Shown here: positions 1 to 64,000 of the stretch, piece after piece | Layout of the letters: every line of letters starts with the position of its first letter | Numbering within the stretch: position 1 is the first letter of the stretch | Assembly (NCBI GenBank): GCA_030431975.1 | Contig: JAUIHP010000015.1 | Location: forward strand, 62,001 to 126,000 | Reading direction: 5' to 3' | Origin: a bacterium | Lineage (GTDB): Bacteria > Eisenbacteria > RBG-16-71-46 > CAIMUX01 | DNA: 64,000 nucleotides | Notes under the pieces: model-generated | Told to the model about the DNA's origin: nothing | Seen by the model: only the letters and a program-made list of their open reading frames with translations | The model's database searches: none | Made by a program: the position numbers and the translations under genes

Positions 1-1000
1 TCACGGTTTGGGAAGGTGTCGTCACCGGCGAGATCGAGATCCATCACGAAGAGACGACGTCAGACATCACGGTGTCCTTCCTCGATCCGGAGATGGACGA
101 GTTCACTCCGGAAGTGACCGAGGGATTCTCGCTCTACGCGGAGTTGGCCGACTCGTCGGCTTTGACATACATGTCCACCGGCGACTGGACGTTTACCCTC
201 ACCGGTGACGTCGAAGGCGTGACAGGCATGTTCCTCGGGGTCTTCCACGAGGGCCATACCGACTGGGTGTCCCCCGAAGTCGAGGTCCACGTTGAAGAAG
301 AGCACGCCGAGGCCGAGGGCTTGGTCCTTCGTCAGGACGGCGAGGTCATCGTCACGGTTTGGGAAGGTGTCGTTACCGGTGAGATCGAGATCCATCACGA
401 AGAGACGACGTCGGACATCACGGTGTCCTTCCTCGATTCGAAGATGGACGAGTTCACGCCGGAAGTGACCGAGGGCTTTTCTCTCTACGCCGAGTTGGCT
501 GATTCGTCGGCCTTGACCTACATGGCGACCGGTGACTGGACGTTTACGCTGACTGGTGACGTCGAAGGCGAGACGGGGATCTTTCTCGGAATCTTCCACG
601 AAGGCCATACGGACTACGTGTCTCCTGAGATCGAAGTCCACGTTGAAGAAGAGCACGCCGAGGCCGAGGGTCTGGTGATCCGTCAAAACGGCGTCCAGCA
701 GGTTCGGGTCTTCGAAGGGGTCGTCGAGGGGACGCTCTATGCAGTGAACGGTGTCACGTCCGATGACTTCGAGGTGACTTTCCTCGACCACGATGGTGAC
801 GAGTTCCAGCCCGAGACGGCGGAAGGCTTCCTGCAGTGGGCGGAGATGGCTGACTCGAGTTTCGCGGACTACTCCCAGTCGGGAGACTGGACGTTTACAC
901 TGCACGGTTTGGTCAACGGGTCCACGGGAATCTCGCTTGGCATCTTCCACGAGGGGCATCTGGACTACCAGTCCCCAGTCGTTCCGCTCGAGGTCTTGAG
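1..1000 (+). repeat. Tandem 351-bp coding repeats
   Basis: The unit beginning at 1 recurs at 352 with only scattered, mostly third-position changes, and again from 702-703 in a diverged, slightly shorter form. The period is 351 bp (117 codons), so the frame is kept. The near identity of units one and two points to recent duplication or gene conversion. More units may lie left of the window. Confidence 0.9.
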
Positions 1001-1304
1001 CCCGTCGAGCACGGATGACTTCGAGCCTGCGGTCACCGAGGTCGTACTCAATCCGCCGAGCCCGAACCCGGTCCGTTCGATGGCACGGTTGTCGTTCGGT
1101 CTCCCCCAGGCCTCTCGCGTGGACATTCGTGTCTTCGACGCAACGGGACGCCAGGACGAGATGTTGATGCAGGGATCCCGCGACGCAGGAATGCACAGCG
1201 TGAATTGGCAAACCGGCGGAGTCGCAGAAGGTGTGTACTTCGTTCGTATGTGGACGCCTGACGCGGTTCGGACGAGCCGTGTCGTTGTCATCGCCGGTAG
1301 GTAG
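3..1304 (+). CDS. Secreted Ig-like repeat protein with C-terminal sorting module (5' end outside window)
   Basis: The reading frame is open from the left edge, so the N-terminus and any signal peptide are missing; 433 residues are visible. It contains three tandem repeats of about 117 residues. Each has a G-E-I/L strand, a conserved SFLD/TFLD motif, a WTFTL strand and an FHEGH motif before a final strand, like a bacterial Ig-like (Big) fold. The last 85 residues form a FlgD-type module (SPNPV, then FDATGR, then GVYFVRMW, then a basic end). Such modules are known as C-terminal anchoring or sorting domains of exported proteins. The same repeat family recurs in the downstream lipoprotein at 1408, so the two are probably related surface proteins that arose by duplication. 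The ligand is unknown. Confidence 0.85.
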   Translation, partial: TVWEGVVTGEIEIHHEETTSDITVSFLDPEMDEFTPEVTEGFSLYAELADSSALTYMSTGDWTFTLTGDVEGVTGMFLGVFHEGHTDWVSPEVEVHVEEEHAEAEGLVLRQDGEVIVTVWEGVVTGEIEIHHEETTSDITVSFLDSKMDEFTPEVTEGFSLYAELADSSALTYMATGDWTFTLTGDVEGETGIFLGIFHEGHTDYVSPEIEVHVEEEHAEAEGLVIRQNGVQQVRVFEGVVEGTLYAVNGVTSDDFEVTFLDHDGDEFQPETAEGFLQWAEMADSSFADYSQSGDWTFTLHGLVNGSTGISLGIFHEGHLDYQSPVVPLEVLSPSSTDDFEPAVTEVVLNPPSPNPVRSMARLSFGLPQASRVDIRVFDATGRQDEMLMQGSRDAGMHSVNWQTGGVAEGVYFVRMWTPDAVRTSRVVVIAGR

Positions 1305-1407
1305 ACAGGTCCTGATCGCGACTTCCGCGCGGGGCACGACCATCCCGGTCGTGCCCTGCCGGGTTGCGGCGACCGAAGTGGGTTGTCAGGACATGAAGGG
1401 AGTCCAA

Positions 1408-3045
1408 ATGTCTGAGAGCAGGTTGAGTCACGGGCTGACGAAGTCGTGGTCGATGATGGCTGTCGCGCTGTTTTGCGCGCTGCTGACACTAAACGGTTGT
1501 AGTGATGACAATCCGGCCGATCCGACGGTCGATGGCTGCTCGCACTTCGATGCCGACGGCGTCATCCTCGAGGTGGACGGCAAGCATCTGGTCGCTCAAT
1601 GGGAAGGCTCGATCGACGGGGAAGTCGAGGTCGAACAGGGATCCGAGATCGACATCGATGTGATGTTTCTGACCCCGGACAGCTCTCGGGCCGTCCCGTC
1701 GGCAGATTGCGACGACCAGTCCCTTGAAGTGATCGTCGATGATGAAAAGGTAGCGACGGTCTCGACTTCTGCGGCGAGTGGACGCTGGTCTTTCCGACTC
1801 ACCGGCGTCGAGGCGGGCGAGACCTCGGTTTCGGTCCGCATCATCCACATCGATCATCCGGACTTCACCTCGCTCGACCTCCCGGTTCACGTACATCACG
1901 CGGAAGAAGTCGAGATCGAAGGATTCGAGATCCGGTCCGGCGCCACGGTCCTGGCTTCGCAGATGGAAGGAACGGTGACCGGAGAGCTTCTCGCCATGCC
2001 GAGCGAAACCCTCGGTCCGCTTCAGGTCGTATTCCTGGATGGAGAGGGCGAGGAAGTCGAGCCCGAGGAGGGCGCCACTCTGGATCTCTCGATCGGCAGT
2101 GAGTCGATCGCGACGGTCAATCCCGACGGTGCGGATCCCTTTGCCTTTTCACTGGTCGGTGTTGCCGAAGGGATGACGACCCTTTCGTTCGATGTCCTCC
2201 ACAAAGGACACGCGGACTTCGAATCTCAGGACATCTCGGTGCGCATCGCGACCCTTCCGACACCGGAAGCAGCCCTGATACGCAACGGCCTCAACCCGCT
2301 TTCCTTCTGGAACTATGATCCTGAGGAAGGGCCCGACGAAGTACAGGGAGGGATCGTCCTCGATCTCTCCACTTCGAGCGGCGTGTTAACGCTGGGCTGG
2401 TTGGGTGAGTACGACGGATCCCAGGTCAATGACAAGCGGCCTGAGTTGACGTTGGCCGAGTCCGATTTCGAGATGGAGTGGAGGGCGAGCACCGATGGCG
2501 TCGTTTCCGTCCTACCTGTGGCCAATGAACCCTGGTCGGTGGAGTTGTCCGGCCTCGCCGTCGGGACGACCAGCCTGACATTCGAGCTCAAGAGAGCGGG
2601 GATGTCTGTTCTCGAGGCCGGTCCGTTTCCGGTGGACGTCGTCGATCCATCATCCGCGACGATCCAGGATCACTACCTGAATCTTGGCGGCGCCTGGACC
2701 GTGATCGTCCTTGATGAGGAAGTGGTTTCTTCCGGCTGCGAACGCGATGCGAATCCCGGCCATATCGATCTGGAGGTCGGAGAGCTCAGTGCTCTCTACA
2801 AGATCACCCTTCTGGACGATGAGTGCGCAAAGATACAGCTCGATTCGAGCTATGAGTATCGCTACGTGATCGAGGATCCGAGCGTGGCTCGAATTCTGCA
2901 GACGCCGGTCCACTGGGGTGAGGTCCAGATCTTCCATGTCGAAGGGATGAGTGTCGGGTCGACATTGGTGTCGGTGTACCTGTTCAAGAATGGCAGCTTC
3001 CTCTGGAAGTCACCGCCCTATCCGCTCGAGGTCGTGGCCGGCTAG
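1408..3045 (+). CDS. Lipoprotein with Ig-like repeats
   Basis: A 545-residue protein with a lipoprotein signal: hydrophobic stretch at residues 16-28 and lipobox LNGC with Cys31, so it is probably lipid-anchored. The start at 1408 is chosen because AAGGGAG lies five bases upstream; an in-frame ATG at 1393 is the alternative. Residues about 45-175 and 175-300 match the repeat family of the upstream protein (FLD strand, W/F-x-F-x-LTGV strand, HxDF/HADF motif before the last strand). Two more diverged copies follow. There is no FlgD-type tail, so anchoring would be by lipid rather than a C-terminal domain. The gene starts 104 bases after the upstream stop and is probably co-transcribed. Function unknown. 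Confidence 0.85.
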   Translation: MSESRLSHGLTKSWSMMAVALFCALLTLNGCSDDNPADPTVDGCSHFDADGVILEVDGKHLVAQWEGSIDGEVEVEQGSEIDIDVMFLTPDSSRAVPSADCDDQSLEVIVDDEKVATVSTSAASGRWSFRLTGVEAGETSVSVRIIHIDHPDFTSLDLPVHVHHAEEVEIEGFEIRSGATVLASQMEGTVTGELLAMPSETLGPLQVVFLDGEGEEVEPEEGATLDLSIGSESIATVNPDGADPFAFSLVGVAEGMTTLSFDVLHKGHADFESQDISVRIATLPTPEAALIRNGLNPLSFWNYDPEEGPDEVQGGIVLDLSTSSGVLTLGWLGEYDGSQVNDKRPELTLAESDFEMEWRASTDGVVSVLPVANEPWSVELSGLAVGTTSLTFELKRAGMSVLEAGPFPVDVVDPSSATIQDHYLNLGGAWTVIVLDEEVVSSGCERDANPGHIDLEVGELSALYKITLLDDECAKIQLDSSYEYRYVIEDPSVARILQTPVHWGEVQIFHVEGMSVGSTLVSVYLFKNGSFLWKSPPYPLEVVAG

Positions 3046-3102
3046 CGCGAATCGCCCTGCTGGTCGCGAAGTCGGCGCATCGCTTTGAGGTCGGTCGACC
3101 CT

Positions 3103-4038
3103 CTAGGCAAAGAAGACGCGGCGCGGAAGCCAACCTTCCTCGCCGTTGTTGTTCTCGCCGTTTTGGTCCCGGCAGAAAACCCATCCTGCGACCTCTTCCA
3201 TCACTTCGACCGTGCTTCCCGGCGCTACCGTCAGCTCGGTCGCTGTGTAGTCCCGTAGTGCCTCTGCCGTTTTCGCGTCGCTCGTGAAGTGGAACCAAAG
3301 GCGCGGAAAGAACCCGGACGTTCCTTCCACGGTCGTCCCGAAGAACCATCCCGGGTGATTGTCGTCGAAGCGCTGCACGGTGATCGATTCACCCCTTCGC
3401 ACCTTCGGTACCTTCTCGAACGATCGCTCATGTCCGGACACGGTTTGCTGCCGGGCTCCGTTCGCTTTCAACGAGTTGTTGAAGCGGAATCCATGTCGTG
3501 AACCGAATGGATGATCCATTGGCTGCCCGGGACAGGGTGCGCCGCTGTACTCAGAGATGACTTTCTGCCAGAAGCGAATCGCTCGACCGTGGCCCGGCCA
3601 CGTGACGACCTCCCATTCGCCCGCGTGAAGTTCGAATCCTTGCTTCGCCGCCTCGGCTGCCGCCCCGGTCCCCCGGTAGCAGTGAAGGACAAAGAACTCG
3701 AGGCAGACGAAGTCCAACTCTTCGGCCACGCCCACACGTGCGGGCGTGGCGATCAGGTGAAACCCCGCGGGGCGGCCGTCCACCCGGATCAGGTAGGGGA
3801 AGAGGTCCTGCGGCTCTCGCCACCACGGATCTAGGGAGTCGAGGTGTTGGGCCAGGGTCCGGACGTTGTCGTCGGCGCCGAAGAGGCCGTAGGCATTGGG
3901 TGGCTCGCCATGAAACGCCGAGACCTCGTGCTGATAGAGCGGCCAGAGATTACGGATGATGTCCCGGTCGTCAGTATCGGTGAGCTTCAGAGTGACCGAT
4001 GGTGGCGCTGCTTCATTCAAATCGTTCTCTCCGGTCAA
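3103..4038 (-). CDS. GNAT-type acetyltransferase fused to two SH3-like domains
   Basis: A 311-residue cytoplasmic protein without a signal peptide. Residues about 15-165 have the GNAT layout: a strand giving V-C-L-E-F-F-V, then the acetyl-CoA loop Y-R-G-T-G-A (121-126), then a helix and a late F-W-Q-K motif. Residues about 210-250 (R-R-G-E-S, P-G-W-F-F-G, S-G-F-F-P) and 258-309 (ALRDY, PGSTVEV, GWVF, GWLP) each read like an SH3 domain. The second carries the ALxDY, GW and GWxP signatures typical of eukaryotic-type SH3. Known GNATs acetylate amines; substrate and SH3 ligand here are unknown. The gene is divergent from the SGNH hydrolase. The GNAT and second SH3 assignments are fairly secure; the first SH3 is weaker. 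Confidence 0.8.
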   Translation of the reverse strand: MTGENDLNEAAPPSVTLKLTDTDDRDIIRNLWPLYQHEVSAFHGEPPNAYGLFGADDNVRTLAQHLDSLDPWWREPQDLFPYLIRVDGRPAGFHLIATPARVGVAEELDFVCLEFFVLHCYRGTGAAAEAAKQGFELHAGEWEVVTWPGHGRAIRFWQKVISEYSGAPCPGQPMDHPFGSRHGFRFNNSLKANGARQQTVSGHERSFEKVPKVRRGESITVQRFDDNHPGWFFGTTVEGTSGFFPRLWFHFTSDAKTAEALRDYTATELTVAPGSTVEVMEEVAGWVFCRDQNGENNNGEEGWLPRRVFFA

Positions 4039-4198
4039 GCTCGATCTCGATCCCGATCCCGCCTTGCTCTCGCGACAGTCAACCGCAACCTCGAGCTTAT
4101 CCGAGGAAGGCGCGAACTGGAAACCTGGCTATACTGCCCGTGGTCGGGACACGGCACGTCATTCAATCTCCGGATCACCCGGGTCACCAGGGACAGGT

Positions 4199-5314
4199 AT
4201 GGGGGGCCTTTCATTGAAGACACGGAAAGTGCACCTGATTCTGCTGCCGTTGGGAGCGATTCTCTTCCTCTCGCTGTTCTTGGAGGTCGGTCTTCGGTTG
4301 TGGGATGTCTTCTCCGGTCGCAGTTTCTTTCAGACCACCGGTAACGAACTCGAAGAGCCGCTGGATCCTGTCGTGCCCTTCCGAGGCTTCGGGTTCGACC
4401 CCTATCCCGGCGAGAGCGACGAGTTCATCTACGACCGTTGGGAACGGAGATTCCCACGAGAAAAAGGGGACGACGTCTTCCGCATCGTCTGCTTCGGCGG
4501 ATCGACCACGCAGAATCGGACGGCCGAACAGAACTATCCCACGCTACTCGAACAAGAGCTGCGATCCAGAGCGGGAAATGACCGTTGGGAAGTCATCAAT
4601 GTCGGTAACTCGGCCTACGCGACCCCACACGCGCTCATTCTCCTGGCCCTCGATGTCTCCTCATGGGATCCCGACCTGGTCATTCTCAGTCACAACGTGA
4701 ACGATCTTCTCGCGATCTATTGGCCAGACTTTCGTCGGGACTACTGGAACAAGTACCAGGATCCGTTCTATGCCTACCCGGACTATTCGGGGCGCTATTC
4801 CTGGAGCAACGTCCTGTTTCAGCACTCCCGGTTGTACTGGTTCCTTCGCCATCAGATCTTCAAGCTGCGGTGGAAGCTGGAGGTTTGGTTTCCTGACCTT
4901 TCCCGCGCGTCTATTGATGATGCGCTCCTGAGCCGGGGAGCGGAGGTTTTCGAAAGGAATCTACGTTCATTCTGTGCGCTGGCCGATTCTTACGGGTTCC
5001 CGGTACTCATCGGTACTCAGCCCCTCCAGCCTTCCGAGAATGCTTTCCTCGTTCACATGGTGCACAAGGAGTACAACGACAGAGTGGCGTATCCGCCGCA
5101 GGCGGAGTTCGTCGCACATCATCGTCGCTACAACGATGTTCTGAGGAAGGTGGCCGCTGAGACCTCCGCAGAATTGGTCGACAACGATCGAATCTTTGGC
5201 GGCGACCCGTCTCTCTTTCGAGACTTCGTTCACTACTCGGACGCGGGCTTGGCAAAGCTCGTCGAAAACTATGCGGCCGTCGTAACGGAAAGAGTCAAGG
5301 TCTCGGAACGATAG
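4199..5314 (+). CDS. Membrane-anchored SGNH/GDSL-type hydrolase
   Basis: A 371-residue protein with an N-terminal membrane anchor (about residues 9-28) and a single SGNH-hydrolase domain. The blocks are visible in order: FGGSTTQ with probable nucleophile Ser102, a V-G-N-S-A block, HNVND (Asn168-Asp169) in the place of the GxND block, and D-x-x-H (Asp342, His345) as the C-terminal catalytic pair. SGNH enzymes of this layout are esterases or acyltransferases, often acting on envelope polysaccharides. The frame stays open upstream to 3956, but that would overlap the divergent acetyltransferase and lacks an anchor at its N-terminus, so the ATG at 4199 is preferred; the start is uncertain. Confidence 0.8.
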   Translation: MGGLSLKTRKVHLILLPLGAILFLSLFLEVGLRLWDVFSGRSFFQTTGNELEEPLDPVVPFRGFGFDPYPGESDEFIYDRWERRFPREKGDDVFRIVCFGGSTTQNRTAEQNYPTLLEQELRSRAGNDRWEVINVGNSAYATPHALILLALDVSSWDPDLVILSHNVNDLLAIYWPDFRRDYWNKYQDPFYAYPDYSGRYSWSNVLFQHSRLYWFLRHQIFKLRWKLEVWFPDLSRASIDDALLSRGAEVFERNLRSFCALADSYGFPVLIGTQPLQPSENAFLVHMVHKEYNDRVAYPPQAEFVAHHRRYNDVLRKVAAETSAELVDNDRIFGGDPSLFRDFVHYSDAGLAKLVENYAAVVTERVKVSER

Positions 5315-5336
5315 GACAGACTCAGACGCGCGGTGG

Positions 5337-5374
5337 TCCGGAGGAAGCTCGTGAGGAAGCAGGCTCCCTCCGGA
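5337..5374. terminator. Candidate bidirectional terminator hairpin
   Basis: A 7-bp stem (TCCGGAG/CTCCGGA) lies between two convergent genes ending at 5314 and 5411. There is no clear T-run, so the call is tentative. Confidence 0.4.
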
Positions 5375-5410
5375 TCCGCGTGGCGCTGGAGCCGCCAGGG
5401 GGGAGTCTTA

Positions 5411-7135
5411 CTAGCGCACGACGACCCGGGCCGCAGTCGTCCGGTCACTCGATGACAGAGACGGCGACCCGACTTCGGACGGTCTTCCGTCCCTGGGCCG
5501 CAAAGCGACGAAATAGACCCCTGCGGGCACGCGGAGTCCTCGGTCGTCGAGACGGTCCCAGGTCAAAGTTTGCTCACCTGCCTCCAAGACACCGTCGAAC
5601 AAGGCCCGAACTCGGCGTCCCTGAGAGTCGAAAACGGTGACTCGAAAGGACTGCGGATCTTCCGCTTGGAGCAGAACCCGAACCTTGTCACCCCACACGG
5701 GGTTCGGCTGGACCCGCAACCATGACTGTCCCTGATCCAGGTCCCCAGGCGAGGTCGGCGCCGACGCCGGATCCGCGAAGATGTCGCCTTCGATGACGAA
5801 CACCTTGCCCCGGTCCGTACCGTCACCGTCGTAGTTGATGGCCGAAACGAGAAAGTCGAGAGCGCCGTCCCCATTGATGTCACCGGCCCCGGTCGTGGAG
5901 TACCCGAAGTTGTCGCCTTCCGTATCGTTGCGAATGGTGCGCAGGACCGATCCGTCGAAGCCGGAGAAGATTTGCGCCGTCCCCGCACCGGTAGCTACCG
6001 TCGGATCGGTGAAGGACGCGTAGATCAGGTCCGCGTAGCCGTCGAAGTTGACGTCACCACAACCGCGACCAACGCCCAGCCCCGCGAAGTCCGTCGTTCC
6101 GGTCCACTTGTGAAGGACGCTTCCGTCGAGTCCGGAGAAGACGTAGGCCTTTCCGGCGTTCGTTCCAAACTCAGAGTCCTGAAGATCCGTCACCGAGATG
6201 TCCGGAACTCCGTCTCCATTGACGTCGCCCGTTCCTTTCGGGAAGAGAAAGCCGAAGAAGTTCCCCGTGGTGTCCGGTACGAGTGGCGAGAAGGGAAACT
6301 CGGCACCGTCGCAACCGCTGAAGACGTAGGCCAGTCCCCGATCGCCCTCTCCGGCGTTGGGGGCGCCGACCACGAAGTCGTCGCAGCCGTCGTCGTTGAG
6401 GTCGCCGACGCCACCCATGCCGAATCCGAAGAGATCGATCGACTGTTCACCGAAGACGGTAAACAAGACCTCGTCCCAGTCTGCACCGGAAACCGCCATG
6501 ACCGCTCCGGAGAGGTTGGCGCCGCCGTTCCGAAGCAGGATGGACATGAGGATGTCCGGAGTTCCGTCTCCGTTGAGGTCGCCGATTCCTCCCTGCATGA
6601 AATTGCCGGCGCCCGCGACCTGGGCCCCGAAACCGAGTCCGTACTGGCCTGAGTTCCAAGCTTTGAGAGAGTCGCCCGTCGCGCCCGAGAAGAGAACGAT
6701 CTCCCCAAGGCCGAAGAACTGCTGGAAGGTAATCGAGCGCGGCCGACAGACGGCGTAGTCGTCGATATCGTCGCCGTTGACGTCACCCACGCCCGCAACT
6801 TCGTAGCCGAAGCGGTCGTTTTCCGCGCCACCGAGGTGGGTGCGAATGAGAGAGCCGCTCGCCCCGCTGTAGATGTACACCTTGCCGGCGTTTTCTCCCG
6901 CCGCAGCGTGACCGGGGACGCCGACGCCGATGTCCGTCGTTCCGTCTCCATCGACATCGCCCACCAGACGGTTGACGAACCCGAAGTTGTCGCCGTCGAC
7001 TTCACCCTCCCAGGTGTGGATCAGGTCGACCGGATCCAGAAACGCTCCCACGGCCGCGCCGGGGATCAGCGAGGGCAAGAGTCCAGCGGCAAGGGCAAAG
7101 AAGAGTCCGAGCACATGACTTGCAAATCGTCCCAT
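5411..7135 (-). CDS. Secreted FG-GAP beta-propeller protein with sorting module
   Basis: A 574-residue exported protein. The start at 7135 is fixed by a GGAGG seven bases upstream and a good signal peptide (residues 1-31, ending in A-V-G-A). Residues about 35-470 hold six or seven FG-GAP repeats, each with a D-x-N/D-G-D-x-x-D-D calcium-binding loop, e.g. GDVDGDG and GDVNGDD, and an FGxxV strand. Such repeats form integrin-alpha-like propellers. A FlgD-type C-terminal module follows (Q-P-N-P-V, FDSQGRRVR, TWDRLDDRG, GVYFVALRP). It probably sits on the cell surface or is released; no catalytic motif is visible. Convergent with the SGNH hydrolase. Confidence 0.9.
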   Translation of the reverse strand: MGRFASHVLGLFFALAAGLLPSLIPGAAVGAFLDPVDLIHTWEGEVDGDNFGFVNRLVGDVDGDGTTDIGVGVPGHAAAGENAGKVYIYSGASGSLIRTHLGGAENDRFGYEVAGVGDVNGDDIDDYAVCRPRSITFQQFFGLGEIVLFSGATGDSLKAWNSGQYGLGFGAQVAGAGNFMQGGIGDLNGDGTPDILMSILLRNGGANLSGAVMAVSGADWDEVLFTVFGEQSIDLFGFGMGGVGDLNDDGCDDFVVGAPNAGEGDRGLAYVFSGCDGAEFPFSPLVPDTTGNFFGFLFPKGTGDVNGDGVPDISVTDLQDSEFGTNAGKAYVFSGLDGSVLHKWTGTTDFAGLGVGRGCGDVNFDGYADLIYASFTDPTVATGAGTAQIFSGFDGSVLRTIRNDTEGDNFGYSTTGAGDINGDGALDFLVSAINYDGDGTDRGKVFVIEGDIFADPASAPTSPGDLDQGQSWLRVQPNPVWGDKVRVLLQAEDPQSFRVTVFDSQGRRVRALFDGVLEAGEQTLTWDRLDDRGLRVPAGVYFVALRPRDGRPSEVGSPSLSSSDRTTAARVVVR

Positions 7136-7506
7136 CGAGAGGCCTCCATTGCGTTGCGATCTCCACCCCGGCGTGGTTTTGCGCAAACGCGTCACCGTAG
7201 CTAGACCGGTGGGCCGGATTCTTGGACGGGGGTCTGGAAAAAACTTCATGACTGCTGAGATCGGGCAGACCGATCGGCTTAGCGTTGACCGGCGCTCGTG
7301 AGAACGGGTCCGGAGCGATGCGAATGCGTCGTTTCCACCCAATAAGCGGGAAGGTGAGGGGGACGATGTTTGACCCCACGGCCCGGTTCTCGGTACGCTG
7401 AAGTCAGGTTCCAAGTGCTCTTCCTGCCGGGGTCGAGCGGCGCCTGTCACGGGCGACGCATGCTGTGGGCAACGCCTGAGGTTGTACGGCAGGAGGCAGA
7501 ACCACT
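7136..7506. other. Divergent intergenic region
   Basis: 371 bases between the start of the FG-GAP gene and the ECF sigma gene. It must hold promoters for both. A TTGACC at 7370-7375 with a weak TACGCT at 7394-7399 (18-base spacer) could serve the sigma gene but is a poor match. No RNA gene or repeat seen. Confidence 0.5.
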
Positions 7507-8115
7507 ATGAACTGGCAATCGACGCGGGTCTCCCTCCTTGCCCGTGTTCGCAACTTTCAGGACGAAACCGCCTGGCGGGAATTCGACGCACAGTACGGCG
7601 AACTCATTCTTCGCTATGGGCGCCGCCGTGGACTGTCCCTCTGCGAGGCCGAGGATGTGCGACAGATGGTTTGGCTGGGGCTCCTGCGGGTCTTGGAGCA
7701 GTTTCGTTATGACCCGGCCAAGGGACGTTTCCGAGGTTATCTCGGACAAACGGTGCGTCATGCGGTTCACCGCTACAGCAACTCCAGGAATCAAACTCCA
7801 TCGTTGACCCTCGAGGAGTGGACCCGCGCTCTGGAAAATCCATCCGACGACGGACCGCCGGCGGTCGACGAGGAATGGGAGTCGGAGTGGCGCCGTCATC
7901 ACCTGCGCAAAGCCTTCGCCGTCATTCGTGATGACTACAGTGACCGCAGTGTTCGCATGTTCCAGAGGCTTCTCCGCGGCGACCGCGTCGACGAGGTGGC
8001 CCGGGATTTCGAGACAACCGCTGCCGCCGTCTACAAGCTGCAGCAACGCCTCAAGGCCCGACTGCGCCGCCAGATCGAGAAGCAGGTGGAAGATGAGGAC
8101 CGACTCTGTGAGTGA
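7507..8115 (+). CDS. ECF-type RNA polymerase sigma factor
   Basis: A 202-residue sigma-70-family protein. Region 2 spans about residues 15-95 (F-D-A-Q-Y-G, then the D-V-R-Q-M-V-W helix typical of -10 recognition). Region 4 spans about 135-190 with a helix-turn-helix (V-D-E-V-A-R, T-T-A-A-A-V-Y-K-L-Q-Q-R). An AGGAGG 12 bases upstream supports the ATG. It sits directly before a transmembrane Ser/Thr kinase, an arrangement known from planctomycetes and related groups where the kinase may control the sigma factor. The end of the gene lies in the first copy of a 32-bp duplication (8101-8164). No anti-sigma gene is next to it. Confidence 0.88.
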   Translation: MNWQSTRVSLLARVRNFQDETAWREFDAQYGELILRYGRRRGLSLCEAEDVRQMVWLGLLRVLEQFRYDPAKGRFRGYLGQTVRHAVHRYSNSRNQTPSLTLEEWTRALENPSDDGPPAVDEEWESEWRRHHLRKAFAVIRDDYSDRSVRMFQRLLRGDRVDEVARDFETTAAAVYKLQQRLKARLRRQIEKQVEDEDRLCE

Positions 8116-8164
8116 TGACTACTTCGACGAGGCGACTCTGTGAGTGACGACTACTTCGACGAGG
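8101..8164 (+). repeat. 32-bp tandem duplication across the sigma/kinase junction
   Basis: Bases 8101-8132 and 8133-8164 are identical except for one T/C difference. The unit contains the end of the sigma gene with its TGA and the GTG start of the kinase. Because 32 is not a multiple of three, copy one encodes the sigma stop and a first GTG (8108), and copy two provides the GTG (8140) actually joined to the kinase frame. Confidence 0.95.
8108..8143 (+). other. Possible bridging mini-ORF (11 residues)
   Basis: GTG at 8108 overlaps the sigma stop and reads MSDDYFDEATL before a TGA at 8141-8143. That TGA overlaps the kinase GTG at 8140 as GTGA. The first eight residues equal the kinase N-terminus. 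It may carry ribosomes from the sigma gene to the kinase by reinitiation; translation is unproven. Confidence 0.3.
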
Positions 8165-10020
8165 ATTGGTTTGCCGACGACTGGCTCGAGGATGCTTCGT
8201 CCGCTCTCCGACAAGAGTCGCTTGGTGAGCTGGGTCCATACACGGTCTTGGAAGAGGTCGGACGCGGAGGCCAGGGAGTGGTCTACCGTGCGGTCGACTC
8301 GAGGACGAATGAGCCGGTCGCCATCAAGCGTCTACACGGAGGTTCCTTTGCGTCACAAGAAGCCCGTCGTCGCCTGCAACGAGAGCTCGCACTGGTGGAA
8401 CGACTGCACCACCCTGCGATCGTCAGCCCCCGGACACCGGACGGCGATCCTATCGGGGAGAGCACCTGGATCGTCATGGAGTGGATCGAAGGGAAGGAAC
8501 TGCTGGATCGTTTCGACGGGGGCCGGCTCGATCTCAACACGTTCTACGAAGTCGGGCTCGAGATCGTCGACGCGTTGATCCATGCGCATCGGAACGGAAT
8601 CATTCACCGCGACCTCAAACCGGACAACATTCTCATCGACTCGTCCGACCGACCGCACATTCTGGACTTCGGTCTGGCTGCAGACCTCGACCGAACGCGC
8701 AACGCGTCGATCACGGGGACGGCGCAGTTCCTGGGTACGCTGGCATTCTCATCACCCGAACAGTTGGAAAGTCGACTTGGGGAAGTCGACGTTCGGACCG
8801 ACATCTACTCGCTCGGCGTCATTTTCTTCCGCACCCTCACGGGACGAATGCCCTATCCGACCGACGGACGTTTTCAGGATGTGGCACATCACATCGTAGA
8901 GACATCACCGACCTCGCTTCGAAGTGTCTCTCCCGACATACCCGCGGGCCTGGAAACGATCGTGTCCCGAATGCTGGAGAAGCGTCCCGGCGATCGGTAC
9001 GGATCGATGGAACAGTTGGGAGCGGACCTCCGAGCGGTGGCCTCGGGTGAATCGCCGACGTTTGCGGCTCGCGGAAGTCTCGACCACGTCGGGCGCGTGC
9101 TTCGCCGCTATCGACGCACGATGACGTGGGCCTCCGCGATCACCTGCCTCGCTGTGGTCCTGCTCGTAACGCTGACGGCGGCCTACCGCCAGGCGGCCGC
9201 CGAGTCGGCTCGACTGCACAGAGTCGTGGATTTTCTTGGATCGGTTCTCTCGCCCGAAGGACTGGCTTCGGGAGGCGACGAGGTTCCGATGGCGTGGGTG
9301 CTGGGACAGGCTTCGTCCCGAGTGGACGACGAGTTTGGGGACGACCCCCGGTTGGCGGCCTCCGTGCATTACAGCCTGGCCTCGAGTTTTGCATCCTTCT
9401 GGCTCTGGAAGCCGGCGCAGGTGCACGCGGCTAAAGCCGAACAGCTCCTGACGTCGGTCGACGGTGAAGAGGAAACACTGGCGGACGCGGCGCGTTTGCA
9501 CGGGCTGGCCGCAGCGTTCAACGACTCGGACGACGCCGTCGAGATCCTCGAGCATGCGGTCGCGATCGGGGAACAGGTCTACGAGCCGACCGACGGGCGG
9601 CGCTTTGCCGGGTACTCCTTTCTTGCGTTTGCACTCTCACGCGCCGAGGGAAGAGAGGCCGAGGCCGAAGCGGCGTATCGGGCCGCTGCGGAACTGTGCG
9701 AAGCCGTTGGAGGTGAGAACTCTCTGATCTGGGCCGGCACTCACCACAGCCACGGTGCACTTGCGGCCTATCAGGAAAACTATGAGGTGGCGGCCGGACG
9801 CTACGAACGCGCACTGGAGTTGTACGAACGGCTGGACGCGACGGTCCATCTTCGAGAGTGTCGCAAGGATTACTCCATTGCGTTGGCTCTTCTGGGTCGC
9901 GGCGAAGAAGCGGAGTACCAAATGGAGCTGTCCTGTGCGGGGCTACCCGACTCGGTTGCGGCCGAGCGGAGGTCTGCACTCGCTTGGGCCGTGCGACAGG
10001 GGGAGGGCGTCAGGGAGTAG
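8140..10020 (+). CDS. Transmembrane Ser/Thr protein kinase with TPR-like extracytoplasmic region
   Basis: A 626-residue Hanks-type kinase. Kinase motifs: glycine loop GRGGQG at about residue 42, VAIKR lysine at about 60, catalytic HRDLKPDN at about 154, DFGLA at about 174, and SPEQ of the activation segment. Residues 1-25 are very acidic and aromatic. One membrane helix lies at about 328-348, after basic residues, which puts the kinase inside and residues 350-626 outside. The outer part is alanine-rich and helical with repeat spacing like TPRs (e.g. A-A-Y-R-A-A-A-E-L, Y-E-R-A-L-E-L-Y). It probably senses an envelope signal and phosphorylates targets such as the upstream sigma factor, which is inference from gene order. 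The GTG start is at 8140; the first possible GTG at 8108 is cut off by a stop. Confidence 0.9.
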   Translation: MSDDYFDEDWFADDWLEDASSALRQESLGELGPYTVLEEVGRGGQGVVYRAVDSRTNEPVAIKRLHGGSFASQEARRRLQRELALVERLHHPAIVSPRTPDGDPIGESTWIVMEWIEGKELLDRFDGGRLDLNTFYEVGLEIVDALIHAHRNGIIHRDLKPDNILIDSSDRPHILDFGLAADLDRTRNASITGTAQFLGTLAFSSPEQLESRLGEVDVRTDIYSLGVIFFRTLTGRMPYPTDGRFQDVAHHIVETSPTSLRSVSPDIPAGLETIVSRMLEKRPGDRYGSMEQLGADLRAVASGESPTFAARGSLDHVGRVLRRYRRTMTWASAITCLAVVLLVTLTAAYRQAAAESARLHRVVDFLGSVLSPEGLASGGDEVPMAWVLGQASSRVDDEFGDDPRLAASVHYSLASSFASFWLWKPAQVHAAKAEQLLTSVDGEEETLADAARLHGLAAAFNDSDDAVEILEHAVAIGEQVYEPTDGRRFAGYSFLAFALSRAEGREAEAEAAYRAAAELCEAVGGENSLIWAGTHHSHGALAAYQENYEVAAGRYERALELYERLDATVHLRECRKDYSIALALLGRGEEAEYQMELSCAGLPDSVAAERRSALAWAVRQGEGVRE

Positions 10021-10080
10021 CCGAAAACCCTAATGATTGTCATACGCGCGTCCGATGGTCCCCCCAAGAGGGAGGCCGCC

Positions 10081-11202
10081 ATGACCGCAACGACTCGCAC
10101 GGATTCCGGTTCTGACATCCATGAACTGAGGAAGCAGCTCGATGAGGTAAGGCGAGAGAATCGCCGACTCAACGAGGAGTTGCAGGCTTCCCAGGGCGAG
10201 GTCCAGCGGCTGCAACAGGCGCTCTCCCGCGGCGAGAAGCTCCAGGAACTCATCGATCTGGAGAACCGCGAGATGCAGTGGGGCCTATCCGACATTCAGG
10301 GGGCTCTCGCCACCTCGGTTCAAGCCTCAAAGTCCACACTAAGTAGCTCGGAAACTCTCCGGACCGACTTCCAGGAGCTGTCCGATCATGCCGACGAGAT
10401 CGTCTCCGAGCTCAGCGGTCTCGCTGCGCTCTCGTCCGAATCCGGATCTTCCGTCGACGAGATGGGCAGTGCCGCGAAGCAGATCAGCAGTGTTCTCGCT
10501 CTGATCCGCGACATCGCAGAGCAAACGAATCTACTCGCACTGAATGCGGCTATCGAAGCCGCGCGCGCTGGGGAGCATGGGCGGGGATTCGCCGTTGTCG
10601 CGGACGAGGTCCGCCAACTTGCCGACCGCACCCAGAAAGCGGTGGGGGAGACGGACGATGCGATTCAGGGTTTGCAGCAGAACGTCAATCAGGTCGGGAA
10701 CGTCTTTGTCGGGCTGACGGAACGAGTCGGCAAACTCGACGCCGAGACCCGGAGTTTTCACGACCGCCTGAATACGCTCCGCAGCGAGATCATCCAGACG
10801 CTCGCCGATCTCGGCTTTGGAGCGGACGGCTTCTTCATCAGTCTGGCCAAGCTCGATCACGTCATTTGGAAGGTCAATACCTACCTCTCCGTTTTTCAGG
10901 AGGAACCCGCCTTCAACTTCGTCGACCATCGCAATTGCCGGCTCGGCAAGTGGTACTACGAGGGAGAGGGCAAGGAGTTCTTCTCACACTCGTCGCACTA
11001 TCCCGGTTTGGAACAGCCGCACGAGAAGGTTCATTCCAGTACGAAGCGGGTTTTCGACGCCATCGCCGCCGAGCCGATGAGCTACGACAAGGCGCTACTG
11101 GCGATCCGCGAAATGGAAGCGGCAAGTCACGACGTCTTTGCGTTCCTCGACCGCGTCCGGGACGACGCGGATCGGAGTCTGTCCGGCGAAGCCGCCGCCT
11201 GA
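10081..11202 (+). CDS. Soluble methyl-accepting chemotaxis-type receptor with CZB domain
   Basis: A 373-residue protein without membrane segments. Residues about 12-75 are coiled coil. Residues about 134-183 carry the conserved chemoreceptor hairpin ([19 protein letters not shown] region through [10 protein letters not shown]), which contacts CheA/CheW in known receptors. Residues about 255-345 match the chemoreceptor zinc-binding (CZB) domain: L-D-H-V-x-W, then H[10 protein letters not shown], then H-x-x-Y and PHEKVH, giving a His3-Cys zinc site. CZB domains are reported to sense zinc or oxidants such as HOCl. The ATG at 10081 has GGAGG six bases upstream, so the longer frame from 10033 is not used. 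No che genes are in the window. Confidence 0.92.
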
Positions 11203-11218
11203 TTCCCCCACAAGGTCT

Positions 11219-11245
11219 CCGAGTTGTGGTACTCTCCCAACTCGG
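11219..11245 (+). terminator. Candidate terminator after the chemoreceptor gene
   Basis: An 8-bp perfect stem (CCGAGTTG/CAACTCGG) with an 11-base loop, followed by CGTTT, 17 bases past the stop at 11202. Confidence 0.45.
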
Positions 11246-11407
11246 CGTTTCGATCCGCGCCCAACCTCTGAGGTCCTGCCCCAGCACGGACCCATTTGCG
11301 AGGCAAAGGGGGGCATACTCCCGGATCCCCAAAATCACGAAGCCTTCGCATGCCGTGTGTCTGCGTTGCTGGGGAACGAACACGCGGTCGAGTTGAAGGA
11401 GACCGTG

Positions 11408-12079
11408 ATGCCTACGCAGAAAGACCTCAAGCGCCTCGCCCGTTCCCGAATGAAGAAGACCGGCGAGTCCTACACCACCGCTCGAGCCACCCTGATCCAG
11501 AAGAAGACCAAGGGCGACCGGAACGTTCCAGACCTGGCCCAGCTTGCCGGGATCAAGGAAGAGTCCGTTCGGAAGGCGACCGATCGGTCCTGGGCGGATT
11601 GGGTCAAAGCCTTGGACGCGTTGGGCGCCGAGAAGATGGTCCACCGCGACATCGCCAGTGAGATCCGAAACCGGTGGGACATCTCGGAGTGGTGGATTCA
11701 GACCGTGACCGTCGGCTACGAGCGGATCAAGGGATTGCGCGAGACCGGCCAACTCAGCGGCGGGAGTTTCGCCGCGAACAAGTCCAAGACCTTCCCGGTT
11801 CCGATCGCAGAGCTCTACAAGGCGGTTGCGGAAAAGCGCCAGCGCGACCAGTGGATGTCACCCGCCGACATGACCGTTCGGAAGCGAACTCCGGAAAAGT
11901 CGATGCGGATCAGCTGGGGTGACGGAACCCAGGTCGAGATCTACTTCTGGTCCAAGGGAGACTCGAAAAGCCAGATCCAGATTCAGCATCGAGGGTTCGA
12001 AAGCAAGAGCGCTGCGGATGAGATGAAGACCTTCTGGGCGGAACAGGTGACTGCACTCGGCAGCCACCTCAAGTCCTGA
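11408..12079 (+). CDS. DUF4287 domain plus SRPBCC-like domain protein
   Basis: A 223-residue cytoplasmic protein. The start at 11408 follows a GAAGGAG. Residues about 50-110 resemble the DUF4287 domain (a G-R/D-S-W-x-D-W, then A-x-x-M-x-H-x-x-I-A pattern, and W-W-x-Q-T-V-T-V-G-Y-E-R), a helical domain of unknown role. Residues about 120-220 look like an SRPBCC/AHSA1-type domain (T-F-P-V-P-I-x-x-L-Y start, W-G-D-G-T-x-V strand, I-Q-I-Q-H-x-x strand, long C-terminal helix W-A-E-Q-V), a fold that binds hydrophobic ligands. The N-terminal 45 residues are basic. This fusion is seen in several bacterial phyla; the ligand is unknown. Confidence 0.75.
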   Translation: MPTQKDLKRLARSRMKKTGESYTTARATLIQKKTKGDRNVPDLAQLAGIKEESVRKATDRSWADWVKALDALGAEKMVHRDIASEIRNRWDISEWWIQTVTVGYERIKGLRETGQLSGGSFAANKSKTFPVPIAELYKAVAEKRQRDQWMSPADMTVRKRTPEKSMRISWGDGTQVEIYFWSKGDSKSQIQIQHRGFESKSAADEMKTFWAEQVTALGSHLKS

Positions 12080-12123
12080 GCACAGAAGCAGCGCATGTTC
12101 GGTCGCGGTCCGGCGGTGAAAGA

Positions 12124-13842
12124 CTACCGGCCGCCGATCCGGACCATGGGGATGCGGGAGGGGACCGCTCGGTCGGCCCCTCCGGCACTCCGGCACCGCA
12201 GGAAGTAGACGCCGTCGGCCAGGTGGCTGCCGTCCTCGTGAGCCGGTTGCCAACTGACCGTCTGCAGTCCAGCCGGGACGACAACGGTCGCGACGCGTCG
12301 GCCTTCGGCGGTCAGAACTTCGAGCGTAACGTCATTGCTCCGGCTAAGACCGTGGTGAAGCCCATCCTCGGGTTCGGAAACCGAGCCCACGCCTGAGCCC
12401 TCGAGACCAACGAGCTCGAACGAAACTTCTCCGGATGATGGATTGGGAAGAACCCGAACGCTTGGACCGAACTGCGTGGAACCGACGGATGTGAGATCGG
12501 GGACGGAGGGGACGGAGGCGGGGTCGTCGAATCCGTATCGCACGAGAAAGCCGTCTTCGAACGACACCGGGTCGAAGGTCACTCCCGCGAGATGGATGGC
12601 GAACGCGTCATCGACGGCAAGCGCAGCGACGATGTCGTTGGTCCCGGCGTCACCGGACCAGATCTGAAACCACTCTTCGTTCCCGTCGGCGTCGAACTTC
12701 ACGGTTGCGACGTCCCGGTCCTGTGCACCGATGACCTCCCAGCCGGTCACGTAGATTCCGCCTTCGGAGTCACGCTCCAGGGTCTCGGCCAGACTGTTGA
12801 AGCCCGGACCGTCGAAGTCGCTTCGCCAGATGAGGCTTCCGTCATTCCCATCCAGCTTGCGGACGACGATCTGGATGTTCGGGGGCGTTTCGCTGAGATT
12901 CCCGACGAGGATGGCGTCCCCCGCTTCGTCGATGTCGATATCGATGGCAATGGCGACGTCACAAGGATCATTCGGGACGACGTCTTCCCAAAGGACGGAG
13001 CCGTCGTGGTCGAGTTTCCACGACCGTTGTTCCTGACTCCCGCATGCAGACTCGGGGTTTCCGGTGACGACGATCCGTCCATCCGGGCCCTGTGCGAGAA
13101 ACGCATCCTCGAGTGCGCCCAGAGGACCGGACAGGGCTCTTCGCCAAACCTCGTTACCGGCAGCGTCGACGGAAACCGCCAGGTAGGTGAGGTAGCTGTC
13201 CGCAATGCCGACGAAGTGAGCCGAGTTGTCGTCAGCCACGACAAGATCCGTCATGAAGTCGACGTCCGAAGCGTCGCCGTCATAACTTCGGGACCAAACC
13301 AGTTGGCCGTCCGGGGCGTACCGAAGCAGGAGGAAGTCCCCGCCGTCGTAGTAGCCGACAAGGGGGCCGCCGTCCGGGCCGATGGCGAGCAACGGCTCAT
13401 GACCCAGGTGATTCGTCGTGAGCAGATCGAAGGTGGACGTCCACAGAATCGACCCGTTCGGAGCAATCTTCCGAACGACGATCTGCTCAGAGAAGTCTTC
13501 CGAAAGAACGACGCGCGATACCCAGATCACATCGCCGTCGATTGTCGTGTCGAGACCGGAGACATGATCTTGGACGTTGCCCACGAACGCGAGGTCCCAA
13601 AGAAGGTTTCCGGCTTCGTCGTAGGCGAGCAGATAGGTGCCATTGACTTCGGCCGGTCCGCCTCTGTCGCCGGCGACGAAGATCTGATCGCCCCCAAGCG
13701 ACACGAGCTGATGGTATTCGTTGGTGGCCGCGTCCCCTTGCCATATTCGCTGCCAGGACAGAGTAGGGGGCTCTCCCGCAAGCGCGACCGTGCTTCCCAG
13801 AGTCGCGACGATGACCAACCAGCGAAATGAAACCCACCTCAT
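12124..13842 (-). CDS. Secreted SBBP-type beta-propeller protein with sorting module
   Basis: About 572 residues. The ATG at 13842 is preferred because GAGGGG lies eight bases upstream; an in-frame ATG at 13848 is only two bases from it. A signal peptide is present (W-L-V-I-V-A-T-L, ending A-L-A). Residues about 30-450 are about eight repeats with a D-x-x-G-N-x-x-W strand and I-x-V-x-G turns, as in SBBP or PQQ-like propellers that have no bound cofactor. The C-terminus is a FlgD-type module (LPNPSSGEV, T-A-E-G-R-R-V-A, G-V-Y-F-L-R) with a 30-residue insertion before the ATR-like strand. It ends with a basic tail. Convergent with the DUF4287 gene. Confidence 0.87.
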   Translation of the reverse strand: MRWVSFRWLVIVATLGSTVALAGEPPTLSWQRIWQGDAATNEYHQLVSLGGDQIFVAGDRGGPAEVNGTYLLAYDEAGNLLWDLAFVGNVQDHVSGLDTTIDGDVIWVSRVVLSEDFSEQIVVRKIAPNGSILWTSTFDLLTTNHLGHEPLLAIGPDGGPLVGYYDGGDFLLLRYAPDGQLVWSRSYDGDASDVDFMTDLVVADDNSAHFVGIADSYLTYLAVSVDAAGNEVWRRALSGPLGALEDAFLAQGPDGRIVVTGNPESACGSQEQRSWKLDHDGSVLWEDVVPNDPCDVAIAIDIDIDEAGDAILVGNLSETPPNIQIVVRKLDGNDGSLIWRSDFDGPGFNSLAETLERDSEGGIYVTGWEVIGAQDRDVATVKFDADGNEEWFQIWSGDAGTNDIVAALAVDDAFAIHLAGVTFDPVSFEDGFLVRYGFDDPASVPSVPDLTSVGSTQFGPSVRVLPNPSSGEVSFELVGLEGSGVGSVSEPEDGLHHGLSRSNDVTLEVLTAEGRRVATVVVPAGLQTVSWQPAHEDGSHLADGVYFLRCRSAGGADRAVPSRIPMVRIGGR

Positions 13843-13923
13843 CTGCATTCCCCCTCGTGCGTGTAAAAGGTAGTCGCCGACGGCGGCCCGGTGATACGTC
13901 GCAACGAGGGAGTGAGGTTGGGC

Positions 13924-15114
13924 TCAGTCCTCCGGCCTTTCTCCCGCCCGCGCCATCTTGACGATTTTGGGATCGAATCTGGCCACGATATCGACAAGGT
14001 CGGACTGTGCACTCATCACGCTCTCGATGTTCTTGTAGCACATGGGAAGCTCATCGAGGCCGGCAGAGAGAAGGTGAACGCCCCGGTCGCGAGCCAGGCG
14101 TCGCGGGTTGGTTCCCTGGAACTCTTTCTTCGCCTTCGTCCGGCTCATTCGACGCCCGGCGCCGTGAGCCGCTGAGTCCATGGAGTCGGCGTTGCCCTTG
14201 CCCCGCACGACAAAACCCGGATCGGTCATGCTTCCGGGAATGATTCCGAGAATTCCTGCGCCCGCCGGCGTCGCGCCTTTGCGATGAACGACGACCTCCT
14301 CGCCGTCGTGGGTCTCCTTCCAGGCGAAGTTGTGATGATTCTCCAGGTCGAGCTTCACTTCGGCGCCAAGGAAACCGGCGATGGCTCTGTGGATGCACGC
14401 ATGATTGGCTGCTGCGTACTTTCCCATCAGTTCCATCGCGGCCCAATATTCCTGTCCATCATGCGAATCGAGGTCGAGCCAGGCGAGGTGCCGAAGGTCC
14501 TTCGGCAGTTCCGGTCGCAGGTCCATGGCCAGGCGGCTGTAGTGGGACGCAACGGAGGCGCCCGTGCCCCGGCTTCCGCTGTGTGAGAGAAGGGCGAAAT
14601 GAACACCTGCGTCGAGGCCCAGGTCGGCACGTTCGAGCGTGAGGGTCCCGAACTCGACGAAGTGGTTCCCGCTTCCGCTGGAACCCAGTTGTGACCACGC
14701 TTTGTCCCGGAACCTCTGCGTGATCGGAGAGATGCTCCAGTCCTCGTCGAGAACATCGTGTTGTCGTCGGTTCTTGAAGTGAGCAGCAATCCCAAAGCGC
14801 GTCTCTGTTTCGATCGCATCCGAAAGAAACTCTCTTCGGGACTCGAGAGCGAGGATGGGAAGGTCGAGCACCGTCATCTTCATTCGGCATGCGATGTCTA
14901 CTCCGACGGCATAGGGGATCACGGCCTCGCGCGTGGCGAGAACCCCGCCGATAGGAAGGCCGTAGCCTTGATGGGCATCAGGCATCAGGGCGCCGCGAAC
15001 CGTCACCGGCAGCTTGGCGGCGTTTCTCATCTGTTCGACGGCACGCGGCTCCAAGTCAGTGCCCCACTGTCGCCACGGTTTTGGTGAGTAGTCCCTGTCG
15101 TCTGGTTGACTCAA
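13924..15114 (-). CDS. rtcB: RtcB-family RNA ligase
   Basis: A 396-residue protein, close to the usual 400-410. RtcB joins RNA 2',3'-cyclic phosphate or 3'-phosphate ends to 5'-OH ends using GTP and Mn2+. Metal and guanylation residues are all visible: Asp73 and Cys76 in GVDIACRM, His151 in GSGNHFVE, His178 in HSGSRG, the ENHHNF motif at 258-263, and the guanylated His317 in AAHGAGR. The MPDAHQGYGLPIG motif is at 44-56. The gene is not beside an RtcA cyclase or RtcR regulator. It may serve tRNA or mRNA repair; the physiological substrate cannot be told from context. Confidence 0.93.
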   Translation of the reverse strand: MSQPDDRDYSPKPWRQWGTDLEPRAVEQMRNAAKLPVTVRGALMPDAHQGYGLPIGGVLATREAVIPYAVGVDIACRMKMTVLDLPILALESRREFLSDAIETETRFGIAAHFKNRRQHDVLDEDWSISPITQRFRDKAWSQLGSSGSGNHFVEFGTLTLERADLGLDAGVHFALLSHSGSRGTGASVASHYSRLAMDLRPELPKDLRHLAWLDLDSHDGQEYWAAMELMGKYAAANHACIHRAIAGFLGAEVKLDLENHHNFAWKETHDGEEVVVHRKGATPAGAGILGIIPGSMTDPGFVVRGKGNADSMDSAAHGAGRRMSRTKAKKEFQGTNPRRLARDRGVHLLSAGLDELPMCYKNIESVMSAQSDLVDIVARFDPKIVKMARAGERPED

Positions 15115-15217
15115 CGCGCGCCGTCCTTACAGCCTCGATTCATCAACCTTTCGCACCTTGGGAAAGAATGACGAGTCGACGCTAGTTCCAACGTGTGCTT
15201 GCAGTCGGGCTCTCGGA

Positions 15218-15616
15218 TCAAGACCCGGATCGTGCTTTGTGATCGATAACCTTGGCAAAATACCACTGGTTCCCCCACGCGTCCGCCACTCCGCCCGAAC
15301 GCTCACCGTAGGGATGGTCCGTAACCTCGTAAAGTGCCGTCGCTCCGGCGTCGACGGCTTGCTTCCATGCGGCATCGGGGTCCTCGACGAAAACGTGAAG
15401 GCTCATCCGGGTCGGTTCGAAGCTTCCCTGCGGTTGTCCGATCTCGAGGATGCCGCCGTGGACCTCGAACTCTCCGTGGACCAGCCGCCCCTCGGCTTCG
15501 TGGGTTTGGCCGATGGTGGCGCCCAGTCCCTGTTCGGCGAAGGCAAGGAATCCCTTCCAGTCTTCGAGGAGAAAGTAGGGGGTGATGGTCTGAAATCCGT
15601 CGGGAGTGTGCTTCAT
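15218..15616 (-). CDS. VOC/glyoxalase-superfamily protein (PhnB-like)
   Basis: A 132-residue single-chain vicinal-oxygen-chelate protein with paired beta-alpha-beta modules. The features are ITPYFLLED at the start, H-G-E-F-E-V-H-G-G-I-L-E strand, S-L-H-V-F-V-E-D-P, then Y-G-E-R and a D-A-W-G-N-Q-W-Y end, as in PhnB-like or bleomycin-resistance-like proteins. Possible metal ligands are His and Glu in those strands; no substrate can be named. It is divergent from an AraC-type regulator 235 bases away, which may control it. Confidence 0.85.
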   Translation of the reverse strand: MKHTPDGFQTITPYFLLEDWKGFLAFAEQGLGATIGQTHEAEGRLVHGEFEVHGGILEIGQPQGSFEPTRMSLHVFVEDPDAAWKQAVDAGATALYEVTDHPYGERSGGVADAWGNQWYFAKVIDHKARSGS

Positions 15617-15682
15617 GTCGATTCTCCATTTCGTAGCCGAGCCGAGCCGAGCTGACTCACGCAGTGTCCAGCAACTTCAGTG

Positions 15683-15717
15683 AAGTCGCGAAACGACTTT
15701 GTTGGGCCTGTCCAACA
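15683..15717. promoter_or_regulatory. Two short inverted repeats in the VOC/AraC intergenic region
   Basis: AAGTCG/CGACTT (15683-15699) and TGTTGG/CCAACA (15700-15717) sit side by side between two divergent genes. They could be regulator binding sites, but each is only six base pairs. Confidence 0.25.
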
Positions 15718-15851
15718 GTGAGAAGCATCCCAAAGTCGGTGTCGGGGTGTATTGAACGAAATCACACTTTCATCGCAACCACACCTTGCGGCCCGAGAAG
15801 GCGACGCTGCGGAGAGTTGAATCGCGTGCGGCCAGCGGTCAAACTCGTGTC

Positions 15852-16655
15852 ATGCAGGATTCGGTCTTTCTCGCCGCCCGGCCTCCGGAGCTGATGCCGT
15901 GGGTCACCGGGATGTGGTACTCGAGCGGACACCTGGAGCATCTCCGAGAAACTGTCGTGGCGGCGGCCTCGACGGACATCGTCGTCAATCTCGGAGAGCC
16001 GATGAAACTGGTTCGCGGGAACGGTGTGGCGGATATTCGCGGGACCACGGTGACCGGGCTCATCAGCCGTCCGTTCGTGCTCGAGCATCCCGTATTTCAT
16101 GAAGCCTTGGGAATCCGTCTCTCTCCCCACGGAATCCGTGCGGTTCTCGGGATACCTCCGGGCGAGTTCCAGGATGCCGTCGTCGATCTGTCCGCGGTCG
16201 ACGGAATCGACTCTCTGTTCGATGCGTGCATCCGATTCGAAAGGCCGGCAAGGCGAATGTTGGCGGCAGCGCGATGGTTGAAGTCTCGCATCCGCAAGTT
16301 TGCAGGAGCCGGCGATGGACTCGTACTCTGGGCGACGAGCAAACTCGATTCGCGCGCCGGAAAGATCACGGTCAAAGAGTTGCAAGAGGAGAGCGGGCTG
16401 GGGCCGACACGTTTCAATCGGCGATTCGTCGATGAACTTGGGCTCACACCGAAAAAGTACATGCGGCTTCTCCGGTTCCGCGGCGCGCTGGAACTCCTGG
16501 AACCCGGTCTCGACTTTGTCGACCTTGCGGTCGAAGCGGGGTACGCGGATCAACCCCACATGATCCGTGAGTTCCGGGAGTTCGCGAATGCAACGCCGTC
16601 CGAATTCTTGGCGCGGCGTTATCCGAGCGGTTTGACGCTGGCCGGTGGGGAGTAG
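15852..16655 (+). CDS. AraC-family transcriptional regulator
   Basis: A 267-residue protein. Residues about 1-130 form an AraC-type N-terminal sensor region (R-P-P-E-L, W-Y-S-S-G-H, and a G-I-R-L-S-P-H-G motif). Residues about 165-262 are the double helix-turn-helix (L-Q-E-E-S-G-L-G-P-T-R-F-N-R-R-F, then D-L-A-V-E-A-G-Y-A-D-Q-P-H-M-I-R-E-F-R), closing with T-P-S-E-F. The start is uncertain: ATG 15852 lacks a clear ribosome site and a TTG at 15786 is in frame. It likely regulates the divergent VOC gene or itself. Confidence 0.85.
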   Translation: MQDSVFLAARPPELMPWVTGMWYSSGHLEHLRETVVAAASTDIVVNLGEPMKLVRGNGVADIRGTTVTGLISRPFVLEHPVFHEALGIRLSPHGIRAVLGIPPGEFQDAVVDLSAVDGIDSLFDACIRFERPARRMLAAARWLKSRIRKFAGAGDGLVLWATSKLDSRAGKITVKELQEESGLGPTRFNRRFVDELGLTPKKYMRLLRFRGALELLEPGLDFVDLAVEAGYADQPHMIREFREFANATPSEFLARRYPSGLTLAGGE

Positions 16656-16831
16656 CTCGCGTTCCGTGCGGCCCCCAAGCTCAGTTCGCCGCCATTACCA
16701 CTGCAGTAGCCACCGCCCTCACAACCGCCTTGGCCAACGATTCTCCCAGCGGCAGCACCTGTCCGCCGTCGCTGTCTCCTTGGGGCAGAAAAGGGTGACG
16801 AGGTTGGGAAACAGAGACGTAGAATCGCCTC

Positions 16832-17455
16832 ATGTCCAGAACTCACGCGTCGATCTCGGAGGACGAAGCCGTTCTTCGTGCCGTGCAGGCCGACGAACCC
16901 GGGGCCTTTGACAAGTTCGTCGACCGTTTCGGCAGCCGGATCTACTCCTTCGGAGTTCGGGTTTGCGGGAAGCACGAAGACGCCGAGGATGTCTTCCAGG
17001 AAACCCTGCTCGCTGTTTTCCGAAACATCCAGCAACTGCGTGAACCCGGCGCTTTGAGCACCTGGCTCTACCGGATCGTTTCGAATGCCTGTTTTGCCGG
17101 CCGGCGTAAGGGAACCTTGTCTCCGCCCCGCGAGACCTCGATCGAGGATCTTCTTCCGGTCGGAGGCGTCTTCGAAGACGGTCCCCACCTGCCTGCGGGT
17201 GGCGTGACTCCCCCGGAGTCCGCAGCCTACGCGGCCAAGCTCTCGGACGCATTGGAGCAGGCTCTGGAAGAGCTTCCCAAGGATTATCGGGTGGTGTGGG
17301 TCCTGCGCGACGTCGAAGGATTCAGTACAGCGGAGACGGCAGAGATCCTGGGCATCAAAGCGCCGAACGTAAAAATGAGACTGCACCGCGCCCGGCTCGC
17401 ACTTCGCAAGAAGTTGGAGCACTGGCGACCGGGGGAGGAATCCGACCATGACTAA
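16832..17455 (+). CDS. ECF RNA polymerase sigma factor
   Basis: A 207-residue RpoE-type factor. Region 2 covers residues about 25-95 (F-D-K-F-V-D-R-F, DAEDVFQETLLAVF). Region 4 covers about 140-195 (L-P-x-D-Y-R-V-V-W-V-L-R-D-V-E-G, then the T-A-E-I-L-G helix-turn-helix with K-M-R-L-H-R-A-R). A 40-residue acidic, proline-rich linker separates them. Its stop overlaps the start of a zinc-binding anti-sigma gene by eight bases, so the two are translationally coupled. It would be held inactive by that partner and released by a stress signal. Confidence 0.93.
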   Translation: MSRTHASISEDEAVLRAVQADEPGAFDKFVDRFGSRIYSFGVRVCGKHEDAEDVFQETLLAVFRNIQQLREPGALSTWLYRIVSNACFAGRRKGTLSPPRETSIEDLLPVGGVFEDGPHLPAGGVTPPESAAYAAKLSDALEQALEELPKDYRVVWVLRDVEGFSTAETAEILGIKAPNVKMRLHRARLALRKKLEHWRPGEESDHD

Positions 17456-17726
17456 TTCCGGCCCGGGAAAGCATGAGCATGGCTCGGCGGAGTGCCTGGC
17501 TCTGGCGGAGAGGCTGTCGGAGTGGGTGGACGAGGAACTTCCGGCCGACTTGGCGCGTGAAGTGTCGAGTCACATGGAGGACTGCGCCAACTGCATCCGG
17601 TTCGTCGACTCGCTTCGTAGGATCAAACAGCTACCTCAGGAGCTTCCCGGTCCGCAGGCCGGACCCGCCCGTCTCCGGGAACTCGCGGAAGACGTGCGGC
17701 GGAAGCTCGATGAGGACCGTAACTGA
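17448..17726 (+). CDS. Zinc-binding anti-sigma factor (ZAS type)
   Basis: A 92-residue soluble protein with the ZAS zinc motif H-x3-C-x2-C (His42, Cys46, Cys49) and an extra Cys16. It has no membrane segment, as in ChrR- or RsrA-like cytosolic anti-sigma factors, whose zinc-thiol centre can respond to oxidation. The ATG at 17448 overlaps the sigma stop. It most likely binds region 2 and 4 of the upstream ECF factor. Confidence 0.88.
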   Translation: MTNSGPGKHEHGSAECLALAERLSEWVDEELPADLAREVSSHMEDCANCIRFVDSLRRIKQLPQELPGPQAGPARLRELAEDVRRKLDEDRN

Positions 17727-17877
17727 CCCCCGGCTCTTAAGCTTCATCTTTTGAATCACTTGAGCGGTTTCTGAGGGCCCGGCAGATTCCGGTGTTTTTG
17801 CCGTTACCTTTCCAGCTCAGTTCGACTCTTTCCTCATGAAGACGTTGAAGGAATGAACTGGTGAAGGAGATGAAGCC

Positions 17878-18090
17878 ATGACACTGGAAAACGCCATCCG
17901 TCGCCTGGCCGGAGCCTTGGTGTTGGTGGGACTCGCACTTGGAATCCTCGTCAACCCGTGGTTTTTTGCTCTCGTCGCCTTCGTCGGCCTGAACCTCTTC
18001 CAGTCTTCGTTCACGGGAATCTGCCCCGCCGAGAAGATCCTCACGAAGTTGGGCGTCGGCAGCGAACTCGAAAAGCAAAGGACGGCGTAG
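17878..18090 (+). CDS. Small YgaP-like membrane protein (DUF2892)
   Basis: A 70-residue protein with two membrane helices (about residues 11-25 and 27-43) followed by F-T-G-I-C-P and a short helix. This matches the DUF2892 family, the membrane part of YgaP, normally a free-standing homologue or fused to rhodanese. The conserved N-P-W-x-F and G-x-C-P are present. GAAGGAG lies eight bases before the ATG. It could be a target of the upstream ECF sigma factor, but it has a 151-base leader of its own. Confidence 0.85.
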   Translation: MTLENAIRRLAGALVLVGLALGILVNPWFFALVAFVGLNLFQSSFTGICPAEKILTKLGVGSELEKQRTA

Positions 18091-18128
18091 TCCGACGTTT
18101 GCGTTCGCACCGACTGCTCGACAACGTA

Positions 18129-18162
18129 AGAGGGCCGGCCCCGTGCGGGGAGCCGGCCCTCT
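18129..18162. terminator. Bidirectional terminator hairpin
   Basis: A perfect 11-bp stem (AGAGGGCCGGC and its complement) with a further CCC/GGG inside, between convergent genes ending at 18090 and 18186. No long T-run follows. Confidence 0.65.
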
Positions 18163-18185
18163 TGCCAACTAGCGGCACTTTCAGA

Positions 18186-20420
18186 CTAGCGTTGGATCAC
18201 GACTTTGGTTGCAGCCCAGCCCAGTTCGCTCGTCACCCGGATGTGATAGATCCCCGCCGGAAGCTTTTCCCCCCGGTCGTTGCGTCCATCCCAGGTCATC
18301 GGATGGAGGCCGGCGGCCAGGGGTTCCGCATGAAGCAGGCGCACCCGTCGTCCGGTCGCATCATGAACCGTGAGCCGAGTTTGCGCATCCGCTTCCAGCC
18401 TCAGCCGTAGCGAGGTTTCTCCTGCGCTCGGGTTGGGAAACGCGTTCTCGATCCAGACTCCTCCCGCGCGGGACTTGGGTTCCGTCGCGTCCAGGTCCGT
18501 CGATGTGGGGGTTAGGCTCCGTGCCCGGATCAGCCTGCTGTTGGAGCCACCGAAGATCCACGCGTCGTCGACGGCGCAAACCGAATTCACTCGACCCAGC
18601 TGAATTCCCGGGGCCGGACCGTGAAAGCGGGGAAACTCATCGGTCCAGGTGACGCCCCCGTCAGTCGTTCTCTGGAACGTATCGTCGTAGTAGCCGACGG
18701 CGCATCCTTCGAAGTTGTCCAGGAACGAGAAGGCGAGCGCCCGCTCAGACGAGACCATGGTCCACTGTGCTCCGCCATTTGTCGTCCGATAGATTCCGGG
18801 AGTCGTCCCGGAGAACACCCCGGCCAACCCCGCGTCCGCATCGAACCAGTGCATGGCGCTCGGCGCGCGGGGAAGTCCCGTCGGCACGATCAGGTTCCAG
18901 CTATCTCCGCCATCCGTGGTCTGAAAGAGACGTGGCGCAGAGCCGATCGCCCCCGATGCGATTCCGATCATGGGACTGACGAAATCGACCGTGGCGGCGA
19001 TGAACGTTCCCGTGGGGACACCGCCGCCGACCGGGGCCCAGGTGGCGCCGCCATCCGTGCTTCTCAGCAGGTCGCCCGTGGCATCGAGAGTCGAGGTCAG
19101 GAAGTATCGATCCACCGCCGGCAGAGCCGCGTCCCAGGTGCGCCGGTCCGTTTCCAACGAATGCGACTGCCAGGTGTCGCCCCCGTCCGTCGTGGTGCGC
19201 ACGTCGTTGCGATACGTGAGGAGGCCATGGTCGGCGTCCGCGAACCCCTGGGCGTCGATCCAGTAGAGTCCCGGCACGTTGTCCGGAGTAAACCAACTGA
19301 GGCCCTGGTCATCACTCCGCAACCAACACGGATCCTTTCCGGCCGTCGGTTGATTGGCCGCGAAGACGACCCCGTCGGGTCGGCGGATGAGGTTTGTGAA
19401 GGCCGCAGCGGGGGCCGAGTGGTCACACAGGTTGGCGGTGGCGTTGTGCAAAGTCACGCCGTTGTCATCGGACCAGAATAGGTCACCCGCATCCGATCCG
19501 ACGAGGATGCGGCCGGACGGAGTGCGATGAATGGTCGGGAAGCCCACGACTCTGCGGTCGATACGGTTTTCCCAGGTCTCTCCGCCGTCGGTCGTCTCCC
19601 AGAGCTCCGCGCCTTCGAGAAGGGTCACGGTCAGCCAGTGATCGGGACCCAGGACTTCGGTCCGAAAACGATAGAGGGGAGGGACGGGCGCAAAGTGCTC
19701 CGTCCACGTCACGCCCCCGTCGGTTGACTCCCAGGTGCCGAAGTCCTCGATGATGTAGCCGCGGTTTGCGTCTGCGAAGTAGACCTCGTTGAACCCGAAA
19801 GGGGTGTCGTCGGTGATCCGGACCCAGGTTTCGCCACCGTCCGTCGTGCGATGGGAGACGTCCTCGCCGACGACATAGGCTTCGGTCCCACTTTGCCACA
19901 CATGGTGCCGGATGGTGCCCTCTCCCGGACCGACTTCCACCCAGTTCCACCCGCCGTCCGTTGAGAGCACGACGTGACCGTTTTCACCGGCCGCGGAGAT
20001 TCCTCCCGGATAGGTTGTGATGTCTCTCAGTCCGCCTGTGGCCGGGTTGTCGATGTTCTCCCAGGACAAGCCCGCGTCCGTGCTTCTGTAGATCCGATCG
20101 TCCGTGCCCACCGCCACCAGGTCCTCGGTGGAAAGGGCCACGATGTCGTTGAGATCACCCGCGAAGCCGGCCGGTCCGTGAAGCGAGGCCCAGGACTCTC
20201 CGCCGTCGACGGTACGAAGGACGAGGCCACCCCCGCCGACGGCCCACCCGGAGGAGGCGTTGGCGAAGGCGAAGTTGTAGATCGCGTTGCCCTGAGGCGC
20301 GGGGTGTCCCCAGGTCCAGTCGGCTTCCCAGAGAGCGGATGCGGACGAGATGCTTCCGAGGAGGAAAGCGGCACTCAGGGCGACGGGGCGGACCAGCGAT
20401 GGCGGAATTGATAGGTGCAT
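18186..20420 (-). CDS. Secreted BNR/Ycf48-like propeller protein with sorting module
   Basis: A 744-residue exported protein with a signal peptide ending S-S-A-S-A at about residue 29. Residues about 30-650 consist of BNR/Asp-box repeats, each with S/T-x-D-x-G-x-S/T-W, at least ten times (e.g. TVDGGESW, STDAGLSW, TTDGGATW), as in the Ycf48/sortilin-like propellers. The C-terminal 85 residues are a FlgD-type module (FPNPSAGE, HDATGRRVR, TWDGRNDRG, GIYHIRV). No catalytic residues of true sialidases are evident. It is likely a surface or released binding protein. Confidence 0.9.
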   Translation of the reverse strand: MHLSIPPSLVRPVALSAAFLLGSISSASALWEADWTWGHPAPQGNAIYNFAFANASSGWAVGGGGLVLRTVDGGESWASLHGPAGFAGDLNDIVALSTEDLVAVGTDDRIYRSTDAGLSWENIDNPATGGLRDITTYPGGISAAGENGHVVLSTDGGWNWVEVGPGEGTIRHHVWQSGTEAYVVGEDVSHRTTDGGETWVRITDDTPFGFNEVYFADANRGYIIEDFGTWESTDGGVTWTEHFAPVPPLYRFRTEVLGPDHWLTVTLLEGAELWETTDGGETWENRIDRRVVGFPTIHRTPSGRILVGSDAGDLFWSDDNGVTLHNATANLCDHSAPAAAFTNLIRRPDGVVFAANQPTAGKDPCWLRSDDQGLSWFTPDNVPGLYWIDAQGFADADHGLLTYRNDVRTTTDGGDTWQSHSLETDRRTWDAALPAVDRYFLTSTLDATGDLLRSTDGGATWAPVGGGVPTGTFIAATVDFVSPMIGIASGAIGSAPRLFQTTDGGDSWNLIVPTGLPRAPSAMHWFDADAGLAGVFSGTTPGIYRTTNGGAQWTMVSSERALAFSFLDNFEGCAVGYYDDTFQRTTDGGVTWTDEFPRFHGPAPGIQLGRVNSVCAVDDAWIFGGSNSRLIRARSLTPTSTDLDATEPKSRAGGVWIENAFPNPSAGETSLRLRLEADAQTRLTVHDATGRRVRLLHAEPLAAGLHPMTWDGRNDRGEKLPAGIYHIRVTSELGWAATKVVIQR

Positions 20421-20594
20421 GAAGGGATCCTATAGGGATTTCGCGGTGGAGGACGAATGCTTCCAGAGAGGAGTCGCCTCGGGGTCGCCTGAGATACGTC
20501 TGCCGGGGGAGTTCCCGGACTCCCCTTCGGGAGGGGGGATGGCCAGAGGAAGTGTCCGGTCGAAACTGTGCGCTCTTTTGGGGATCGCCTTGTT

Positions 20595-20629
20595 CGATGG
20601 AGCCGCCAACTTCGCGAGCGGCTCCATCG
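20595..20629 (-). terminator. Candidate terminator after the HTH gene
   Basis: A perfect 12-bp inverted repeat (CGATGGAGCCGC and complement) with an 11-base loop, 19 bases past the stop of the gene at 20648-21061. No T-run. Confidence 0.5.
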
Positions 20630-20647
20630 ATTGGCTGAGGAGACGCG

Positions 20648-21061
20648 CTAGCCCAGGATCTGAAGCATCTCCTGCCTCAAGCGCTCGAACTGGGCCAACG
20701 AAATATCCGGCCGATAGCGCAACATCAGCGCCTGCAGCTCTTCGGAGAATCCGGCGCCTGCCCGAGCCCCCGTCACTCTGCGGGTCGCTCTTGCAACCTG
20801 CGTCCGGTTGCCTCCGTCCCTTCGACCCGGCGTCCGTCCGGGCCTCCGGCTGAGGCCGAACTTGCGAGCTTTCGTATTGACTGTCGGCAAGGATACCGAG
20901 TGCTTCGCGGCGATCTCTCGGTACGTCAGCTTTCCCGCTTCGATGTCCGAAACGATGGCTTGTTCACGCGCCTGTCGTTCTGCGGGCGAGAGCGTCGCAC
21001 CTCCTCTACCGGTTCCCTGCTTGCGAGTTTTCGTCGACTTCCTTCTGATCTTCCGTGCCAT
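20648..21061 (-). CDS. Small basic helix-turn-helix protein
   Basis: A 137-residue, strongly basic protein. Residues 1-25 are Lys/Arg-rich; residues about 26-72 hold a predicted helix-turn-helix (A-R-E-Q-A-I-V-S-D-I-E, T-Y-R-E-I-A-A-K-H-S-V-S-L-P-T-V), like the recognition region of transposase- or resolvase-type HTH domains; a basic R-R-P-G-R-T-P-G-R-R linker follows and residues 105-137 form a short helical tail. GGGAGG lies upstream of the ATG. The layout suggests a DNA-binding protein. It may descend from a mobile-element regulator, which is inference only. No partner gene is adjacent. Confidence 0.65.
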   Translation of the reverse strand: MARKIRRKSTKTRKQGTGRGGATLSPAERQAREQAIVSDIEAGKLTYREIAAKHSVSLPTVNTKARKFGLSRRPGRTPGRRDGGNRTQVARATRRVTGARAGAGFSEELQALMLRYRPDISLAQFERLRQEMLQILG

Positions 21062-21379
21062 GGTCGGCCTCCCTGGCTGATGTGTCGTACCGTAGAACTC
21101 TGCAGTCTAACAGTAGAGTCGTAGGTGACCTCAAGATGTATTGTTGACGACATGTACATCTACGGCGAATTCTCGTATGTGCGGGGTGCTGGCGTTGTAC
21201 TTCAGACTTGACGTCAAACGTAATGGCGGAACGGACGCGGTGCGCCCGGATGCGGGCGGAAAGCTGGATGGTTCTTTATCGGATCGCTCTCGGGGGGAGA
21301 TATGGACGGGTATGAGGAGGGCCGGGGCGGTGATCCGCTCCGGCCCTCCCTCATTCGATTTCTACGCGATTCGAACCGA
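21062..21379. other. Intergenic region with lower GC
   Basis: 318 bases between the HTH gene start and the end of the barrel-like gene. Bases about 21080-21200 are visibly richer in A/T than the surroundings and probably contain the HTH promoter. The right end holds the hairpin at 21317-21348. No coding signal. Confidence 0.5.
21317..21348 (-). terminator. Terminator hairpin of the 21380 gene
   Basis: A 14-pair stem with a four-base loop (GAGGGCCGG, one wobble pair, GCGG-TGAT-CCGC, CCGGCCCTC), 31 bases past the stop of the minus-strand gene. Confidence 0.65.
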
Positions 21380-21904
21380 CTACTCCATGATGTACATGTG
21401 GAATCCGACCTGCGTGATGCCGTTTCCAAACGTACCGAAGTTGGTTGCGCTGTCCCCGTCGCCGGGAGGACTGTAGATGTCGATGGACAGTCCATGGGAA
21501 GCCGAGATACTGAAGTTCTTCGCCAGGAAGAGCTCACCCTCGATTTCACCCATGATGCTGAACGTCGTGGCCGAGTCCGTGTCGCCCTTCGCGACAAACA
21601 CGTCCTGCGACGTGAACGCGATTCCCGGACGGAGCAGTACGTTGACCTTTTCCCAGGACTTGAACTTGAACGGAGCTCCCGCCTCGAGCGCAAAACGCTT
21701 GAGAGACTCATCGCCCTGATCGGTCGAAGAGAAGCCGAGACCAATGTCGACGCCGGTCGTTTCGTTGACCCAGTAGCGGATCCCGATCGGTGCGTCACTG
21801 TGATGGAAGCCCAGCGCACCCTTTGCGTGCTCTGCGGCCATTCCAACCGTCGGGGCACAGGCTGCGGCGAGGGCCAGCAGGGAAATCCAAAGCTTTGTCT
21901 TCAT
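21380..21904 (-). CDS. Small outer-membrane beta-barrel-like protein
   Basis: A 174-residue exported protein; the start at 21904 has GAGGAGG upstream and gives a signal peptide (M-K-T-K then a hydrophobic core, ending G-M-A-A). The mature part has alternating hydrophobic strands separated by short turns (I-G-I-R-Y-W-V, V-D-I-G-L-G-F, V-L-L-R-P-G-I-A-F, I-S-A-S-H-G-L-S-I-D-I) and ends in V-G-F-H-M-Y-I-M-E. This fits an eight-stranded outer-membrane barrel of the OmpW/OmpA class, but the usual terminal aromatic is missing. Function unknown. Confidence 0.7.
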   Translation of the reverse strand: MKTKLWISLLALAAACAPTVGMAAEHAKGALGFHHSDAPIGIRYWVNETTGVDIGLGFSSTDQGDESLKRFALEAGAPFKFKSWEKVNVLLRPGIAFTSQDVFVAKGDTDSATTFSIMGEIEGELFLAKNFSISASHGLSIDIYSPPGDGDSATNFGTFGNGITQVGFHMYIME

Positions 21905-21968
21905 CGTATCCTCCTCGACTTTGGGGGTTGAACGAACATGGCGGTCAGTCGACACCCGACATGTCCGG

Positions 21969-23342
21969 TTACATCGGTTCCAAGGATCCCAACAAAGTCG
22001 GGATCAGTTCAGAGACGGTGGGATGAATGTGGACGGCACGTTCGATGACCGTGTACGGCCGATCGGCATACATGACGTCCAATGCCGAGTGCACGACTTC
22101 ATCGCCACTCACTCCAAGTGCGGTGAATCCGAGGATTCGTTTACTCTTGGCATCGACCAGGGCCTTGAGGAATCCGTGAGTCTCACCCATCTCGACGGCG
22201 CGGCTCACTTTGTTCATAGGCATCTTTGCGATCAGCGTTTCCTCTTTGCGCTTGCGGGCTTCCGTTTCCGAGATGCCCACCCGGGCGAAAGGCGGGTCGG
22301 TGTAGAGCGCGTATGCGAGGATCCGATCCTGCACGGAGCGGGATCCCTCGCCCAGAACCTGGTCGGCCACGATCTCGTGGTCGTTGAATGAGGTGTGCGT
22401 GAAACCACCGCGGCCGTTGACATCACCGAGGGCCCAGATGCCATCGACCGAGGTGCGCAGGTGGTCGTCGACTTCGATGTATCCTCGTCGGTCTGTACTG
22501 AGCCCTGCCGCATCGAGTCCGAGTGAATCCGTGTTGGGAACCCGACCGACCGCCAGCAACACGTGCGTTCCGGTCACCGTCGCTTTGGGCTCATCGCAGT
22601 CCAGGCGGACTTGAATCCCTGCCTCGACCGTTTCGAGTTCGACACACTCCGAGTTCGTTCGAATGTCGATGCCTTCGGATGTCAGGACCTCGGTGAGCGC
22701 TGCGCAGACGTCGGAGTCTTCTCGGGGCAACAGACGGTCCTTCATCTCGATGACCGTGACTTCGCTTCCGAAGCGCCGGAACATCTGCGCAAACTCGAGG
22801 GCGATGTAGCCGCCACCGACCACGATGAGGTGGTCCGGCAGTTCCTTCAGCTGCAGAAGGTCCGAGCTGGTGAGATAGGGAGTGGACCCGATGCCGGGCA
22901 GATCCGGAATCCGGGGGCGGGTTCCCACATTGATGAAGATGCGTTCGCCTTCGAGGCGCCGGTCATCTACTTGGACTTCTCGCGGTCCCACGAACTGCGC
23001 CGAGCCGTCGACGACGTCCAGCCCATCCATGTTTCGAAGCCAGGATTCCAGCCCGTCGCGTGATTTCGCGACGATCTCGTCTTTTCTGGCCTGAATTCGG
23101 GAGAGGTCGACCCGGAACGGGCTGCCCAGATCGATGCCGTGCGTCTGGGCGTTCCGGACGACATGAACGGCCCGGGCACTGGCCACGAGGGACTTCGTTG
23201 GCGTGCAGCCATAGTTGACGCAAGTACCGCCGAAGCGGTCGCGCTCCACGATGGCCACGCGCATCCCGGCGGAGGTGAGCTTCGAGGCCAATGTAGGCCC
23301 CGCCTGCCCCGTCCCGATGATGACGGCGTCGTAACGACTCAA
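21969..23342 (-). CDS. FAD-dependent pyridine nucleotide-disulfide oxidoreductase (mercuric reductase-like)
   Basis: About 457 residues. The frame is open further upstream, but the fold starts at a TTG (23342) that gives MSRYDAVIIGTG with GGGAG ten bases before. FAD site GTGQAG at residues 10-15; redox-active pair Cys41/Cys46 in GGTCVNYGC; NAD(P) site VVGGGYIALEF at about 175; second FAD motif WALGDVNG; and the dimer-domain HIHPTVSE motif near the end, with the catalytic His-Glu pair. It lacks the N-terminal heavy-metal domain and C-terminal Cys-Cys of true MerA, so mercury reduction should not be assumed. Other members act on lipoamide-like or small disulfides. Divergent from a DoxX gene. 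Confidence 0.9.
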   Translation of the reverse strand: MSRYDAVIIGTGQAGPTLASKLTSAGMRVAIVERDRFGGTCVNYGCTPTKSLVASARAVHVVRNAQTHGIDLGSPFRVDLSRIQARKDEIVAKSRDGLESWLRNMDGLDVVDGSAQFVGPREVQVDDRRLEGERIFINVGTRPRIPDLPGIGSTPYLTSSDLLQLKELPDHLIVVGGGYIALEFAQMFRRFGSEVTVIEMKDRLLPREDSDVCAALTEVLTSEGIDIRTNSECVELETVEAGIQVRLDCDEPKATVTGTHVLLAVGRVPNTDSLGLDAAGLSTDRRGYIEVDDHLRTSVDGIWALGDVNGRGGFTHTSFNDHEIVADQVLGEGSRSVQDRILAYALYTDPPFARVGISETEARKRKEETLIAKMPMNKVSRAVEMGETHGFLKALVDAKSKRILGFTALGVSGDEVVHSALDVMYADRPYTVIERAVHIHPTVSELIPTLLGSLEPM

Positions 23343-23578
23343 AAGTACCCAACTCCCTGACCGCGAACGATTCCCTGTCCACGACGCCGAAAAGGGTACT
23401 CCACCGGGGCCAACTTGAAAAGTAGACACGACACCCGGAAACTTTCCCGTAGGTTCAGGAGAACAAGGCACAATCGGGTCGAAGGAGGCGGGGTCGGGGG
23501 GTTCTGTCTGCCCCCTCTCCGCCGCAGCCGCGGCCTCAGTCTCCCCGAAGGTGAAAAACCGAGCTGGAAGGAAGTCCA

Positions 23579-24040
23579 ATGTCATCGATCCAACGTTTTC
23601 TTTCGTCCCGATCCGTCAACCTCGATGTCGGGTTGCTCGTCATCCGGCTGGGCATCGGATTCAGCATGTTGGCCTTCCACGGGTATGGGAAGATCACGGG
23701 CGGTCCCGAAGCCTGGGAGCGGATCGGGTCCAACATGGCCGAAATGGGAATCACCTTTGCTCCGGTTTTTTGGGGTTTCATGGCGGCCTTCAGCGAGTTC
23801 GTTGGTTCCGCACTGATCATGGCCGGGCTCTTCTTCCGGCCGGCCGCGCTTCTCCTCGCCTTCACCATGGTCGTGGCCATCCTGCGTCACCTCAGCATCC
23901 CGGCGGGCGAGCCCGGAGCCGGATGGGACGGTGCTTCCCACGCTCTGGAGTTCTTCTGTGTCTATCTGGGGCTCTTCCTGACCGGCGCCGGGCGCTACGC
24001 GCTGATGGGCCGTGGACCGGGCAAGCGGGGCGACGCGTAG
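23579..24040 (+). CDS. DoxX-family membrane protein
   Basis: A 153-residue protein with four membrane helices (about residues 16-36, 58-80, 83-103, 118-138). The family pattern is clear: L-x-I-R-L-G-I-G at the first helix, F-H-G-Y-x-K after it, E-F-V-G-x-A-L-I-x-G-L-F-F-R in the middle and E-x-F-x-x-Y-x-x-L at the end. DoxX proteins are quinone-linked or redox-stress membrane proteins. GGAAG precedes the ATG. Its divergent neighbour is a disulfide oxidoreductase, which suggests a shared redox role (inference). Confidence 0.88.
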   Translation: MSSIQRFLSSRSVNLDVGLLVIRLGIGFSMLAFHGYGKITGGPEAWERIGSNMAEMGITFAPVFWGFMAAFSEFVGSALIMAGLFFRPAALLLAFTMVVAILRHLSIPAGEPGAGWDGASHALEFFCVYLGLFLTGAGRYALMGRGPGKRGDA

Positions 24041-24287
24041 GCCAAAAACCAGGCGAAAGCCTCGGCCAAAGCCTCCGCCAAAGCTCGCGAGCCATCCAAA
24101 GGCCGTCGCCACGACGCAGGTCGGCAGAACACGTCCACTCTTTCCTTGCGCACCGACCCGATGCCTCGGGGAAGCGTTTGTTGACTTCCCCGAGACCGAC
24201 GCCGTCTGGTAGTTTCAAGATCCTTTCCCTTCAATCGGCAACAGGAGCCGAAGGTTCCTCCACGCTATCTTTTTGAAGGAGGCAGAA

Positions 24288-26201
24288 GTGCCCTACTCAG
24301 GCTTCAGGAGACTTTCGAGTTTCCTACCCGTCGCGTCGCTGGTTTCGATTCTGAGCATCGGCGATGCAGATGCCCGATCCGACGTCCCCGCGACCCTCTA
24401 CACGACCGGCCCACCGAACATCTTCTACCACGACGTCAATGAAATCGAACTCATGGTCACGAACGTCGGCCGTGTCGGAAACGGTCAACTTGGCCTGGAC
24501 GGTCCGAGTTTGGGCTGGCGGGGCGGAGAGTACCTGTACATGGGAGGCCTATGGATTGGCGCCCTCGACGCGGACGGCGTCCCTCGCGTTTCGACCGGCG
24601 GTTACGCGTTCGAGCTGCTCCCGAGTCTGGATCCTGTGGACACGATCTACGCGAACTACGAAGGGGCGCCCGGGTCCGACCGAAACGGATACTCCGATCA
24701 GCCGGACGACGACGGGGACGGCGCGATCGATGAGGAGTTTCATAACGGCAAGGATGACGACGGTGACGGTCGGGTTGACGAAGATCTGGCGGCGACGTCC
24801 CAACAGATGTTCAGCTGTGAATACTGGGACTACACCGAAGAGTCGCAAGACCTCAATCCGAGCCACAAGCCGATGGGCATGTTCGTCCGTCAGCAGACCT
24901 ACGCGTTCTCCCATCCGGAGTACGACCAGTTCATCGGGATCGACTACGAGATTCGCCATGATGGGGATGAAGCACTGACCGAAGTCTATGTCGGCCTGAT
25001 GATCGATTCGGATGTGGGTCCGTCGGACGTCAGTGGATACTGGTCGGACGACGGCGGCTCCACACTATTCAGGCAAGTCGTTCTCGAGGATCCGGAGTTG
25101 GGTTCCTGCTCCAATCGTTCCCGGAGTCTGGAAATGGCCTACATGTACGATGTGCCGGACGACATTGCGGGAACGAACCACGGCGATGTCGGAGGATTCC
25201 TCGGCGTGCTCTACCTCGGGAGCACGACCGACCTGACGGGACGCCGGGCTCCGGTGGAGGCTGGGCTGCATACGGCCGTCGTCTACCCGTCGGCGGTCGA
25301 GTTCGGTTCGGACGGGCTTCGTTACGGGGCCATGGCCAGCGGGACGATCTCCCGCCACTCGGAAGTCATCGACGACCATCGTATGCTCGTGTCGGTGGGA
25401 CCCTTTCCCCGCTTCGAGCCGGGCCAGACCGTAACCGTCAGCTTCGCGTACGTCATCGGCGAAGGCTACGTCGATCCGTCGACGCGGAGACCGTGGCCCG
25501 ACCTGGACAACGACGGCGAACCGACCGACAAGACCCTGCTGGTTCAGGCGACGCGGGCGCTCGAAGCCTATGAGGGGCGCTGGCGGGACCTCGACCGGAA
25601 TCCTGAGACCGGCGTGAAGGGAAGGGAGACTTGTGTCGAGACCGATCCGGGCGACCCGTTCCTCTGGATCGCTCCTTGCGCGGCCTCCGGGTTCTTCAAC
25701 TTTGATGGCACGACCTGCGAGGATCCGGAAGCCTGGGTCGATGCCGACTGTGATCCCTGCACCCCGAACATGGAGCATGAGGGTTGCGAGAACGGTGGCT
25801 GCGAAGCCCAGGCGCGTTGGTACGTACCGCGTCCGGGAGCGCGTAAGCTCGTCGCCGTCTCGTCCCATTCGCCCGCGCAGCAGAATCTCCTCCCCGCGAG
25901 GACCGGCGAATCCAGCCGTGACACCGCCGCCTCTCGGCTGACTTTGCACGCTCGGCGGGGCGAGCTTGGAGAGGTCGAGTTTCGCATCGAGGCTGACGTG
26001 ACCGAGAACATGCTCCTTCGGGTCTTCGATGCCGCAGGCCGGGCCGTCACCGAGGCGGAGACAGTGCGTGTTACGGCCGGTCAGACGGAGTGGTCGTGGT
26101 CCAGCGATCGCGGGCACGTCGACCTTGGCAGCGGGGTTTACTTCGCGCGACTGATCGGATCGGAAGTCGAAGCGACGACGCGGTTCGTTCTCGTCGATTG
26201 A
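24288..26201 (+). CDS. Large secreted protein with calcium-type DxDxDG repeats and C-terminal Ig-like module
   Basis: A 637-residue exported protein. The GTG at 24288 is chosen because AAGGAGG ends five bases before it. Signal peptide: basic F-R-R then a hydrophobic stretch ending in A-D-A-R. Residues about 135-168 contain two DDDGDG stretches (PDDDGDGAIDEE and KDDDGDGRVDED), like thrombospondin type-3 calcium loops. The middle region has an aromatic beta-rich domain with Y-x-x-R-H-D-G-D-E and a D-N-D-G-E-P loop, followed by about ten cysteines at residues 445-530, likely disulfide-bonded. The last 85 residues look like the FlgD-type module (VFDAAGRAV, SGVYFARL) but without the usual PNP motif. 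Function unknown. Confidence 0.85.
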   Translation: MPYSGFRRLSSFLPVASLVSILSIGDADARSDVPATLYTTGPPNIFYHDVNEIELMVTNVGRVGNGQLGLDGPSLGWRGGEYLYMGGLWIGALDADGVPRVSTGGYAFELLPSLDPVDTIYANYEGAPGSDRNGYSDQPDDDGDGAIDEEFHNGKDDDGDGRVDEDLAATSQQMFSCEYWDYTEESQDLNPSHKPMGMFVRQQTYAFSHPEYDQFIGIDYEIRHDGDEALTEVYVGLMIDSDVGPSDVSGYWSDDGGSTLFRQVVLEDPELGSCSNRSRSLEMAYMYDVPDDIAGTNHGDVGGFLGVLYLGSTTDLTGRRAPVEAGLHTAVVYPSAVEFGSDGLRYGAMASGTISRHSEVIDDHRMLVSVGPFPRFEPGQTVTVSFAYVIGEGYVDPSTRRPWPDLDNDGEPTDKTLLVQATRALEAYEGRWRDLDRNPETGVKGRETCVETDPGDPFLWIAPCAASGFFNFDGTTCEDPEAWVDADCDPCTPNMEHEGCENGGCEAQARWYVPRPGARKLVAVSSHSPAQQNLLPARTGESSRDTAASRLTLHARRGELGEVEFRIEADVTENMLLRVFDAAGRAVTEAETVRVTAGQTEWSWSSDRGHVDLGSGVYFARLIGSEVEATTRFVLVD

Positions 26202-26212
26202 CGTTCGGTAAG

Positions 26213-26247
26213 GGGCCGGATATCACCCGAATCGCGGGTGCCGGCCC
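26213..26247. terminator. Bidirectional terminator hairpin
   Basis: Outer stem GGGCCGG/CCGGCCC and inner stem CACCCG/CGGGTG with a five-base loop and a small bulge, between convergent genes ending at 26201 and 26342. Confidence 0.6.
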
Positions 26248-26341
26248 TGTATTCCCGGATTCTGATCGAGGCGCTGTCGCCGTCCCGCGACGAAAGCGAC
26301 CCACCTTCCCGTCGCCAAAACGTCCGAGCGGACGGACCTGT

Positions 26342-27211
26342 CTACCTGCCTACCACCAGACGGAGTTCGTCCTCCGGAAACACGGCGAGTTCCTCTTCAA
26401 AGCACTCGACGAGAAGCGAGTCTCCGTTGCTCCATGTCGCGCAAAACTGAACCGAGGGCAACACCGTCGAACGGCCTTGCACCTCGCCGGCGATGTCGGT
26501 GGCCAAGAAATCCCGGCCGACCGGGATGACCGGCCAGGGAACGGAAAAGGTTCCGTCCGCGTCGGTGTGGCTGAAGGGAGCCTCCCGTTGACGCTCGAGG
26601 TCCAACGAATGAACGAGAACTCGTTGCTCGAAAATGCTCGCGTTGTCGTCAAGACCGAGTTCCAGTCGGGCCAGGTAGAGGCCGTTGGGAACGGGGGCGC
26701 CGTGATCATCGTCTCCCGGCCAGAAAAGACGGTGACTACCGGCATCCTGTCGCTCGTCGACGAGCGTACGTACGACCAAAAATCTGTGATCGACCAGTGT
26801 AAGTCGAACCTTCTCCTCGACCGCAGTTACATACTCGAAGAAGCCGGTCTCATCGATCGGGTTGGGCGATGGGGGAAGAAGCTCGGAACGACCACCGTCG
26901 GTTCGGTCGTCTGCGACACGCCCTTCAATCGGAACGGGAGCGGTCCAGGCGAAACGAAAGCCGATTCCGGCGCCCGCGATCGGTTGGTTCGAGCCATCGA
27001 GAAGGCGACCGGTCAGTTCCTGCGGCTCCGGCTCCGTCGGGTTGGGCTCATCGCCGCACCCCGAGTCGATGACCAGCAGGCCGATGCAAGCGCCGTTCAG
27101 AAGAAGTGCGCTGACCGTCCGGCGGAGCCAGGAGCCCCCTTCACGGGCCCCTGTCTTGTTCCAAGACTTCGAGGAACTGGCAGGGAAGCTGGGTTTCGAG
27201 ACATTCGACAT
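26342..27211 (-). CDS. Exported protein: carboxypeptidase-regulatory-like domain with inserted FlgD-type domain
   Basis: A 289-residue protein with an N-terminal hydrophobic stretch (about residues 31-48) ending in I-D-S-G-C; the Cys may be lipidated although the lipobox is not classical. After a Pro/Glu linker comes E-L-T-G-R-L-L-D-G-S-x-x-P-I-A-G-A-G-I, the first strands of a carboxypeptidase-regulatory-like fold. Its partner strands (TDADGTFSVPW, P-V-G-R-D-F) appear only about 105 residues later. Between them lies a complete FlgD-type module (SPNPI, L-V-D-H-R-x-x-V-V-R, FWPGDDDHG, NGLYLARL). So one Ig-like domain appears inserted in another. The start is uncertain. Confidence 0.75.
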   Translation of the reverse strand: MSNVSKPSFPASSSKSWNKTGAREGGSWLRRTVSALLLNGACIGLLVIDSGCGDEPNPTEPEPQELTGRLLDGSNQPIAGAGIGFRFAWTAPVPIEGRVADDRTDGGRSELLPPSPNPIDETGFFEYVTAVEEKVRLTLVDHRFLVVRTLVDERQDAGSHRLFWPGDDDHGAPVPNGLYLARLELGLDDNASIFEQRVLVHSLDLERQREAPFSHTDADGTFSVPWPVIPVGRDFLATDIAGEVQGRSTVLPSVQFCATWSNGDSLLVECFEEELAVFPEDELRLVVGR

Positions 27212-27343
27212 GAGACTCAGTCTACCAAGACTCCTGGAGTTGAAGTGGATTTGTCGGCGGATCTTCCGATGGAGTAATCTTCACCACTTCTCTACCCGGC
27301 GTGTGTCGTTGCGTTTCGACTGATCCGATCCAAGGAGCTCCGC

Positions 27344-28552
27344 ATGAAGATCGAAGTCCACGAGTGCCCGACGCAGGACGATCTCGTCCTTGCGTTCTCT
27401 CCGATCTCCCACTACTTCGGTGGCGATCCCTCGGCAGAGGATCTGAAGCGCATCGCGCAGGTCTTCGATTACCGCCGCGCGATCTACGCAACCGCCGATG
27501 GTGAACCCGCCGGAGGTGCGGCTGCCCACGCATTCGAACTGAGTGTTCCGGGCGGGACGGTACCGGCCGCGGGTGTCACGATCGTAGGAGTCAGGCCGAC
27601 TCATCGACGACGCGGGATCCTTCGTCATCTCATGCGCAAGCAGCTGGACCAGGTTCGGTCCTGGGGAGAACCCGTGGCTTTCCTTTGGGCTTCCGAAGAG
27701 ACCATCTACGGACGTTTCGGTTACGGGTGGGCTACGTGGAACGGTCGCTTCGAACTGACAAAGGCGGACAGTCAGTTCGCGCAGCCGGTCGAACTTACAG
27801 GGCAGATGAAACTGCTGAACAAAGAAGACGCCTACGAACCGATCTCCACGGTGTACGAGAAGATCCGTCCCGGCTATCCAGGGATGTATTCGCGGTCCGA
27901 GAACTGGTGGAAGCTGCGCCGTATGCATGAGCCGGCAGAGCGCAAAGGCAGTGAGATGAATCGTGCCGTGCTTTACATCGATGGAGAGCCGGAAGCGTAC
28001 GCGCTCTACAGGATCCGCACGGAATTCAAAGGCGGGGAAAACGTCGGAGAGGTCCGCATCATCGAGGCCCTGGCCACGAGTCCGGAAGCGACCGCCCAAC
28101 TCTGGCGCTTTCTCCTCGATATCGATTGGTCGCCGAAGGTTCAGGTCGACTTCGTTGCCGTGGACCATCCGCTTCACTTTCTGCTGGCCAGGCCGAGCCG
28201 GATGAAGATGATTCTCGACGATGCCCTCTGGGTTCGTCTGGTTGATGTGGAAGACGCATTGCGCCGCCGGACGATCTCCCAGGCCGAGCCGGTCGTATTG
28301 GAAATTGCCGACGCGTTCTGCCCGGAAAACGAGGGGAGATACCGAGTCGGCCGCGGTGAAGTCGCCCGCACCACGGACGATCCGGATCTGTCGATGGATG
28401 TCAGTGCCCTCGGCTCGGTCTATCTCGGCGGCAACACCTTCGCGGATCTGAACCGAGGTTGCCGAGTCCGTGAGTTGACCTCGGGAGCGGTCGAACGCGC
28501 AGACGCGGTACTCCCTCGCGACCGTGCGCCCTTCTGCCCGGAAGTGTTCTAG
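27344..28552 (+). CDS. Eis-like GNAT N-acetyltransferase
   Basis: A 402-residue cytoplasmic protein with the three-part Eis layout. Residues about 1-140 are the N-terminal GNAT domain with the acetyl-CoA loop V-R-P-T-H-R-R-R-G-I (about 84-93) and a W-A-S-E-E-x-I-Y-G-R-F-G-Y motif. Residues about 150-295 form the second GNAT-like domain. Residues 300-402 are the sterol-carrier-like tail ending in F-C-P-E-V-F, where the free C-terminal carboxylate is catalytic in studied Eis proteins. Eis enzymes acetylate several amines of aminoglycosides or peptides; the natural substrate here is unknown. Its stop is two bases from that of the convergent gene. Confidence 0.9.
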   Translation: MKIEVHECPTQDDLVLAFSPISHYFGGDPSAEDLKRIAQVFDYRRAIYATADGEPAGGAAAHAFELSVPGGTVPAAGVTIVGVRPTHRRRGILRHLMRKQLDQVRSWGEPVAFLWASEETIYGRFGYGWATWNGRFELTKADSQFAQPVELTGQMKLLNKEDAYEPISTVYEKIRPGYPGMYSRSENWWKLRRMHEPAERKGSEMNRAVLYIDGEPEAYALYRIRTEFKGGENVGEVRIIEALATSPEATAQLWRFLLDIDWSPKVQVDFVAVDHPLHFLLARPSRMKMILDDALWVRLVDVEDALRRRTISQAEPVVLEIADAFCPENEGRYRVGRGEVARTTDDPDLSMDVSALGSVYLGGNTFADLNRGCRVRELTSGAVERADAVLPRDRAPFCPEVF

Positions 28553-28554
28553 TT

Positions 28555-31500
28555 CTAGTTCACGCGCACGACGCGAGAGGCGTAGTCAAAGCCTCCGGCC
28601 TTCATCTTCATCCAGTAGACGCCCGCGGAAAGAGCGTTTCCATGATCGTCTCGTCCGTCCCAGACGACGTCGTGGCTCCCCGCCTCCCGAGCTCCTGAGA
28701 CGAGGCTCCGAACGCGTCGGCCCCCCGCGTCGAAGACCGAAATGTCTACCGGGCCCGATTGGCTCAACTGGAAGCGAACCGTCGTCCGGGGATTGAAAGG
28801 ATTCGGCCGTGCTGCGTGCAGAGCGTCGCTTTGTACGTCAGCGGGACCCGTCCAGGGATTCTCGACATCGGACGCGGCACAGTCTTCTTCACAGAGACCG
28901 GGTAGGTTTCCGACGCCGTAGATCCACTCCAGGGCGGACCGAAGTTCATTGGCCGCAGCCTCGATGACGCCCGCCTCCGTTCCGACACAGGCTCCACCTT
29001 CTTCGGCCACGGTGATATGGTGGTAGGAGACACCGTCCACGACCGTTCGATAGTTGGCGACGAGGTTCTCGTTCGTGACCTGGGCGTACTCGGTTTCCGA
29101 GCCAAGGTCATCGACTTGCTGATAGACACGGTTGCCGACTCCTGAACCGATCGGGGCGAGCACGTCGAACGCAAGCTCGGTTGGGCACGCGTTTCCGAAA
29201 GCGTTGTAGACGTAATCCCCCTCGGAGTTGACCGTTTCATACGAGCCAACCGGAGCGGGGCTTTCGACCCGGACGCAGTCGTTCAGGTCTCCCGAGTACG
29301 CGCCGTAACTCGAGGCCACCGCTTCCACCCCAAGGTGGGAGGAGAGGAACGTGGATCCCGCCGATTCGGCCGCGGTCGTCCCTCCGTCACCATTCCAAAT
29401 GAGCCCGCGCCGGTCCGTTTCGCTGCAGACGCTCGCGGTCAGCCAGTCGCCGAACATGACGTAGTCGGATGGATACATGAGTTGGGCGTTCTGGCTTCCG
29501 GTGTTGACGAGGATGCCTCGGTAGCCCAACAGCTGTTGCAAGGTGCAGCCATTGTTGGATTCCGGAGACAGTCCGCGCGCCATGGGCGCTCCGTTGAATG
29601 GGTCGAGGTAATCGTACCGGTCGTGGTCGACGCCGACCGATTCCAAGGCCTCCGTGATGAAGAACTCCGCGCCGCTGTTGAAAGCGTCGACATAGAGCAA
29701 ACACGGAAAGCGCAAGGTACCTTCGTCGTCCCGCCAGCGGGGAAGAATCTCGAACTCCAGGGCAAAACCGCCGGAGGTGTCCGGAAGCAGGAAGTGCTCC
29801 GGGTTTCCGACGTAGTTCGAGGTCACGAAGTACTCGACCTGAGTTCCCGGGAACAGAACACCGTCCGCGATGATCTCATTGGCTTCGGTCAACTCTCCAC
29901 CCGACCCGTCATAGTCGTCATCGTCTTCACGGAAGTACGAGAGGAAGCGGTTCGGCGTCGCGTTGGTACCGATCTGGAACGAATCCATGTAGGCGAACGT
30001 GAACTCGAAGTTCGCTGCCCCGGGATCGTCGATGTTGTGTCCATCGGCGACCCGGTCGCGCCAGCTGGTATAGCGAGAGTCGGCGAGCGGTCCGACGTGG
30101 GGAAGGCGGAACCAAAGCTTCGCTTCCCACTGGGTGGACGCGTCGCTCGGGAACGGGCCCAGGACGTAGAGAGAGTCACCCAGGACCACCGGCTCGGTGT
30201 CCTCGAAGTTGCGGTTACCCGTGACGTCCGCGTTTCCCGGCTCCGACGGATCGGAGATCACGGTGTTCTGGGCGAAGCCATCCTGATACCGCGCCCCCTG
30301 CCCGAACACGATTGACGGAGCATCCGTCTCCCGGGTGACGCCGACGAACGCGTTGTCGAGGAGGGGCGTGAAGTTCGTGATTCCGGAGCAGTCGGGAATC
30401 GTAAACGCGTCACAGGACGAGTAGATTTCGTAGAGAAACCGCACCTGCTCGGCGTCCGCCGGGACGGGCACGTCCGCATCCGTTCCGGTGTTCTGTGCGA
30501 TCTGGCATGCGGGGTCCGATCCGGAGAAGAAGTACGTGCTCTGTCCGACACGCTCCGACCATCCCTCCTCTCCCGTCGCTTCGCAGACTTCGGGGTAGTA
30601 CTCCCAACCGGGGCGGTAGACCACTCCGTTGGCCACGGGAAGGTCGACGTACTGGGTCCATTGGGCAAAGATGCGGAGCTGCCCGGCGCCGGGAAGGTCG
30701 ACGTCATTCAGAAGGTCGACTCTCGGAGTCCGTGCGACGATGTTCGTTCCCTCCGGTTGCTCTCCATTCTCATCGTGGAACTTGAGGACGTTTCCGGAAA
30801 GGTCGCAATCGCAATCGTCTCCGATGTTGTAGTTGGAGACGTCGGCCACGCCGAAGTTCTCGTGGCTCCCGCCGTCACCTGGACACGCTTCGGCAACCCA
30901 GCCACCCAGTCCGGTCTCGAAGTCGGTCAGGTTTCCGTCGATGGAAATATTGTCAAAGCCGCCGGGACCGTAGACGGTCGTGAAACTCCCGTCCTCATCC
31001 GACCACCCGCCGTCCGAAACCATCTCGATCACGATCTGGTAGGACGACTCTCCCTGAAAGTCAGCCGCATCCAGCAGCTCTGCATCGGCGGCACCGACCG
31101 GTGCGGAGATCGGATGGTCCGGAGCCAATCCGATCTGGCCGTCATAGGCCCGAAGCTCGACTCGGTTTCCGCTCGGGAGCAGTTGAAGGTAGACGTAGAT
31201 GTAGTCGAAGTCGGGCTCGGTGTCATTGAAGTGAAGCCAACTGACCGGAACGTCGCTGATCCCGTCGTGGTTGTAGACCGGGCTCGTCAGGGTTTGGCAC
31301 CAGTCATTGCCGTATCCCAGTCCGGCCGCCCAGCAAAGAGCGTTCGCTTCGGAACCGAAGGCGCCGACATAGGCCGAACCGCCGCCCGAAAGGAGCGGAG
31401 CGGGAACGTCATGAGTCGGGTCACTGTTCCACGCTGCGGCCGAGAGGTGGCGGAAGTAGGTGCCGGTTTGGCCGGTCAGGTCCTCCGCGTACCAACCTTC

Positions 31501-31803
31501 GAGAGGGTCCGGCCCGCCGTGATCAAAGGTCCAGGTTTCACCGAGGATGGCGAACCCGTCGTTGTCGACGTAGCCGAACTGAAGAGTCTCCGATCTGGCT
31601 CGGGAAGTGGATTCGTTCTGAATGGATGTTTCAGCTGCCGGATGCGAGGGTGGAAAGTCGAACTCCCACCGTCCCGTTTGAGGGGCGGGCGTCAATCGAA
31701 GTTTCTGACCTGCCTCGGCGGCGTCTGCGGGACTTTGCGTGCAAAGGGTCAGGAAGAGGGCTCCGGAGAGCCATACCGCTGTGTTTGCGGGGCGCATGGA
31801 CAT
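28555..31803 (-). CDS. Very large secreted protein with C-terminal sorting module
   Basis: A 1082-residue exported protein. The ATG at 31803 follows GGAGG by five bases and gives a signal peptide ending A-D-A-A. The N-terminal half is rich in aromatic, Asp and Gly residues and includes L-T-G-Q-T-G-T-Y-F-R-H and three similar E-x-x-Y-D/W segments, consistent with jelly-roll binding domains. Residues about 640-900 resemble a caspase/gingipain-like or ThuA-like region (V-D-H-D-R-Y-D-Y, G-Y-R-G-I-L-V-N-T-G-S, D-W-L), which is only a weak likeness. The tail is a full FlgD-type module (NPFNPRTTVRF, D-A-G-G-R-R-V-R, VWDGRDDHG, GVYWMKM). No catalytic site can be named. It is the largest protein in the window. 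Confidence 0.85.
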   Translation of the reverse strand: MSMRPANTAVWLSGALFLTLCTQSPADAAEAGQKLRLTPAPQTGRWEFDFPPSHPAAETSIQNESTSRARSETLQFGYVDNDGFAILGETWTFDHGGPDPLEGWYAEDLTGQTGTYFRHLSAAAWNSDPTHDVPAPLLSGGGSAYVGAFGSEANALCWAAGLGYGNDWCQTLTSPVYNHDGISDVPVSWLHFNDTEPDFDYIYVYLQLLPSGNRVELRAYDGQIGLAPDHPISAPVGAADAELLDAADFQGESSYQIVIEMVSDGGWSDEDGSFTTVYGPGGFDNISIDGNLTDFETGLGGWVAEACPGDGGSHENFGVADVSNYNIGDDCDCDLSGNVLKFHDENGEQPEGTNIVARTPRVDLLNDVDLPGAGQLRIFAQWTQYVDLPVANGVVYRPGWEYYPEVCEATGEEGWSERVGQSTYFFSGSDPACQIAQNTGTDADVPVPADAEQVRFLYEIYSSCDAFTIPDCSGITNFTPLLDNAFVGVTRETDAPSIVFGQGARYQDGFAQNTVISDPSEPGNADVTGNRNFEDTEPVVLGDSLYVLGPFPSDASTQWEAKLWFRLPHVGPLADSRYTSWRDRVADGHNIDDPGAANFEFTFAYMDSFQIGTNATPNRFLSYFREDDDDYDGSGGELTEANEIIADGVLFPGTQVEYFVTSNYVGNPEHFLLPDTSGGFALEFEILPRWRDDEGTLRFPCLLYVDAFNSGAEFFITEALESVGVDHDRYDYLDPFNGAPMARGLSPESNNGCTLQQLLGYRGILVNTGSQNAQLMYPSDYVMFGDWLTASVCSETDRRGLIWNGDGGTTAAESAGSTFLSSHLGVEAVASSYGAYSGDLNDCVRVESPAPVGSYETVNSEGDYVYNAFGNACPTELAFDVLAPIGSGVGNRVYQQVDDLGSETEYAQVTNENLVANYRTVVDGVSYHHITVAEEGGACVGTEAGVIEAAANELRSALEWIYGVGNLPGLCEEDCAASDVENPWTGPADVQSDALHAARPNPFNPRTTVRFQLSQSGPVDISVFDAGGRRVRSLVSGAREAGSHDVVWDGRDDHGNALSAGVYWMKMKAGGFDYASRVVRVN

Positions 31804-31962
31804 TGTTGCCTCCAGTACCGAGCGAACTCGGTGGATAGAACGATGACATCGCGGGTTGGGAGGGCCCACGACACGGACTATTCCTAAACTGGAGATGGGG
31901 GACTGAGAGCAATATAACACGTCTTCCGAGGAGCGCCAGTACCCGTTGGTAGTTTTTCGAGG

Positions 31963-31990
31963 TTAACGACTCGACATTAACTACTCGACG
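31963..31990. repeat. 14-bp tandem repeat at the end of the VOC gene
   Basis: TTAACGACTCGACA (31963-31976) and TTAACTACTCGACG (31977-31990) differ at two bases. The second copy includes the stop of the gene ending at 31981. Confidence 0.7.
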
Positions 31991-32355
31991 TGCTGATCAA
32001 AGAGAATCGGATTCCCGTCCGGATCGATGAGGGTGAAGCTGGCCGGTCCTTTCGAGGACTCGTCGGCTTCGCTCGTAAGTTCGACTCCCTGCGTCTTCAG
32101 TTGGCGTTGCAGGTCACGAACGTCGGTGAATGACTCCAGCTTCTGCGCCGAGGCGTCCCAACCCGGATTGAAGGTGAGGATGTTCTTGTCGAACATGCCT
32201 TGGAACAGTCCGATCGTGCAGCTCCCGTTCTGGAGGATGAGCCAGTTCTGCGTGGCCTCACCACCGACGACCTGGAAACCCAGCTTCTGATAGAAGTCGC
32301 GGGACGCGGCGAGATCCTTCACGGACAGGCTGATGGAAAAGTGACCGAGATGCAT
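31981..32355 (-). CDS. VOC/glyoxalase-superfamily protein
   Basis: A 124-residue protein with the usual VOC layout: [11 protein letters not shown] at the start, F-Y-Q-K-L-G-F helix, N-W-L-I-L-Q-N-G strand, and the closing [17 protein letters not shown]. Metal-binding positions would be His5 and the Gln/His near the end. It resembles the LMP-like single VOC proteins, not a full glyoxalase I. It is on the same strand as the large secreted gene but 177 bases upstream of it, probably with its own promoter. Substrate unknown. Confidence 0.85.
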
Positions 32356-32613
32356 GGGGCGGGTTTCCTCCGGTTTCGAATTGGGAATCGGCGATGTTCC
32401 CGCGGAGAGTAGCCGGGGCTGAGCCGGGTTGAAACCCGCTCGTCCGTTGCTTCGTCGTCACAGTCGTGCCGGTCCGTCACGGTCAGACCCGCTGAAATCC
32501 AACCGCGCTCGACCTAACTTCAAGCCGCACTGCGATCTTGAATGGGCTTACCGACACTGGCACACCACTTGCCGTAGGGAGACAGAAAGTCGTTCTCTAA
32601 AAGGAGGTTCTCC

Positions 32614-33330
32614 ATGTTCCGCTCCAAGGTCGCAATCGCCAGTGCCGTCGTCCTGTTCTCCCTCACGGTCCAAAGTCCGGGCCAGGCCGAGTCAAACTTC
32701 CTCGGCGGCCTCTACTTCAACGCCGGTTCGCCGCAGGGCGAGTGGGATGACCAGATCAAGGATGACGCGCTCGGCGTCAATGGGCAGATCTTCTATGCGC
32801 CGTCCAACAGCCCGTTCGCCGTCGGTTTGGACGTGAGCTGGTCGAACTACGGCTCCGTCTCTCGCGAGGAGCCGTTCAACCCGAACATCCCCGAGGTCAC
32901 GCTCGACGTCACGACGAACAACAACCTCGTTCAGTCCTTCTTCGTCCTCCGGGGTCAGATTGGGTCCGGACCGATTCAGCCCTACGCCGACGCACTCGTC
33001 GGGATCCACTACCTCTACACGGAGACCCGCGTCTCCGACGAGGACAACGACGGTTTTGATGCTATCGCAAGTTCGACGAACCAGGATGATGCCGCGTCTG
33101 CCTACGGATTCGGCGGGGGCGTGATGATCCCGCTCTGGCGACAGGACGGAGACTGCAGCGGCCCCCAGTCGTTCCTCATCGACATCGGAGGTCGATACAT
33201 TCGCGGCGGGAAAGCCGAGTATCTGAAGGAAGGTTCTCTTCTCTCAGAAGACGGTCGGGTCCAGATCGAAACGGTCGAGTCGGAAACGGACCTGGCCAAG
33301 CTCCACGTCGGAGTCGCGGTCCGGTTCTAG
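32614..33330 (+). CDS. Outer-membrane beta-barrel protein
   Basis: A 238-residue exported protein. AAGGAGG sits six bases before the ATG; the signal peptide ends in G-Q-A at about residue 25. The mature protein has eight or more amphipathic strands (L-G-G-L-Y-F-N-A-G, V-G-L-D-V-S-W-S-N-Y, Y-A-D-A-L-V-G-I-H-Y-L-Y, Y-G-F-G-G-G-V-M-I-P, L-H-V-G-V-A-V-R-F) and ends in Phe, the barrel-assembly signal. An acidic loop (SDEDNDGFDA) may bind calcium. It is most like the OmpW/OprF-type small barrels. Function unknown. Confidence 0.82.
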   Translation: MFRSKVAIASAVVLFSLTVQSPGQAESNFLGGLYFNAGSPQGEWDDQIKDDALGVNGQIFYAPSNSPFAVGLDVSWSNYGSVSREEPFNPNIPEVTLDVTTNNNLVQSFFVLRGQIGSGPIQPYADALVGIHYLYTETRVSDEDNDGFDAIASSTNQDDAASAYGFGGGVMIPLWRQDGDCSGPQSFLIDIGGRYIRGGKAEYLKEGSLLSEDGRVQIETVESETDLAKLHVGVAVRF

Positions 33331-33432
33331 GTTGGACCTGGTTGATCGAGACGGTTGGGGGTCCGCGACCAGCGGGCCCTCCGGCGGTCTTTCGCGTTTC
33401 TTCGCCGGGCCGGCATCGCCTACCTTGAACAG

Positions 33433-34497
33433 ATGCAACGCGTCGCTGCTCCAGTTGGTCCACCGTGTCGCGGGCCTCGAAGGTCTTTCGCGATTTTCTT
33501 CCTCGGCATCTCGGTGACTTTGTCGCTCACTCTGCCGCCAGCCGCTCTGGCTTCGTTAGATCCATACTTTCCACGCACCGAGTTTGCCGATCGGGTAAGG
33601 CGGTCTGACTTCGTGGTTGTCGGGCGGGTCGATGCGTCGCAAACATCTGTCGTCAGTCTTCACGGACGCGAGACCGTTCTTCGCGTCGACGAGGTGCTCG
33701 TTGGGAACCATCCGGTTGAGAAACTCTGGCTACGCTGGAGTCAGGCTACGGTCCCCCATGATGGACTCATCAGCATGATCGCCTGTGGGGCCGGTCCGCA
33801 ATTGGACAGCGTGGACACCGGGCCATACCTTTGGCTTCTGTATGAGTGGGACGGCATGCGCATCTCGGAGATGCTTCGGCTCGACGGGACGCGACGACAG
33901 GACGTGGAGGACAGGATCTACTCGATCGATGCGGCGCTCGACCAATTCGACGATCTCGTCGGGAAAAGCCGATGGGAACCGTTCCACCGGAGGCAACTCC
34001 TGGCGACCCGTAACTTTCTGAGTCAGCTCCTGAGTCGAATTCCCGAAGGACACGATCCGCCCGCAACTCCCATCTGCCGATCTGATCCGTCGGTTCCACC
34101 GTCGGTCGCCATGCCGATTCTCGCTACCGTCAAAGATGTTCCGGACTCCACCGGTTGGAAACTCTTCACTTCTTACTTCTCGTCATCGGGTGTCGAGCCC
34201 ATCGAGGGCCGGGAAGTTTGTCACCACTTCTACGGAGTCAGAATGGGCTGGTTGGAATCCGTTGTTCCGGCTCGAGCTCCGGAGCCGTCGGAGATCTTGC
34301 CCGTTCGAGGCTATGTTCGCGGCGGAATGGTCAAGGAGGAGCGGGAAGTCATCGTGCTGGAACGGATCGATGATGATGTCGTCGTGCACACGGTTTGGTT
34401 TGACCCCGATACATTGGAAGAACTAGGTCAGCGCCGGTCCTTTGCTACCCCCGGAGTGGTGTCCCACGCCCGGGTCGGACGTCCTGTCGTGCGCTAG
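33433..34497 (+). CDS. Secreted protein of unknown function
   Basis: A 354-residue protein; ATG 33433 gives a signal peptide with basic R-G-P-R-R and a hydrophobic core ending in A-L-A. The frame is open upstream, but the longer starts have no signal sequence. Residues about 45-95 show S-D-F-V-V-V-G-R-V then a V-L-R-V-D-E-V-L-V-G strand, a pattern of small secreted OB/NTR-like domains. A P-Y-L-W-L-L-Y segment and two Cys (C-G-A-G-P, C-H-H-F-Y) follow. The C-terminal half has a strand-rich segment with V-E-P-I-E-G-R-E-V and V-V-V-H-T-V-W-F. No catalytic motif. Convergent with the ThiS-like gene. Confidence 0.7.
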   Translation: MQRVAAPVGPPCRGPRRSFAIFFLGISVTLSLTLPPAALASLDPYFPRTEFADRVRRSDFVVVGRVDASQTSVVSLHGRETVLRVDEVLVGNHPVEKLWLRWSQATVPHDGLISMIACGAGPQLDSVDTGPYLWLLYEWDGMRISEMLRLDGTRRQDVEDRIYSIDAALDQFDDLVGKSRWEPFHRRQLLATRNFLSQLLSRIPEGHDPPATPICRSDPSVPPSVAMPILATVKDVPDSTGWKLFTSYFSSSGVEPIEGREVCHHFYGVRMGWLESVVPARAPEPSEILPVRGYVRGGMVKEEREVIVLERIDDDVVVHTVWFDPDTLEELGQRRSFATPGVVSHARVGRPVVR

Positions 34498-34538
34498 ACA
34501 TGTAGCGCCAGCAGCAAGTGTCCCGCCGCCGACGGACT

Positions 34539-34569
34539 GTCGAGGCTCCGTAGATACGTCAGCCTCGAC
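34539..34569. terminator. Candidate bidirectional terminator
   Basis: A perfect 9-bp stem (GTCGAGGCT/AGCCTCGAC) with a 13-base loop, between convergent genes ending at 34497 and 34584. Confidence 0.5.
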
Positions 34570-34583
34570 CTGGCCGTCGTCGA

Positions 34584-34868
34584 TTAGCCGCCCGAGATGG
34601 CCTGATGGATGAGAAGCTCGTCCCCATCATTCAAAGTGTGCCCGGCGACGTCCTCCCGAAGGAGGGCGTCGCCGTTTACGACACAAAGGACATGCGGGCG
34701 AAGGTCACCGTTCTCGAGCAGAAGATGCTTTTCCAACTGCGGAATCTGATCAAAGGCCGACCGCAACGCCTCGGGGATCGTCTTGCCTCGGACCTGGATC
34801 CGGTCCGTGCCGACGGCCATCTTCAGGACCGCCGGCAGGCGTAGTTCCACCGCAGGAGCGGTCGTCAT
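34584..34868 (-). CDS. ThiS/MoaD-like ubiquitin-fold protein
   Basis: A 94-residue protein. It has the beta-grasp pattern of sulfur carriers: V-E-L-R-L-P-A-V-L, a T-I-P-E-A-L helix, H-V-L-C-V-V-N-G-D strand, L-N-D-G-D-E-L-L-I motif and a free C-terminal G-G. In MoaD and ThiS the terminal glycine is adenylated by MoeB/ThiF and receives sulfur. No E1-like enzyme or molybdopterin/thiamine gene is adjacent. The ATG overlaps the stop of the upstream propeller gene by four bases (ATGA), so the two are coupled. Confidence 0.88.
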   Translation of the reverse strand: MTTAPAVELRLPAVLKMAVGTDRIQVRGKTIPEALRSAFDQIPQLEKHLLLENGDLRPHVLCVVNGDALLREDVAGHTLNDGDELLIHQAISGG

Positions 34869-35983
34869 TCGACGACCGCCGCGGTCACGGAATAGATCGG
34901 GGGCAGGTACTCGGCCGCCGGCGACCAGGTCGTACCGTCGTCCGAGCTGGCGAAAACGGTTCCTCCGGCCGTTCCGAAGTAGATGCCGCAGGGATCCATC
35001 AGGTCCGAGTCCATAGCCTGACGGAGGACGCTGACGTGGGCGTTTTTCTGCGGAAGACCCCGGCTCAGCTTCTTCCAACCTTTGGCCGTCGACCGGTAGA
35101 CGTTGAGGGCGCCGTCCGTAGCCCGGAAGCTGTATTCCTGCGGTTCCAGGGGAAGGACGTAGCAAGCCGTTGGATCTGTCGGGTGGACGGCGAGGCCGAA
35201 ACCAAAGTCGTAAGGGAGTCCTTTGTCGATCCGAATCCAAGTCGTTCCGTAGTCTTCGGAGCGGTAGACGCCGACATGGTTCTGCTGGTAGAGGAGCCCG
35301 GGGGTGGACGGGTGGATGAGGAGTTTGTGCACGCACGTCCCGACGGTGGACTCCTTGCGTGCTCCGACGTAGTCGGCGACCGCGGTGTTGATCGGCTTCC
35401 ACTTGGCGCCGCCGTCCTCGGTCCGGAATGCCCCCGCCGCTGAGATGGCGACGTACATCCGGCTGGGGTCGTCGAGGTCGACCTGAAGGCTGTGCAGGGC
35501 CTGGCCACCGGCGCCAGGGTTCCAGTCTTTCCGGGTTCTGTGCTTGTTCATCGCCTCGACCGGTTCCCAGTTCTTTCCGTTGTCATCCGTTCGGAAAAGT
35601 CCCGCGGGCGAGGTTCCGGCAAAGAGAGTCTTTTTCTGGGACTCGTGGCCCGGAGTGATGATCCAGATCTGCTTCGGGTTGGGGAGGCCGTACTCCTTGA
35701 CGAATTTGGCGGCCTTCCGATTGAGATCGGGGTACTCCGGCGGCTTGATCGCGGCCGTGAACTTCTTGCCCGCGATGTCGGCGGTGTAGGCCGTGCTCCC
35801 GAACGAATAGTGCGTTGCCGAGGCGTGAAGCTTCGGAGTTCCGCGGGTATCTATGATGGCGTAGGGAATCGACCATCCCTTGAGATGGGGCCCGCTGACC
35901 TTCCACTTTTTTCTTTGCTTCGTCGATTCGAGCAGGAACAGCCCACGCTTCGTTCCTACGCTGAGTATCACTCGCTTGGCCAT
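34865..35983 (-). CDS. BNR-repeat (sortilin/sialidase-like) propeller protein
   Basis: A 372-residue protein with no signal peptide; the start at 35983 has GGAG five bases upstream. It contains Asp-box repeats with the S/T-x-D-x-G-x-T/K-W pattern (TDDNGKNW, TEDGGAKW, SEDYGTTW, SSDDGTTW) and ends in a short hydrophobic strand. Members are annotated as exo-alpha-sialidases, but the Arg triad and Tyr of real sialidases are not evident. It precedes and overlaps the ThiS/MoaD-like gene. From memory this pairing recurs in several phyla without an assigned function; that should be checked. Confidence 0.85.
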   Translation of the reverse strand: MAKRVILSVGTKRGLFLLESTKQRKKWKVSGPHLKGWSIPYAIIDTRGTPKLHASATHYSFGSTAYTADIAGKKFTAAIKPPEYPDLNRKAAKFVKEYGLPNPKQIWIITPGHESQKKTLFAGTSPAGLFRTDDNGKNWEPVEAMNKHRTRKDWNPGAGGQALHSLQVDLDDPSRMYVAISAAGAFRTEDGGAKWKPINTAVADYVGARKESTVGTCVHKLLIHPSTPGLLYQQNHVGVYRSEDYGTTWIRIDKGLPYDFGFGLAVHPTDPTACYVLPLEPQEYSFRATDGALNVYRSTAKGWKKLSRGLPQKNAHVSVLRQAMDSDLMDPCGIYFGTAGGTVFASSDDGTTWSPAAEYLPPIYSVTAAVVE

Positions 35984-36332
35984 TTCGTCTCCGCGTCTCC
36001 TTTCGGAATGCGCATCGTCCCCGGCGAACATGCGGATGGATGGGGTTTGAGAACTGCTGGGGAGTTTCCCGGAAGCGCTGACAAGGGTCAAGAAATGGGT
36101 CTGTCAGATCCGATCCCCAGGCAACCCTCGCCGCCCGTCTTCCGTACGACCTGAGGGGTGGCCCGCCGACCGGCCGGATCAGAATCGAAACTCTGGACTT
36201 GCGACGGAACCGTGACTCAAACTCCCTCAAAGTGCCAAACCGCCGAATTTCGTGGGACATCGGCGGTATCTCCAAGTGCCCCACTGACTCCACAACCCGT
36301 GAACGAGCCCGGTCTCGTTCCAAGGAGGGCTG
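35984..36332. other. Divergent intergenic region
   Basis: 349 bases between the propeller gene and the coiled-coil gene. It must hold the promoter of the large cluster that starts at 36333. Apart from AAGGAGG just before 36333, I see no clear promoter, hairpin or repeat. Confidence 0.5.
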
Positions 36333-37661
36333 ATGTCCGGCTCTAGTTCCGAAATCCTTCAGACCATCATGCAGGACACGGACGCGGTCGTTTCCAACCT
36401 CGAGGCGACGAAGCAGAGGGACTACGACCAGGAATTGGCCAAGATCGGGGATGAGCTCGATCAGGCCGCCGAAATGGGTAGCAAGAACGATCGCGACCTC
36501 CGGACCAAGGTATTGGAAGCCAAGCTCGACGAACTCCAGACCGACATGGCCAAGGAAGAAAGAGACCTGGCCAAGGCGGTCTTCGGCGTCAACGCAATGA
36601 TGGAGAAGCTCGGCGAAGCCTTCTCCCGGATCGGCGAATACAACGCTTCCGAGCAGAAGATCGTCGACGATGCACATCGCCGTCTCCGGGAGGCCCAGGA
36701 AGGATTCGACTCGGCCCAGAGTTCGTTCTTCATCGGGCGCGGAGGTCGGGTCAAGAAAGCCCGCGAGGAACTCGACTCGGCCGAGGCCGGGATCAAGCTG
36801 GCAGAAGCCGAGGCGCGCAGACGAGCCCGCAGCCGTCTCCTCAACGCAGACATCGAAGCGTCGCTTCAGGAAATCCAGCTTCGGGTCGCCAAGACGATCA
36901 GTATTCTCGAATCTCGCCGCACGACCCTCAACGCCCAGCTTCGGAACACGAACGCCCGCAAGAAGGCCGCTTTCGAGATGAAAGCTCGCGCCGCCCAAGC
37001 GATGGAGTCCCTCGAACAGAATCTGGCGGACGCCGAGGCCCGTCTCCGACAGACCGAGGAAGAGATGTCCGCCCTCGTCAACGGAACCCGTGAGCATGCG
37101 GCCAAGTCCAACGAGGTTTCCGATCTTCGAACCGAGGTCGAAACCATTCGAGGCAAGCGCAACTCCGCCCTGACCCTGTTCCAAAGCAAAGAGAAGTTTG
37201 CGGCAGCTCTCGAAATCGATGAAGTGGCGCTGATCAAACTGCGGGACAACACCCAGATGTGGATCATCGGCCTGCAGTCAGACACCGAAGAGCGGGTCGT
37301 GACCTTCCGCGACCGGCTGGAAGCACAGAAGGCGCTGGCCGAACATGACATTGCCAAGACCCTCGATGACGTCGGTGCTGAGGCGGATCAACGAAACGTT
37401 GAGTTCATGATTCGTTCCACGGCTGTTTCCGACCGTCTGCGAACGGAGCGGATGAAGGCGCACCCGGGACGAATGCAGGAGATCGCCCAAGCCGCGGCCA
37501 CGTTTGCCGAGCACATCGCCAAGTACCGGGAAGAGGAGGCCGAGATCATTCAATGGTTCAAGGATCGATACGGAATCGACCCGACCAAGTCCTCGTTCTT
37601 CAACTACCCGGGCCAAACGGAGGGAGCGAAGGAAGAAGAGTCGGCAGCGCCTATCGGATAG
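36333..37661 (+). CDS. Long coiled-coil cytoplasmic protein (first gene of cluster)
   Basis: A 442-residue protein without membrane segments, predicted to be nearly all helix with heptad repeats. Two long coiled-coil blocks (about residues 20-130 and 140-290) are separated by a S-S-F-F-I-G-R-G-G-R turn. A third helical region lies at about 300-400 and the end is disordered and acidic. The layout recalls TelA- or PspA/Vipp1-like proteins but no clear family signature was found. AAGGAGG precedes the ATG. It heads an operon with a downstream AAA+ ATPase, so it could be the substrate or adaptor of that enzyme (inference). Confidence 0.8.
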   Translation: MSGSSSEILQTIMQDTDAVVSNLEATKQRDYDQELAKIGDELDQAAEMGSKNDRDLRTKVLEAKLDELQTDMAKEERDLAKAVFGVNAMMEKLGEAFSRIGEYNASEQKIVDDAHRRLREAQEGFDSAQSSFFIGRGGRVKKAREELDSAEAGIKLAEAEARRRARSRLLNADIEASLQEIQLRVAKTISILESRRTTLNAQLRNTNARKKAAFEMKARAAQAMESLEQNLADAEARLRQTEEEMSALVNGTREHAAKSNEVSDLRTEVETIRGKRNSALTLFQSKEKFAAALEIDEVALIKLRDNTQMWIIGLQSDTEERVVTFRDRLEAQKALAEHDIAKTLDDVGAEADQRNVEFMIRSTAVSDRLRTERMKAHPGRMQEIAQAAATFAEHIAKYREEEAEIIQWFKDRYGIDPTKSSFFNYPGQTEGAKEEESAAPIG

Positions 37662-37778
37662 TGGGCCGTAACCGAGGAGTCGGTAGTGATTGAGCGAGGG
37701 ATTCTCGTTCTCAGCAAGGTGCGACGACGACGAGCGGCGTCCGGCGGTTACATCGGTGTCGGGTCGAAGGAGTGAGCT

Positions 37779-38933
37779 GTGAGTGATGAGTCGAGAAAGT
37801 CGCGTTTCGAGGACGATCCCAACTACGCGACTCTGGCTCACGAAGGGGACTACGACCGGTACTTCGAGCTCCTGAGGCGTGCATTCAGCGGGCTCGTTTC
37901 CTGTTTCGCCCTGGAGGGGCTGAAAGGGAGTTTCGAGTCCCAAACGACGCCGGGCTTCCTCGACAAGCTCCTCTATTCCGTGGATGCGCTTCGACTCCGT
38001 TACGCCCACAACCCGAGTCACCACCGTTCTCTCTGGGTCGACCTGACCCAGTCCGGCTTCCCCAACGCCACCGAGATCAGCCAGCTCGAAGTGGCGATGC
38101 TGGCTCAGCAGGATCAGCTCCGGAAGTTCCGGCCTTTCACCCTGGTCCGGGCCGAGCTTCTCGACCACCTGATGAAGAAGCACGAGGATTCAGAAGAGCT
38201 GCTTTGGGAGCTATCCCAACGTTGCTTTGCCGAGATGCTCCATCCGTTCCGCCTCTTTCTGCCGTTCACCCCCGGGACTCTTGTTCGTGGCGAGGACAAG
38301 GAGAGCGTCCGCTCCTACGTCTACTCCTGGGGCTGCTACGACTTCAAACACAACCGCCCCTACGTCCACATCATGGAGTTCGAGCAGGACAAGGACGAGC
38401 CGCCTCTGGACGAACAGGGCGAGCACTACGACCGTTTTCTGGAAGTTGTTCGAAGCGAGGGGTCCCGGGTTCCCAAGATCAACATCCTGGCCATGGCAAT
38501 TGACGATGCGATCGAGGCCATCCGACCGATGTCGATCAAGCGGACCTGCGTCGGCCCGCTCTACTCGAGAATGCTGCTCGAGACCGAGGACGTCTCCGCA
38601 TTCGATCCGCACGCGCCTGTCTTTCACGAACTCCTGGGGAGTTACGGCCGCGATCCCCTCGATTTCGTCCTACAGTTTCACGATGAGGTCGTGTTCTCGA
38701 AGCGCCAACAATTGACGCGAAGCGTCTTCGCTCCACAAGGACGTCTGCGTCAGGTTTTCTTCGTCCCTGAAGCAGACTCCGAAGCCTACGAGAAGGGTGC
38801 CTCGGTCATTCACCGATACGTTCTTCTGCCGCACTTCCTTTTGCAGCACGTCCCGGAAGTCGAAGCCATTCCGGACTGGAAGAACTGGACAAAGCTGACC
38901 TACAACGATCGCGGAGTCGTCAATGGAATCTAG
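37779..38933 (+). CDS. Cytoplasmic protein of unknown function, cluster gene 2
   Basis: A 384-residue soluble protein. The GTG has AAGGAG upstream. It has no signal peptide or membrane segment. Segments that look conserved: F-E-x-L-x-R-R-A-F near residue 30, V-D-A-L-R-L-R-Y, a Trp/Tyr-rich stretch (Y-V-Y-S-W-G-C-Y-D-F-K-H), I-N-I-L-A-M-A-I-D-D-A-I, and L-P-H-F-L-L-Q-H near the end. No nucleotide-binding motif. Its last 11 bases overlap the start of the AAA+ gene, so it is translationally coupled and probably in the same complex. I do not recognise a family. Confidence 0.75.
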   Translation: MSDESRKSRFEDDPNYATLAHEGDYDRYFELLRRAFSGLVSCFALEGLKGSFESQTTPGFLDKLLYSVDALRLRYAHNPSHHRSLWVDLTQSGFPNATEISQLEVAMLAQQDQLRKFRPFTLVRAELLDHLMKKHEDSEELLWELSQRCFAEMLHPFRLFLPFTPGTLVRGEDKESVRSYVYSWGCYDFKHNRPYVHIMEFEQDKDEPPLDEQGEHYDRFLEVVRSEGSRVPKINILAMAIDDAIEAIRPMSIKRTCVGPLYSRMLLETEDVSAFDPHAPVFHELLGSYGRDPLDFVLQFHDEVVFSKRQQLTRSVFAPQGRLRQVFFVPEADSEAYEKGASVIHRYVLLPHFLLQHVPEVEAIPDWKNWTKLTYNDRGVVNGI

Positions 38934-40875
38934 CGCCTCGAGCCTGCCCATTCGGGAATCTCACCTGGTGGAGTTTCGGGAGCGGGCCACGGCTATGATT
39001 CGCGCCGTGTCCGGCAAACCGAGGGCGACTCCGTCGCCGTCTTCCGGTGGAGACTCCCTGCCATTTCAATGGGCTCAGTCGCTAACGACTCCCGAGACAC
39101 AAAACGAAAAGACATCGCTCCTGGAGGCGGCTCAACGGGTAAGCGGCGACAAGACTCTGCTTTCGGATGAGACCCACCATGTCCTCAGCGCGGTTCGCCG
39201 AGGTCTTCAGATCGCGATGTACATCCAGTCGCAGTACACAAGGTTCTCCGGTCTCGATACCCTGATGGCGCAGAACAGCAAAGGCGTTCTTGTCGACCGG
39301 CAGAAGGCGGAGTTTCGAGACAAACACGTGACTGCCTCCGCGATTACGTTGTTCGTGACGGCCTATTACGTCGTCCATGAATTGACGCGGTTCCAGTCCG
39401 AGGAAACGAGTGCGTCCAAGGTGGAACTCGAGGCTCTGCCTGATCTGACGCTGCAGTCGCCGGTAACCGCCCTCAACTCGGTTTTATTCCAACTGGCCGG
39501 TCATCTTCTCGAACCGGGCTCGGTACGGACCAACGCAGACTTCGTCAAGCTGACCCTCCGCTTCTTTGAAGCGGTTCTGGCCGAGATCCAACGACGCCGG
39601 GAATCTCTGGCCTACACCGAACCCTTCACGTCCAACACCTATCGGCTCGAGGGAAGTGAGTTCTTCCTCGACGGTTTTGCGGCAGACATTTCAGACGCAT
39701 CCGTCAGCGTCGAGTTCAACCGAGTCGATCTCGCCCAGATCGTCGGCAACCGTGATGCAAAACACAAGGCGCGTCGGCTGGCTTCGCGGCTCATTTGTTA
39801 CGACCCGAAGACACAGCGCAACCCGTTCGAAGAGTTGGGTGGACTGGCCACCGTTCGTATGGGCTACGGAAAGCCCGGGACGGGAAAGAGTCTCCAGATT
39901 GCCGCCACAGCCACTCTGCTTCATGACTGGTGTGCCGAGTTGGGGATCCCGTTTCTCTTCTGGCCGATGCCCGACACGGTGGTCTCCACGTTTCAGGGCG
40001 GGTCGGCAGAGCGAATGATGAACTGGATGCGTCCGCTCAAGGATCCGACCCGCATCGTCTATGCGCCAATCGATGACGCTGAGAACAACCTGGAGGAAAG
40101 AACTCGACAGGGTGTGTCGGCGGGCGTCCGCGAGGTTATCGCCGTCTTCCTTCGCAACACCGAGGGAGCTTACGCGGTCAACCACGGCAACGCCGTCATC
40201 GAACTCTTCACGAATCTCCCCGAACAGATCGACAAGGCCGTTCTCTCCCGCATCATCGACCGTTTCGCCGTGGATGGCGCCCGTACCTGGCAGGACTTTC
40301 TCGATCAGGATCGGATGTGGTGGCAGGACTTTGGGGACGTCGACCGGGGATTCGTCGACATGCAGGACCCCAAGGACTACCAGTATCTGACCGACCAGCA
40401 GGAGATCGGCAGCCTGGCCCGCGTTTACGAGGGACGTGTCGAACCCCGGGAGGAGCGTGTCCGGGAAGTCTTCGGGAAGGTTCGTGCCTCGCACGAGCCC
40501 AATGAACACAAGTTTTTCGCGGTGTTCTTTCAGGAGCTTCAAAAGGAGCTGCCCTACTTCAGTTCGCGCGACGTGCGCAACATTCAGCGGCTGATCAACG
40601 AACGGATCATGGACTTCGACCTTCCCGACGCCTGGTTCGAGAACCCGACGCACTTCTTCGGAAAACCGTACGACGAGAAGAAGAACGCGCTCGTGGACCT
40701 GATGCGCCAGAACATGAAGGGTCTGTCCTTTGCCGAGATCCGATTGCAGGAGACGGTTCGGTACTGCGACGAGTTCGTCCGAATCGCGGAGCTGGATCGC
40801 GAACGTAGGCTGGAGCAACTCGTCGAGCAGATGCAGATGCAGGCCAAAGCCCAAGCACGGTTGCGGGGGAACTGA
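38923..40875 (+). CDS. AAA+ ATPase, cluster gene 3
   Basis: A 650-residue protein. Residues 1-300 are helical and unassigned. The AAA+ core starts near 300: Walker A GKPGTGKS at about 315-322, Walker B-like I-V-Y-A-P-I-D-D-A-E at about 378-387, sensor-1 Asn in L-F-T-N-L-P-E-Q (about 427-432), and S-R-I-I-D-R-F as probable arginine fingers (about 441-447). The Walker B is unusual: Pro precedes the first acid, and the catalytic Glu is replaced by Asp. A large tail (450-650) ends in a helix rich in Arg/Glu and a Q-M-Q-M-Q-A-K coil. No protease or nuclease domain. It may remodel a membrane or coiled-coil partner, e.g. its operon neighbours. Confidence 0.88.
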   Translation: MESSASSLPIRESHLVEFRERATAMIRAVSGKPRATPSPSSGGDSLPFQWAQSLTTPETQNEKTSLLEAAQRVSGDKTLLSDETHHVLSAVRRGLQIAMYIQSQYTRFSGLDTLMAQNSKGVLVDRQKAEFRDKHVTASAITLFVTAYYVVHELTRFQSEETSASKVELEALPDLTLQSPVTALNSVLFQLAGHLLEPGSVRTNADFVKLTLRFFEAVLAEIQRRRESLAYTEPFTSNTYRLEGSEFFLDGFAADISDASVSVEFNRVDLAQIVGNRDAKHKARRLASRLICYDPKTQRNPFEELGGLATVRMGYGKPGTGKSLQIAATATLLHDWCAELGIPFLFWPMPDTVVSTFQGGSAERMMNWMRPLKDPTRIVYAPIDDAENNLEERTRQGVSAGVREVIAVFLRNTEGAYAVNHGNAVIELFTNLPEQIDKAVLSRIIDRFAVDGARTWQDFLDQDRMWWQDFGDVDRGFVDMQDPKDYQYLTDQQEIGSLARVYEGRVEPREERVREVFGKVRASHEPNEHKFFAVFFQELQKELPYFSSRDVRNIQRLINERIMDFDLPDAWFENPTHFFGKPYDEKKNALVDLMRQNMKGLSFAEIRLQETVRYCDEFVRIAELDRERRLEQLVEQMQMQAKAQARLRGN

Positions 40876-42155
40876 TGGAGCGTCTGGAGCGACTTCAGCT
40901 CTTCGGAGCGGGGCTCATTCGGGTCGACACGCCGGAACTGGTCCGTCGCTACAACGCCTGCCTCGAACAGATCGATCTCGAGCCCACGTCTCTGGAGTCC
41001 TTTCAGATCGACGGCATCGGCTGGAGTCCCGAGATTGCCGAGGAAAAGGACAACCCGAGGTATCTGGCCCATCGAGGCGGCAACCTCTTCGCCATCATTC
41101 TGACCCCCGATCAACGGGACAAACCGATCTACGTTCCCATGGCGTCCTATCTTTGGCGGCTGATGGAACGTTACTTCGCGATGAACATTCGCGCGATCAC
41201 CGACGTTACGACCCAGGCCGGGCTCTGCCTCGATATCGATGACGGCATCTCGAAGTTCCGGTCCCCGGATGACCTGTTGGTCGTGCGTCGGGTCGTGGTT
41301 CGTTCGACCGCCGGGGGGATGCTCAAGACCGCGCTCGAGCAGCAGCGTCTGGTGCACCGGTTCCTTGAAGAGCCGATGGCGTGGATGGATTCCGGGCTTC
41401 GAAATGACATCGCCGAGAGTGCCCGGAAACACGGGGATCTGCGGGATCGCCAGCTGACGATCCCGGAAATGGACTTTGACGATCTGGAGTCGTTCTACTC
41501 GACGGCGGTCGGCGGTGTCTTCGTCCTGCGTCGCGGAGAGGCCAAGGTCCTGATTCTCGAGTCAGAGGTCTGCGCGGGGCCGCCAGAGGGGGAGAACGTG
41601 ATTTCTCCTGGGGCGACACGAACGGTATGCCTGCCGATGGCTGAGCCATCGACCTTGGAGTTCCTCGAGAAGGCCAGGTTTCTGGAACTCGATTTCGAGT
41701 GGTACCGGCAGAACTTCTGGATCCTCCGCGACTGGGTCGAGCAACTGGGTGTCGATGCTTTGGCCGAAAGCCATCCGGACATTGATTTCGCAGAACTGTC
41801 CTATGTGGCTCGTCGTCGTCGGCTCGTCGAGCTGGATTCCGAGATGCCTCCGGCCATTGGTGAGCTGGAAATGATTCGTGAGACGCTTAGCAACGGGCAA
41901 ACTCCGGCCGTGGCCTATCTCACGCCGGCGGTTCGGCAGCTTCTGCTTCGTCCCTCGCAACGGATGCCCAAGTCCCACCGCGAAGCTCTGTGGATCTATC
42001 TGGCGAAAACTCGACCTCTTCTTCTGACCGACCTCTACCGGTCGGACAAGAACCGATTCTTCGAACTCTTTGCGGAATGGCCCGAGTCCAAAAAGAACTG
42101 GGCCGCCAACTTCCTTCGGGAGCGCCAAGGAACAAAGGGAGGCGTGGGCTCATGA
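40875..42155 (+). CDS. Cytoplasmic protein of unknown function, cluster gene 4
   Basis: A 426-residue protein whose ATG overlaps the AAA+ stop by one base. No signal or membrane segment. Mixed alpha/beta, with L-F-G-A-G-L-I-R-V-D-T-P-E near residue 9-20, a central helix with R-L-V-H-R-F-L-E-E-P-M-A-W-M-D-S-G, and a Trp-rich stretch (F-E-W-Y-R-Q-N-F-W-I-L-R-D-W) at about 275-290. The C-terminal 90 residues are helical (W-I-Y-L-A-K-T-R-P-L-L-L-T-D-L-Y, W-P-E-S-K-K-N-W). I do not recognise a family. It lies between the ATPase and two membrane proteins, which suggests a bridging role. Confidence 0.75.
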   Translation: MERLERLQLFGAGLIRVDTPELVRRYNACLEQIDLEPTSLESFQIDGIGWSPEIAEEKDNPRYLAHRGGNLFAIILTPDQRDKPIYVPMASYLWRLMERYFAMNIRAITDVTTQAGLCLDIDDGISKFRSPDDLLVVRRVVVRSTAGGMLKTALEQQRLVHRFLEEPMAWMDSGLRNDIAESARKHGDLRDRQLTIPEMDFDDLESFYSTAVGGVFVLRRGEAKVLILESEVCAGPPEGENVISPGATRTVCLPMAEPSTLEFLEKARFLELDFEWYRQNFWILRDWVEQLGVDALAESHPDIDFAELSYVARRRRLVELDSEMPPAIGELEMIRETLSNGQTPAVAYLTPAVRQLLLRPSQRMPKSHREALWIYLAKTRPLLLTDLYRSDKNRFFELFAEWPESKKNWAANFLRERQGTKGGVGS

Positions 42156-42895
42156 TCCCGACCTCGCAAGAAGTGCTGGCCGCGTGTCTGTTGTTCTTCA
42201 TCGTAGGAACGATGGTCTACATCCTCGACCGATCGATGAAGGGGGTCTATCGGTGGTGGTATGACATGACTCACCGCGATCCTCTCGCAGAGGACCGGGG
42301 ATTCATCTTCAATCGACGGACCCGGACGAAGTTCACGGTCGCCACCATCATCACGACGATACAAACCGGTCTGGCCATTTGGCTGACGGAAACGAATCTG
42401 CTGACCGAACTGATCCTCTGGCCGCTTTCCATTCCGATACTCGTGCTCGGCTTCTATGTCGGACCGTTCATCTTCCGGATCTGGGATCGGCGAGCGCCGG
42501 TCATGGACAAGCTGGATGAACTGGAGCGCGGTGACACGAGCATCGGACACGAGATTCGCGAGCTGACCACGGTGGCTGCGGAACGAAGCCGAAGTGCCTT
42601 CCGGCGGGGTTCCGACGGAAGAGACACTGCAGGTAACCAAGACTCCGAAGGATCCGGCGATGCCACAGACCTTGGAAGTGGAAAGCCTGCCGACCCCTAT
42701 GCCGTCATCTTCGAATCGGTTCCGGAAGACGACCCAGGTTCGGGTTCTCGACTCGCCGAGTCCGGCGACCATCCGGGAGATGCGGGAGCAGATCCCGACG
42801 ATGCCGATCCTCTATCCAAGGAAGATCCTAGAGACATGATCCGCCAGTTCACCAAACCCCGTGGACGCAGCGCTGGAGATGGAGAGAGGTCATGA
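42152..42895 (+). CDS. Membrane protein with three helices, cluster gene 5
   Basis: A 247-residue protein whose ATG overlaps the previous stop (ATGA). Membrane helices at about residues 8-27, 63-84 and 88-112, then a cytoplasmic or periplasmic tail of 130 residues that is Asp/Gly/Ser-rich and probably disordered. A basic W-W-Y-D-M-T-H-R loop sits between helices one and two. No enzyme motif. It overlaps the next gene by four bases, so the pair is tightly coupled; it could anchor the complex in the inner membrane. Confidence 0.78.
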   Translation: MIPTSQEVLAACLLFFIVGTMVYILDRSMKGVYRWWYDMTHRDPLAEDRGFIFNRRTRTKFTVATIITTIQTGLAIWLTETNLLTELILWPLSIPILVLGFYVGPFIFRIWDRRAPVMDKLDELERGDTSIGHEIRELTTVAAERSRSAFRRGSDGRDTAGNQDSEGSGDATDLGSGKPADPYAVIFESVPEDDPGSGSRLAESGDHPGDAGADPDDADPLSKEDPRDMIRQFTKPRGRSAGDGERS

Positions 42896-44736
42896 ACGAT
42901 CCGAGCGGCTCAGGAAATCCCGGTGATGGTCCCAAAGCCGGTCCCGACACCAGGCACGACTTGGTCCTGGGCTCGGATATCGAGGAGTTGGCCGCAAGCG
43001 GGGGGGCCGGATCGGGGGGAACAAGCCGATCTGGGGAAACAAGCCCCAACGACGCGTCGGGCCATGACGGGGCCGCCCGAAGCGGAGCGGGCGGTGCGGG
43101 AACTTCCCGCGAGAGTGCCTCCGGGGAAGAGAAACGTAGCCGCTGGTACTGGTTTCGCCACCACGCCGGCGTACGGTTTCGCGCCTTTCTCGGTCGTCAC
43201 AAGCTGGCTGTGTTCCTTCTCAGCACCGCGGCGCTCGTTCTGCTCTTCCTCTCCCGGTCGCTTTGGCAGCCCGGGGTTCTCCTCCTTCGCATCTATCTCG
43301 TTTGGTGGGTACTGACTCTCCTCGGCCTGTTCGTCGCTCGGTGGGGTCTGCGCAGAAGATCGCTCAAGCTCACGTTGACGGGACTCGTCTTTGCGCTGCT
43401 GGTCGCCGCCTTCCGTATATCTCCGGTCTACGACTACGTATCGCTGTTCATCCGTTACCAAACGTTTCCCCAGGTCGACCTCCGCGAACTTCCCGTTTCC
43501 GGAAACGAGCGCATTCAGCCGCTGAACTCGATCTTCTCGCTGGCGCACGAAAAGATGGTCGAGACCGAAGCGCCCTGCCGGCCGGACTTCGTCCGTGTTC
43601 GCGATGAGCTGGGGAATGAAAGCTACCGATGGACCATGGCCATCGAGCCTGCGTACCTGACGCGACGCATTCTCGAACCCGTGCGTCAGGTCTACAGTGT
43701 TTCGGCGACGTCGCCGGCGCCCGACTTTTCCAAAGACAACCGTAAGGAAGTGAGCTTCGACGTCGGGGAGAACCTGAAGCTGGGGCGGCAAACGCATACG
43801 GCCGTCCTTCGTTCGTTCGGGCCCTGGCGCTTCCTCAACTACGAACCGGAAGAAGTCACCTACGTCACGGATGACAAGGGCGATTGGGTTCAGGTCGTCA
43901 CGCTGGTCAAGTGGACCGGACTCTTCTTTCCACGGCCGGAGTTCGGCGGGGTGCAGCTCATCCGACAGAACAAGGGTGGACTGGATGCGGCGTTTGAGAG
44001 AGGTTGGCGAGGACGAGGCGAGTGGATTCCACCGGCCGAGATTGCGAAGCATCCTTTCCTTCACGGGCAGAATCTCAACTCGCAGGAGGTGGCGCGAACG
44101 GTCGCGCGCAGCTTCCGGTACCAGGCAGGGTTCCTGGCGCCCATGCCCGGGCGCCACAAAGGCGACATCCGCATTCCGGATCTGCCGGACGACGTCAACA
44201 ATCAGCCCTTCACGACCTACTTCGGCGCTTCCGGAAAGATGCCGGCGGGGCTCTACCACTACTTTGCCCTCGAGCCGTTCGACCCGTCCAAGCAGGGGCT
44301 GAACACCAGCCTCTTTCTGCCCGCGGACGGCACTCGCCGGGTCTACGTCTACCGACATCATGAACTTTCCGGGTCTCTGACCGGAGTCTCTGCGGTCGGA
44401 GCCAAGGTCCGGGAGTCGAAGAAGAACTACGACTGGACGACGAACCGGCCGGTCGAGCATCGACCCTTCATTCGGACGATCGCGGGGGAGCGGCGGTTCT
44501 TCTGGCTGACGACCGTGGTGACCTACAAGGAGGATGTCCCCGGGGCGGGCGTCGACTCTCCCGCGGACGAGGGGGCGCCCGAGGGGCGGAGTACCCGCTT
44601 CATCGCCGGCAGCTTTCCCGAGGTCGTCATCACCGATGCGGCCCAAAATGTCCCGGTCTGGGTCGATGCGGCCAATCCCGCGGGTTGGGAGAGGGAACTC
44701 GAGGTTGCTTTGAGTCAGGTTTGGTCGGATCGTTGA
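42892..44736 (+). CDS. Membrane protein with large extracytoplasmic domain, cluster gene 6
   Basis: A 614-residue protein. Residues 1-85 are Gly/Ser-rich and disordered, followed by a basic W-Y-W-F-R-H-H-A-G-V-R-F-R segment. Three membrane helices lie at about 104-122, 126-150 and 160-180. Residues about 185-614 form one large domain that should face outside: Y-x-S-L-F-I-R-Y-Q, a strand-rich region with G-P-W-R-F-L-N-Y-E-P, R-x-E-F-G-G-V-Q-L-I-R-Q and a late Y-V-Y-R-H-H-E-L motif, ending in a V-V-I-T-D-A-A-Q-N-V-P-V-W-V-D-A strand. I do not recognise a family. The ATG overlaps the previous stop by four bases. Confidence 0.8.
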   Translation: MNDPSGSGNPGDGPKAGPDTRHDLVLGSDIEELAASGGAGSGGTSRSGETSPNDASGHDGAARSGAGGAGTSRESASGEEKRSRWYWFRHHAGVRFRAFLGRHKLAVFLLSTAALVLLFLSRSLWQPGVLLLRIYLVWWVLTLLGLFVARWGLRRRSLKLTLTGLVFALLVAAFRISPVYDYVSLFIRYQTFPQVDLRELPVSGNERIQPLNSIFSLAHEKMVETEAPCRPDFVRVRDELGNESYRWTMAIEPAYLTRRILEPVRQVYSVSATSPAPDFSKDNRKEVSFDVGENLKLGRQTHTAVLRSFGPWRFLNYEPEEVTYVTDDKGDWVQVVTLVKWTGLFFPRPEFGGVQLIRQNKGGLDAAFERGWRGRGEWIPPAEIAKHPFLHGQNLNSQEVARTVARSFRYQAGFLAPMPGRHKGDIRIPDLPDDVNNQPFTTYFGASGKMPAGLYHYFALEPFDPSKQGLNTSLFLPADGTRRVYVYRHHELSGSLTGVSAVGAKVRESKKNYDWTTNRPVEHRPFIRTIAGERRFFWLTTVVTYKEDVPGAGVDSPADEGAPEGRSTRFIAGSFPEVVITDAAQNVPVWVDAANPAGWERELEVALSQVWSDR

Positions 44737-44805
44737 AACCGATTCGGTCGGGTCGCGTTCAAAGAATCACGGTTTGAGTTTCCCCATCCGCGTGCGGAGT
44801 GCCTC

Positions 44806-47514
44806 TTGTCCAGGTGGGTCTTCTTCATCCTTGGCGTTGCCCTCGCCGTCCCTTCCAGTCTTGCTGTGAACTGGGCCCTCGACCTGCGTCGTGAATCCAA
44901 GGCACTGAGCCTGGAGGAAGACGTTGGTTCTTCCCGAGAGTCCTTTGTCGCCCTCACCGATGCCAGTCCACGGCCTCCGCTTCCGCTGCGGCTGGTCGAC
45001 ACCGGTTCCGTCGGCATTCACGCGGATCCGGACTCCTGGCGGGAACACGATTACTCCCACGCTTCCCTGGCTTTCCGGGATTTGGAGACGGACGACGGGT
45101 TTCAACGAACCGAGGCGGAGTGGCGGGACTATGTCGATACCATGGTCGCCTACGGCAACAACGGCGTCGTCGTAGGGACCTTCCTCGATCTGGTCGACTT
45201 CGACCGGGTCGGCGCCGGCGACGAGATCTACGCCGCAGACTCGGAGATTCGTCGCCGCCACCACGTGCGCCGGGAAAGCTTCGGCCGGCTCTTTGACTAT
45301 GCCCGCACGGCCGGCATGCGGGTCTACGTCAAGACCGACATGTTGGCCATGACTCCCGAACTCGCGGACTACCTCGGCGGGATCGACGGCGGGTTCAAGG
45401 CATCCAATCCGAAGGTTTGGGACGTTTTTCGGTTGGGGTTGGAAGAGCTCTTCGACCGCATGGAACTCGATGGACTGCTCATTCGCATTGGGGAGGCCGG
45501 GTCACTCTACCGGGACCCATTGTCCCATGACTCGAGCGCCATGTTCGTTCGGGACGCAGCCGGCCTTCAGTCGATGTTGCAAGGCATCCTGCCTGCGTTC
45601 GACGGAACCGAGATGGACCTCATTCTTCGTTCCTGGTCCGTAGGGGTCGGAGAGCTGGGCGAACTGCACACGGATCCCGAGGTCTACGAACGTGCGCTGG
45701 GTTCCATCCGTTCTCCCAACCTCATCGTTTCGACGAAGTATGTGGCCGGCGACTACTTCAGCTTCTTCGAGACCAATCCCACTTTGTTCCAAGGCCCGCA
45801 CCGCCGTTTGGTCGAGTTCCAGTCACGGCGGGAGTACGAGGGTTTCGGAGCCATTCCCAACTTCCTCGGCTCCGTTCACCAAAGAGCGCTGCTCGAGATC
45901 ACGGACCGGAATCCCAACGTCGTCGGTATCTACAATTGGACCCAGGCCGGTGGTCCGCAACGCGCCGGCCCGATGTCGCTCTACCTTCGTCACGGGTTTT
46001 GGACGTGGATCGATGCCAACGTCTACGCTACGTCCCGCCTCGGCTTACAGCCCAATGTCTCCATGGACGAGGTCATCGTCGACTGGCTCGAGCTGCGATT
46101 CGGTGACGAGCCGGAAACCCATCCCGCGCTCGAGCGGATCCTTTCGGAGTCGCGCCAGGTCATCGAGGACGGACTCTACCTGAGGCCCTTTGCGGAGCAG
46201 AGCCGTTGGATTGCCGGCATCGAGCTTCCACCGCTGATGTGGATTCAGGAGTGGGACATGCTCAACGGTTGGGCCGCGATTTCGAGCATCGTCTACGAAG
46301 CCTGCAAACCTCATCTTCGGGAAACGATCGCAGACGGGTATGCGGCGGAGCGTCGAGTCGAGGAGTGGCTTCACGAGCTTGAGTCGGCTCGAACGAGCGT
46401 TTCGCGGGCGCATTCTTCAGTCGAGCCGGATCAGGGACGACAACAGCCGGCAACCGACGATGTTCTCGCCTCGCTGCGGTATCACGTGGATCTGCTGGGT
46501 CTGTGGGCTGCCCATCGCGAATCGTTCCTGCTCTACTACGACTGGATGGAGAACGGATCTCCCGAGTCCCGGAGGTCGTGGAACGTCGCGCGTGAAAGGT
46601 TCGCAGGGACCGCCGCGGAACATCGCGCTTCCTACGGAGACAACCTCGATTTTCCTGCCTACGAACTCGCGCCGGCCAGCCGCGCGATGACGGCGGCGGG
46701 ACGCGGCGACGACGCCATGTGGCTGGCTCGGTTCGTTCTCCTCAGCATCGTCCTGGCGTTGGCACTCGGCACCGCGCCTTTGCAACGCCGAACCGGATGG
46801 TATGCCGGCAAGAAGATGATGCGGTACCTCTGGATCGGTGCGATGCGGCCCTGGAGAAGCCGAGGGTTGCGGCGGGACCCTTCGCCCCCGTACTTCGGTC
46901 TCACGAGCACGGTCCTCTGCGTGTGTGCGCTGACCTTGGTGTCGCTCACTTCGGTCAGCAGTTGGACGCTCTCTCTGGGTGTGGCCATCGTCGTCCTGGT
47001 TTTCATCGTCGGACTGAAGACGGGTTTGACCGGTCCACGAATCGATGCCAAAGACCGCTTTCTTCCTATGGCCGCCGTGCCCTTGCTCATCGTGTGTCTG
47101 CCCGTACTCGGCGCACTGGCGTGGCGGGGACCGTTGGGGTTCTGGCACGGATTCTGGACGAGCGAAACGTTTCGGTTGCTCTGGGTCGGTGCGCTTTCCT
47201 TGGCGGGTGTCTGGGCCCTCTACGCGCTCTGGGTCGTCATGCCGCACGGACGAAAGGTGCCCGTGCGTGTGCTGTCGGCTGGACTCTGTCTGGCCTTCGG
47301 AAGCGTTCTGACCTTGCTCTGGTTCGTTCCCGATATCTCCTATCTACTCCGTCTCCTGGACCAGCCGCTGCTTGTCGTTCCGATGTCCGCGTCCATCCTG
47401 ACCGGAATCACCGAGTACGGTGGGGTCGGCAACGAGGTCCTCTACTACGCGCGTGGTCTCGGGTTGGCTTTGGCCGCAGTCGGTGCGTACCTCGGGACCG
47501 GCCATCGTGTCTGA
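44806..47514 (+). CDS. TIM-barrel glycosidase-like ectoprotein with polytopic membrane anchor, cluster gene 7
   Basis: A 902-residue protein. The TTG start at 44806 has GGAG six bases upstream and gives an N-terminal signal anchor (W-V-F-F-I-L-G-V-A-L-A-V). Residues about 60-480 read as a beta/alpha barrel: V-V-G-T-F-L-D-L, M-R-V-Y-V-K-T-D, L-L-I-R-I-G-E230 (a candidate catalytic acid), L-I-V-S-T-K-Y-V, V-E-F-Q-S-R-R-E-Y-E-G-F-G-A, I-Y-N-W-T-Q-A-G-G-P at 375. These resemble the GH67 alpha-glucuronidase barrel (R-I-G-E and F-Q-x-R-x-E-Y-E-G motifs), a likeness made from memory. Residues about 635-900 hold seven or eight membrane helices. It probably acts on envelope glycan outside the membrane. 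Confidence 0.8.
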   Translation: MSRWVFFILGVALAVPSSLAVNWALDLRRESKALSLEEDVGSSRESFVALTDASPRPPLPLRLVDTGSVGIHADPDSWREHDYSHASLAFRDLETDDGFQRTEAEWRDYVDTMVAYGNNGVVVGTFLDLVDFDRVGAGDEIYAADSEIRRRHHVRRESFGRLFDYARTAGMRVYVKTDMLAMTPELADYLGGIDGGFKASNPKVWDVFRLGLEELFDRMELDGLLIRIGEAGSLYRDPLSHDSSAMFVRDAAGLQSMLQGILPAFDGTEMDLILRSWSVGVGELGELHTDPEVYERALGSIRSPNLIVSTKYVAGDYFSFFETNPTLFQGPHRRLVEFQSRREYEGFGAIPNFLGSVHQRALLEITDRNPNVVGIYNWTQAGGPQRAGPMSLYLRHGFWTWIDANVYATSRLGLQPNVSMDEVIVDWLELRFGDEPETHPALERILSESRQVIEDGLYLRPFAEQSRWIAGIELPPLMWIQEWDMLNGWAAISSIVYEACKPHLRETIADGYAAERRVEEWLHELESARTSVSRAHSSVEPDQGRQQPATDDVLASLRYHVDLLGLWAAHRESFLLYYDWMENGSPESRRSWNVARERFAGTAAEHRASYGDNLDFPAYELAPASRAMTAAGRGDDAMWLARFVLLSIVLALALGTAPLQRRTGWYAGKKMMRYLWIGAMRPWRSRGLRRDPSPPYFGLTSTVLCVCALTLVSLTSVSSWTLSLGVAIVVLVFIVGLKTGLTGPRIDAKDRFLPMAAVPLLIVCLPVLGALAWRGPLGFWHGFWTSETFRLLWVGALSLAGVWALYALWVVMPHGRKVPVRVLSAGLCLAFGSVLTLLWFVPDISYLLRLLDQPLLVVPMSASILTGITEYGGVGNEVLYYARGLGLALAAVGAYLGTGHRV

Positions 47515-47526
47515 CGGGAACGTGGC

Positions 47527-48570
47527 GTGACCTCCCAGGCCCGAATCCTCCGGAATCACGCGCTGGTCGCGCGTCGTTGGTTCGGGATCCGCCAGAATGT
47601 GGCGGGCGTGTTCTGGCTGGCGTTTGTGCTCGGCTTCGTCCTCTTCGGTCGGACCTTCGATCTGTCGGCCACCGCTTGGGCTCGTCCCTTGATTTGGCTG
47701 CTGCTCCCGGTTGGGCTCGTCCAGGCCTACGTACGGGTGACTCGCGAAGAGTCTGCTTTTCTCGAAGGGATCCTCGAGCCGGGCCGGGGCAGGAGACTTC
47801 ACTTCCAGCGTGCGTTCGCCCTGGGCGCTGTGGCTGTGATACTGCCCGCGCTTTGGGGAGTCGCATGGCCCCGGCTTGGAGCACTCGGGACCGCGGCGCT
47901 TCATCTTCTGGTCGTTTTTGGCGCTTCGGCCACTCTTGTCTTCCGCGATCGACTTGCGTTCACCCGCGCCTTCAGCGGAATGAGAGCCCGGGCGCTGAGG
48001 AGTGGGGCCGCACGGAAGGGTGAACGCCCGACTCTGACTTCCACTCGGCGGATGCCTTGGCTTTTCGCTCGCATGCTCCGGTCTCTCCGCAGGGAGCGGC
48101 TCGGTGCCTTCGTTGGGTACGCCGGCGGGCTCCTTCTGGTGCTGCTGCTGGGTATCGGGCTCGGACGTCAGGGCAGTTCGTCAGATGTCGCCGGATACAC
48201 TCTGCTCTGCAGTCATGGATTGCTGCTCCTGGCTGCGGCTGGCTTTGCAGTCGAGGAGGACGCACGGTTGCTGGAATTCGATCCGCAGCTTTTCGGTCGC
48301 CTCTGGCGATCGACGTTCGCTCTGTGGTCGGCGGTCCTCGTCGTTCAGGCTCTCACGGCTGTTGTGCTTCTTGGGTTGAGCGGATGCGAGGTGCCCCCGT
48401 GGAGTTCCGTCTTGGGCTTGGCGGGGGCGCTTATGGTTCTGGCCTATGTCGTTCTCGTCCGGCTTTCCTTTCCCGAAAGCGAACTCTTGCGCACGGTGTT
48501 GCTTCTTCTGGTCGTTCTTCCCGTGCTGTTGCCTGTGGCTGTTTGGATCTGTCTGCGGAGGGTGCGATGA
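47527..48570 (+). CDS. ABC transporter permease-like membrane protein, cluster gene 8
   Basis: A 347-residue polytopic protein with about eight to ten membrane helices and a basic linker at 160-190. GTG start, 12 bases after the previous stop. It overlaps the ATPase gene by four bases, the usual sign of an ABC permease, and has the R-R-W-F-G-I-R-Q-N amphipathic start that precedes the first helix in ABC-2-type proteins. Membership in ABC-2 is inferred from context as the sequence itself is poorly conserved. The cargo is unknown. Confidence 0.72.
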   Translation: MTSQARILRNHALVARRWFGIRQNVAGVFWLAFVLGFVLFGRTFDLSATAWARPLIWLLLPVGLVQAYVRVTREESAFLEGILEPGRGRRLHFQRAFALGAVAVILPALWGVAWPRLGALGTAALHLLVVFGASATLVFRDRLAFTRAFSGMRARALRSGAARKGERPTLTSTRRMPWLFARMLRSLRRERLGAFVGYAGGLLLVLLLGIGLGRQGSSSDVAGYTLLCSHGLLLLAAAGFAVEEDARLLEFDPQLFGRLWRSTFALWSAVLVVQALTAVVLLGLSGCEVPPWSSVLGLAGALMVLAYVVLVRLSFPESELLRTVLLLLVVLPVLLPVAVWICLRRVR

Positions 48571-49304
48571 TCTCGCTTCGAAACGTGACCGTGGCCTACG
48601 GCGACCATGTCGTCTACGACCGTCTGAGCCTGGAGATCCCGGACGGCCGAATCACGGGTGTGCTCGGATCGAACGGAGCCGGGAAGACGACCTTGATGAA
48701 GGCATTGGTCGACCGTCTTCCGGCTTCGGGAGACATTACGATTGCCGGTCTGAAGCATACACAGTTCAGACGACGCCACCGACGCGACCTGTTCTATCTG
48801 CCGGAACAGGGATTTACCTACGACTATCTACGGGCGCGGGAGTTCGTTCGCTTCGTGCTCGACCTTTACGAAGCACCGGATCGTGAAGGGCGTGCTTGGA
48901 GACTTCTCGAAGCTTTCTCCCTCGACCCGGATGGCGACCAGCTCGTTCGTGAGTTTTCGCAAGGGATGAAGAGAAAGCTCTTTCTCACGCCGTTCCTCGC
49001 GATGGAACCCAAGGTGCTTCTTCTGGATGAAGCGATGAACGGAATCGACGCGGTCGGACTCGCCGTCCTGAAGAAAGTACTGCAGGGGCTGGCCGCCGGC
49101 GGATCCGCGGTGGTTCTCTCCAGCCACGTCCCGGACTTCATCGAGAAGGCCGCGGACGAAGTTCTCATCCTGCGCCGAGGGCAGGTCGGCTTTCACGGGG
49201 CGGTGTCGACGTTGGATCGTCCGTTGGAACAGCACTACCTGGATGTCCTCGGACTGGATGTCGAGGCACAGGTCGCGGAGTTCCTGAGTCCGGGGTCACT
49301 CTGA
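48567..49304 (+). CDS. ABC transporter ATP-binding protein, cluster gene 9
   Basis: A 245-residue nucleotide-binding domain. Walker A GSNGAGKTT at 34-42, Q-loop L-P-E-Q-G near 84, signature S-Q-G-M-K-R-K at about 131-137 in place of LSGGQ, Walker B VLLLDEA at about 150-156, and H-loop L-S-S-H at about 188. The FSQGMKRK variant is usual in ABC-2 export ATPases. The ATG overlaps the permease stop. With gene 8 it forms an exporter, probably for a product of gene 7 or for a subunit of the cluster. Confidence 0.92.
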   Translation: MISLRNVTVAYGDHVVYDRLSLEIPDGRITGVLGSNGAGKTTLMKALVDRLPASGDITIAGLKHTQFRRRHRRDLFYLPEQGFTYDYLRAREFVRFVLDLYEAPDREGRAWRLLEAFSLDPDGDQLVREFSQGMKRKLFLTPFLAMEPKVLLLDEAMNGIDAVGLAVLKKVLQGLAAGGSAVVLSSHVPDFIEKAADEVLILRRGQVGFHGAVSTLDRPLEQHYLDVLGLDVEAQVAEFLSPGSL

Positions 49305-49523
49305 CGGCCGCTCGTTCTCGTCTTCCGATTCGGTCGGTTCCTGACGAAGGATTTCTATCGCCTTCTCTGCATGCTCCTCCGACACCTTGAGCTTGACGCC
49401 GGACATCCCGCCCTCGAGGACGACACCTACACCGACGACTACGGCGGGAATTCCCTCCGCCTCGAGCCGGGCTCGGTCGAGCTGCGCTTCGATGTCCACA
49501 GGGTACGTTCGAATCGTGACCAT
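49296..49523 (-). CDS. DUF2007-type small protein
   Basis: A 75-residue protein matching the DUF2007 family (putative signal transducing protein): V-T-I-R-T-Y start, an A-Q-L-D-R-A-R-L-E-A-E-G-I-P-A helix, a V-V-L-E-G-G-M-S-G-V-K-L-K-V strand and an A-E-K-A-I-E-I-L helix, then an acidic end. Its last nine bases overlap the end of the ABC ATPase gene on the other strand. Often found as a stand-alone ACT-like domain; role unknown. Confidence 0.8.
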   Translation of the reverse strand: MVTIRTYPVDIEAQLDRARLEAEGIPAVVVGVGVVLEGGMSGVKLKVSEEHAEKAIEILRQEPTESEDENERPSE

Positions 49524-49544
49524 CGTCGTCTCCTTTGGTTCCGT

Positions 49545-50207
49545 TTACTTCCCGATGACCCAGGTTGTCATACAACGGGCGTTGGCCACCACCGTCGTTT
49601 TCAGTGGATCCAAGAACTGCCCGCCGAGGTCGGTTGTGACTCGCAAGAGTGTCTCCTCGTCGACGAGAAAGCGTTCACTGCCGTCGGGGAGCTCGAACCA
49701 GCCGTTTCCCAAGGGTCGCAACCGATCCGGATCCATGCCGATCGTTGAGGCGAGTCTCGCGAAGAGCATGCCGCCGGGACGGAGTGCTTTCCAGCATCCC
49801 TCGACCATCCGCAGGAAGTGACTTTCATCTCGGGCGAAATGCAGAACGGCGTTACAGATGACGACCTCCGCCCAAGCGTCCGGTAGTGAAGTCTCTTCGA
49901 TGGGCTCGTCAAGGAAGTGGACCGTACTCAGGACATCTCGGTCGAAGATGTCCATCCATCGTTCCCGGAGAGCGGCTACAGCCTCGCCGTCAGCGTCGAG
50001 AGCAGCGACCGGGTGCCCGCTCCGGACGAAATACTCCAGGTTTCGTCCGCCTCCGCATCCCGCATCGAGGATTCGAGCTCCCGTTGGGATTCGCCCCCGC
50101 AGTACCTGATCGAGAAGGTAGATGTCCATGGACCCGACGAGAGCCGCAAGGCGGGCCGGATCCGCTGACATACCGGGAGGCTCACCCATCTCGGTCGATG
50201 ACCGCAT
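49545..50207 (-). CDS. Class I SAM-dependent methyltransferase
   Basis: A 220-residue protein with a Rossmann methyltransferase fold: motif I I-L-D-A-G-C-G-G-G-R-N (about 45-55), acid A-L-D-A-D-G at the end of strand two, motif IV V-V-I-C-N-A-V-L-H-F, and L-R-P-G-G before strand six. This is the Methyltransf_11/25 class that methylates small molecules or cofactors. Start at 50207, in the right copy of a 32-bp duplication (50195-50258); the ATG overlaps the stop of a 10-residue mini-ORF. The alternative ATG lies 12 codons downstream. Substrate unknown. Confidence 0.82.
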   Translation of the reverse strand: MRSSTEMGEPPGMSADPARLAALVGSMDIYLLDQVLRGRIPTGARILDAGCGGGRNLEYFVRSGHPVAALDADGEAVAALRERWMDIFDRDVLSTVHFLDEPIEETSLPDAWAEVVICNAVLHFARDESHFLRMVEGCWKALRPGGMLFARLASTIGMDPDRLRPLGNGWFELPDGSERFLVDEETLLRVTTDLGGQFLDPLKTTVVANARCMTTWVIGK

Positions 50208-50258
50208 TAGTCGATGACGACACTAGTCGATGACCGCATTAGTCGAGGACGACGATGG
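50195..50258. repeat. 32-bp tandem duplication across the beta-helix/methyltransferase junction
   Basis: Bases 50195-50226 and 50227-50258 match at 28 of 32 positions. On the minus strand each copy carries TAATG, i.e. the stop of one frame overlapping the ATG of the next. The outer stop ends the beta-helix gene (50239); the inner ATG (50207) starts the methyltransferase. Between them is a frame MRSSTSVVID whose TAA overlaps that ATG. Its first five residues equal the methyltransferase start and its last four resemble the end of the beta-helix protein. Confidence 0.95.
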
Positions 50259-51897
50259 TTCTTTGGCCGACGGGTCGGTCGTCGACCGTCGCCCTCAGGT
50301 AGTAAACACCGGACGCCGCTCGCTGGCCGGATGCTGTTTGCCGCGACCAGGAGGTCAGGTGGACTCCTGCGGGTTGCCGCCCATCGACAAGAGTGGCGAC
50401 TCTCTTGCCGGCCGCATTGAAAACGGCGAGGGAGACGTGACCCTCGTTGGCCAACTCGAAGCGTACGGCGGTCTCACTTCGAGTCGGATTCGGAAACGCT
50501 TCCAGCTGCAGTGAAGTTGCGGAAACTGGCGGACTGGGTACGTCCGCCGCAGAGCAACCGACCAGGTAGGCGCCGCGCAGGTTGCAGCTACCAGAGCCGA
50601 ACGGACTGCAGGGCGAGCCCAGAACTAGTCTGTAGTCCGGCGCCGCCGCATCGCAGAACTGCGGATCGGCCTCGATGTTGCCGTCGATTCCCAACTGACC
50701 TTCAAGGGGGCCGATCCAGTCGCCGCCCTCGTTTCCGAAGACATCCGAGCAGGCGAGAGTCACCTCACTTTCGTTCTCGTCCGTGGTGACGGCCTGGCTG
50801 TCGCGTCCCCAAGCCAGAATCGAGTGGTCGATGTTGGCGATGGCTCCGAAATAGGGCGGAGACAGGTAGCGCGAGTCACCGCGGAGGGCGCTTCCGTCCG
50901 TCGCCGCATTGTCGACCAGCGTGCATCCCGTCATCTCCAATTCGAAACCACGCAGGTAGACGGCCCCGCCTACGAAAGCGAAGTTTCGGGAGATGTCGCA
51001 GTTGGAAACGACGACGGGTGATCCGTCGGCTCCGGTTCCCGGCGGCGGGCAGAAGATGGTCGATTCGACGGACAGTCCGCCCCCGGTCGTCGACGAGAAG
51101 TTGTCGACGATTCGAGAGTCTTTGAGCTGCACGTGTGCGCCGTGAATCATGATTCCTGCACCCTCATCCGATGCGTTTTCGGCAACCACGCAGTCTACGA
51201 TCTCGATGTAGGACGTATGTCCGCGAAGGTAGAGTCCGCCGCCGGTGATTGCGGTGTTGTCCTCGAAGGTGCAGCGACGCAGGTAGAGAGTCGGTGTCTG
51301 CTGGGCGGTGGGCGTTGCGAGACAGGGACGGAAGACGGAGAAGCCGCCCCCAAAAGCGGCGGAGTTTCCAACGAAGCGGCAGTCCTCGAGAACCGGGGAC
51401 GCGTCTTTCGCGCTGAAGGCTCCTCCTTCAGCCGGAGCGACACAGTCGCGGAAGATGCAGTGGCGAAACGTCGGGGCAGATTCGGAGATGCACAGGACCG
51501 CGCCTCCGGAGTTGAGTGCGCCACTCTCGCCCCGAGCGTATCCGTTGGCAATCGTGATGCGCTCGATCAAAGTCTCGTTGGTCTCTCCGCTCTGGAAGAA
51601 GAACCCGCGGGCCGGGCTTTCGGCGCTTCCCTGGCAGTCGATGATGCAGGCGGAAGCCAGTCCCTGCTGGGAACGGATGGTCAACGCCTTTCCGGAGACG
51701 TTCAGGTCGACGTTTCCGGGGCCGGTAAAGGTGCCGACGCCGAGTTCGATGACGTCTCCGTCTGCAGCCGCGTCAATCGCCTCCTGGATGGTGGCGAAGT
51801 CACCTTGTTGATCCGCATGAACGACATATGTGGCGCCGAAACTCGAAGTCACAGCGAAGAAGGTGACGGACAGCGCGAGAGCGAGGGCTCGGGTCAT
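50239..51897 (-). CDS. Secreted right-handed beta-helix protein with sorting module
   Basis: A 552-residue exported protein with a signal peptide ending S-S-F-G-A. Residues about 40-420 show the parallel beta-helix rungs: I-Q-E-A-I-D-A-A-A-D-G-D-V-I-E-L at the first turn, then repeating L-x-D-C-x-F/I-x-x-N-x-A-x-x-G-G-G-L/A motifs, as in polymorphic membrane proteins and pectate-lyase-like folds. About 16 Cys residues sit at rung positions. The C-terminal module is of FlgD type (FPNPTRSET, N-A-A-G-K-R-V-A, GVYYLRA). AGGAG precedes the ATG. Likely polysaccharide binding or cleavage; catalytic residues are not identifiable. Confidence 0.88.
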   Translation of the reverse strand: MTRALALALSVTFFAVTSSFGATYVVHADQQGDFATIQEAIDAAADGDVIELGVGTFTGPGNVDLNVSGKALTIRSQQGLASACIIDCQGSAESPARGFFFQSGETNETLIERITIANGYARGESGALNSGGAVLCISESAPTFRHCIFRDCVAPAEGGAFSAKDASPVLEDCRFVGNSAAFGGGFSVFRPCLATPTAQQTPTLYLRRCTFEDNTAITGGGLYLRGHTSYIEIVDCVVAENASDEGAGIMIHGAHVQLKDSRIVDNFSSTTGGGLSVESTIFCPPPGTGADGSPVVVSNCDISRNFAFVGGAVYLRGFELEMTGCTLVDNAATDGSALRGDSRYLSPPYFGAIANIDHSILAWGRDSQAVTTDENESEVTLACSDVFGNEGGDWIGPLEGQLGIDGNIEADPQFCDAAAPDYRLVLGSPCSPFGSGSCNLRGAYLVGCSAADVPSPPVSATSLQLEAFPNPTRSETAVRFELANEGHVSLAVFNAAGKRVATLVDGRQPAGVHLTSWSRQTASGQRAASGVYYLRATVDDRPVGQRTIVVLD

Positions 51898-52230
51898 ACT
51901 AGGCTCCTAAGTCGGTGGATTGATCCACCGGCTGATCATATGAGAGGGAGCGATCGACCTGTGAACACTGGCACGATGATAGGCACGGGGCCGGTTCGGG
52001 GTCAAACCGGGGAGAGGGGACGGGGTCAGAACTGACAAGACGCGGGTGGCGGGCTGGACAAGGTAGCCAGGCAGCCATAGGGTGATCTCGGTCTGTGGCC
52101 AAGGAGGGTTGGCCTCCGGGTCAGGAGGCGTCGCTGTAGTCCGAAGGGCGGACCGGCCAAGGGTCTTGTCCTCGCAAGTACTGACAGTCACGGTCGGAAC
52201 CTTTGCCGGTCCTGTGGAAGGGAGATACAG
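51898..52230. other. Divergent intergenic region
   Basis: 333 bases between the beta-helix gene and the small conserved gene at 52231. It holds the palindrome at 51913-51930; otherwise no structure seen. GGGAG seven bases before 52231 is the ribosome site. Confidence 0.5.
51913..51930. promoter_or_regulatory. Perfect palindrome upstream of the beta-helix gene
   Basis: CGGTGGATTGATCCACCG has two 8-base arms and a 2-base centre, starting 16 bases before the beta-helix start on the minus strand. Such a site so close to the start could bind a dimeric repressor or form a leader hairpin. Confidence 0.35.
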
Positions 52231-52578
52231 GTGAGATCTTTGGTGGAAGAGGGTGACAAACTTCACGTCATCACCCGTCGTTTGTTTGAGGATGATGTCC
52301 GTCGTCACTTCGCCGGGGAGGTCGTCAATTCCGTGGGAGATCTGGTCGAACTTCGTGGCTATTCCTTCGTCTACAATCCCTCTCACAACAGCTACCGAAA
52401 GCTGCCGGAAGTTCGGAATCGATTCTTCGCCGTGGGTGACTCCGGGCTCGTGGTCAATCGGATCCCTAAGGAAGTCGATGTCGCGGCCGTCGAATACAGG
52501 GTGATGGAGAACCGGCTCGTTTTGACGGATGGGAGCGGCTTTACGCTCGCCATCAACGAGTTCGGACCGAAGAACTAG
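52231..52578 (+). CDS. Small conserved protein of unknown function
   Basis: A 115-residue soluble protein with E-G-D-K-L-H-V-I-T-R-R-L-F-E-x-D-x-R-R-H-F-x-G-E-V near its start and L-T-D-G-S-G-F-x-L-x-I-N-E-F-G near its end, a mostly strand-rich small fold. I have the impression of having seen this pattern in other bacterial genomes without a function, but cannot name a family. The GTG at 52231 has GGGAG seven bases upstream. Convergent with the glycosyltransferase gene 29 bases away. Confidence 0.75.
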   Translation: MRSLVEEGDKLHVITRRLFEDDVRRHFAGEVVNSVGDLVELRGYSFVYNPSHNSYRKLPEVRNRFFAVGDSGLVVNRIPKEVDVAAVEYRVMENRLVLTDGSGFTLAINEFGPKN

Positions 52579-52607
52579 ATAGTCGGCTGCAGCCCACCAG
52601 AGTCGCG

Positions 52608-54050
52608 TTACCCGTCAGGCCGCAGATCGAATAGCAGTACGCGAACCTTGTACCAGCTTCGGTCGTCGATTTTCGGGTACCGGTTCGACAGGACGGTGAG
52701 CATCTCATCTCGTTGATCCCGGCGGCCCAGTGACGTGTCGTGGCTGAGAACGAGCCACAATCTTCCGAACTCGCGGTCGAGAGTTCGAAGCCGCTCATAG
52801 TCGGGATCGGGAAGGGTCGCCCCGATCCAGTACGGCCCGCTCGAGATGTCCACTACTGGCGGTGAAGATGAACCGATCTCTGTTGCGTAGTATCGGTAGC
52901 CGTAGTCCATGAAGTAGGCGAAACACGCGACCGCATCGCCGGACTCGGATTCGGCGACTATGTGGTGGGTGGCGTCCCTCCACTCTTCCTTCTTGCCGTT
53001 CAGGTACCAGTTGCCCAGCCCGACCGCGGATCCGATGACGACCATTACCAGGCCGCTCCGGAATATCCACCGGGATCTCAGCGCTGCGAGTCCGACCGCG
53101 CCGATGATGGTCAAAGCCGGGAGGCAAACGATGAGGTACCTCTTCACAAAGATCGGCGTGACGACGGAATACAGAGAGACGATCGCGACCGGCAGGACGA
53201 GCCAAAGCAGGGCCAGCGTTCCGGCCCAGACGTTTCGGGATCGGTGGTCTCGTTTCCACTCCGACCGGAGTTCCCGCAGGAAGAACCATCCAAGTCCCGT
53301 ATAGAACAGAAGGAGCGGCGGACCCCCTTCTCCAGCCAGGGAACTGAAGAAGTCAATGATGTCGAGGAGACTGGGGGACGGGATCCAACTGACGTCCGCG
53401 GCGCTGCGAATGCAAAGGAGCGCAAAGGGGCTTGCGAACGCGATGCAAATCGCTGTGGCCGTCCACGCCCGAAACGACACTCGGCCGGGACGCAGGAATG
53501 CCACGGAAACGAACCCTGCCAATAGAACGAGGCCCGCGAAGATGTGGGTGTTGACGGCCAGGGAGCCGAACCCGACGAGTCCGGGCCAAGCGCTGCGTGA
53601 AGTCGCGGAGTCGACTGTTCGCACCATGTAGTAGACGGCGCCGACGACAAAGAAGAGGAGCAGGGAGTAGGCCCGCGCTTCCTGCGCGTAGGTGATGAAG
53701 TAGGCGTTGATCGAGAGAAGGAACGCGGCAAGCAAGCCGATTTGGTGGGAGTAGAGTCGGCGCGCCAAAGCGTACTGAAACCCGACCGTTGCCACGGCGA
53801 AGCAAACAGAGAAACCGCGAATCCAGGCCTCGCTCGTTCCAAGCTTCGCCCAGGGGAACAAGAGCAGGTGATACGGAGCCATGAACGGTTCTTTGGTGGT
53901 GAGGAGGCTCCAGAGTTCGCTCCAGGAACTCCGGACAATGCCGGCGGTCACGGCCTCATCGATCCAGAAGCTCTTGGATTCCAGCCCGAGCCGTCCCAGT
54001 AAGAACGTCAGGGCAAGGATGCCAACGAGCGGGACATGCCCTTTGTTCAT
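52608..54050 (-). CDS. GT-C family glycosyltransferase (PMT/ArnT-like, GT39-like)
   Basis: A 480-residue polytopic protein with about eleven or twelve membrane helices. The first outer loop has W-I-D-E-A (about 29-33), the acidic pair that is catalytic in GT39/GT83 enzymes, followed by P-x-x-L-L-L-F-P; L-L-A-A-F-L-L-S-I-N helix 4; and an E-A-R-A-Y-S-L motif at about 125-131, both usual in lipid-linked sugar transferases. Residues 385-480 form a soluble domain. The donor should be a polyprenyl-phosphate sugar and the acceptor a protein, lipid or glycan outside the membrane. AGGA precedes the ATG. Confidence 0.85.
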   Translation of the reverse strand: MNKGHVPLVGILALTFLLGRLGLESKSFWIDEAVTAGIVRSSWSELWSLLTTKEPFMAPYHLLLFPWAKLGTSEAWIRGFSVCFAVATVGFQYALARRLYSHQIGLLAAFLLSINAYFITYAQEARAYSLLLFFVVGAVYYMVRTVDSATSRSAWPGLVGFGSLAVNTHIFAGLVLLAGFVSVAFLRPGRVSFRAWTATAICIAFASPFALLCIRSAADVSWIPSPSLLDIIDFFSSLAGEGGPPLLLFYTGLGWFFLRELRSEWKRDHRSRNVWAGTLALLWLVLPVAIVSLYSVVTPIFVKRYLIVCLPALTIIGAVGLAALRSRWIFRSGLVMVVIGSAVGLGNWYLNGKKEEWRDATHHIVAESESGDAVACFAYFMDYGYRYYATEIGSSSPPVVDISSGPYWIGATLPDPDYERLRTLDREFGRLWLVLSHDTSLGRRDQRDEMLTVLSNRYPKIDDRSWYKVRVLLFDLRPDG

Positions 54051-54140
54051 CTTTTCCTGCCGCCGGGCGACTCCGTCGCCGGCTCCGAAGGTGACGTTGA
54101 GGCGACCGACGTGGACTCGGTCTCCAGCCTGTCAAAGTAA

Positions 54141-54180
54141 ACGAACAGCCGAGGCTTGTCGTCAAGCTCCGGCTGTTCGT
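54141..54180 (-). terminator. Rho-independent-type terminator of the subtilase gene
   Basis: A stem of 18 pairs with one mismatch and one wobble (outer ACGAACAGCCG/CGGCTGTTCGT, inner GCTTG/CAAGC, loop TCGT), 60 bases beyond the subtilase stop. On the minus strand it is followed by TTTACTTTG. Confidence 0.75.
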
Positions 54181-54240
54181 GTTCTTCCACAAGTCCGGAA
54201 ACCAATCCGGAAGCGAGTCCGAAAGGACCTTTCGACGACG

Positions 54241-56565
54241 TCAGTCCAGCATCAGGACCTTTCGTGCGTCGGACTGTTCGCCCGAACGGACCTGATAGAA
54301 ATAGACGCCACCCGGCAGACGGTCACCGGAGTTGTCCGTCCCATCCCACGTCACGAAGTGGAGTCCGGCCGGGCGGTTCTCGCCGGCGATGAGGGTTCGC
54401 ACGGCGCGGCCGCTGGTGTCGAAGATCTCCACGTTGACCGGTGCGGCGCCGTCGGAACGGAAGCGCAGAGTGGTCCGGGGGAGGAAAGGGTTCGGATAGC
54501 TGGCCAGGTCCCGGACGCCGACATCAGAGGAAGACTCCTCGAGATCCGGAGCATCGGTCGTGTCCTGTGCGCGTCGAGCGTTGGCCGCAACGGAGAAGGA
54601 CTGAGGTCCCTCCGGAACGAGGAAGCCGTCGATGTGAACAGTCCAAACACCGTCTTCCGGGTTGTCGACCGTGACCTGCTCGACATTGTTCAGGTGGTCC
54701 GCGCCGCGCGTGGCATTCGATCCCGGGTTGTTCGGATTGAGAATCCACGGTTCGTACATCGTGCCCGACGGCGACTCCAACGTCAGGTCCAGGTCGTTGA
54801 CCAACTCTTTGGCCGCAAGCAACTCACCGGGCACGTCGTCCCAGGCCACGCTGACCTTGAGCTCCGACAACGACTGAACGTTGAGGTTGTAGCTGGTCGT
54901 GCCACCCTGATCGATGCTGCCCTGCGTGTAGAAAGATCCGTCACGCAGACGGTCGATGAGAACGTCGACTTCGACTTCACCGAAGCCGTACTGGTAGTCC
55001 GGTCCCGGGTTTCCGTAGTCGTGGGCGCTGTTGACGAGCAGAACCTTGATCAGGCTCGGCAGCGGAAGGACGGGGAAGCCGATGGAACGGCGAGCCTGCT
55101 CTCGCAGAAGCGCAACGACCCCGGCCACCGCCGGAGTGGCCATCGACGTACCGCAGGAGACGCCGTAACCGCCGCCCGGAACGGTCGAAGTCACGCCGCC
55201 GTCATCGTTGGACTGGCAACCCGGAGCGGTGATGTCCGGGCGAACACGTCCGTCGTCCGTCGGGCCGAATCCGGTGAACCAGGTGATGGAGTGATCGTTG
55301 GAATTGGTCGCCCCGACCACGATCGGGTTCTTGGCCGTTGCGGGAACGCCCATCGTTTCGTAGCTGCTTCCGCAGCGGCTGCTCTGACGATCGTTGCCCG
55401 CGGCCCAAAGGGAGAGAAACTTCGCGGAGAAGACTTCACCGACCGCGATGGCGTCGAGAAGCTGCGCCGTCAGTTCATAGTCGCCCGTCCAGTCGCAGGG
55501 ATAGCCGTTTGTCGGAATGTTGGCTCCCAGTGAGTTGGTCGAGTAGTCGGTTCCGTACTGGGACCAACCTTCTTCGTAGTTCTCGGCGATGTCCTGCGGG
55601 CTGTTGTAGAGACAGTTCGGGGAACAGGACTCATACGTGTAGGACGTGACCTCGGCGCCCGGTGCCATTCCTTTGTAGGTTCCACCGGACGCAGTTCCGG
55701 CGCCTGCGACGGTACCGGCGACGTGTGTGGAGTGTCCGGCCGATCCTCCGCCTTCGCCGTTCCAGGCGCGTCCACCGAAGTCCGCGTGGTTGGTGTCGAC
55801 CGGACCGACATCGTAGACCAGCACGTTGGTGCCGATTCCCGACAGGTTGTAGGGAGCCTGGTGAACCGTGTCGACGTTCATGGCGGAACGGACGGAGTTG
55901 TTCACTCCGGTCAGACGCGGCGGCACGGACGCGATGTACTTGATCTCATCCATTGCAGCCAGCGTGTTCAGTCGGACCGGGTCGAGACCCGCGATCTGCG
56001 TCGTCAGAGCCGGCATCCAATCGCCCAACTTTCCGCCGACATCGAGAACGAGTCGCTGCGCCGTCGACTTGTCGACGTCGTCGTGGAACTGGACGACGAA
56101 AGCACGCTGTCCGTCCGGAAGGGCGCTGTCCTCGAGGTAGCGGCCGTCTCTCATCCGCTCGGAGATCTTCATTCGGTCATCGAGCGGACCCATCCACCGA
56201 ACTCCCATGTTCTGCAGCTCGGCAGCGGAGATGTCGGTGGAGACCAGGGCGTAGAAGGTGTTCTCGGGAACGTATCCCTGAAGAAGCAGACCTTGCGCGG
56301 CAAGTCCCTCGCGTTCGCTGCGAGCCGGGACTTCGTCCAGCTGGACGAGAACGTGAACACTTCCGCGGTCCGTGTTCGCAGCCAGGTAGTCGATCCCGGC
56401 GTTCAGGTCACCGGCGTCGGGTACGAAGCTGTTTTCTTCGAGCCGGATGAGATAGCGGTAGTCAGGTTCTTCGGCAAGGGTGGTGGAGACCAGGGACGTT
56501 AGCGTAGCAAGACCAAGACCGGCGGCCAGCAGCGCGCCTCCGGCCGAGAGGCGATTTGAATTCAT
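54241..56565 (-). CDS. Secreted subtilisin-family serine protease (S8) with sorting module
   Basis: A 774-residue exported protease. Signal peptide at residues 1-31 (ending T-L-A). Residues about 33-215 are a propeptide-like region. The catalytic domain shows Asp252 (VYDVG), His278 (GHSTHVAGT), oxyanion Asn391 (AAGND) and nucleophile Ser474 (GTSMATP). A beta-sandwich like a P-domain follows (V-S-V-A-W-D-D-V-P, V-N-D-L-D-L-T-L). The C-terminal module is of FlgD type (YPNPFLPRT, DTSGRAVR, TWDGTDNSG, GVYFYQV). It would act on the surface or outside, digesting protein for uptake. Divergent from the gene at 56896. Confidence 0.95.
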   Translation of the reverse strand: MNSNRLSAGGALLAAGLGLATLTSLVSTTLAEEPDYRYLIRLEENSFVPDAGDLNAGIDYLAANTDRGSVHVLVQLDEVPARSEREGLAAQGLLLQGYVPENTFYALVSTDISAAELQNMGVRWMGPLDDRMKISERMRDGRYLEDSALPDGQRAFVVQFHDDVDKSTAQRLVLDVGGKLGDWMPALTTQIAGLDPVRLNTLAAMDEIKYIASVPPRLTGVNNSVRSAMNVDTVHQAPYNLSGIGTNVLVYDVGPVDTNHADFGGRAWNGEGGGSAGHSTHVAGTVAGAGTASGGTYKGMAPGAEVTSYTYESCSPNCLYNSPQDIAENYEEGWSQYGTDYSTNSLGANIPTNGYPCDWTGDYELTAQLLDAIAVGEVFSAKFLSLWAAGNDRQSSRCGSSYETMGVPATAKNPIVVGATNSNDHSITWFTGFGPTDDGRVRPDITAPGCQSNDDGGVTSTVPGGGYGVSCGTSMATPAVAGVVALLREQARRSIGFPVLPLPSLIKVLLVNSAHDYGNPGPDYQYGFGEVEVDVLIDRLRDGSFYTQGSIDQGGTTSYNLNVQSLSELKVSVAWDDVPGELLAAKELVNDLDLTLESPSGTMYEPWILNPNNPGSNATRGADHLNNVEQVTVDNPEDGVWTVHIDGFLVPEGPQSFSVAANARRAQDTTDAPDLEESSSDVGVRDLASYPNPFLPRTTLRFRSDGAAPVNVEIFDTSGRAVRTLIAGENRPAGLHFVTWDGTDNSGDRLPGGVYFYQVRSGEQSDARKVLMLD

Positions 56566-56895
56566 GAAGTTCCCCCAGGAACAGTCGGTTTCCGAGCCGT
56601 GCCCATCCGCCCGGTGCCGGGATGAGAGTGTTCACGACGAGCCCGCGAAGCCCACTGCCTGTCGGGGCCGGCGGCATTGGAGTGGGGCGCCCCGAGAAGG
56701 AAGAGAAATGGGATTCGCTTTAGTTTAGTCCAGGCGCGGGTCTGACTGAAGGGCCTAAAGCATCTCCGCAGAAATGCGTCATGTCGAATGGCCGCCGGCG
56801 CATCACTGCGGTGAGTCACCCGCGTGGGAGGCCGGCCCGGCCCGGGAATCAAGGAACCGGTCGGCGACCGGATTGGGATGTGCTAGCGTTCCGTG
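56566..56895. other. Divergent intergenic region
   Basis: 330 bases upstream of the subtilase and of the 56896 gene. An A/T-richer patch at about 56700-56735 is the likeliest place for the subtilase promoter. No RNA or repeat seen. Confidence 0.45.
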
Positions 56896-58200
56896 ATGCC
56901 GCTCGCAATGTGTCAACGAAGCAGGACATGGATCTGCCGTCTCGTCGTAGGACTCCGTGTCCAAGGAGGCTTCGATGTCGTCCTGGGTCGGCGTTTGATT
57001 CTTGGGCTACTCCTCTTTGCGGTCCTTGCGGACCCTGCGTCGGGCGAGGGTGGCGCCGAATCGACCGACGATGCGGAACGGGATTCTGCGGCCCTCAACA
57101 CGCAGCCGGATGCGGACGATCGCTGGCGGGCTCCTCAAGGTTGGGAGGATGACGGCGAGACCGAGAACCGGGTCGAGGAGCGTCCCTACTACTTCCTGCA
57201 ACGGCTTCCGTACGGCTCGGACGCCATGGTCCATCCGATCCGACTGATCGCCAACGGCGGATACGGGATCACCCAGTTCGACAACCGGGACAACCGTGTC
57301 GATGAGATCGACTACGCGACCGGTCTCGACAACGTCTGGTACAACCTGTCGAACCCGTTGGCGGCGATCGAACAGGATGGCTGGGGAGACTTTTTCGAGC
57401 GCGAGATCCTTCCGATCAGTGTCAGCTCCAAAGACAGTCACTACTGGCCCAACTACACCCTGCACACCATCGGCGGCGGAATGAGCTACCGACTCATGGA
57501 AGAGTGGTACCGCTTCCACGGGTTTCAGTCCTCCAGACTGATGGCATTGTCCACGATCACCGCCTACCACCTCCTCAACGAGGTCGTTGAGAACGATGAT
57601 TACCGGGGGCTGACGACGGATCCGGTTGCCGACTTCTACGTCTTCAATCCCCTCGGCATCCTGCTTTTCAGCAGTGATCGCGTCGCGCGCTTCTTCGGGG
57701 AGACGCTGCAGATGGCGGACTGGTCCTATCAACCTTCGTTGGACCCGTACCGGCGGACCATCGAGAACCATGGCCAGAACTTCGCCTTCAAGCTCGGGCT
57801 CGTCGGAAAGTGGAGCGCGTTCTATCACATGGGGAACCAGGGCGAGCTGGGACTGTCCTACCGACGGGAAAACGGGGAGAGTTTTTCTTTCGGTGTCGGA
57901 GGACAGGCCAAAGACCTGCTGCAGGTGACCGAAGGGATCAAGCGCGTCACGCTCGTGCCGACTCTGGGGCTCTTCTACGACCGGAACAACTCCATGCTGG
58001 CCTCCCTGATTTTCGCCGAGAGAGACGACTTCGCGGTCCGCCTCAACGTCTATCCGGGGGCGCTGCCGACTCCCTTCCTGGACTCCGGCTTCTTCGCGGC
58101 CATCGATCAGGACGGCCACTTCAAGGGTGGGATCACCTTCAGCTCGAGCTGGCTTCCTTTCGGGATGGCCGGCGCGACGCATCCCCGAACGTCACGCTGA
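56896..58200 (+). CDS. Exported protein of unknown function, outer-membrane-like
   Basis: About 434 residues; a hydrophobic stretch (L-I-L-G-L-L-L-F-A-V-L-A) ends near residue 47 in A-S-G-E and looks like a signal peptide, so the first 33 residues may not be translated. The best ribosome site (AAGGAGG at 56963) leads to an ATG at 56975 that is out of frame. The mature part has P-N-Y-x-L-H-T-I-G-G-G-M-S-Y-R, a H-L-L-N-E-V-V-E-N motif and V-F-N-P-L-G-I-L-L-F, then strands ending in aromatic residues, resembling uncharacterised DUF3943-like outer-membrane proteins. Function unknown; the start is unresolved. Confidence 0.7.
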   Translation: MPLAMCQRSRTWICRLVVGLRVQGGFDVVLGRRLILGLLLFAVLADPASGEGGAESTDDAERDSAALNTQPDADDRWRAPQGWEDDGETENRVEERPYYFLQRLPYGSDAMVHPIRLIANGGYGITQFDNRDNRVDEIDYATGLDNVWYNLSNPLAAIEQDGWGDFFEREILPISVSSKDSHYWPNYTLHTIGGGMSYRLMEEWYRFHGFQSSRLMALSTITAYHLLNEVVENDDYRGLTTDPVADFYVFNPLGILLFSSDRVARFFGETLQMADWSYQPSLDPYRRTIENHGQNFAFKLGLVGKWSAFYHMGNQGELGLSYRRENGESFSFGVGGQAKDLLQVTEGIKRVTLVPTLGLFYDRNNSMLASLIFAERDDFAVRLNVYPGALPTPFLDSGFFAAIDQDGHFKGGITFSSSWLPFGMAGATHPRTSR

Positions 58201-58529
58201 GACGTTGAACCCGACCTTGCACCTGGGGCGCCGGGTCCTGGGGACCAAGTCCTGTGGACCAAGTCCGGTCACAGTGCCCACCTGAGTCCCGAGGAGAGTT
58301 TTCCACCTGACTGTGTAGAAGCTCGCCTTAAGCGACGTTGGGAGAGCGACGCTTCGAAATTCCTTCAGGGCAATGGCTTCAGGTGACGACGTGGAATCAT
58401 CGCGTGCGCAATCTTCGCTGACGGGACCAGGCGGCCACTCCGGAAGAATAAAAGGCGACTTGAAAGTCTGAATTATCCTGGTACATTGCGCCCTTGAGAC
58501 TGAGTCTCGATAGCAACAAGGAGACTGGC
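58201..58529. other. Intergenic region
   Basis: 329 bases. It holds a 14-bp near-duplicate (58236-58263). A TTGAAA (58460) with TACATT (58482) at 16-base spacing is a weak promoter match for the small gene at 58530. Nothing else seen. Confidence 0.4.
58236..58263 (+). repeat. 14-bp tandem repeat
   Basis: TCCTGGGGACCAAG at 58236 and TCCTGTGGACCAAG at 58250 differ at one base. Confidence 0.8.
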
Positions 58530-58760
58530 GTGGGAGACGAGATCCCATCCGATCCGGCCGCAAAGGAGGTTCGCAGTACGTGCGGGGCACTGCTGGCTAG
58601 AGTCGTCGACGGAACCTTGGAGTTCAAATGCCGACGGAGCCGGTCCGTGGTTCGCATCCCCATCGAAGAATTGCTGCGAGCCAGCCATGAGGCCGAGAAC
58701 AGGGTGATCTGGGTCGGTCCGTCCCAGGATTCCGCCGACGAGTCCAAATCGGACAACTAA
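58530..58760 (+). CDS. Small protein resembling a degenerate Com-type zinc ribbon
   Basis: A 76-residue protein; the GTG at 58530 follows AAGGAG. The middle reads E-V-R-S-T-C-G-A-L-L-A-R-V-V-D-G-T-L-E-F-K-C, matching the order of the phage Mu Com-like zinc finger (CxxC-xLL-x-LEIKC-xxC), but the first Cys of the first pair and the last of the second pair are replaced by Arg and Ser. Only Cys17 and Cys33 (approximate numbers) remain. If related, it has lost a classical zinc site. A strong terminator follows. No prophage genes are nearby. Family assignment is tentative. Confidence 0.6.
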   Translation: MGDEIPSDPAAKEVRSTCGALLARVVDGTLEFKCRRSRSVVRIPIEELLRASHEAENRVIWVGPSQDSADESKSDN

Positions 58761-58797
58761 CAACGTAGCGAGAGGCTCGAAGCCACAGAGCTCTAAG

Positions 58798-58832
58798 CCC
58801 GGGAGAAATCACGAATACTCCTGGGATTTTTT
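58798..58832 (+). terminator. Rho-independent terminator
   Basis: CCCGGGAG/CTCCTGGG (one wobble pair) with a 12-base loop, followed by ATTTTTT, 37 bases past the stop at 58760. Confidence 0.82.
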
Positions 58833-58869
58833 GTGCCTGATACAGAACTCCCGGGCGGGAGCTTGCCTG

Positions 58870-61068
58870 TTGTTTGGGTTCGACGTTCGACATGACTTGG
58901 CTTGTCTCCGTCGCCGGACGCGGATTCTGCTGCTCATCCCTCTTGTCTCGTGGGCCGGCCTGGTATCGGTGGCGTCGAACACCGGTGCTCAGGACACGGG
59001 CGGAAACAGCCGTGACCCGGTGACACCTCGAATCGAGATCCCGGAGCTTCCGGACTCTGTACGATCCGAGTTCGCTGATTCCGTCTACGTCTTCCCCCAA
59101 GTTGAGACGGAAGACGACAAGGACCTGCGTGAGTTGGCTCCCGGCCGCGTGACCGTGCGACGGAGTCAGGACGATCTGCAGCGCTACGCACCGCTCAGTT
59201 GGGTGGATGGGTTGGCTTCGGTCCCGGGAGTCGACGTCACGAAGACCGGACCTTGGGCATCACGCCCCGTCATTCGAGGTCTGTCCGGAGATCGCGTCCT
59301 CGTTCTCGTCGATGACGTACGTCTCAACACGGTTCGCGGTCACGGGGCGCAACCGTCCATCGTTTCCTCCGATGTCATTGAAGAAGTTGCCGTCGACATG
59401 GGGTCGAACAGCGCACGTTACGGAAGCTCCGCCTTGGGAGGGGTTCTACGGGTCAAGACTCACCGTCCCCTCTTCAGCGGGCAACGGACCTTGGATGTCG
59501 GCGCACGCGGGCGTTGGAGTGTGCCGGGCGACGGCTGGGCACAATCGTCGACGGTGCGGTTGCGCGATGACTACTACGGACTCGAAGTCACCGGCGGATT
59601 CTCCGGCCTCGATGCTCTTCATGTTTCCGACGGCGCTGTCGGCAACAGTGGCTATTCGGACCAGCATCTTTCCGTGCGCGGTGGTTGGCTTTGGGAACGG
59701 CTTCGCGGAGACCTGCAGTACACAAGGGGGATCGCATCGGACGTCGGGCTTCCCGCGTTTACGTCCTCCGGAGGCGGGAACGGCAGCTATCCGTGGAACA
59801 CACGGACCGCGACGCGGCTCGAGCTCGTGCTCGAAGGGGAGGGGCGTGGTCCCCACCTTCAGGCTTTGATCGCGCGCCAAAGTTATCGGACGCGCTTCGA
59901 GGAGACGACTGTCGACTCGGTCTTCCGTAACAACCGGCTGATCGCGACCCGTTCGAACTTCAGTACCAGCGATCAGAATACCCGGTCGACGGAGTACAAG
60001 TTGGGTGCGCTCTCCCAGGGAGGGGGCATGCAGTTCGAGCTGTCCTACCTCGCGGAGGAGACGGACGGACCGGAAGAGATCCTGATCACGACGAAGAACC
60101 GTGCGGGAGTCGTCACCGGCGAGGAAGACCGTCCCTCGGAAAACGTACCTCCGGCAGAGCGGAACACTTTCTTTGCGCGTATCTCCGGCTTTCGGGAAGC
60201 CGGTGCATTCGCCTTCGAGGCCCATGTCCGTCAGGACATCGTGGAGACGATGTCGGACTCGACCGACCTCAGCGAGTTTCGCGCGGTGGACTTGCAGTCG
60301 CAGGAAACCTCGCTGGGATTCGGAGCAGCCTGGGACGCCGGCCACGGATTGGAACCGTTCCTCGGGTTGAACACCGGCTTTCGCGTGCCCAATCTCGACG
60401 AACGATTCTTCGACGGATTCATTCACGGACTGCTGCGCGTCTTCGGCAATCCGGAACTGGAGGACGAGCGGAGCGACTCGGCGGAGATCGGACTGCGCTA
60501 CAGGAACCCGGGACCGGGAATGTTGCAGTCGGCCCGAGTATCGGTCTACCGATCCTGGGTCGAGGACATGATCGCGTTGCATTACCTCGGACAGATCTTT
60601 CTGGTTCCTCGGTTCCAGTACCGCAACGTGGAGGAAGCGCGCCTCGAAGGTTACGAGTTCGAAGCTGCCTTCGAGTCTCAGTGGGCGCGGTTGCTGGTCA
60701 GTGCAGGCTTTCCTCGTGGCTACGACACCGCTACAGACGAGCGCCTTCCGGATGTGGGAACGAACCGGGCGACGGCGGAGGTCACCTTCAACCTCGACCG
60801 CTTGCGTCGCTCCACTCGGCTCGCCGTGCAGTACCGATGGAACGACGCCGTCGACTTTGGAGACGAGGTCTTCCACCGCCCTTCGTTTTCCACGACCTCT
60901 CTGTCCCTTCGATCCCGGTTCGGTCCGGCCCGTGCCGCCATCGCCTTGCGCAACCTGTTCGACGAGGACTACCGCGAGCCGCTGAGCTTCATCGACGAGT
61001 CCGGCCTGACTTGGACGTTCTCTCTTTCCTGGCAGCTTTCCTCGCCCTTGGGCGACACGGAGGATTAG
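58870..61068 (+). CDS. TonB-dependent outer-membrane receptor
   Basis: A 732-residue protein. The TTG at 58870 has GGGAG eight bases upstream; the earlier TTG at 58831 lies inside the terminator T-run and is rejected. A signal peptide follows (R-R-R-T-R, hydrophobic L-L-L-I-P-L-V, A-S-N-T-G-A). Residues about 85-190 form the plug (V-D-G-L-A-S-V-P-G-V-D-V, R-P-V-I-R-G-L-S-G-D-R-V-L-V-L-V-D-D-V-R, A-L-G-G-V-L-R-V-K). The rest is barrel strands ending in W-T-F-S-L-S-W. These receptors take up metals, vitamins or glycans driven by TonB. It is six bases from the downstream propeller gene, suggesting a joint role in binding a substrate. Confidence 0.92.
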   Translation: MFGFDVRHDLACLRRRTRILLLIPLVSWAGLVSVASNTGAQDTGGNSRDPVTPRIEIPELPDSVRSEFADSVYVFPQVETEDDKDLRELAPGRVTVRRSQDDLQRYAPLSWVDGLASVPGVDVTKTGPWASRPVIRGLSGDRVLVLVDDVRLNTVRGHGAQPSIVSSDVIEEVAVDMGSNSARYGSSALGGVLRVKTHRPLFSGQRTLDVGARGRWSVPGDGWAQSSTVRLRDDYYGLEVTGGFSGLDALHVSDGAVGNSGYSDQHLSVRGGWLWERLRGDLQYTRGIASDVGLPAFTSSGGGNGSYPWNTRTATRLELVLEGEGRGPHLQALIARQSYRTRFEETTVDSVFRNNRLIATRSNFSTSDQNTRSTEYKLGALSQGGGMQFELSYLAEETDGPEEILITTKNRAGVVTGEEDRPSENVPPAERNTFFARISGFREAGAFAFEAHVRQDIVETMSDSTDLSEFRAVDLQSQETSLGFGAAWDAGHGLEPFLGLNTGFRVPNLDERFFDGFIHGLLRVFGNPELEDERSDSAEIGLRYRNPGPGMLQSARVSVYRSWVEDMIALHYLGQIFLVPRFQYRNVEEARLEGYEFEAAFESQWARLLVSAGFPRGYDTATDERLPDVGTNRATAEVTFNLDRLRRSTRLAVQYRWNDAVDFGDEVFHRPSFSTTSLSLRSRFGPARAAIALRNLFDEDYREPLSFIDESGLTWTFSLSWQLSSPLGDTED

Positions 61069-61073
61069 ATCTC

Positions 61074-63056
61074 ATGAGTTCCCGACCGCTGTTGCTCGTT
61101 TCGACCGTTCTTGCACTGTCCGCAGTCTGTACGACCGCTGATGCGCGAACGACTCCGAACCTCGAAGGACGGGTCGTTCGCGACCCGCACACGTTCGAGT
61201 GGGTTGCAGGCTCGCCCGCCCCGATCCAAACGGCGTCCGACTCAGACACCGGTGGGGCGTCGAAACTCGGGGGCGGTACGCCCGTTCCGCTGCCGGCCGG
61301 GGCCGTGCAAATCGATGAGACCTACTACGACCTCCAGGACATGGGCACGTTGGGTACTCACATCGCCACCAATGCGGCCGGAGAGATTCACGTCACCTAC
61401 CAGGACGGCTTCTGCGAGCTGGACGACGCGACGACGTGCCCACCCGACTTGGGGGATCCACTGCCGTTTCCCTATCGGGCCAACGCGCACACCTACCGAA
61501 CGGCGGAGGGAACATGGGTCCAGTTGGGCCGGGCCGAGGATCCTTCCCTTCGCGGTTGTTGTGTGACCGAGTTGTTCGGCGGTTTCGGATCTCTTGCCAT
61601 GACTCCGGACGGTCGGGCAGCCGTTGCCCAGCACATGAACGAAGACGGCTGTGACCTTCGGGCCTCCCTGTACGTGCAGGAGACACCGGGGGTGGCATCC
61701 TACGACGCGTATCTCTCGCCGATCACGGATCCCTCGTACCTTTTCCCACAGGGCGTCTTTCGACCGGACGGGAGCATGGTCTTGCTTGGGGAAGTCGCCG
61801 CCTTCGGCCTCTATCAGGAAGTCGCTGAGATCCACGTCTCGCGACTGGCTGGAGAGGGAGTGCCGTTCGACTGCCCGGTCGGTTGGCAGTTCGACGACTG
61901 GTCACTCGTCATCGACCCTTCGGTGTTCACAGATGGCGCCTCCGGGTTTCCCAGCATGGCCGCGTCCGACGACGGGAGCGTAGGTATCGCTGTCGGTGAC
62001 TTCGGCGGAGACGTGCGCCTCATCGAGTCGAGCGATGGATCCTTCGCGGCGGGAACGATCACGATCACAAATCTCACCAACTATGACGACGCCGACATCA
62101 CGGTGGGCGATGAGTCCTCGATGGAATACCGCTCCTATGTCCATTGTCATCTCGCGTACAACGGCGACGTTCCGCACGTGGTCTGGGACGAACTCCAGGC
62201 CCGACGCGAGGACGGCGAAGTCTTCTATTACGACTACCGCAGTCGAATCATGCACTGGACCCCCGCGACCGGGGTCACCCAGGTGCACCGGGTCCCTGCG
62301 GGCGTCGCCGATACCTACGACGATGTCGATGCCGGTGGAAGCGGTCCCCTCGCCGGATTCAACACCTTGGCCGCAAGTTGGCCCCAGGTTGGATTCTCGG
62401 ACAGCGGTGATGTCACCTACGTGGCCTGGCTTCGTTTCTCCGACGACGAAGTTGATCCGACCGCGGACGCCGGCCTTCCGGGAATCGTGACCGGCATTGG
62501 CTTCGGAGACATCGAGGCTTCCTGGTCGACGGAGGGCAGCAGCTGGAGTTCGGCTGAAAACCTCACCAATACCCCGGAGACGGACGAACGGTTCTTTGCG
62601 ATCCCGCGTTACAGCCTTGGAACGAAGCTCTCGATGGTCTTTCAGGCGTCTTCGACGGACCGCGCCGGTACCGTCATCATCGGGGACCGTGGCGCCGAGG
62701 AAGTCGCGCTGGAGCGTCGATTGGCGTATCTGGAATCGGAACTCACGGGTGTCTCGTCCACTCCGAATGGCGCCATCGAGGTTTCGTCGGAGCGCGCTTT
62801 CATTCAGGGAGTCTTTCCGAACCCGAGCACCGGAGGATTCTCCGTTCGTCTGAGTCGCGTTCTTCTGGAGCCGACGGATGCAGAGATTCTGGATGTCGGG
62901 GGACGCGTCCTCGGGCGTTTCTCCATCCCCGCGAACGTTGATGAGTTCCCACTTTCGGCCGCGGCCGAAGACGTGGTTCCGCGGTCGAGCGGAACCTACT
63001 TCGTACGAATCCACGGAGAGGACCAGGATCCCGTGCGCGTGGTCATCGTGCGTTGA
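61074..63056 (+). CDS. Secreted propeller-like protein with sorting module, paired with the TonB receptor
   Basis: A 660-residue exported protein; ATG 61074 with GGAGG ten bases upstream, signal peptide ending A-D-A. It has seven or so repeats with D-S/D-G-x-V/S strands and acidic motifs (Y-N-G-D-V-P-H-V-V-W-D, S-D-S-G-D-V-T-Y-V-A-W, P-x-G-V-F-R-P-D-G-S-M), like a neuraminidase-type or YVTN-like propeller. The C-terminus is of FlgD type (FPNPSTGGF, LDVGGRVL, GTYFVRI). The start is six bases after the TonB receptor stop, so it is likely co-transcribed; it may bind or process the receptor's substrate at the surface (inference). Confidence 0.88.
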   Translation: MSSRPLLLVSTVLALSAVCTTADARTTPNLEGRVVRDPHTFEWVAGSPAPIQTASDSDTGGASKLGGGTPVPLPAGAVQIDETYYDLQDMGTLGTHIATNAAGEIHVTYQDGFCELDDATTCPPDLGDPLPFPYRANAHTYRTAEGTWVQLGRAEDPSLRGCCVTELFGGFGSLAMTPDGRAAVAQHMNEDGCDLRASLYVQETPGVASYDAYLSPITDPSYLFPQGVFRPDGSMVLLGEVAAFGLYQEVAEIHVSRLAGEGVPFDCPVGWQFDDWSLVIDPSVFTDGASGFPSMAASDDGSVGIAVGDFGGDVRLIESSDGSFAAGTITITNLTNYDDADITVGDESSMEYRSYVHCHLAYNGDVPHVVWDELQARREDGEVFYYDYRSRIMHWTPATGVTQVHRVPAGVADTYDDVDAGGSGPLAGFNTLAASWPQVGFSDSGDVTYVAWLRFSDDEVDPTADAGLPGIVTGIGFGDIEASWSTEGSSWSSAENLTNTPETDERFFAIPRYSLGTKLSMVFQASSTDRAGTVIIGDRGAEEVALERRLAYLESELTGVSSTPNGAIEVSSERAFIQGVFPNPSTGGFSVRLSRVLLEPTDAEILDVGGRVLGRFSIPANVDEFPLSAAAEDVVPRSSGTYFVRIHGEDQDPVRVVIVR

Positions 63057-63114
63057 GCCGACCTGCGGACTCTGTCCGCACGCAACTACGAACAGAATGA
63101 CGAAAGGCGAAACG

Positions 63115-63879
63115 ATGATGAAGCATTACGGACTGCCCCTGGCCGCACTCGTTGCCATTGCCATCCCGGCACTGGCTGCGGACGAGGGAGCATTGATTCT
63201 GGAGGAGAGGGTGACGGGCGGATCGCTGGATCTGTCTTGGGAAACCGCCTTCGGGTTGGAAAACAACGTGCAGGCCATGACTCTCGAAGCCGGTCATCCC
63301 GCATACGACAATCCGTCGGGAGACCATACGGTCGCGGTGCTCAAGAATTCCGAGCCGGACTTCGGGGGTTTGGGAAAGTCAGTCACGGACCCCGGCGGCT
63401 ATGCCAATTATTCCTGGAGCGGTTGGTTCTTCACCGGGGACGGGGACACGCGTCGCGGTATCGTGCTTCGCGCGGATGATGAAGCCGCGTTTACGCAGTG
63501 CTATCAGCTCGTCCTTGATGCCGGACTGCTCAACCTTCGCTTCCGTCTGCTTAGTGGCGAGGGGGCATCGACTCTCGAGGAGTGGTTCACCACGGACACT
63601 CCGACCGGGCTACCGCAGCCCAACACCTGGCATCACCTCAAGGTCATCGCCAACGGTGATGAGTTTCGCTGTTTCTTCGACGGCTATGAGCTGACCGATG
63701 AGCCGATCGTGGACAGCACATTGGCGACGGGCTGGGTCGGCGTCTACAATTTCCGATTCGATCTCGGAGGGATTCCGGTGTACTTCGACGACCTGACCTT
63801 GTGCGAGGTCGAAGGAACCACGCCGATCCTTTCGCGGAGCTGGGGCGAGATCAAGAACGAGTTCCTACCCAACCCGTAG
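63115..63879 (+). CDS. Exported LamG/concanavalin-like protein
   Basis: A 254-residue protein with a clean signal peptide (A-A-L-V-A-I-A-I-P-A-L-A-A). The mature part is strand-rich in a jelly-roll pattern, with W-S-G-W-F-F-T-G-D-G, G-I-V-L-R-A-D-D and W-H-H-L-K-V-I-A-N-G-D-E-F-R-C-F-F-D-G, the last typical of the laminin-G/concanavalin-like sugar-binding folds. It ends in a short basic/Pro tail without the FlgD module. It follows the propeller gene by 58 bases. Likely glycan binding. Confidence 0.82.
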   Translation: MMKHYGLPLAALVAIAIPALAADEGALILEERVTGGSLDLSWETAFGLENNVQAMTLEAGHPAYDNPSGDHTVAVLKNSEPDFGGLGKSVTDPGGYANYSWSGWFFTGDGDTRRGIVLRADDEAAFTQCYQLVLDAGLLNLRFRLLSGEGASTLEEWFTTDTPTGLPQPNTWHHLKVIANGDEFRCFFDGYELTDEPIVDSTLATGWVGVYNFRFDLGGIPVYFDDLTLCEVEGTTPILSRSWGEIKNEFLPNP

Positions 63880-63900
63880 ATCTAGTTTTATTGTTCGACT

Positions 63901-63929
63901 GGCCGGGGACGTTGGGCCCCGGCCTTTTT
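63901..63929 (+). terminator. Rho-independent terminator
   Basis: A perfect 8-bp stem (GGCCGGGG/CCCCGGCC) with an 8-base loop and a run of five T, 22 bases past the stop at 63879. Confidence 0.92.
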
Positions 63930-63951
63930 CTGGCCACGGAGGTTGAACCGA

Positions 63952-64000
63952 GTGAAATCGAACCTGGGTGTTCTACTGCGTCAATGGTCCCTACTGGCCG
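63952..64000 (+). CDS. Possible start of a further gene (3' end outside window)
   Basis: A GTG at 63952 follows GGAGG by nine bases and is open to the right edge (16 codons, starting M-K-S-N-L-G-V-L-L-R). It may be the start of a gene just after the terminator. Too short to assign. Confidence 0.4.
   Translation, partial: MKSNLGVLLRQWSLLA

Follow-up and report, generated by a model that had tools for sequence, protein, structure and literature searches.

A 32-bp tandem duplication at the stop/start junction between an ECF-type sigma factor gene and a Ser/Thr protein kinase gene

In the accessible parts of two reports on termination-reinitiation, coupled genes are unidirectional and have a stop and a start that overlap or are separated by a very short gap (PMC6728339, PMC10666635). 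The latter, in the text available, gives −4, −1 and −8 as the commonest distances among gene pairs, and describes E. coli and H. volcanii reporters whose coupling was nearly gone at gaps of about 20 nt. For mycobacteria, the available text on MIRUs describes dispersed, apparently mobile repeats whose small ORF ends on the downstream start, with a −4 spacing, and may keep translation going (PMC12548453). Sigma factors of group ECF43 have been described together with Hanks-type kinases, i.e., EcfK/PknS and EcfP/PknT, and members of the group are said in the accessible portion of the source to have usually lost the acidic residues of region 2.2, DxxDxxQE (PMC13147305). As to how gene overlaps originate, the part available of a 2013 study models point mutations and leaves out insertions and deletions (PMC3887535). 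Our literature search, with partial coverage, turned up no published instance in which a stop/start overlap had been duplicated.

We analyzed a 64,000-nucleotide stretch of DNA from an uncultured bacterium (the window) in which an ECF-type sigma factor gene is followed by a Ser/Thr protein kinase gene (Table 1). The sigma factor matched Pfam Sigma70_r2 (E = 3.3e-08) and NCBIfam TIGR02937 (51.7 bits, above the cut-off of 42.9), and was 48 and 44% identical to two homologues. The kinase ORF matched Pfam Pkinase (E = 9e-46) and TPR_12, i.e., a kinase domain followed by a TPR-like C-terminal part. The duplicated region lies at the junction between the sigma stop and the kinase start, as a preliminary description had stated. 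The 32-bp duplication that it had placed at 8101-8164 proved exact to the base, both in a repeat search and with TRF, which recovered the identical array (period 32, 2.0 copies). The single difference between copies that it had reported was also found (T8116 versus C8148), so that they agree at 31 of 32 bases (97%), an adjacent match far beyond chance. When a 27-base part of the unit was searched for in the 6,186,365-base genome, allowing up to three mismatches, it occurred at two places, both at the junction; a reversed-pattern control gave no matches. A mobile or dispersed repeat was ruled out, since the unit is present in these two adjacent copies only. An origin by microhomology was also considered, and is one possible mechanism. 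By eye, GAGGA is found at either end of the inferred ancestral segment, at a distance of 34 bp, but the unit is 32 bp, and its edges have no extra matching base.

Table 1. Coordinates of features at the sigma factor/kinase junction (positions in the window)
Feature	Position	Strand	Remarks
ECF-type sigma-70 family factor gene	7507..8115	+	202 aa; stop TGA 8113-8115
GAGG, SD-like	8095..8098	+	9 nt before GTG8108; acidic C-terminal sigma codons
32-bp unit, copy 1	8101..8132	+	sigma stop and putative former kinase start region (GTG8108)
Mini-ORF A, VSDDYFDEATL*	8108..8143	+	11 codons; from the sequence and bridging-ORF enumeration
Mini-ORF B	8112..8147	+	GTG8112 or ATG8115 to TGA 8145-8147; from enumeration and the sequence
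Differing base, T (C at 8148)	8116	+	synonymous Asp in kinase reading
GAGG, SD-like	8129..8132	+	7 nt before GTG8140; built from copied kinase N-terminal codons
32-bp unit, copy 2	8133..8164	+	still-usable kinase start
Ser/Thr protein kinase gene	8140..10020	+	626 aa; start GTG 8140-8142

The gap from sigma stop to kinase start is now +24 nt. Upstream of GTG8140 the kinase frame contains no further ATG, GTG or TTG before it meets a stop, TGA 8116-8118; it opens 3 nt past the sigma stop, and the sole near start is the one at +24. After the 32-bp shift, the sigma factor and the kinase share one frame (8140 minus 7507 = 633). The differing base, T8116, gives rise to ATG8115 and also provides the sigma frame with a second stop, TGA8116; the end of the sigma gene therefore reads TGATGA. 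This second stop matters because the shift brought the two genes into one frame. A sigma-kinase readthrough fusion was set aside, since two stops intervene although the frames agree.

Between the two genes lie two mini-ORFs. As the preliminary description had stated, a mini-ORF runs 11 codons from GTG8108 to a stop on the kinase GTG, and repeats the kinase N-terminus. Both statements held, the TGA at 8141-8143 overlapping GTG 8140-8142 as GTGA (−4) and the first eight residues being identical (VSDDYFDE). The GTG of this mini-ORF (mini-ORF A) precedes the sigma stop with an 8-nt overlap, and an in-frame ATG8093 upstream would lengthen it to 16 codons. Mini-ORF B has two starts, GTG8112 at −4 and ATG8115 at −1 (TGATG) relative to the sigma stop; it finishes on the sigma factor's own last codons, its TGA8147 restoring an 8-nt overlap with the kinase GTG.

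How readily such bridges arise was assessed by simulation. The flanks were joined to give a single-copy junction, and all tandem duplications of 15-60 bp that held both signals and reached up to 40 nt either side were generated; a bridge was defined as an ORF of the first copy whose end lies at most 10 nt from the second start. A bridging mini-ORF was present in 546 of 1234 such duplications, and in 167 of the 409 with lengths that, like the observed 32 bp, are 2 mod 3. Homologous junctions whose overlaps measure 1 to 11 nt (10 of 17; see below) were simulated likewise. With lengths of 2 mod 3, a bridge was present in 416-425 of 429 duplications for each of five −4 junctions (L050, L054, L056, L059 and L065), and in only 7 of 387 for each of two −11 junctions. 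Bridges are thus to be expected as a side effect when a short overlap is copied, and are no evidence of selection. Mini-ORF A is real but largely a matter of frame arithmetic.

A search of genome contigs with an alignment of three sigma sequences yielded 20 loci, titled Ca. Eisenbacteria, Planctomycetota, Phycisphaerae, Gemmatimonadetes, Ca. Krumholzibacteriota or plain bacterium; two of these, L050 and L053, are the same sequences as G006:C336 and G002:C383, respectively. A kinase adjoins the sigma factor at 17 of the 20, the loci left out being L067, which ends before the sigma stop, and L068 and L069, with no kinase match after sigma. A candidate kinase start (ATG, GTG or TTG) overlaps the sigma stop at 16 of these 17 junctions, although the choice of start is uncertain in several. 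The nearest overlapping candidates lie at −1 to −26 nt, with candidates at −1, −4 or −8 at 8 of 17; L055 has an additional start at +4. The exception is L053, where a 16-nt gap replaces the overlap. Up to 150 nt from the sigma stop, none of the 17 held a tandem duplication (unit 12-80, at least 85% identity). Because 16 of 17 relatives overlap and none is duplicated, the overlap appears ancestral and the 24-nt spacer derived, which supports the earlier proposal that an originally overlapping pair was duplicated. Ancestrally, the kinase may have started at GTG8108 (8-nt overlap) or at ATG8093 (23-nt overlap), the latter being a possibility because its SD-like score is better than that of GTG8108 (see below).

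As in a recent short tandem duplication, the copies are adjacent, near-identical and absent from relatives; that it was recent is suggested by the 31/32 identity within one assembly. A search of genome contigs with the kinase protein returned no close relatives, and searches among relatives and the phylum returned only pair homologues of the same family or order, G002 and G006. Because these nearest pair-bearing relatives share just family or order, the duplication can be dated only loosely. G002 also carries a second close sigma homologue (L044, G002:C321), 48% identical and located at a contig end.

The duplication might be an assembly artefact, in which two strain variants, or contig ends with an unmerged 32-bp overlap, had been joined although the true genome is single-copy. 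In the kinase frame the copies differ by a silent change (GAT/GAC, both Asp), which would be in keeping with a strain variant, the assembly is in 59 contigs, and the relatives and phylum searched included no further genome of the genus. Against this, the estimated contamination is 0.53, and an overlap of 32 bp between contigs would be short for an assembler. We also surveyed near-identical tandem repeats with units of at least 24 bp in 864 kb of the genome, i.e., the window plus 40 further stretches. Judged by eye, the other repeats were in-frame coding repeats (0 mod 3), short-unit arrays, or members of 37- and 61-bp families. No second frame-shifting two-copy duplication of the kind at the junction was found in the 864 kb, which argues against a systematic artefact. 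Taken together, we regard an artefact as unlikely.

Some other repeats were noted in passing. A tandem array with a 61-bp period recurs in this genome (G000; L082:2504, L083:8611, L097:1, L103:3949 and L112:43-530); it contains CACCCGC/GCGGGTG inverted repeats and a CATAAG/CTTATG motif, lies mostly outside long reading frames, and would appear to be an intergenic repeat family of the REP type. Within the window, positions 1-670 hold a direct repeat of 351 bp (1.9 copies, 88% matches) that is cut by the window edge, and positions 50194-50250 hold 3.6 copies of a 16-bp unit, GTCGATGACCGCATTA.

We then turned to the signals for initiation of the kinase. The 16S of this genome ends in CACCTCCTTT, so that SD pairing is possible, and sites were scored against its 3' tail, GGATCACCTCCTTT. 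GTG8140 had an SD-like score of −7.3 kcal/mol, matched or bettered at 45 of 717 control positions, and ATG8093 one of −7.2 kcal/mol (49 of 717 equally strong). The score at GTG8108, −5.6 kcal/mol, was not distinctive (151 of 717 as strong), and that at ATG8115 was weak (−2.9 kcal/mol; 422 of 717). Among the relatives, an SD-like site of −5.5 kcal/mol or lower preceded 13 of 17 chosen starts, versus 642 of 2992 control positions; by eye, most of these sites lie within acidic C-terminal codons of the sigma factor. The predicted unpaired probability was 0.11 for GTG8140 and 0.25 for its GAGG, close to the 0.17 and 0.34 at the single-copy junction. A structured RNA element was ruled out, the junction RNA folding worse than 198 of 200 shuffles.

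Because the duplication set a GAGG 7 nt before GTG8140, direct initiation is an adequate alternative to reinitiation, and this GAGG may be sufficient for direct initiation of the kinase. The spacing is good, the site outscores that before GTG8108, and the poor folding of the junction relative to shuffles also speaks for direct initiation. Counting against easy direct initiation are the low predicted openness of GTG8140 and its GAGG, the fact that GAGG is a mere four-base core, and the controls that score as well.

The preliminary description had suggested that coupling may have been kept through the mini-ORF. Direct coupling over +24 nt is unlikely, since the reporters, in the accessible text, lose nearly all of it at about 20 nt (PMC10666635), and any remaining coupling would then need the mini-ORFs. 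If coupling does persist, relay through a mini-ORF would be its likeliest route. Ribosomes leaving the sigma factor would resume at GTG8108, GTG8112 or ATG8115 and, after 10 or 11 codons, begin again on the kinase, two hops at the classical −8/−4/−1 distances thus keeping the genes coupled. As well as the reporter results, all three distances are present at the sigma stop, TGA8143 and TGA8147 both overlap GTG8140, and T8116 is the only one of 96 possible single changes in copy 1 by which a bridging frame acquires an ATG close to the sigma stop at a position that had no start. However, a bridge arises arithmetically in many possible duplications, the T8116 start joins a frame already opened by GTG8112, and the SD support for ATG8115 is weak. 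The idea that T8116 was itself selected was rejected as weak, since 8 of the 96 changes affect the bridging starts around the sigma stop, either modifying one or supplying a new one, and four of the 8 merely swap existing start codons. We consider such a relay rather improbable; retained coupling of this kind is possible, but is not needed to explain the sequence.

A further version of the relay would tolerate any frame. In the single-copy layout only a restart at −8 reads the kinase, while those at −4 and −1 enter a long wrong frame, the 144-codon one that now starts at GTG8144. In the duplicated layout, restarts at −8, −4 or −1 would all end on stops overlapping the kinase GTG, so that wrong-frame restarts would be collected and given a second chance, T8116 having strengthened the −1 entry. 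We regard this version as distinctly unlikely. The 144-codon out-of-frame ORF (8144-8578) lies inside the kinase gene, overlapping the true kinase start region, and is possibly a decoy for misplaced restarts.

Alternatively, the 24-nt spacer might have been favoured as a regulatory change, because it uncouples the kinase from the sigma factor and shifts their ratio. The available reporter results, in which coupling is lost once the gap is about 20 nt wide (PMC10666635), would fit this proposal, as would L053, which likewise has no overlap. However, this is a single case, and near-identical copies would bear no trace from which selection could be read; we think this proposal very unlikely.

The explanation that we favour, with somewhat better than even confidence, is a recent, tolerated duplication after which the kinase is started directly, mainly via GAGG, with the mini-ORFs mostly incidental. 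The sigma factor and kinase genes would formerly have shared a stop/start overlap like that of the relatives. A slippage-type short tandem duplication would then have copied 32 bp carrying both stop and start, copy 1 retaining the sigma stop and copy 2 providing the kinase start. Since neither protein was broken, the duplication would have been tolerated even with a unit length, 32, that is not divisible by three. The kinase would now start at GTG8140, chiefly with ribosomes recruited at the copied GAGG, and mini-ORFs A and B would be arithmetic by-products with little or no selected role, perhaps adding some handed-over ribosomes. The duplication at the junction was thus probably a near-neutral accident.

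If real, this junction is a worked example of an overlapping pair separated harmlessly by duplication, since a duplication that holds both stop and start spares both proteins at any length. It would also explain simply, and without selection, how short ORFs come to lie between coupled genes, and would serve as a clean natural construct in which to test ribosome handover through bridging mini-ORFs. Were the frame-tolerant relay true, gene pairs could generally arrive at two-hop coupling by self-duplication of their overlap, a route distinct from mobile MIRU-type insertion. As a single case, it changes little on its own.

The likeness to MIRUs, of which senX3-regX3 is reportedly a case in mycobacteria, lies in the −4 spacing at which mini-ORF A ends on the kinase start. 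The difference is that here the junction itself has been copied locally, giving a unit found nowhere else in 6.19 Mb; because this unit is not dispersed, it is not a MIRU-like element. As with ECF43 pairs in the portion of the report available, an ECF-type sigma factor gene adjoins a Ser/Thr kinase gene; however, judged by eye against the motif as described there, the sigma factor in the window keeps an acidic EAEDVRQM (PMC13147305). Within this, AEDVRQ is invariant in the three-sequence alignment. The stop/start overlaps of the relatives and of the inferred ancestor resemble those of termination-reinitiation coupled pairs, as set out in the accessible parts of both reports (PMC6728339, PMC10666635), whereas the genes at this junction are 24 nt apart and coupling would need an intermediate ORF. 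The overlap or very short gap of such pairs is therefore absent from the present junction, and would have been present in its single-copy ancestor.

Follow-up and report, generated by a model that had tools for sequence, protein, structure and literature searches.

The described systems closest to the locus studied here are PspA, ESCRT-III with Vps4 (Cdv in archaea) and RavA-ViaA. Some PspA operons include an AAA+ ATPase (PMC11237479). RavA-ViaA consists of a MoxR AAA+ protein and a vWA partner encoded by two genes, and this bacterial pair is reported to work at the inner membrane and to act on fumarate reductase (PMC9489729, PMC10585395). The six genes described here, g1 to g6, share with PspA systems a coiled-coil soluble protein and membrane partners. 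With ESCRT-III/Vps4 they have in common a membrane context and a classical AAA+ motor whose gene lies next to that of a coiled-coil protein with tag-like motifs at its C-terminus. A bacterial AAA+ protein with dedicated soluble partners at the inner membrane would also resemble RavA-ViaA (PMC9489729).

Most of the g1-g6 proteins cannot be placed in a family whose function is known. No paper on DUF6638, PF20343 or this gene set was found in the open-access literature, and the statement in an earlier note on this DNA that the gene set corresponds to no described system holds as far as open-access papers go.

Organization of the Locus and Extent of the Conserved Unit

According to the open reading frames of the window (the whole stretch of 64,000 nucleotides that was analysed), nine genes on the plus strand span positions 36333 to 49304. 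A divergent gene lies upstream of g1 (34865–36091, minus strand) and a convergent gene downstream of g9 (49545–50207, minus strand). This layout agrees with the earlier note, which had also counted six overlapping junctions; we measured five, with overlaps of 11 bases (g2/g3), 1 base (g3/g4) and 4 bases each (g4/g5, g5/g6 and g8/g9). Gaps of 117, 69 and 12 bases separate g1/g2, g6/g7 and g7/g8, respectively. A scan for promoters and terminators gave a signal no higher than in shuffled sequences.

The conserved unit consists of g1 to g6 (36333–44736) and not of all nine genes, since relatives keep only these six families together. Gene g7 (44806–47514, plus strand) encodes a signal or anchor helix, a region weakly similar to the GH67 C-terminal domain and about six C-terminal membrane helices. 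Its earlier label as a glycosidase is weak: the one match, to PF07477, scored below the cut-off (23.4 bits versus 27). Gene g8 (47527–48570, plus strand) encodes a multi-pass membrane protein, the probable ABC permease partner of g9 (48567–49304, plus strand), an ABC transporter ATPase (PF00005, 2.7e-22), for which the label ABC was appropriate. At the relative g1-g6 loci g7 and g8 are absent and g9 is matched only by unrelated ABC genes; no g7 was found elsewhere in the window's phylum either. A single pathway of nine genes, in which g7 to g9 process or export a glycan for the g1-g6 machine, would be in line with the shared strand, the short gaps of 69 and 12 bases and the divergent and convergent flanks. 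We consider it barely credible, as g7 to g9, which lie behind the 69-base gap, accompany g1 to g6 in no other lineage examined (Flavobacteriaceae, a genome of the phylum Patescibacteria designated G707, Vibrio and rhizobia), g7 is found nowhere else in the phylum and its glycosidase assignment is under the cut-off. The three genes are not part of the proposed system.

Distribution and Conservation of g1 to g6

Absence of co-occurrence elsewhere had been named beforehand as the outcome that would speak against the cluster; g1 to g6 do co-occur, and in the same order, in unrelated phyla. At 80 fetched relative loci the g3 family was found 80 times, g2 and g4 76 times each, g5 74 times, g1 73 times (in the same place) and g6 71 times, while the next commonest family, a neighbouring ABC-F gene, reached 45. 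The conserved order of g1 to g4 and g6 was seen at 71 of the 80 loci, which are from Flavobacteriaceae. G707 has all six genes in the same order, with identities to the window of 42% (g1), 42% (g2), 47% (g3), 39% (g4), 29% (g5) and 48% (g6). The genes g1 to g6 are a strictly ordered unit that is conserved across three phyla. In about 31 Flavobacteriaceae loci a NUDIX-like gene stands between g3 and g4; we did not accept it as a seventh part, because it is absent from most loci and from the other lineages.

The soluble core g1 to g4 also occurs without g5 and g6, in Vibrio and in rhizobial megaplasmids (the four-gene core is present in Vibrio and Sinorhizobium) and in one Moraniibacteriota genome. 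For Rhizobium leguminosarum and Shinella the homologs of g3 and g4 were detected by tblastn, and g1 and g2 were assigned by their place and by alignment. The trees of g3 and g4 agree on a deep split between Pseudomonadota and the rest (100/100 support). The joint occurrence of the four genes without g5 and g6 and the agreement of the trees support the view that genes 1 to 4 encode a soluble motor and its partners, as had been proposed. In Sinorhizobium, Shinella and Moraniibacteriota a gene for DUF2333 (PF10095), like DUF6638 a family without described function, stands near the core, and in most rhizobia and in Moraniibacteriota it is the nearby membrane gene in place of g5 and g6. A search of the window's own genome for DUF2333 gave no match, a result of little weight because the controls were also silent.

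Relatives of the motor are encoded at no fewer than 553 places in species-representative genomes, which suggests a common piece of bacterial biology without a described function. The system is distributed unevenly: the window's own phylum all but lacks it (1 genome out of 47), and it was found in 48 of 149 Flavobacteriaceae, in 5 of 395 sampled Bacteroidota and in 2 of 287 sampled Patescibacteria. This patchiness, together with the occurrence on megaplasmids, would fit a horizontally spreading system, so far uncharacterised, for anti-phage defence or conflict between bacteria. Such a role is very improbable, since the matches in PADLOC-DB 2.0.0 were confined to generic AAA or ABC domains and to short, marginal hits, none of them system-specific, and no nuclease or toxin domain was found. 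Moreover, flanking genes are common to many Flavobacteriaceae loci (the ABC-F gene at 45 of 80, another gene at 39), a sign of vertical retention within a clade. No relatives were found in phage records or viral contigs, g6 had no match on plasmids, and the genomic neighbours of the cluster gave no hint of a pathway.

Features of the Motor g3

The product of g3 (38923–40875, plus strand; 650 aa) matched PF00004 with 33.2 bits (cut-off 21.2; 8.3e-8). Profile matches to Cdc48, proteasome Rpt, Vps4 and katanin were restricted to residues ~310–452, and no family could be assigned to the N-terminal 270 aa. In an alignment of 87 sequences G316, P318-K322, Q358-G359, D384-D385, N431, R443 and R447 are invariant, and position 357 is always F or Y. 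These residues give g3 the conserved elements of a functional motor of the classical AAA+ type: Walker A, a Walker B with Asp-Asp instead of Asp-Glu, an aromatic-Gln-Gly pore loop and two Arg fingers. With the curated-score Pfam match, Walker A and B, sensor 1 and the Arg fingers, the protein can be classified by its sequence as a classical AAA+ ATPase, in agreement with its earlier label. Neither a MIT domain nor the Vps4 C-terminal domain was present; Pfam matches up to an E-value of 1 comprised PF00004 and one weak unrelated match.

Soluble Partners g1, g2 and g4

The soluble g1 protein (36333–37661, plus strand; 442 aa) is proline-free up to residue 377, and 27% of its windows were heptad-like compared to 5% in shuffled sequences. 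The label coiled-coil of the earlier note holds: g1 is a long coiled coil. It is a candidate for the assembly, or the substrate, on which the motor would act. In Flavobacteriaceae g1 ends in an unconserved linker that is capped by a near-invariant DDLLS/G tag. The terminal tags of g1 and g5 in this family are conserved to ~87–100% per column, the linkers to ~17–57%. The DDLLS tag is missing from the copies in the window and in G707.

The soluble g2 protein (37779–38933, plus strand; 384 aa) matches no known family and is present in every version of the cluster that was examined. The g4 protein (40875–42155, plus strand; 426 aa), also soluble, belongs to DUF6638 (PF20343; 126.2 bits, cut-off 27, 2e-36). 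Its model was predicted with confidence (pLDDT 85.9, pTM 0.81), and fold searches with this model found no match in PDB or BFVD, an empty result that does not prove a new fold. A comparison of g1, g2, g4, g6 and g7 to PDB sequences gave no convincing match.

A motor with such partners may also be read as a membrane-linked chaperone or assembly factor, in which the AAA+ protein, with g2 and g4 as adaptors, would mature or remove a specific membrane enzyme or complex, and g1 would be a scaffold rather than a polymer to be disassembled. A soluble motor whose partners are dedicated to it and whose membrane module can be exchanged fits the handling of a client, and RavA-ViaA is reported as a bacterial AAA+ pair at the inner membrane (PMC9489729, PMC10585395). 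We regard this role as somewhat unlikely: the matches of g3 lie in the classical AAA clade (Cdc48, Rpt, Vps4), scans of all six proteins with Pfam and NCBIfam found no MoxR or vWA family, and no conserved client gene adjoins the cluster.

The Membrane Module g5-g6

Gene g5 (42152–42895, plus strand) encodes a small protein that spans the membrane several times and carries a long charged tail, which probably faces the cytosol. In Flavobacteriaceae and in G707 the gene likewise sits between g4 and g6. In Flavobacteriaceae the tail ends in an unconserved linker and the near-invariant tag KSAR[ED]RLKDKG, and the tails in the window and in G707 end in the similar R-x-x-[TL]-[KD]-x-[RK]-G. The g6 protein (42892–44736, plus strand; 614 aa) has three N-terminal membrane helices (residues 105–176) followed by an outer domain of ~430 aa, and is 36–40% identical to the Flavobacteriaceae copies. 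Its topology follows the positive-inside rule, the loops on the inner side being basic and the one outside neutral, and the predicted model shows a mixed alpha/beta outer part. The helices, the loops and the model support the earlier assignment of genes 5 and 6 to a membrane module whose outer domain is large. As g6 was modelled only moderately well (mean pLDDT 64.9), the outer domain is not interpretable. Fold searches gave no usable match; the best alignment, to YpeB (VIA-align Z 6.3, 65 residues, rmsd 2.9), is within the range of chance arrangements. Comparison of g6 to DUF2333 by hhalign resulted in a probability of 1%, for a shallow profile against a single sequence, and lends no support to a homology of the two.

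The conserved outer domain, large and anchored by three helices, and the tag-like tail of g5 could also belong to a sensor of envelope stress or nutrients, with g6 sensing outside, g5 relaying and the AAA+/coiled-coil complex as output, the motor being a switch and not an unfoldase. This is quite unlikely, because no signalling domain is present in any of g1 to g6, no regulator stands beside the cluster, and g3 keeps the pore loop and the Arg fingers as in translocating motors.

Comparison to Known Systems and Proposed Function

Profile tests did not place the locus in the ESCRT, PspA, TelA/Ter, RavA-ViaA or PADLOC systems. No match to PspA (PF04012) or Snf7 was detected for g1 and ten of its homologs, the latter comparison being by sequence only, and PF05816 (TelA) matched neither g1 nor anything in six carrier genomes. 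Alignment of g1 to a Flavobacteriaceae PspA by hhalign resulted in a probability of 0.1%. The partners also differ: PspB/C, Toastrack and Band-7 proteins were not matched among g1 to g6; unlike Vps4, g3 lacks the MIT domain and the Vps4 C-terminal family, and the other five proteins match no ESCRT family. RavA-ViaA differs by its two genes, compared to six here, and by its MoxR-type motor.

We tentatively propose, as a real possibility, that g1 to g6 form one AAA+ remodelling machine that is docked to the inner membrane and works on a coiled-coil assembly. In this machine g3 would form a hexameric ring, served by g2 and g4 as adaptors, and would grip the C-terminal tag of g1 together with them. 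The motor may then pull g1 subunits from the assembly at the membrane, or reshape it. The tail of g5 could recruit the machine to the membrane, while the outer domain of g6 may sense or act on the envelope side. The soluble core g1 to g4 would be the engine, and the membrane module would be exchangeable: g5 with g6, apparently DUF2333, or none adjacent. The purpose of the machine would likely be envelope maintenance or stress handling. On our best reading the machine would be comparable in principle to PspA or to ESCRT-III with Vps4, built from different proteins, and it is related to neither by any test that was run.

Among 149 Flavobacteriaceae genomes, true PspA was found in 14 and the g1-g6 system in 48, with no overlap compared to 4.5 genomes expected (naive p = 0.003, not corrected for phylogeny, and from this one family). 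This separation is one line of support for the proposed machine. A more specific reading is a machine for membrane remodelling or repair, in which a Vps4-like AAA+ motor, a non-PspA coiled-coil assembly and the exchangeable membrane module replace PspA in the carriers, as an independently evolved counterpart of ESCRT; we consider it unlikely. If the system does remodel membrane-bound coiled-coil assemblies, bacteria would possess an ESCRT-like device assembled from unrelated proteins, which would be a candidate substitute for PspA in those Flavobacteriaceae that lack it.

The g1-g6 operon is compact and occurs in culturable marine Flavobacteriaceae, which makes deletion and pull-down tests feasible.

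Limits of the Conserved Unit

The nine same-strand open reading frames at window positions 36333-49304 (g1 to g9, numbered 5′ to 3′) had been taken in the earlier note as one cluster. A profile of the AAA+ ATPase g3 was built from five sequences, genome contigs were scanned, and 80 of at least 553 relatives were kept, nearly all of them from Flavobacteriaceae. The order g1-g2-g3-g4-g6 was present in 71 of the 80 fetched loci, and a g5-type gene lies between g4 and g6. Clustering of all ORFs from the 80 loci revealed exactly six families near saturation (g3 in 80 loci, g2 and g4 in 76 each, g5 in 74, g1 in 73, g6 in 71). Since the next commonest family, an ABC-F neighbour, was found in only 45 loci, we set the limits of the unit at g1 and g6. 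The view of a single cluster thus holds for g1-g6 and not for g7-g9, which are not among the saturated families and lie outside the conserved unit. The proposed split into a motor with partners (g1-g4) and a membrane anchor with an outer domain (g5, g6) was right. Judged from sequence, g1-g6 appear to be a recurrent six-gene machine for which open-access papers gave no description, most parts of which are of unknown family and whose function we infer.

Recomputed junctions from g1 to g9 are 117, −11, −1, −4, −4, 69, 12 and −4 bases, giving five overlaps instead of the six counted before, while the number of nine ORFs was correct. The start codons of g5 and g9 are ATG at 42152 and ATG at 48567, respectively. 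A gene for a Sortilin/BNR-repeat beta-propeller-like protein (34865-36091, minus strand) lies upstream and divergent from g1, and a convergent methyltransferase gene follows downstream of g1-g9. With GC contents of 0.59-0.64, the nine genes resemble the window as a whole (0.61). A further gene at 50239-51897 (minus strand) encodes a probable secreted surface protein, a right-handed beta-helix that carries an FlgD-Ig domain at its C-terminus.

In the region of g7-g9 (44806-49304), g7 encodes a large exported or membrane protein with a weak match to a GH67 C-terminal-like domain; its score is under the family cut-off, and the former glycosidase assignment is weak. No g7 relatives were found in the 46 other genomes of the window's phylum. 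g8 and g9 form a probable ABC permease-ATPase pair.

Motor, Partners and Terminal Tags

The AAA domain of g3 spans about residues 310-452 (PF00004), and its profile matches Cdc48, proteasome Rpt4, Vps4 and katanin. The 87 sequences compared show no substitution at G316, P318-K322 (PGTGK), Q358-G359, I383-D385, N431, R443 and R447, and each has F or Y at position 357. By position relative to Vps4-like proteins and from known motifs, residues 357-359 would constitute the pore loop. Walker B has Asp in place of the usual Glu at its second acidic position.

g4 belongs to DUF6638 (2e-36). Its AlphaFold2 model (mean pLDDT 85.9, pTM 0.81) gave no match at E <0.5 in PDB and BFVD, and no row at Z ≥5 with VIA-align. 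g1 is a coiled coil, proline-free up to residue 377, and g2 had no family match. g5 is a membrane protein that crosses the membrane several times and bears a charged tail, and g6 has three N-terminal membrane helices, after which comes an outer domain of some 430 residues. In g6, the loop that precedes helix 1 and the one joining helices 2 and 3 are basic, and the one joining helices 1 and 2 is neutral. Since basic loops stay on the inner side (positive-inside rule), the C-terminal domain of g6 is predicted to face outside. The g6 model was moderate (pLDDT 64.9, pTM 0.64), and its fold search returned no usable match.

Across 74 Flavobacteriaceae g1 proteins the C-terminal five positions hold D (93%), D (100%), L (97%), L (100%) and S (74%), with S or G as final residue in nearly all, while columns of the preceding linker reach just 22-57%. 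The tails of 71 g5 proteins finish with KSAR[ED]RLKDKG, conserved to 87-100% apart from the E/D position, behind an acidic linker with 17-51%. Docking or recognition tags typically show this pattern of a strongly kept terminal motif after a freely varying linker. In the window and in G707, a genome of the Patescibacteria phylum, g5 has the related ending R-x-x-[TL]-[KD]-x-[RK]-G; the g1 tag is not kept in these two copies.

The sequences directly show a conserved gene unit, a motor with its motifs intact, a coiled coil, membrane proteins and terminal tags, and the best supported, still tentative reading is that g1-g6 may be a membrane-docked AAA+ remodelling machine. The motor would form a ring and pull on g1, g2 and g4 would act as adaptors, the g5 tail would serve recruitment, and the purpose would be envelope maintenance.

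Relation to Known Systems

g1-g6 lacks at least one tested defining feature of each of ESCRT-III/Vps4, PspA, TelA/Ter and RavA-ViaA, and g1 is not PspA by sequence. Operons joining PspA with AAA+ ATPases were described in a survey of PSP partners (PMC11237479). In six carrier genomes neither PspA over the family cut-off nor TelA was found. Among 149 Flavobacteriaceae genomes, 14 have true PspA, 48 have the g1-g6 system and none has both (4.5 expected; hypergeometric p 0.003, which overstates the case because both traits follow clades). This is a lead, not proof, that both may serve related tasks. No mention of DUF6638 or PF20343 was found among 5.39 million open-access papers.

Distribution and Relatives

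In the window's phylum, g3 or g4 was detected in 1 of 47 genomes (its own genome). Carriers among sampled genomes were 5 of 395 Bacteroidota, 48 of 149 Flavobacteriaceae and, from the phylum to which the Moraniibacteriota locus belongs, 2 of 287 (G707 and the Moraniibacteriota genome). The presence of the cluster in a single genome of the window's phylum suggests horizontal acquisition. G707 has the complete set in unchanged order (42, 42, 47, 39, 29 and 48% identity to g1-g6) and is the nearest relative of the window proteins, tied with Flavobacteriaceae in the case of g3.

On plasmids, tblastn with g3 found distant relatives (28-30% identity) in Vibrio, Sinorhizobium, Shinella and Rhizobium, the rhizobial ones adjoined by g4 relatives. 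In annotated Vibrio and Sinorhizobium records, two hypothetical proteins are followed by an ATP-binding protein and then by a DUF6638 or hypothetical protein; blastp against the window identified the Vibrio genes as g1-g4. A DUF2333 gene directly follows g4 in Sinorhizobium (6e-16) and Shinella (1e-16); neither g5/g6 nor DUF2333 adjoins g1-g4 in Vibrio and R. leguminosarum. The Moraniibacteriota genome carries g1-g4 and two small membrane genes, with a DUF2333 gene nearby (PF10095, 7.6e-10). The g3 and g4 trees each set the Pseudomonadota copies apart from the others, with full support at this deep split, which fits joint travel of the four genes. A search for viral relatives found none.

Genes Inserted into or beside the Cluster

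In Flavobacteriaceae, about 31 of the 80 loci have a gene for a NUDIX-like hydrolase (named by eye) between g3 and g4 (e.g., L017:4996-5586), and many junctions of the six conserved genes hold inserted small ORFs of varied kinds (e.g., loci L023, L028, L052, L065), by eye four-helix-bundle-like, GIY-YIG-like or lipoprotein-like. The cluster there looks as if it were a common insertion site. On pSymB of Sinorhizobium meliloti Ak57, g3 and g4 are separated by an endonuclease-domain gene and a gene for an ISRm16 transposase (L004:11941-13686). Directly upstream of the Moraniibacteriota g1 is a probable MscS-type mechanosensitive-channel gene (L107:10767-11867; PF00924, 5e-4, barely over the cut-off).
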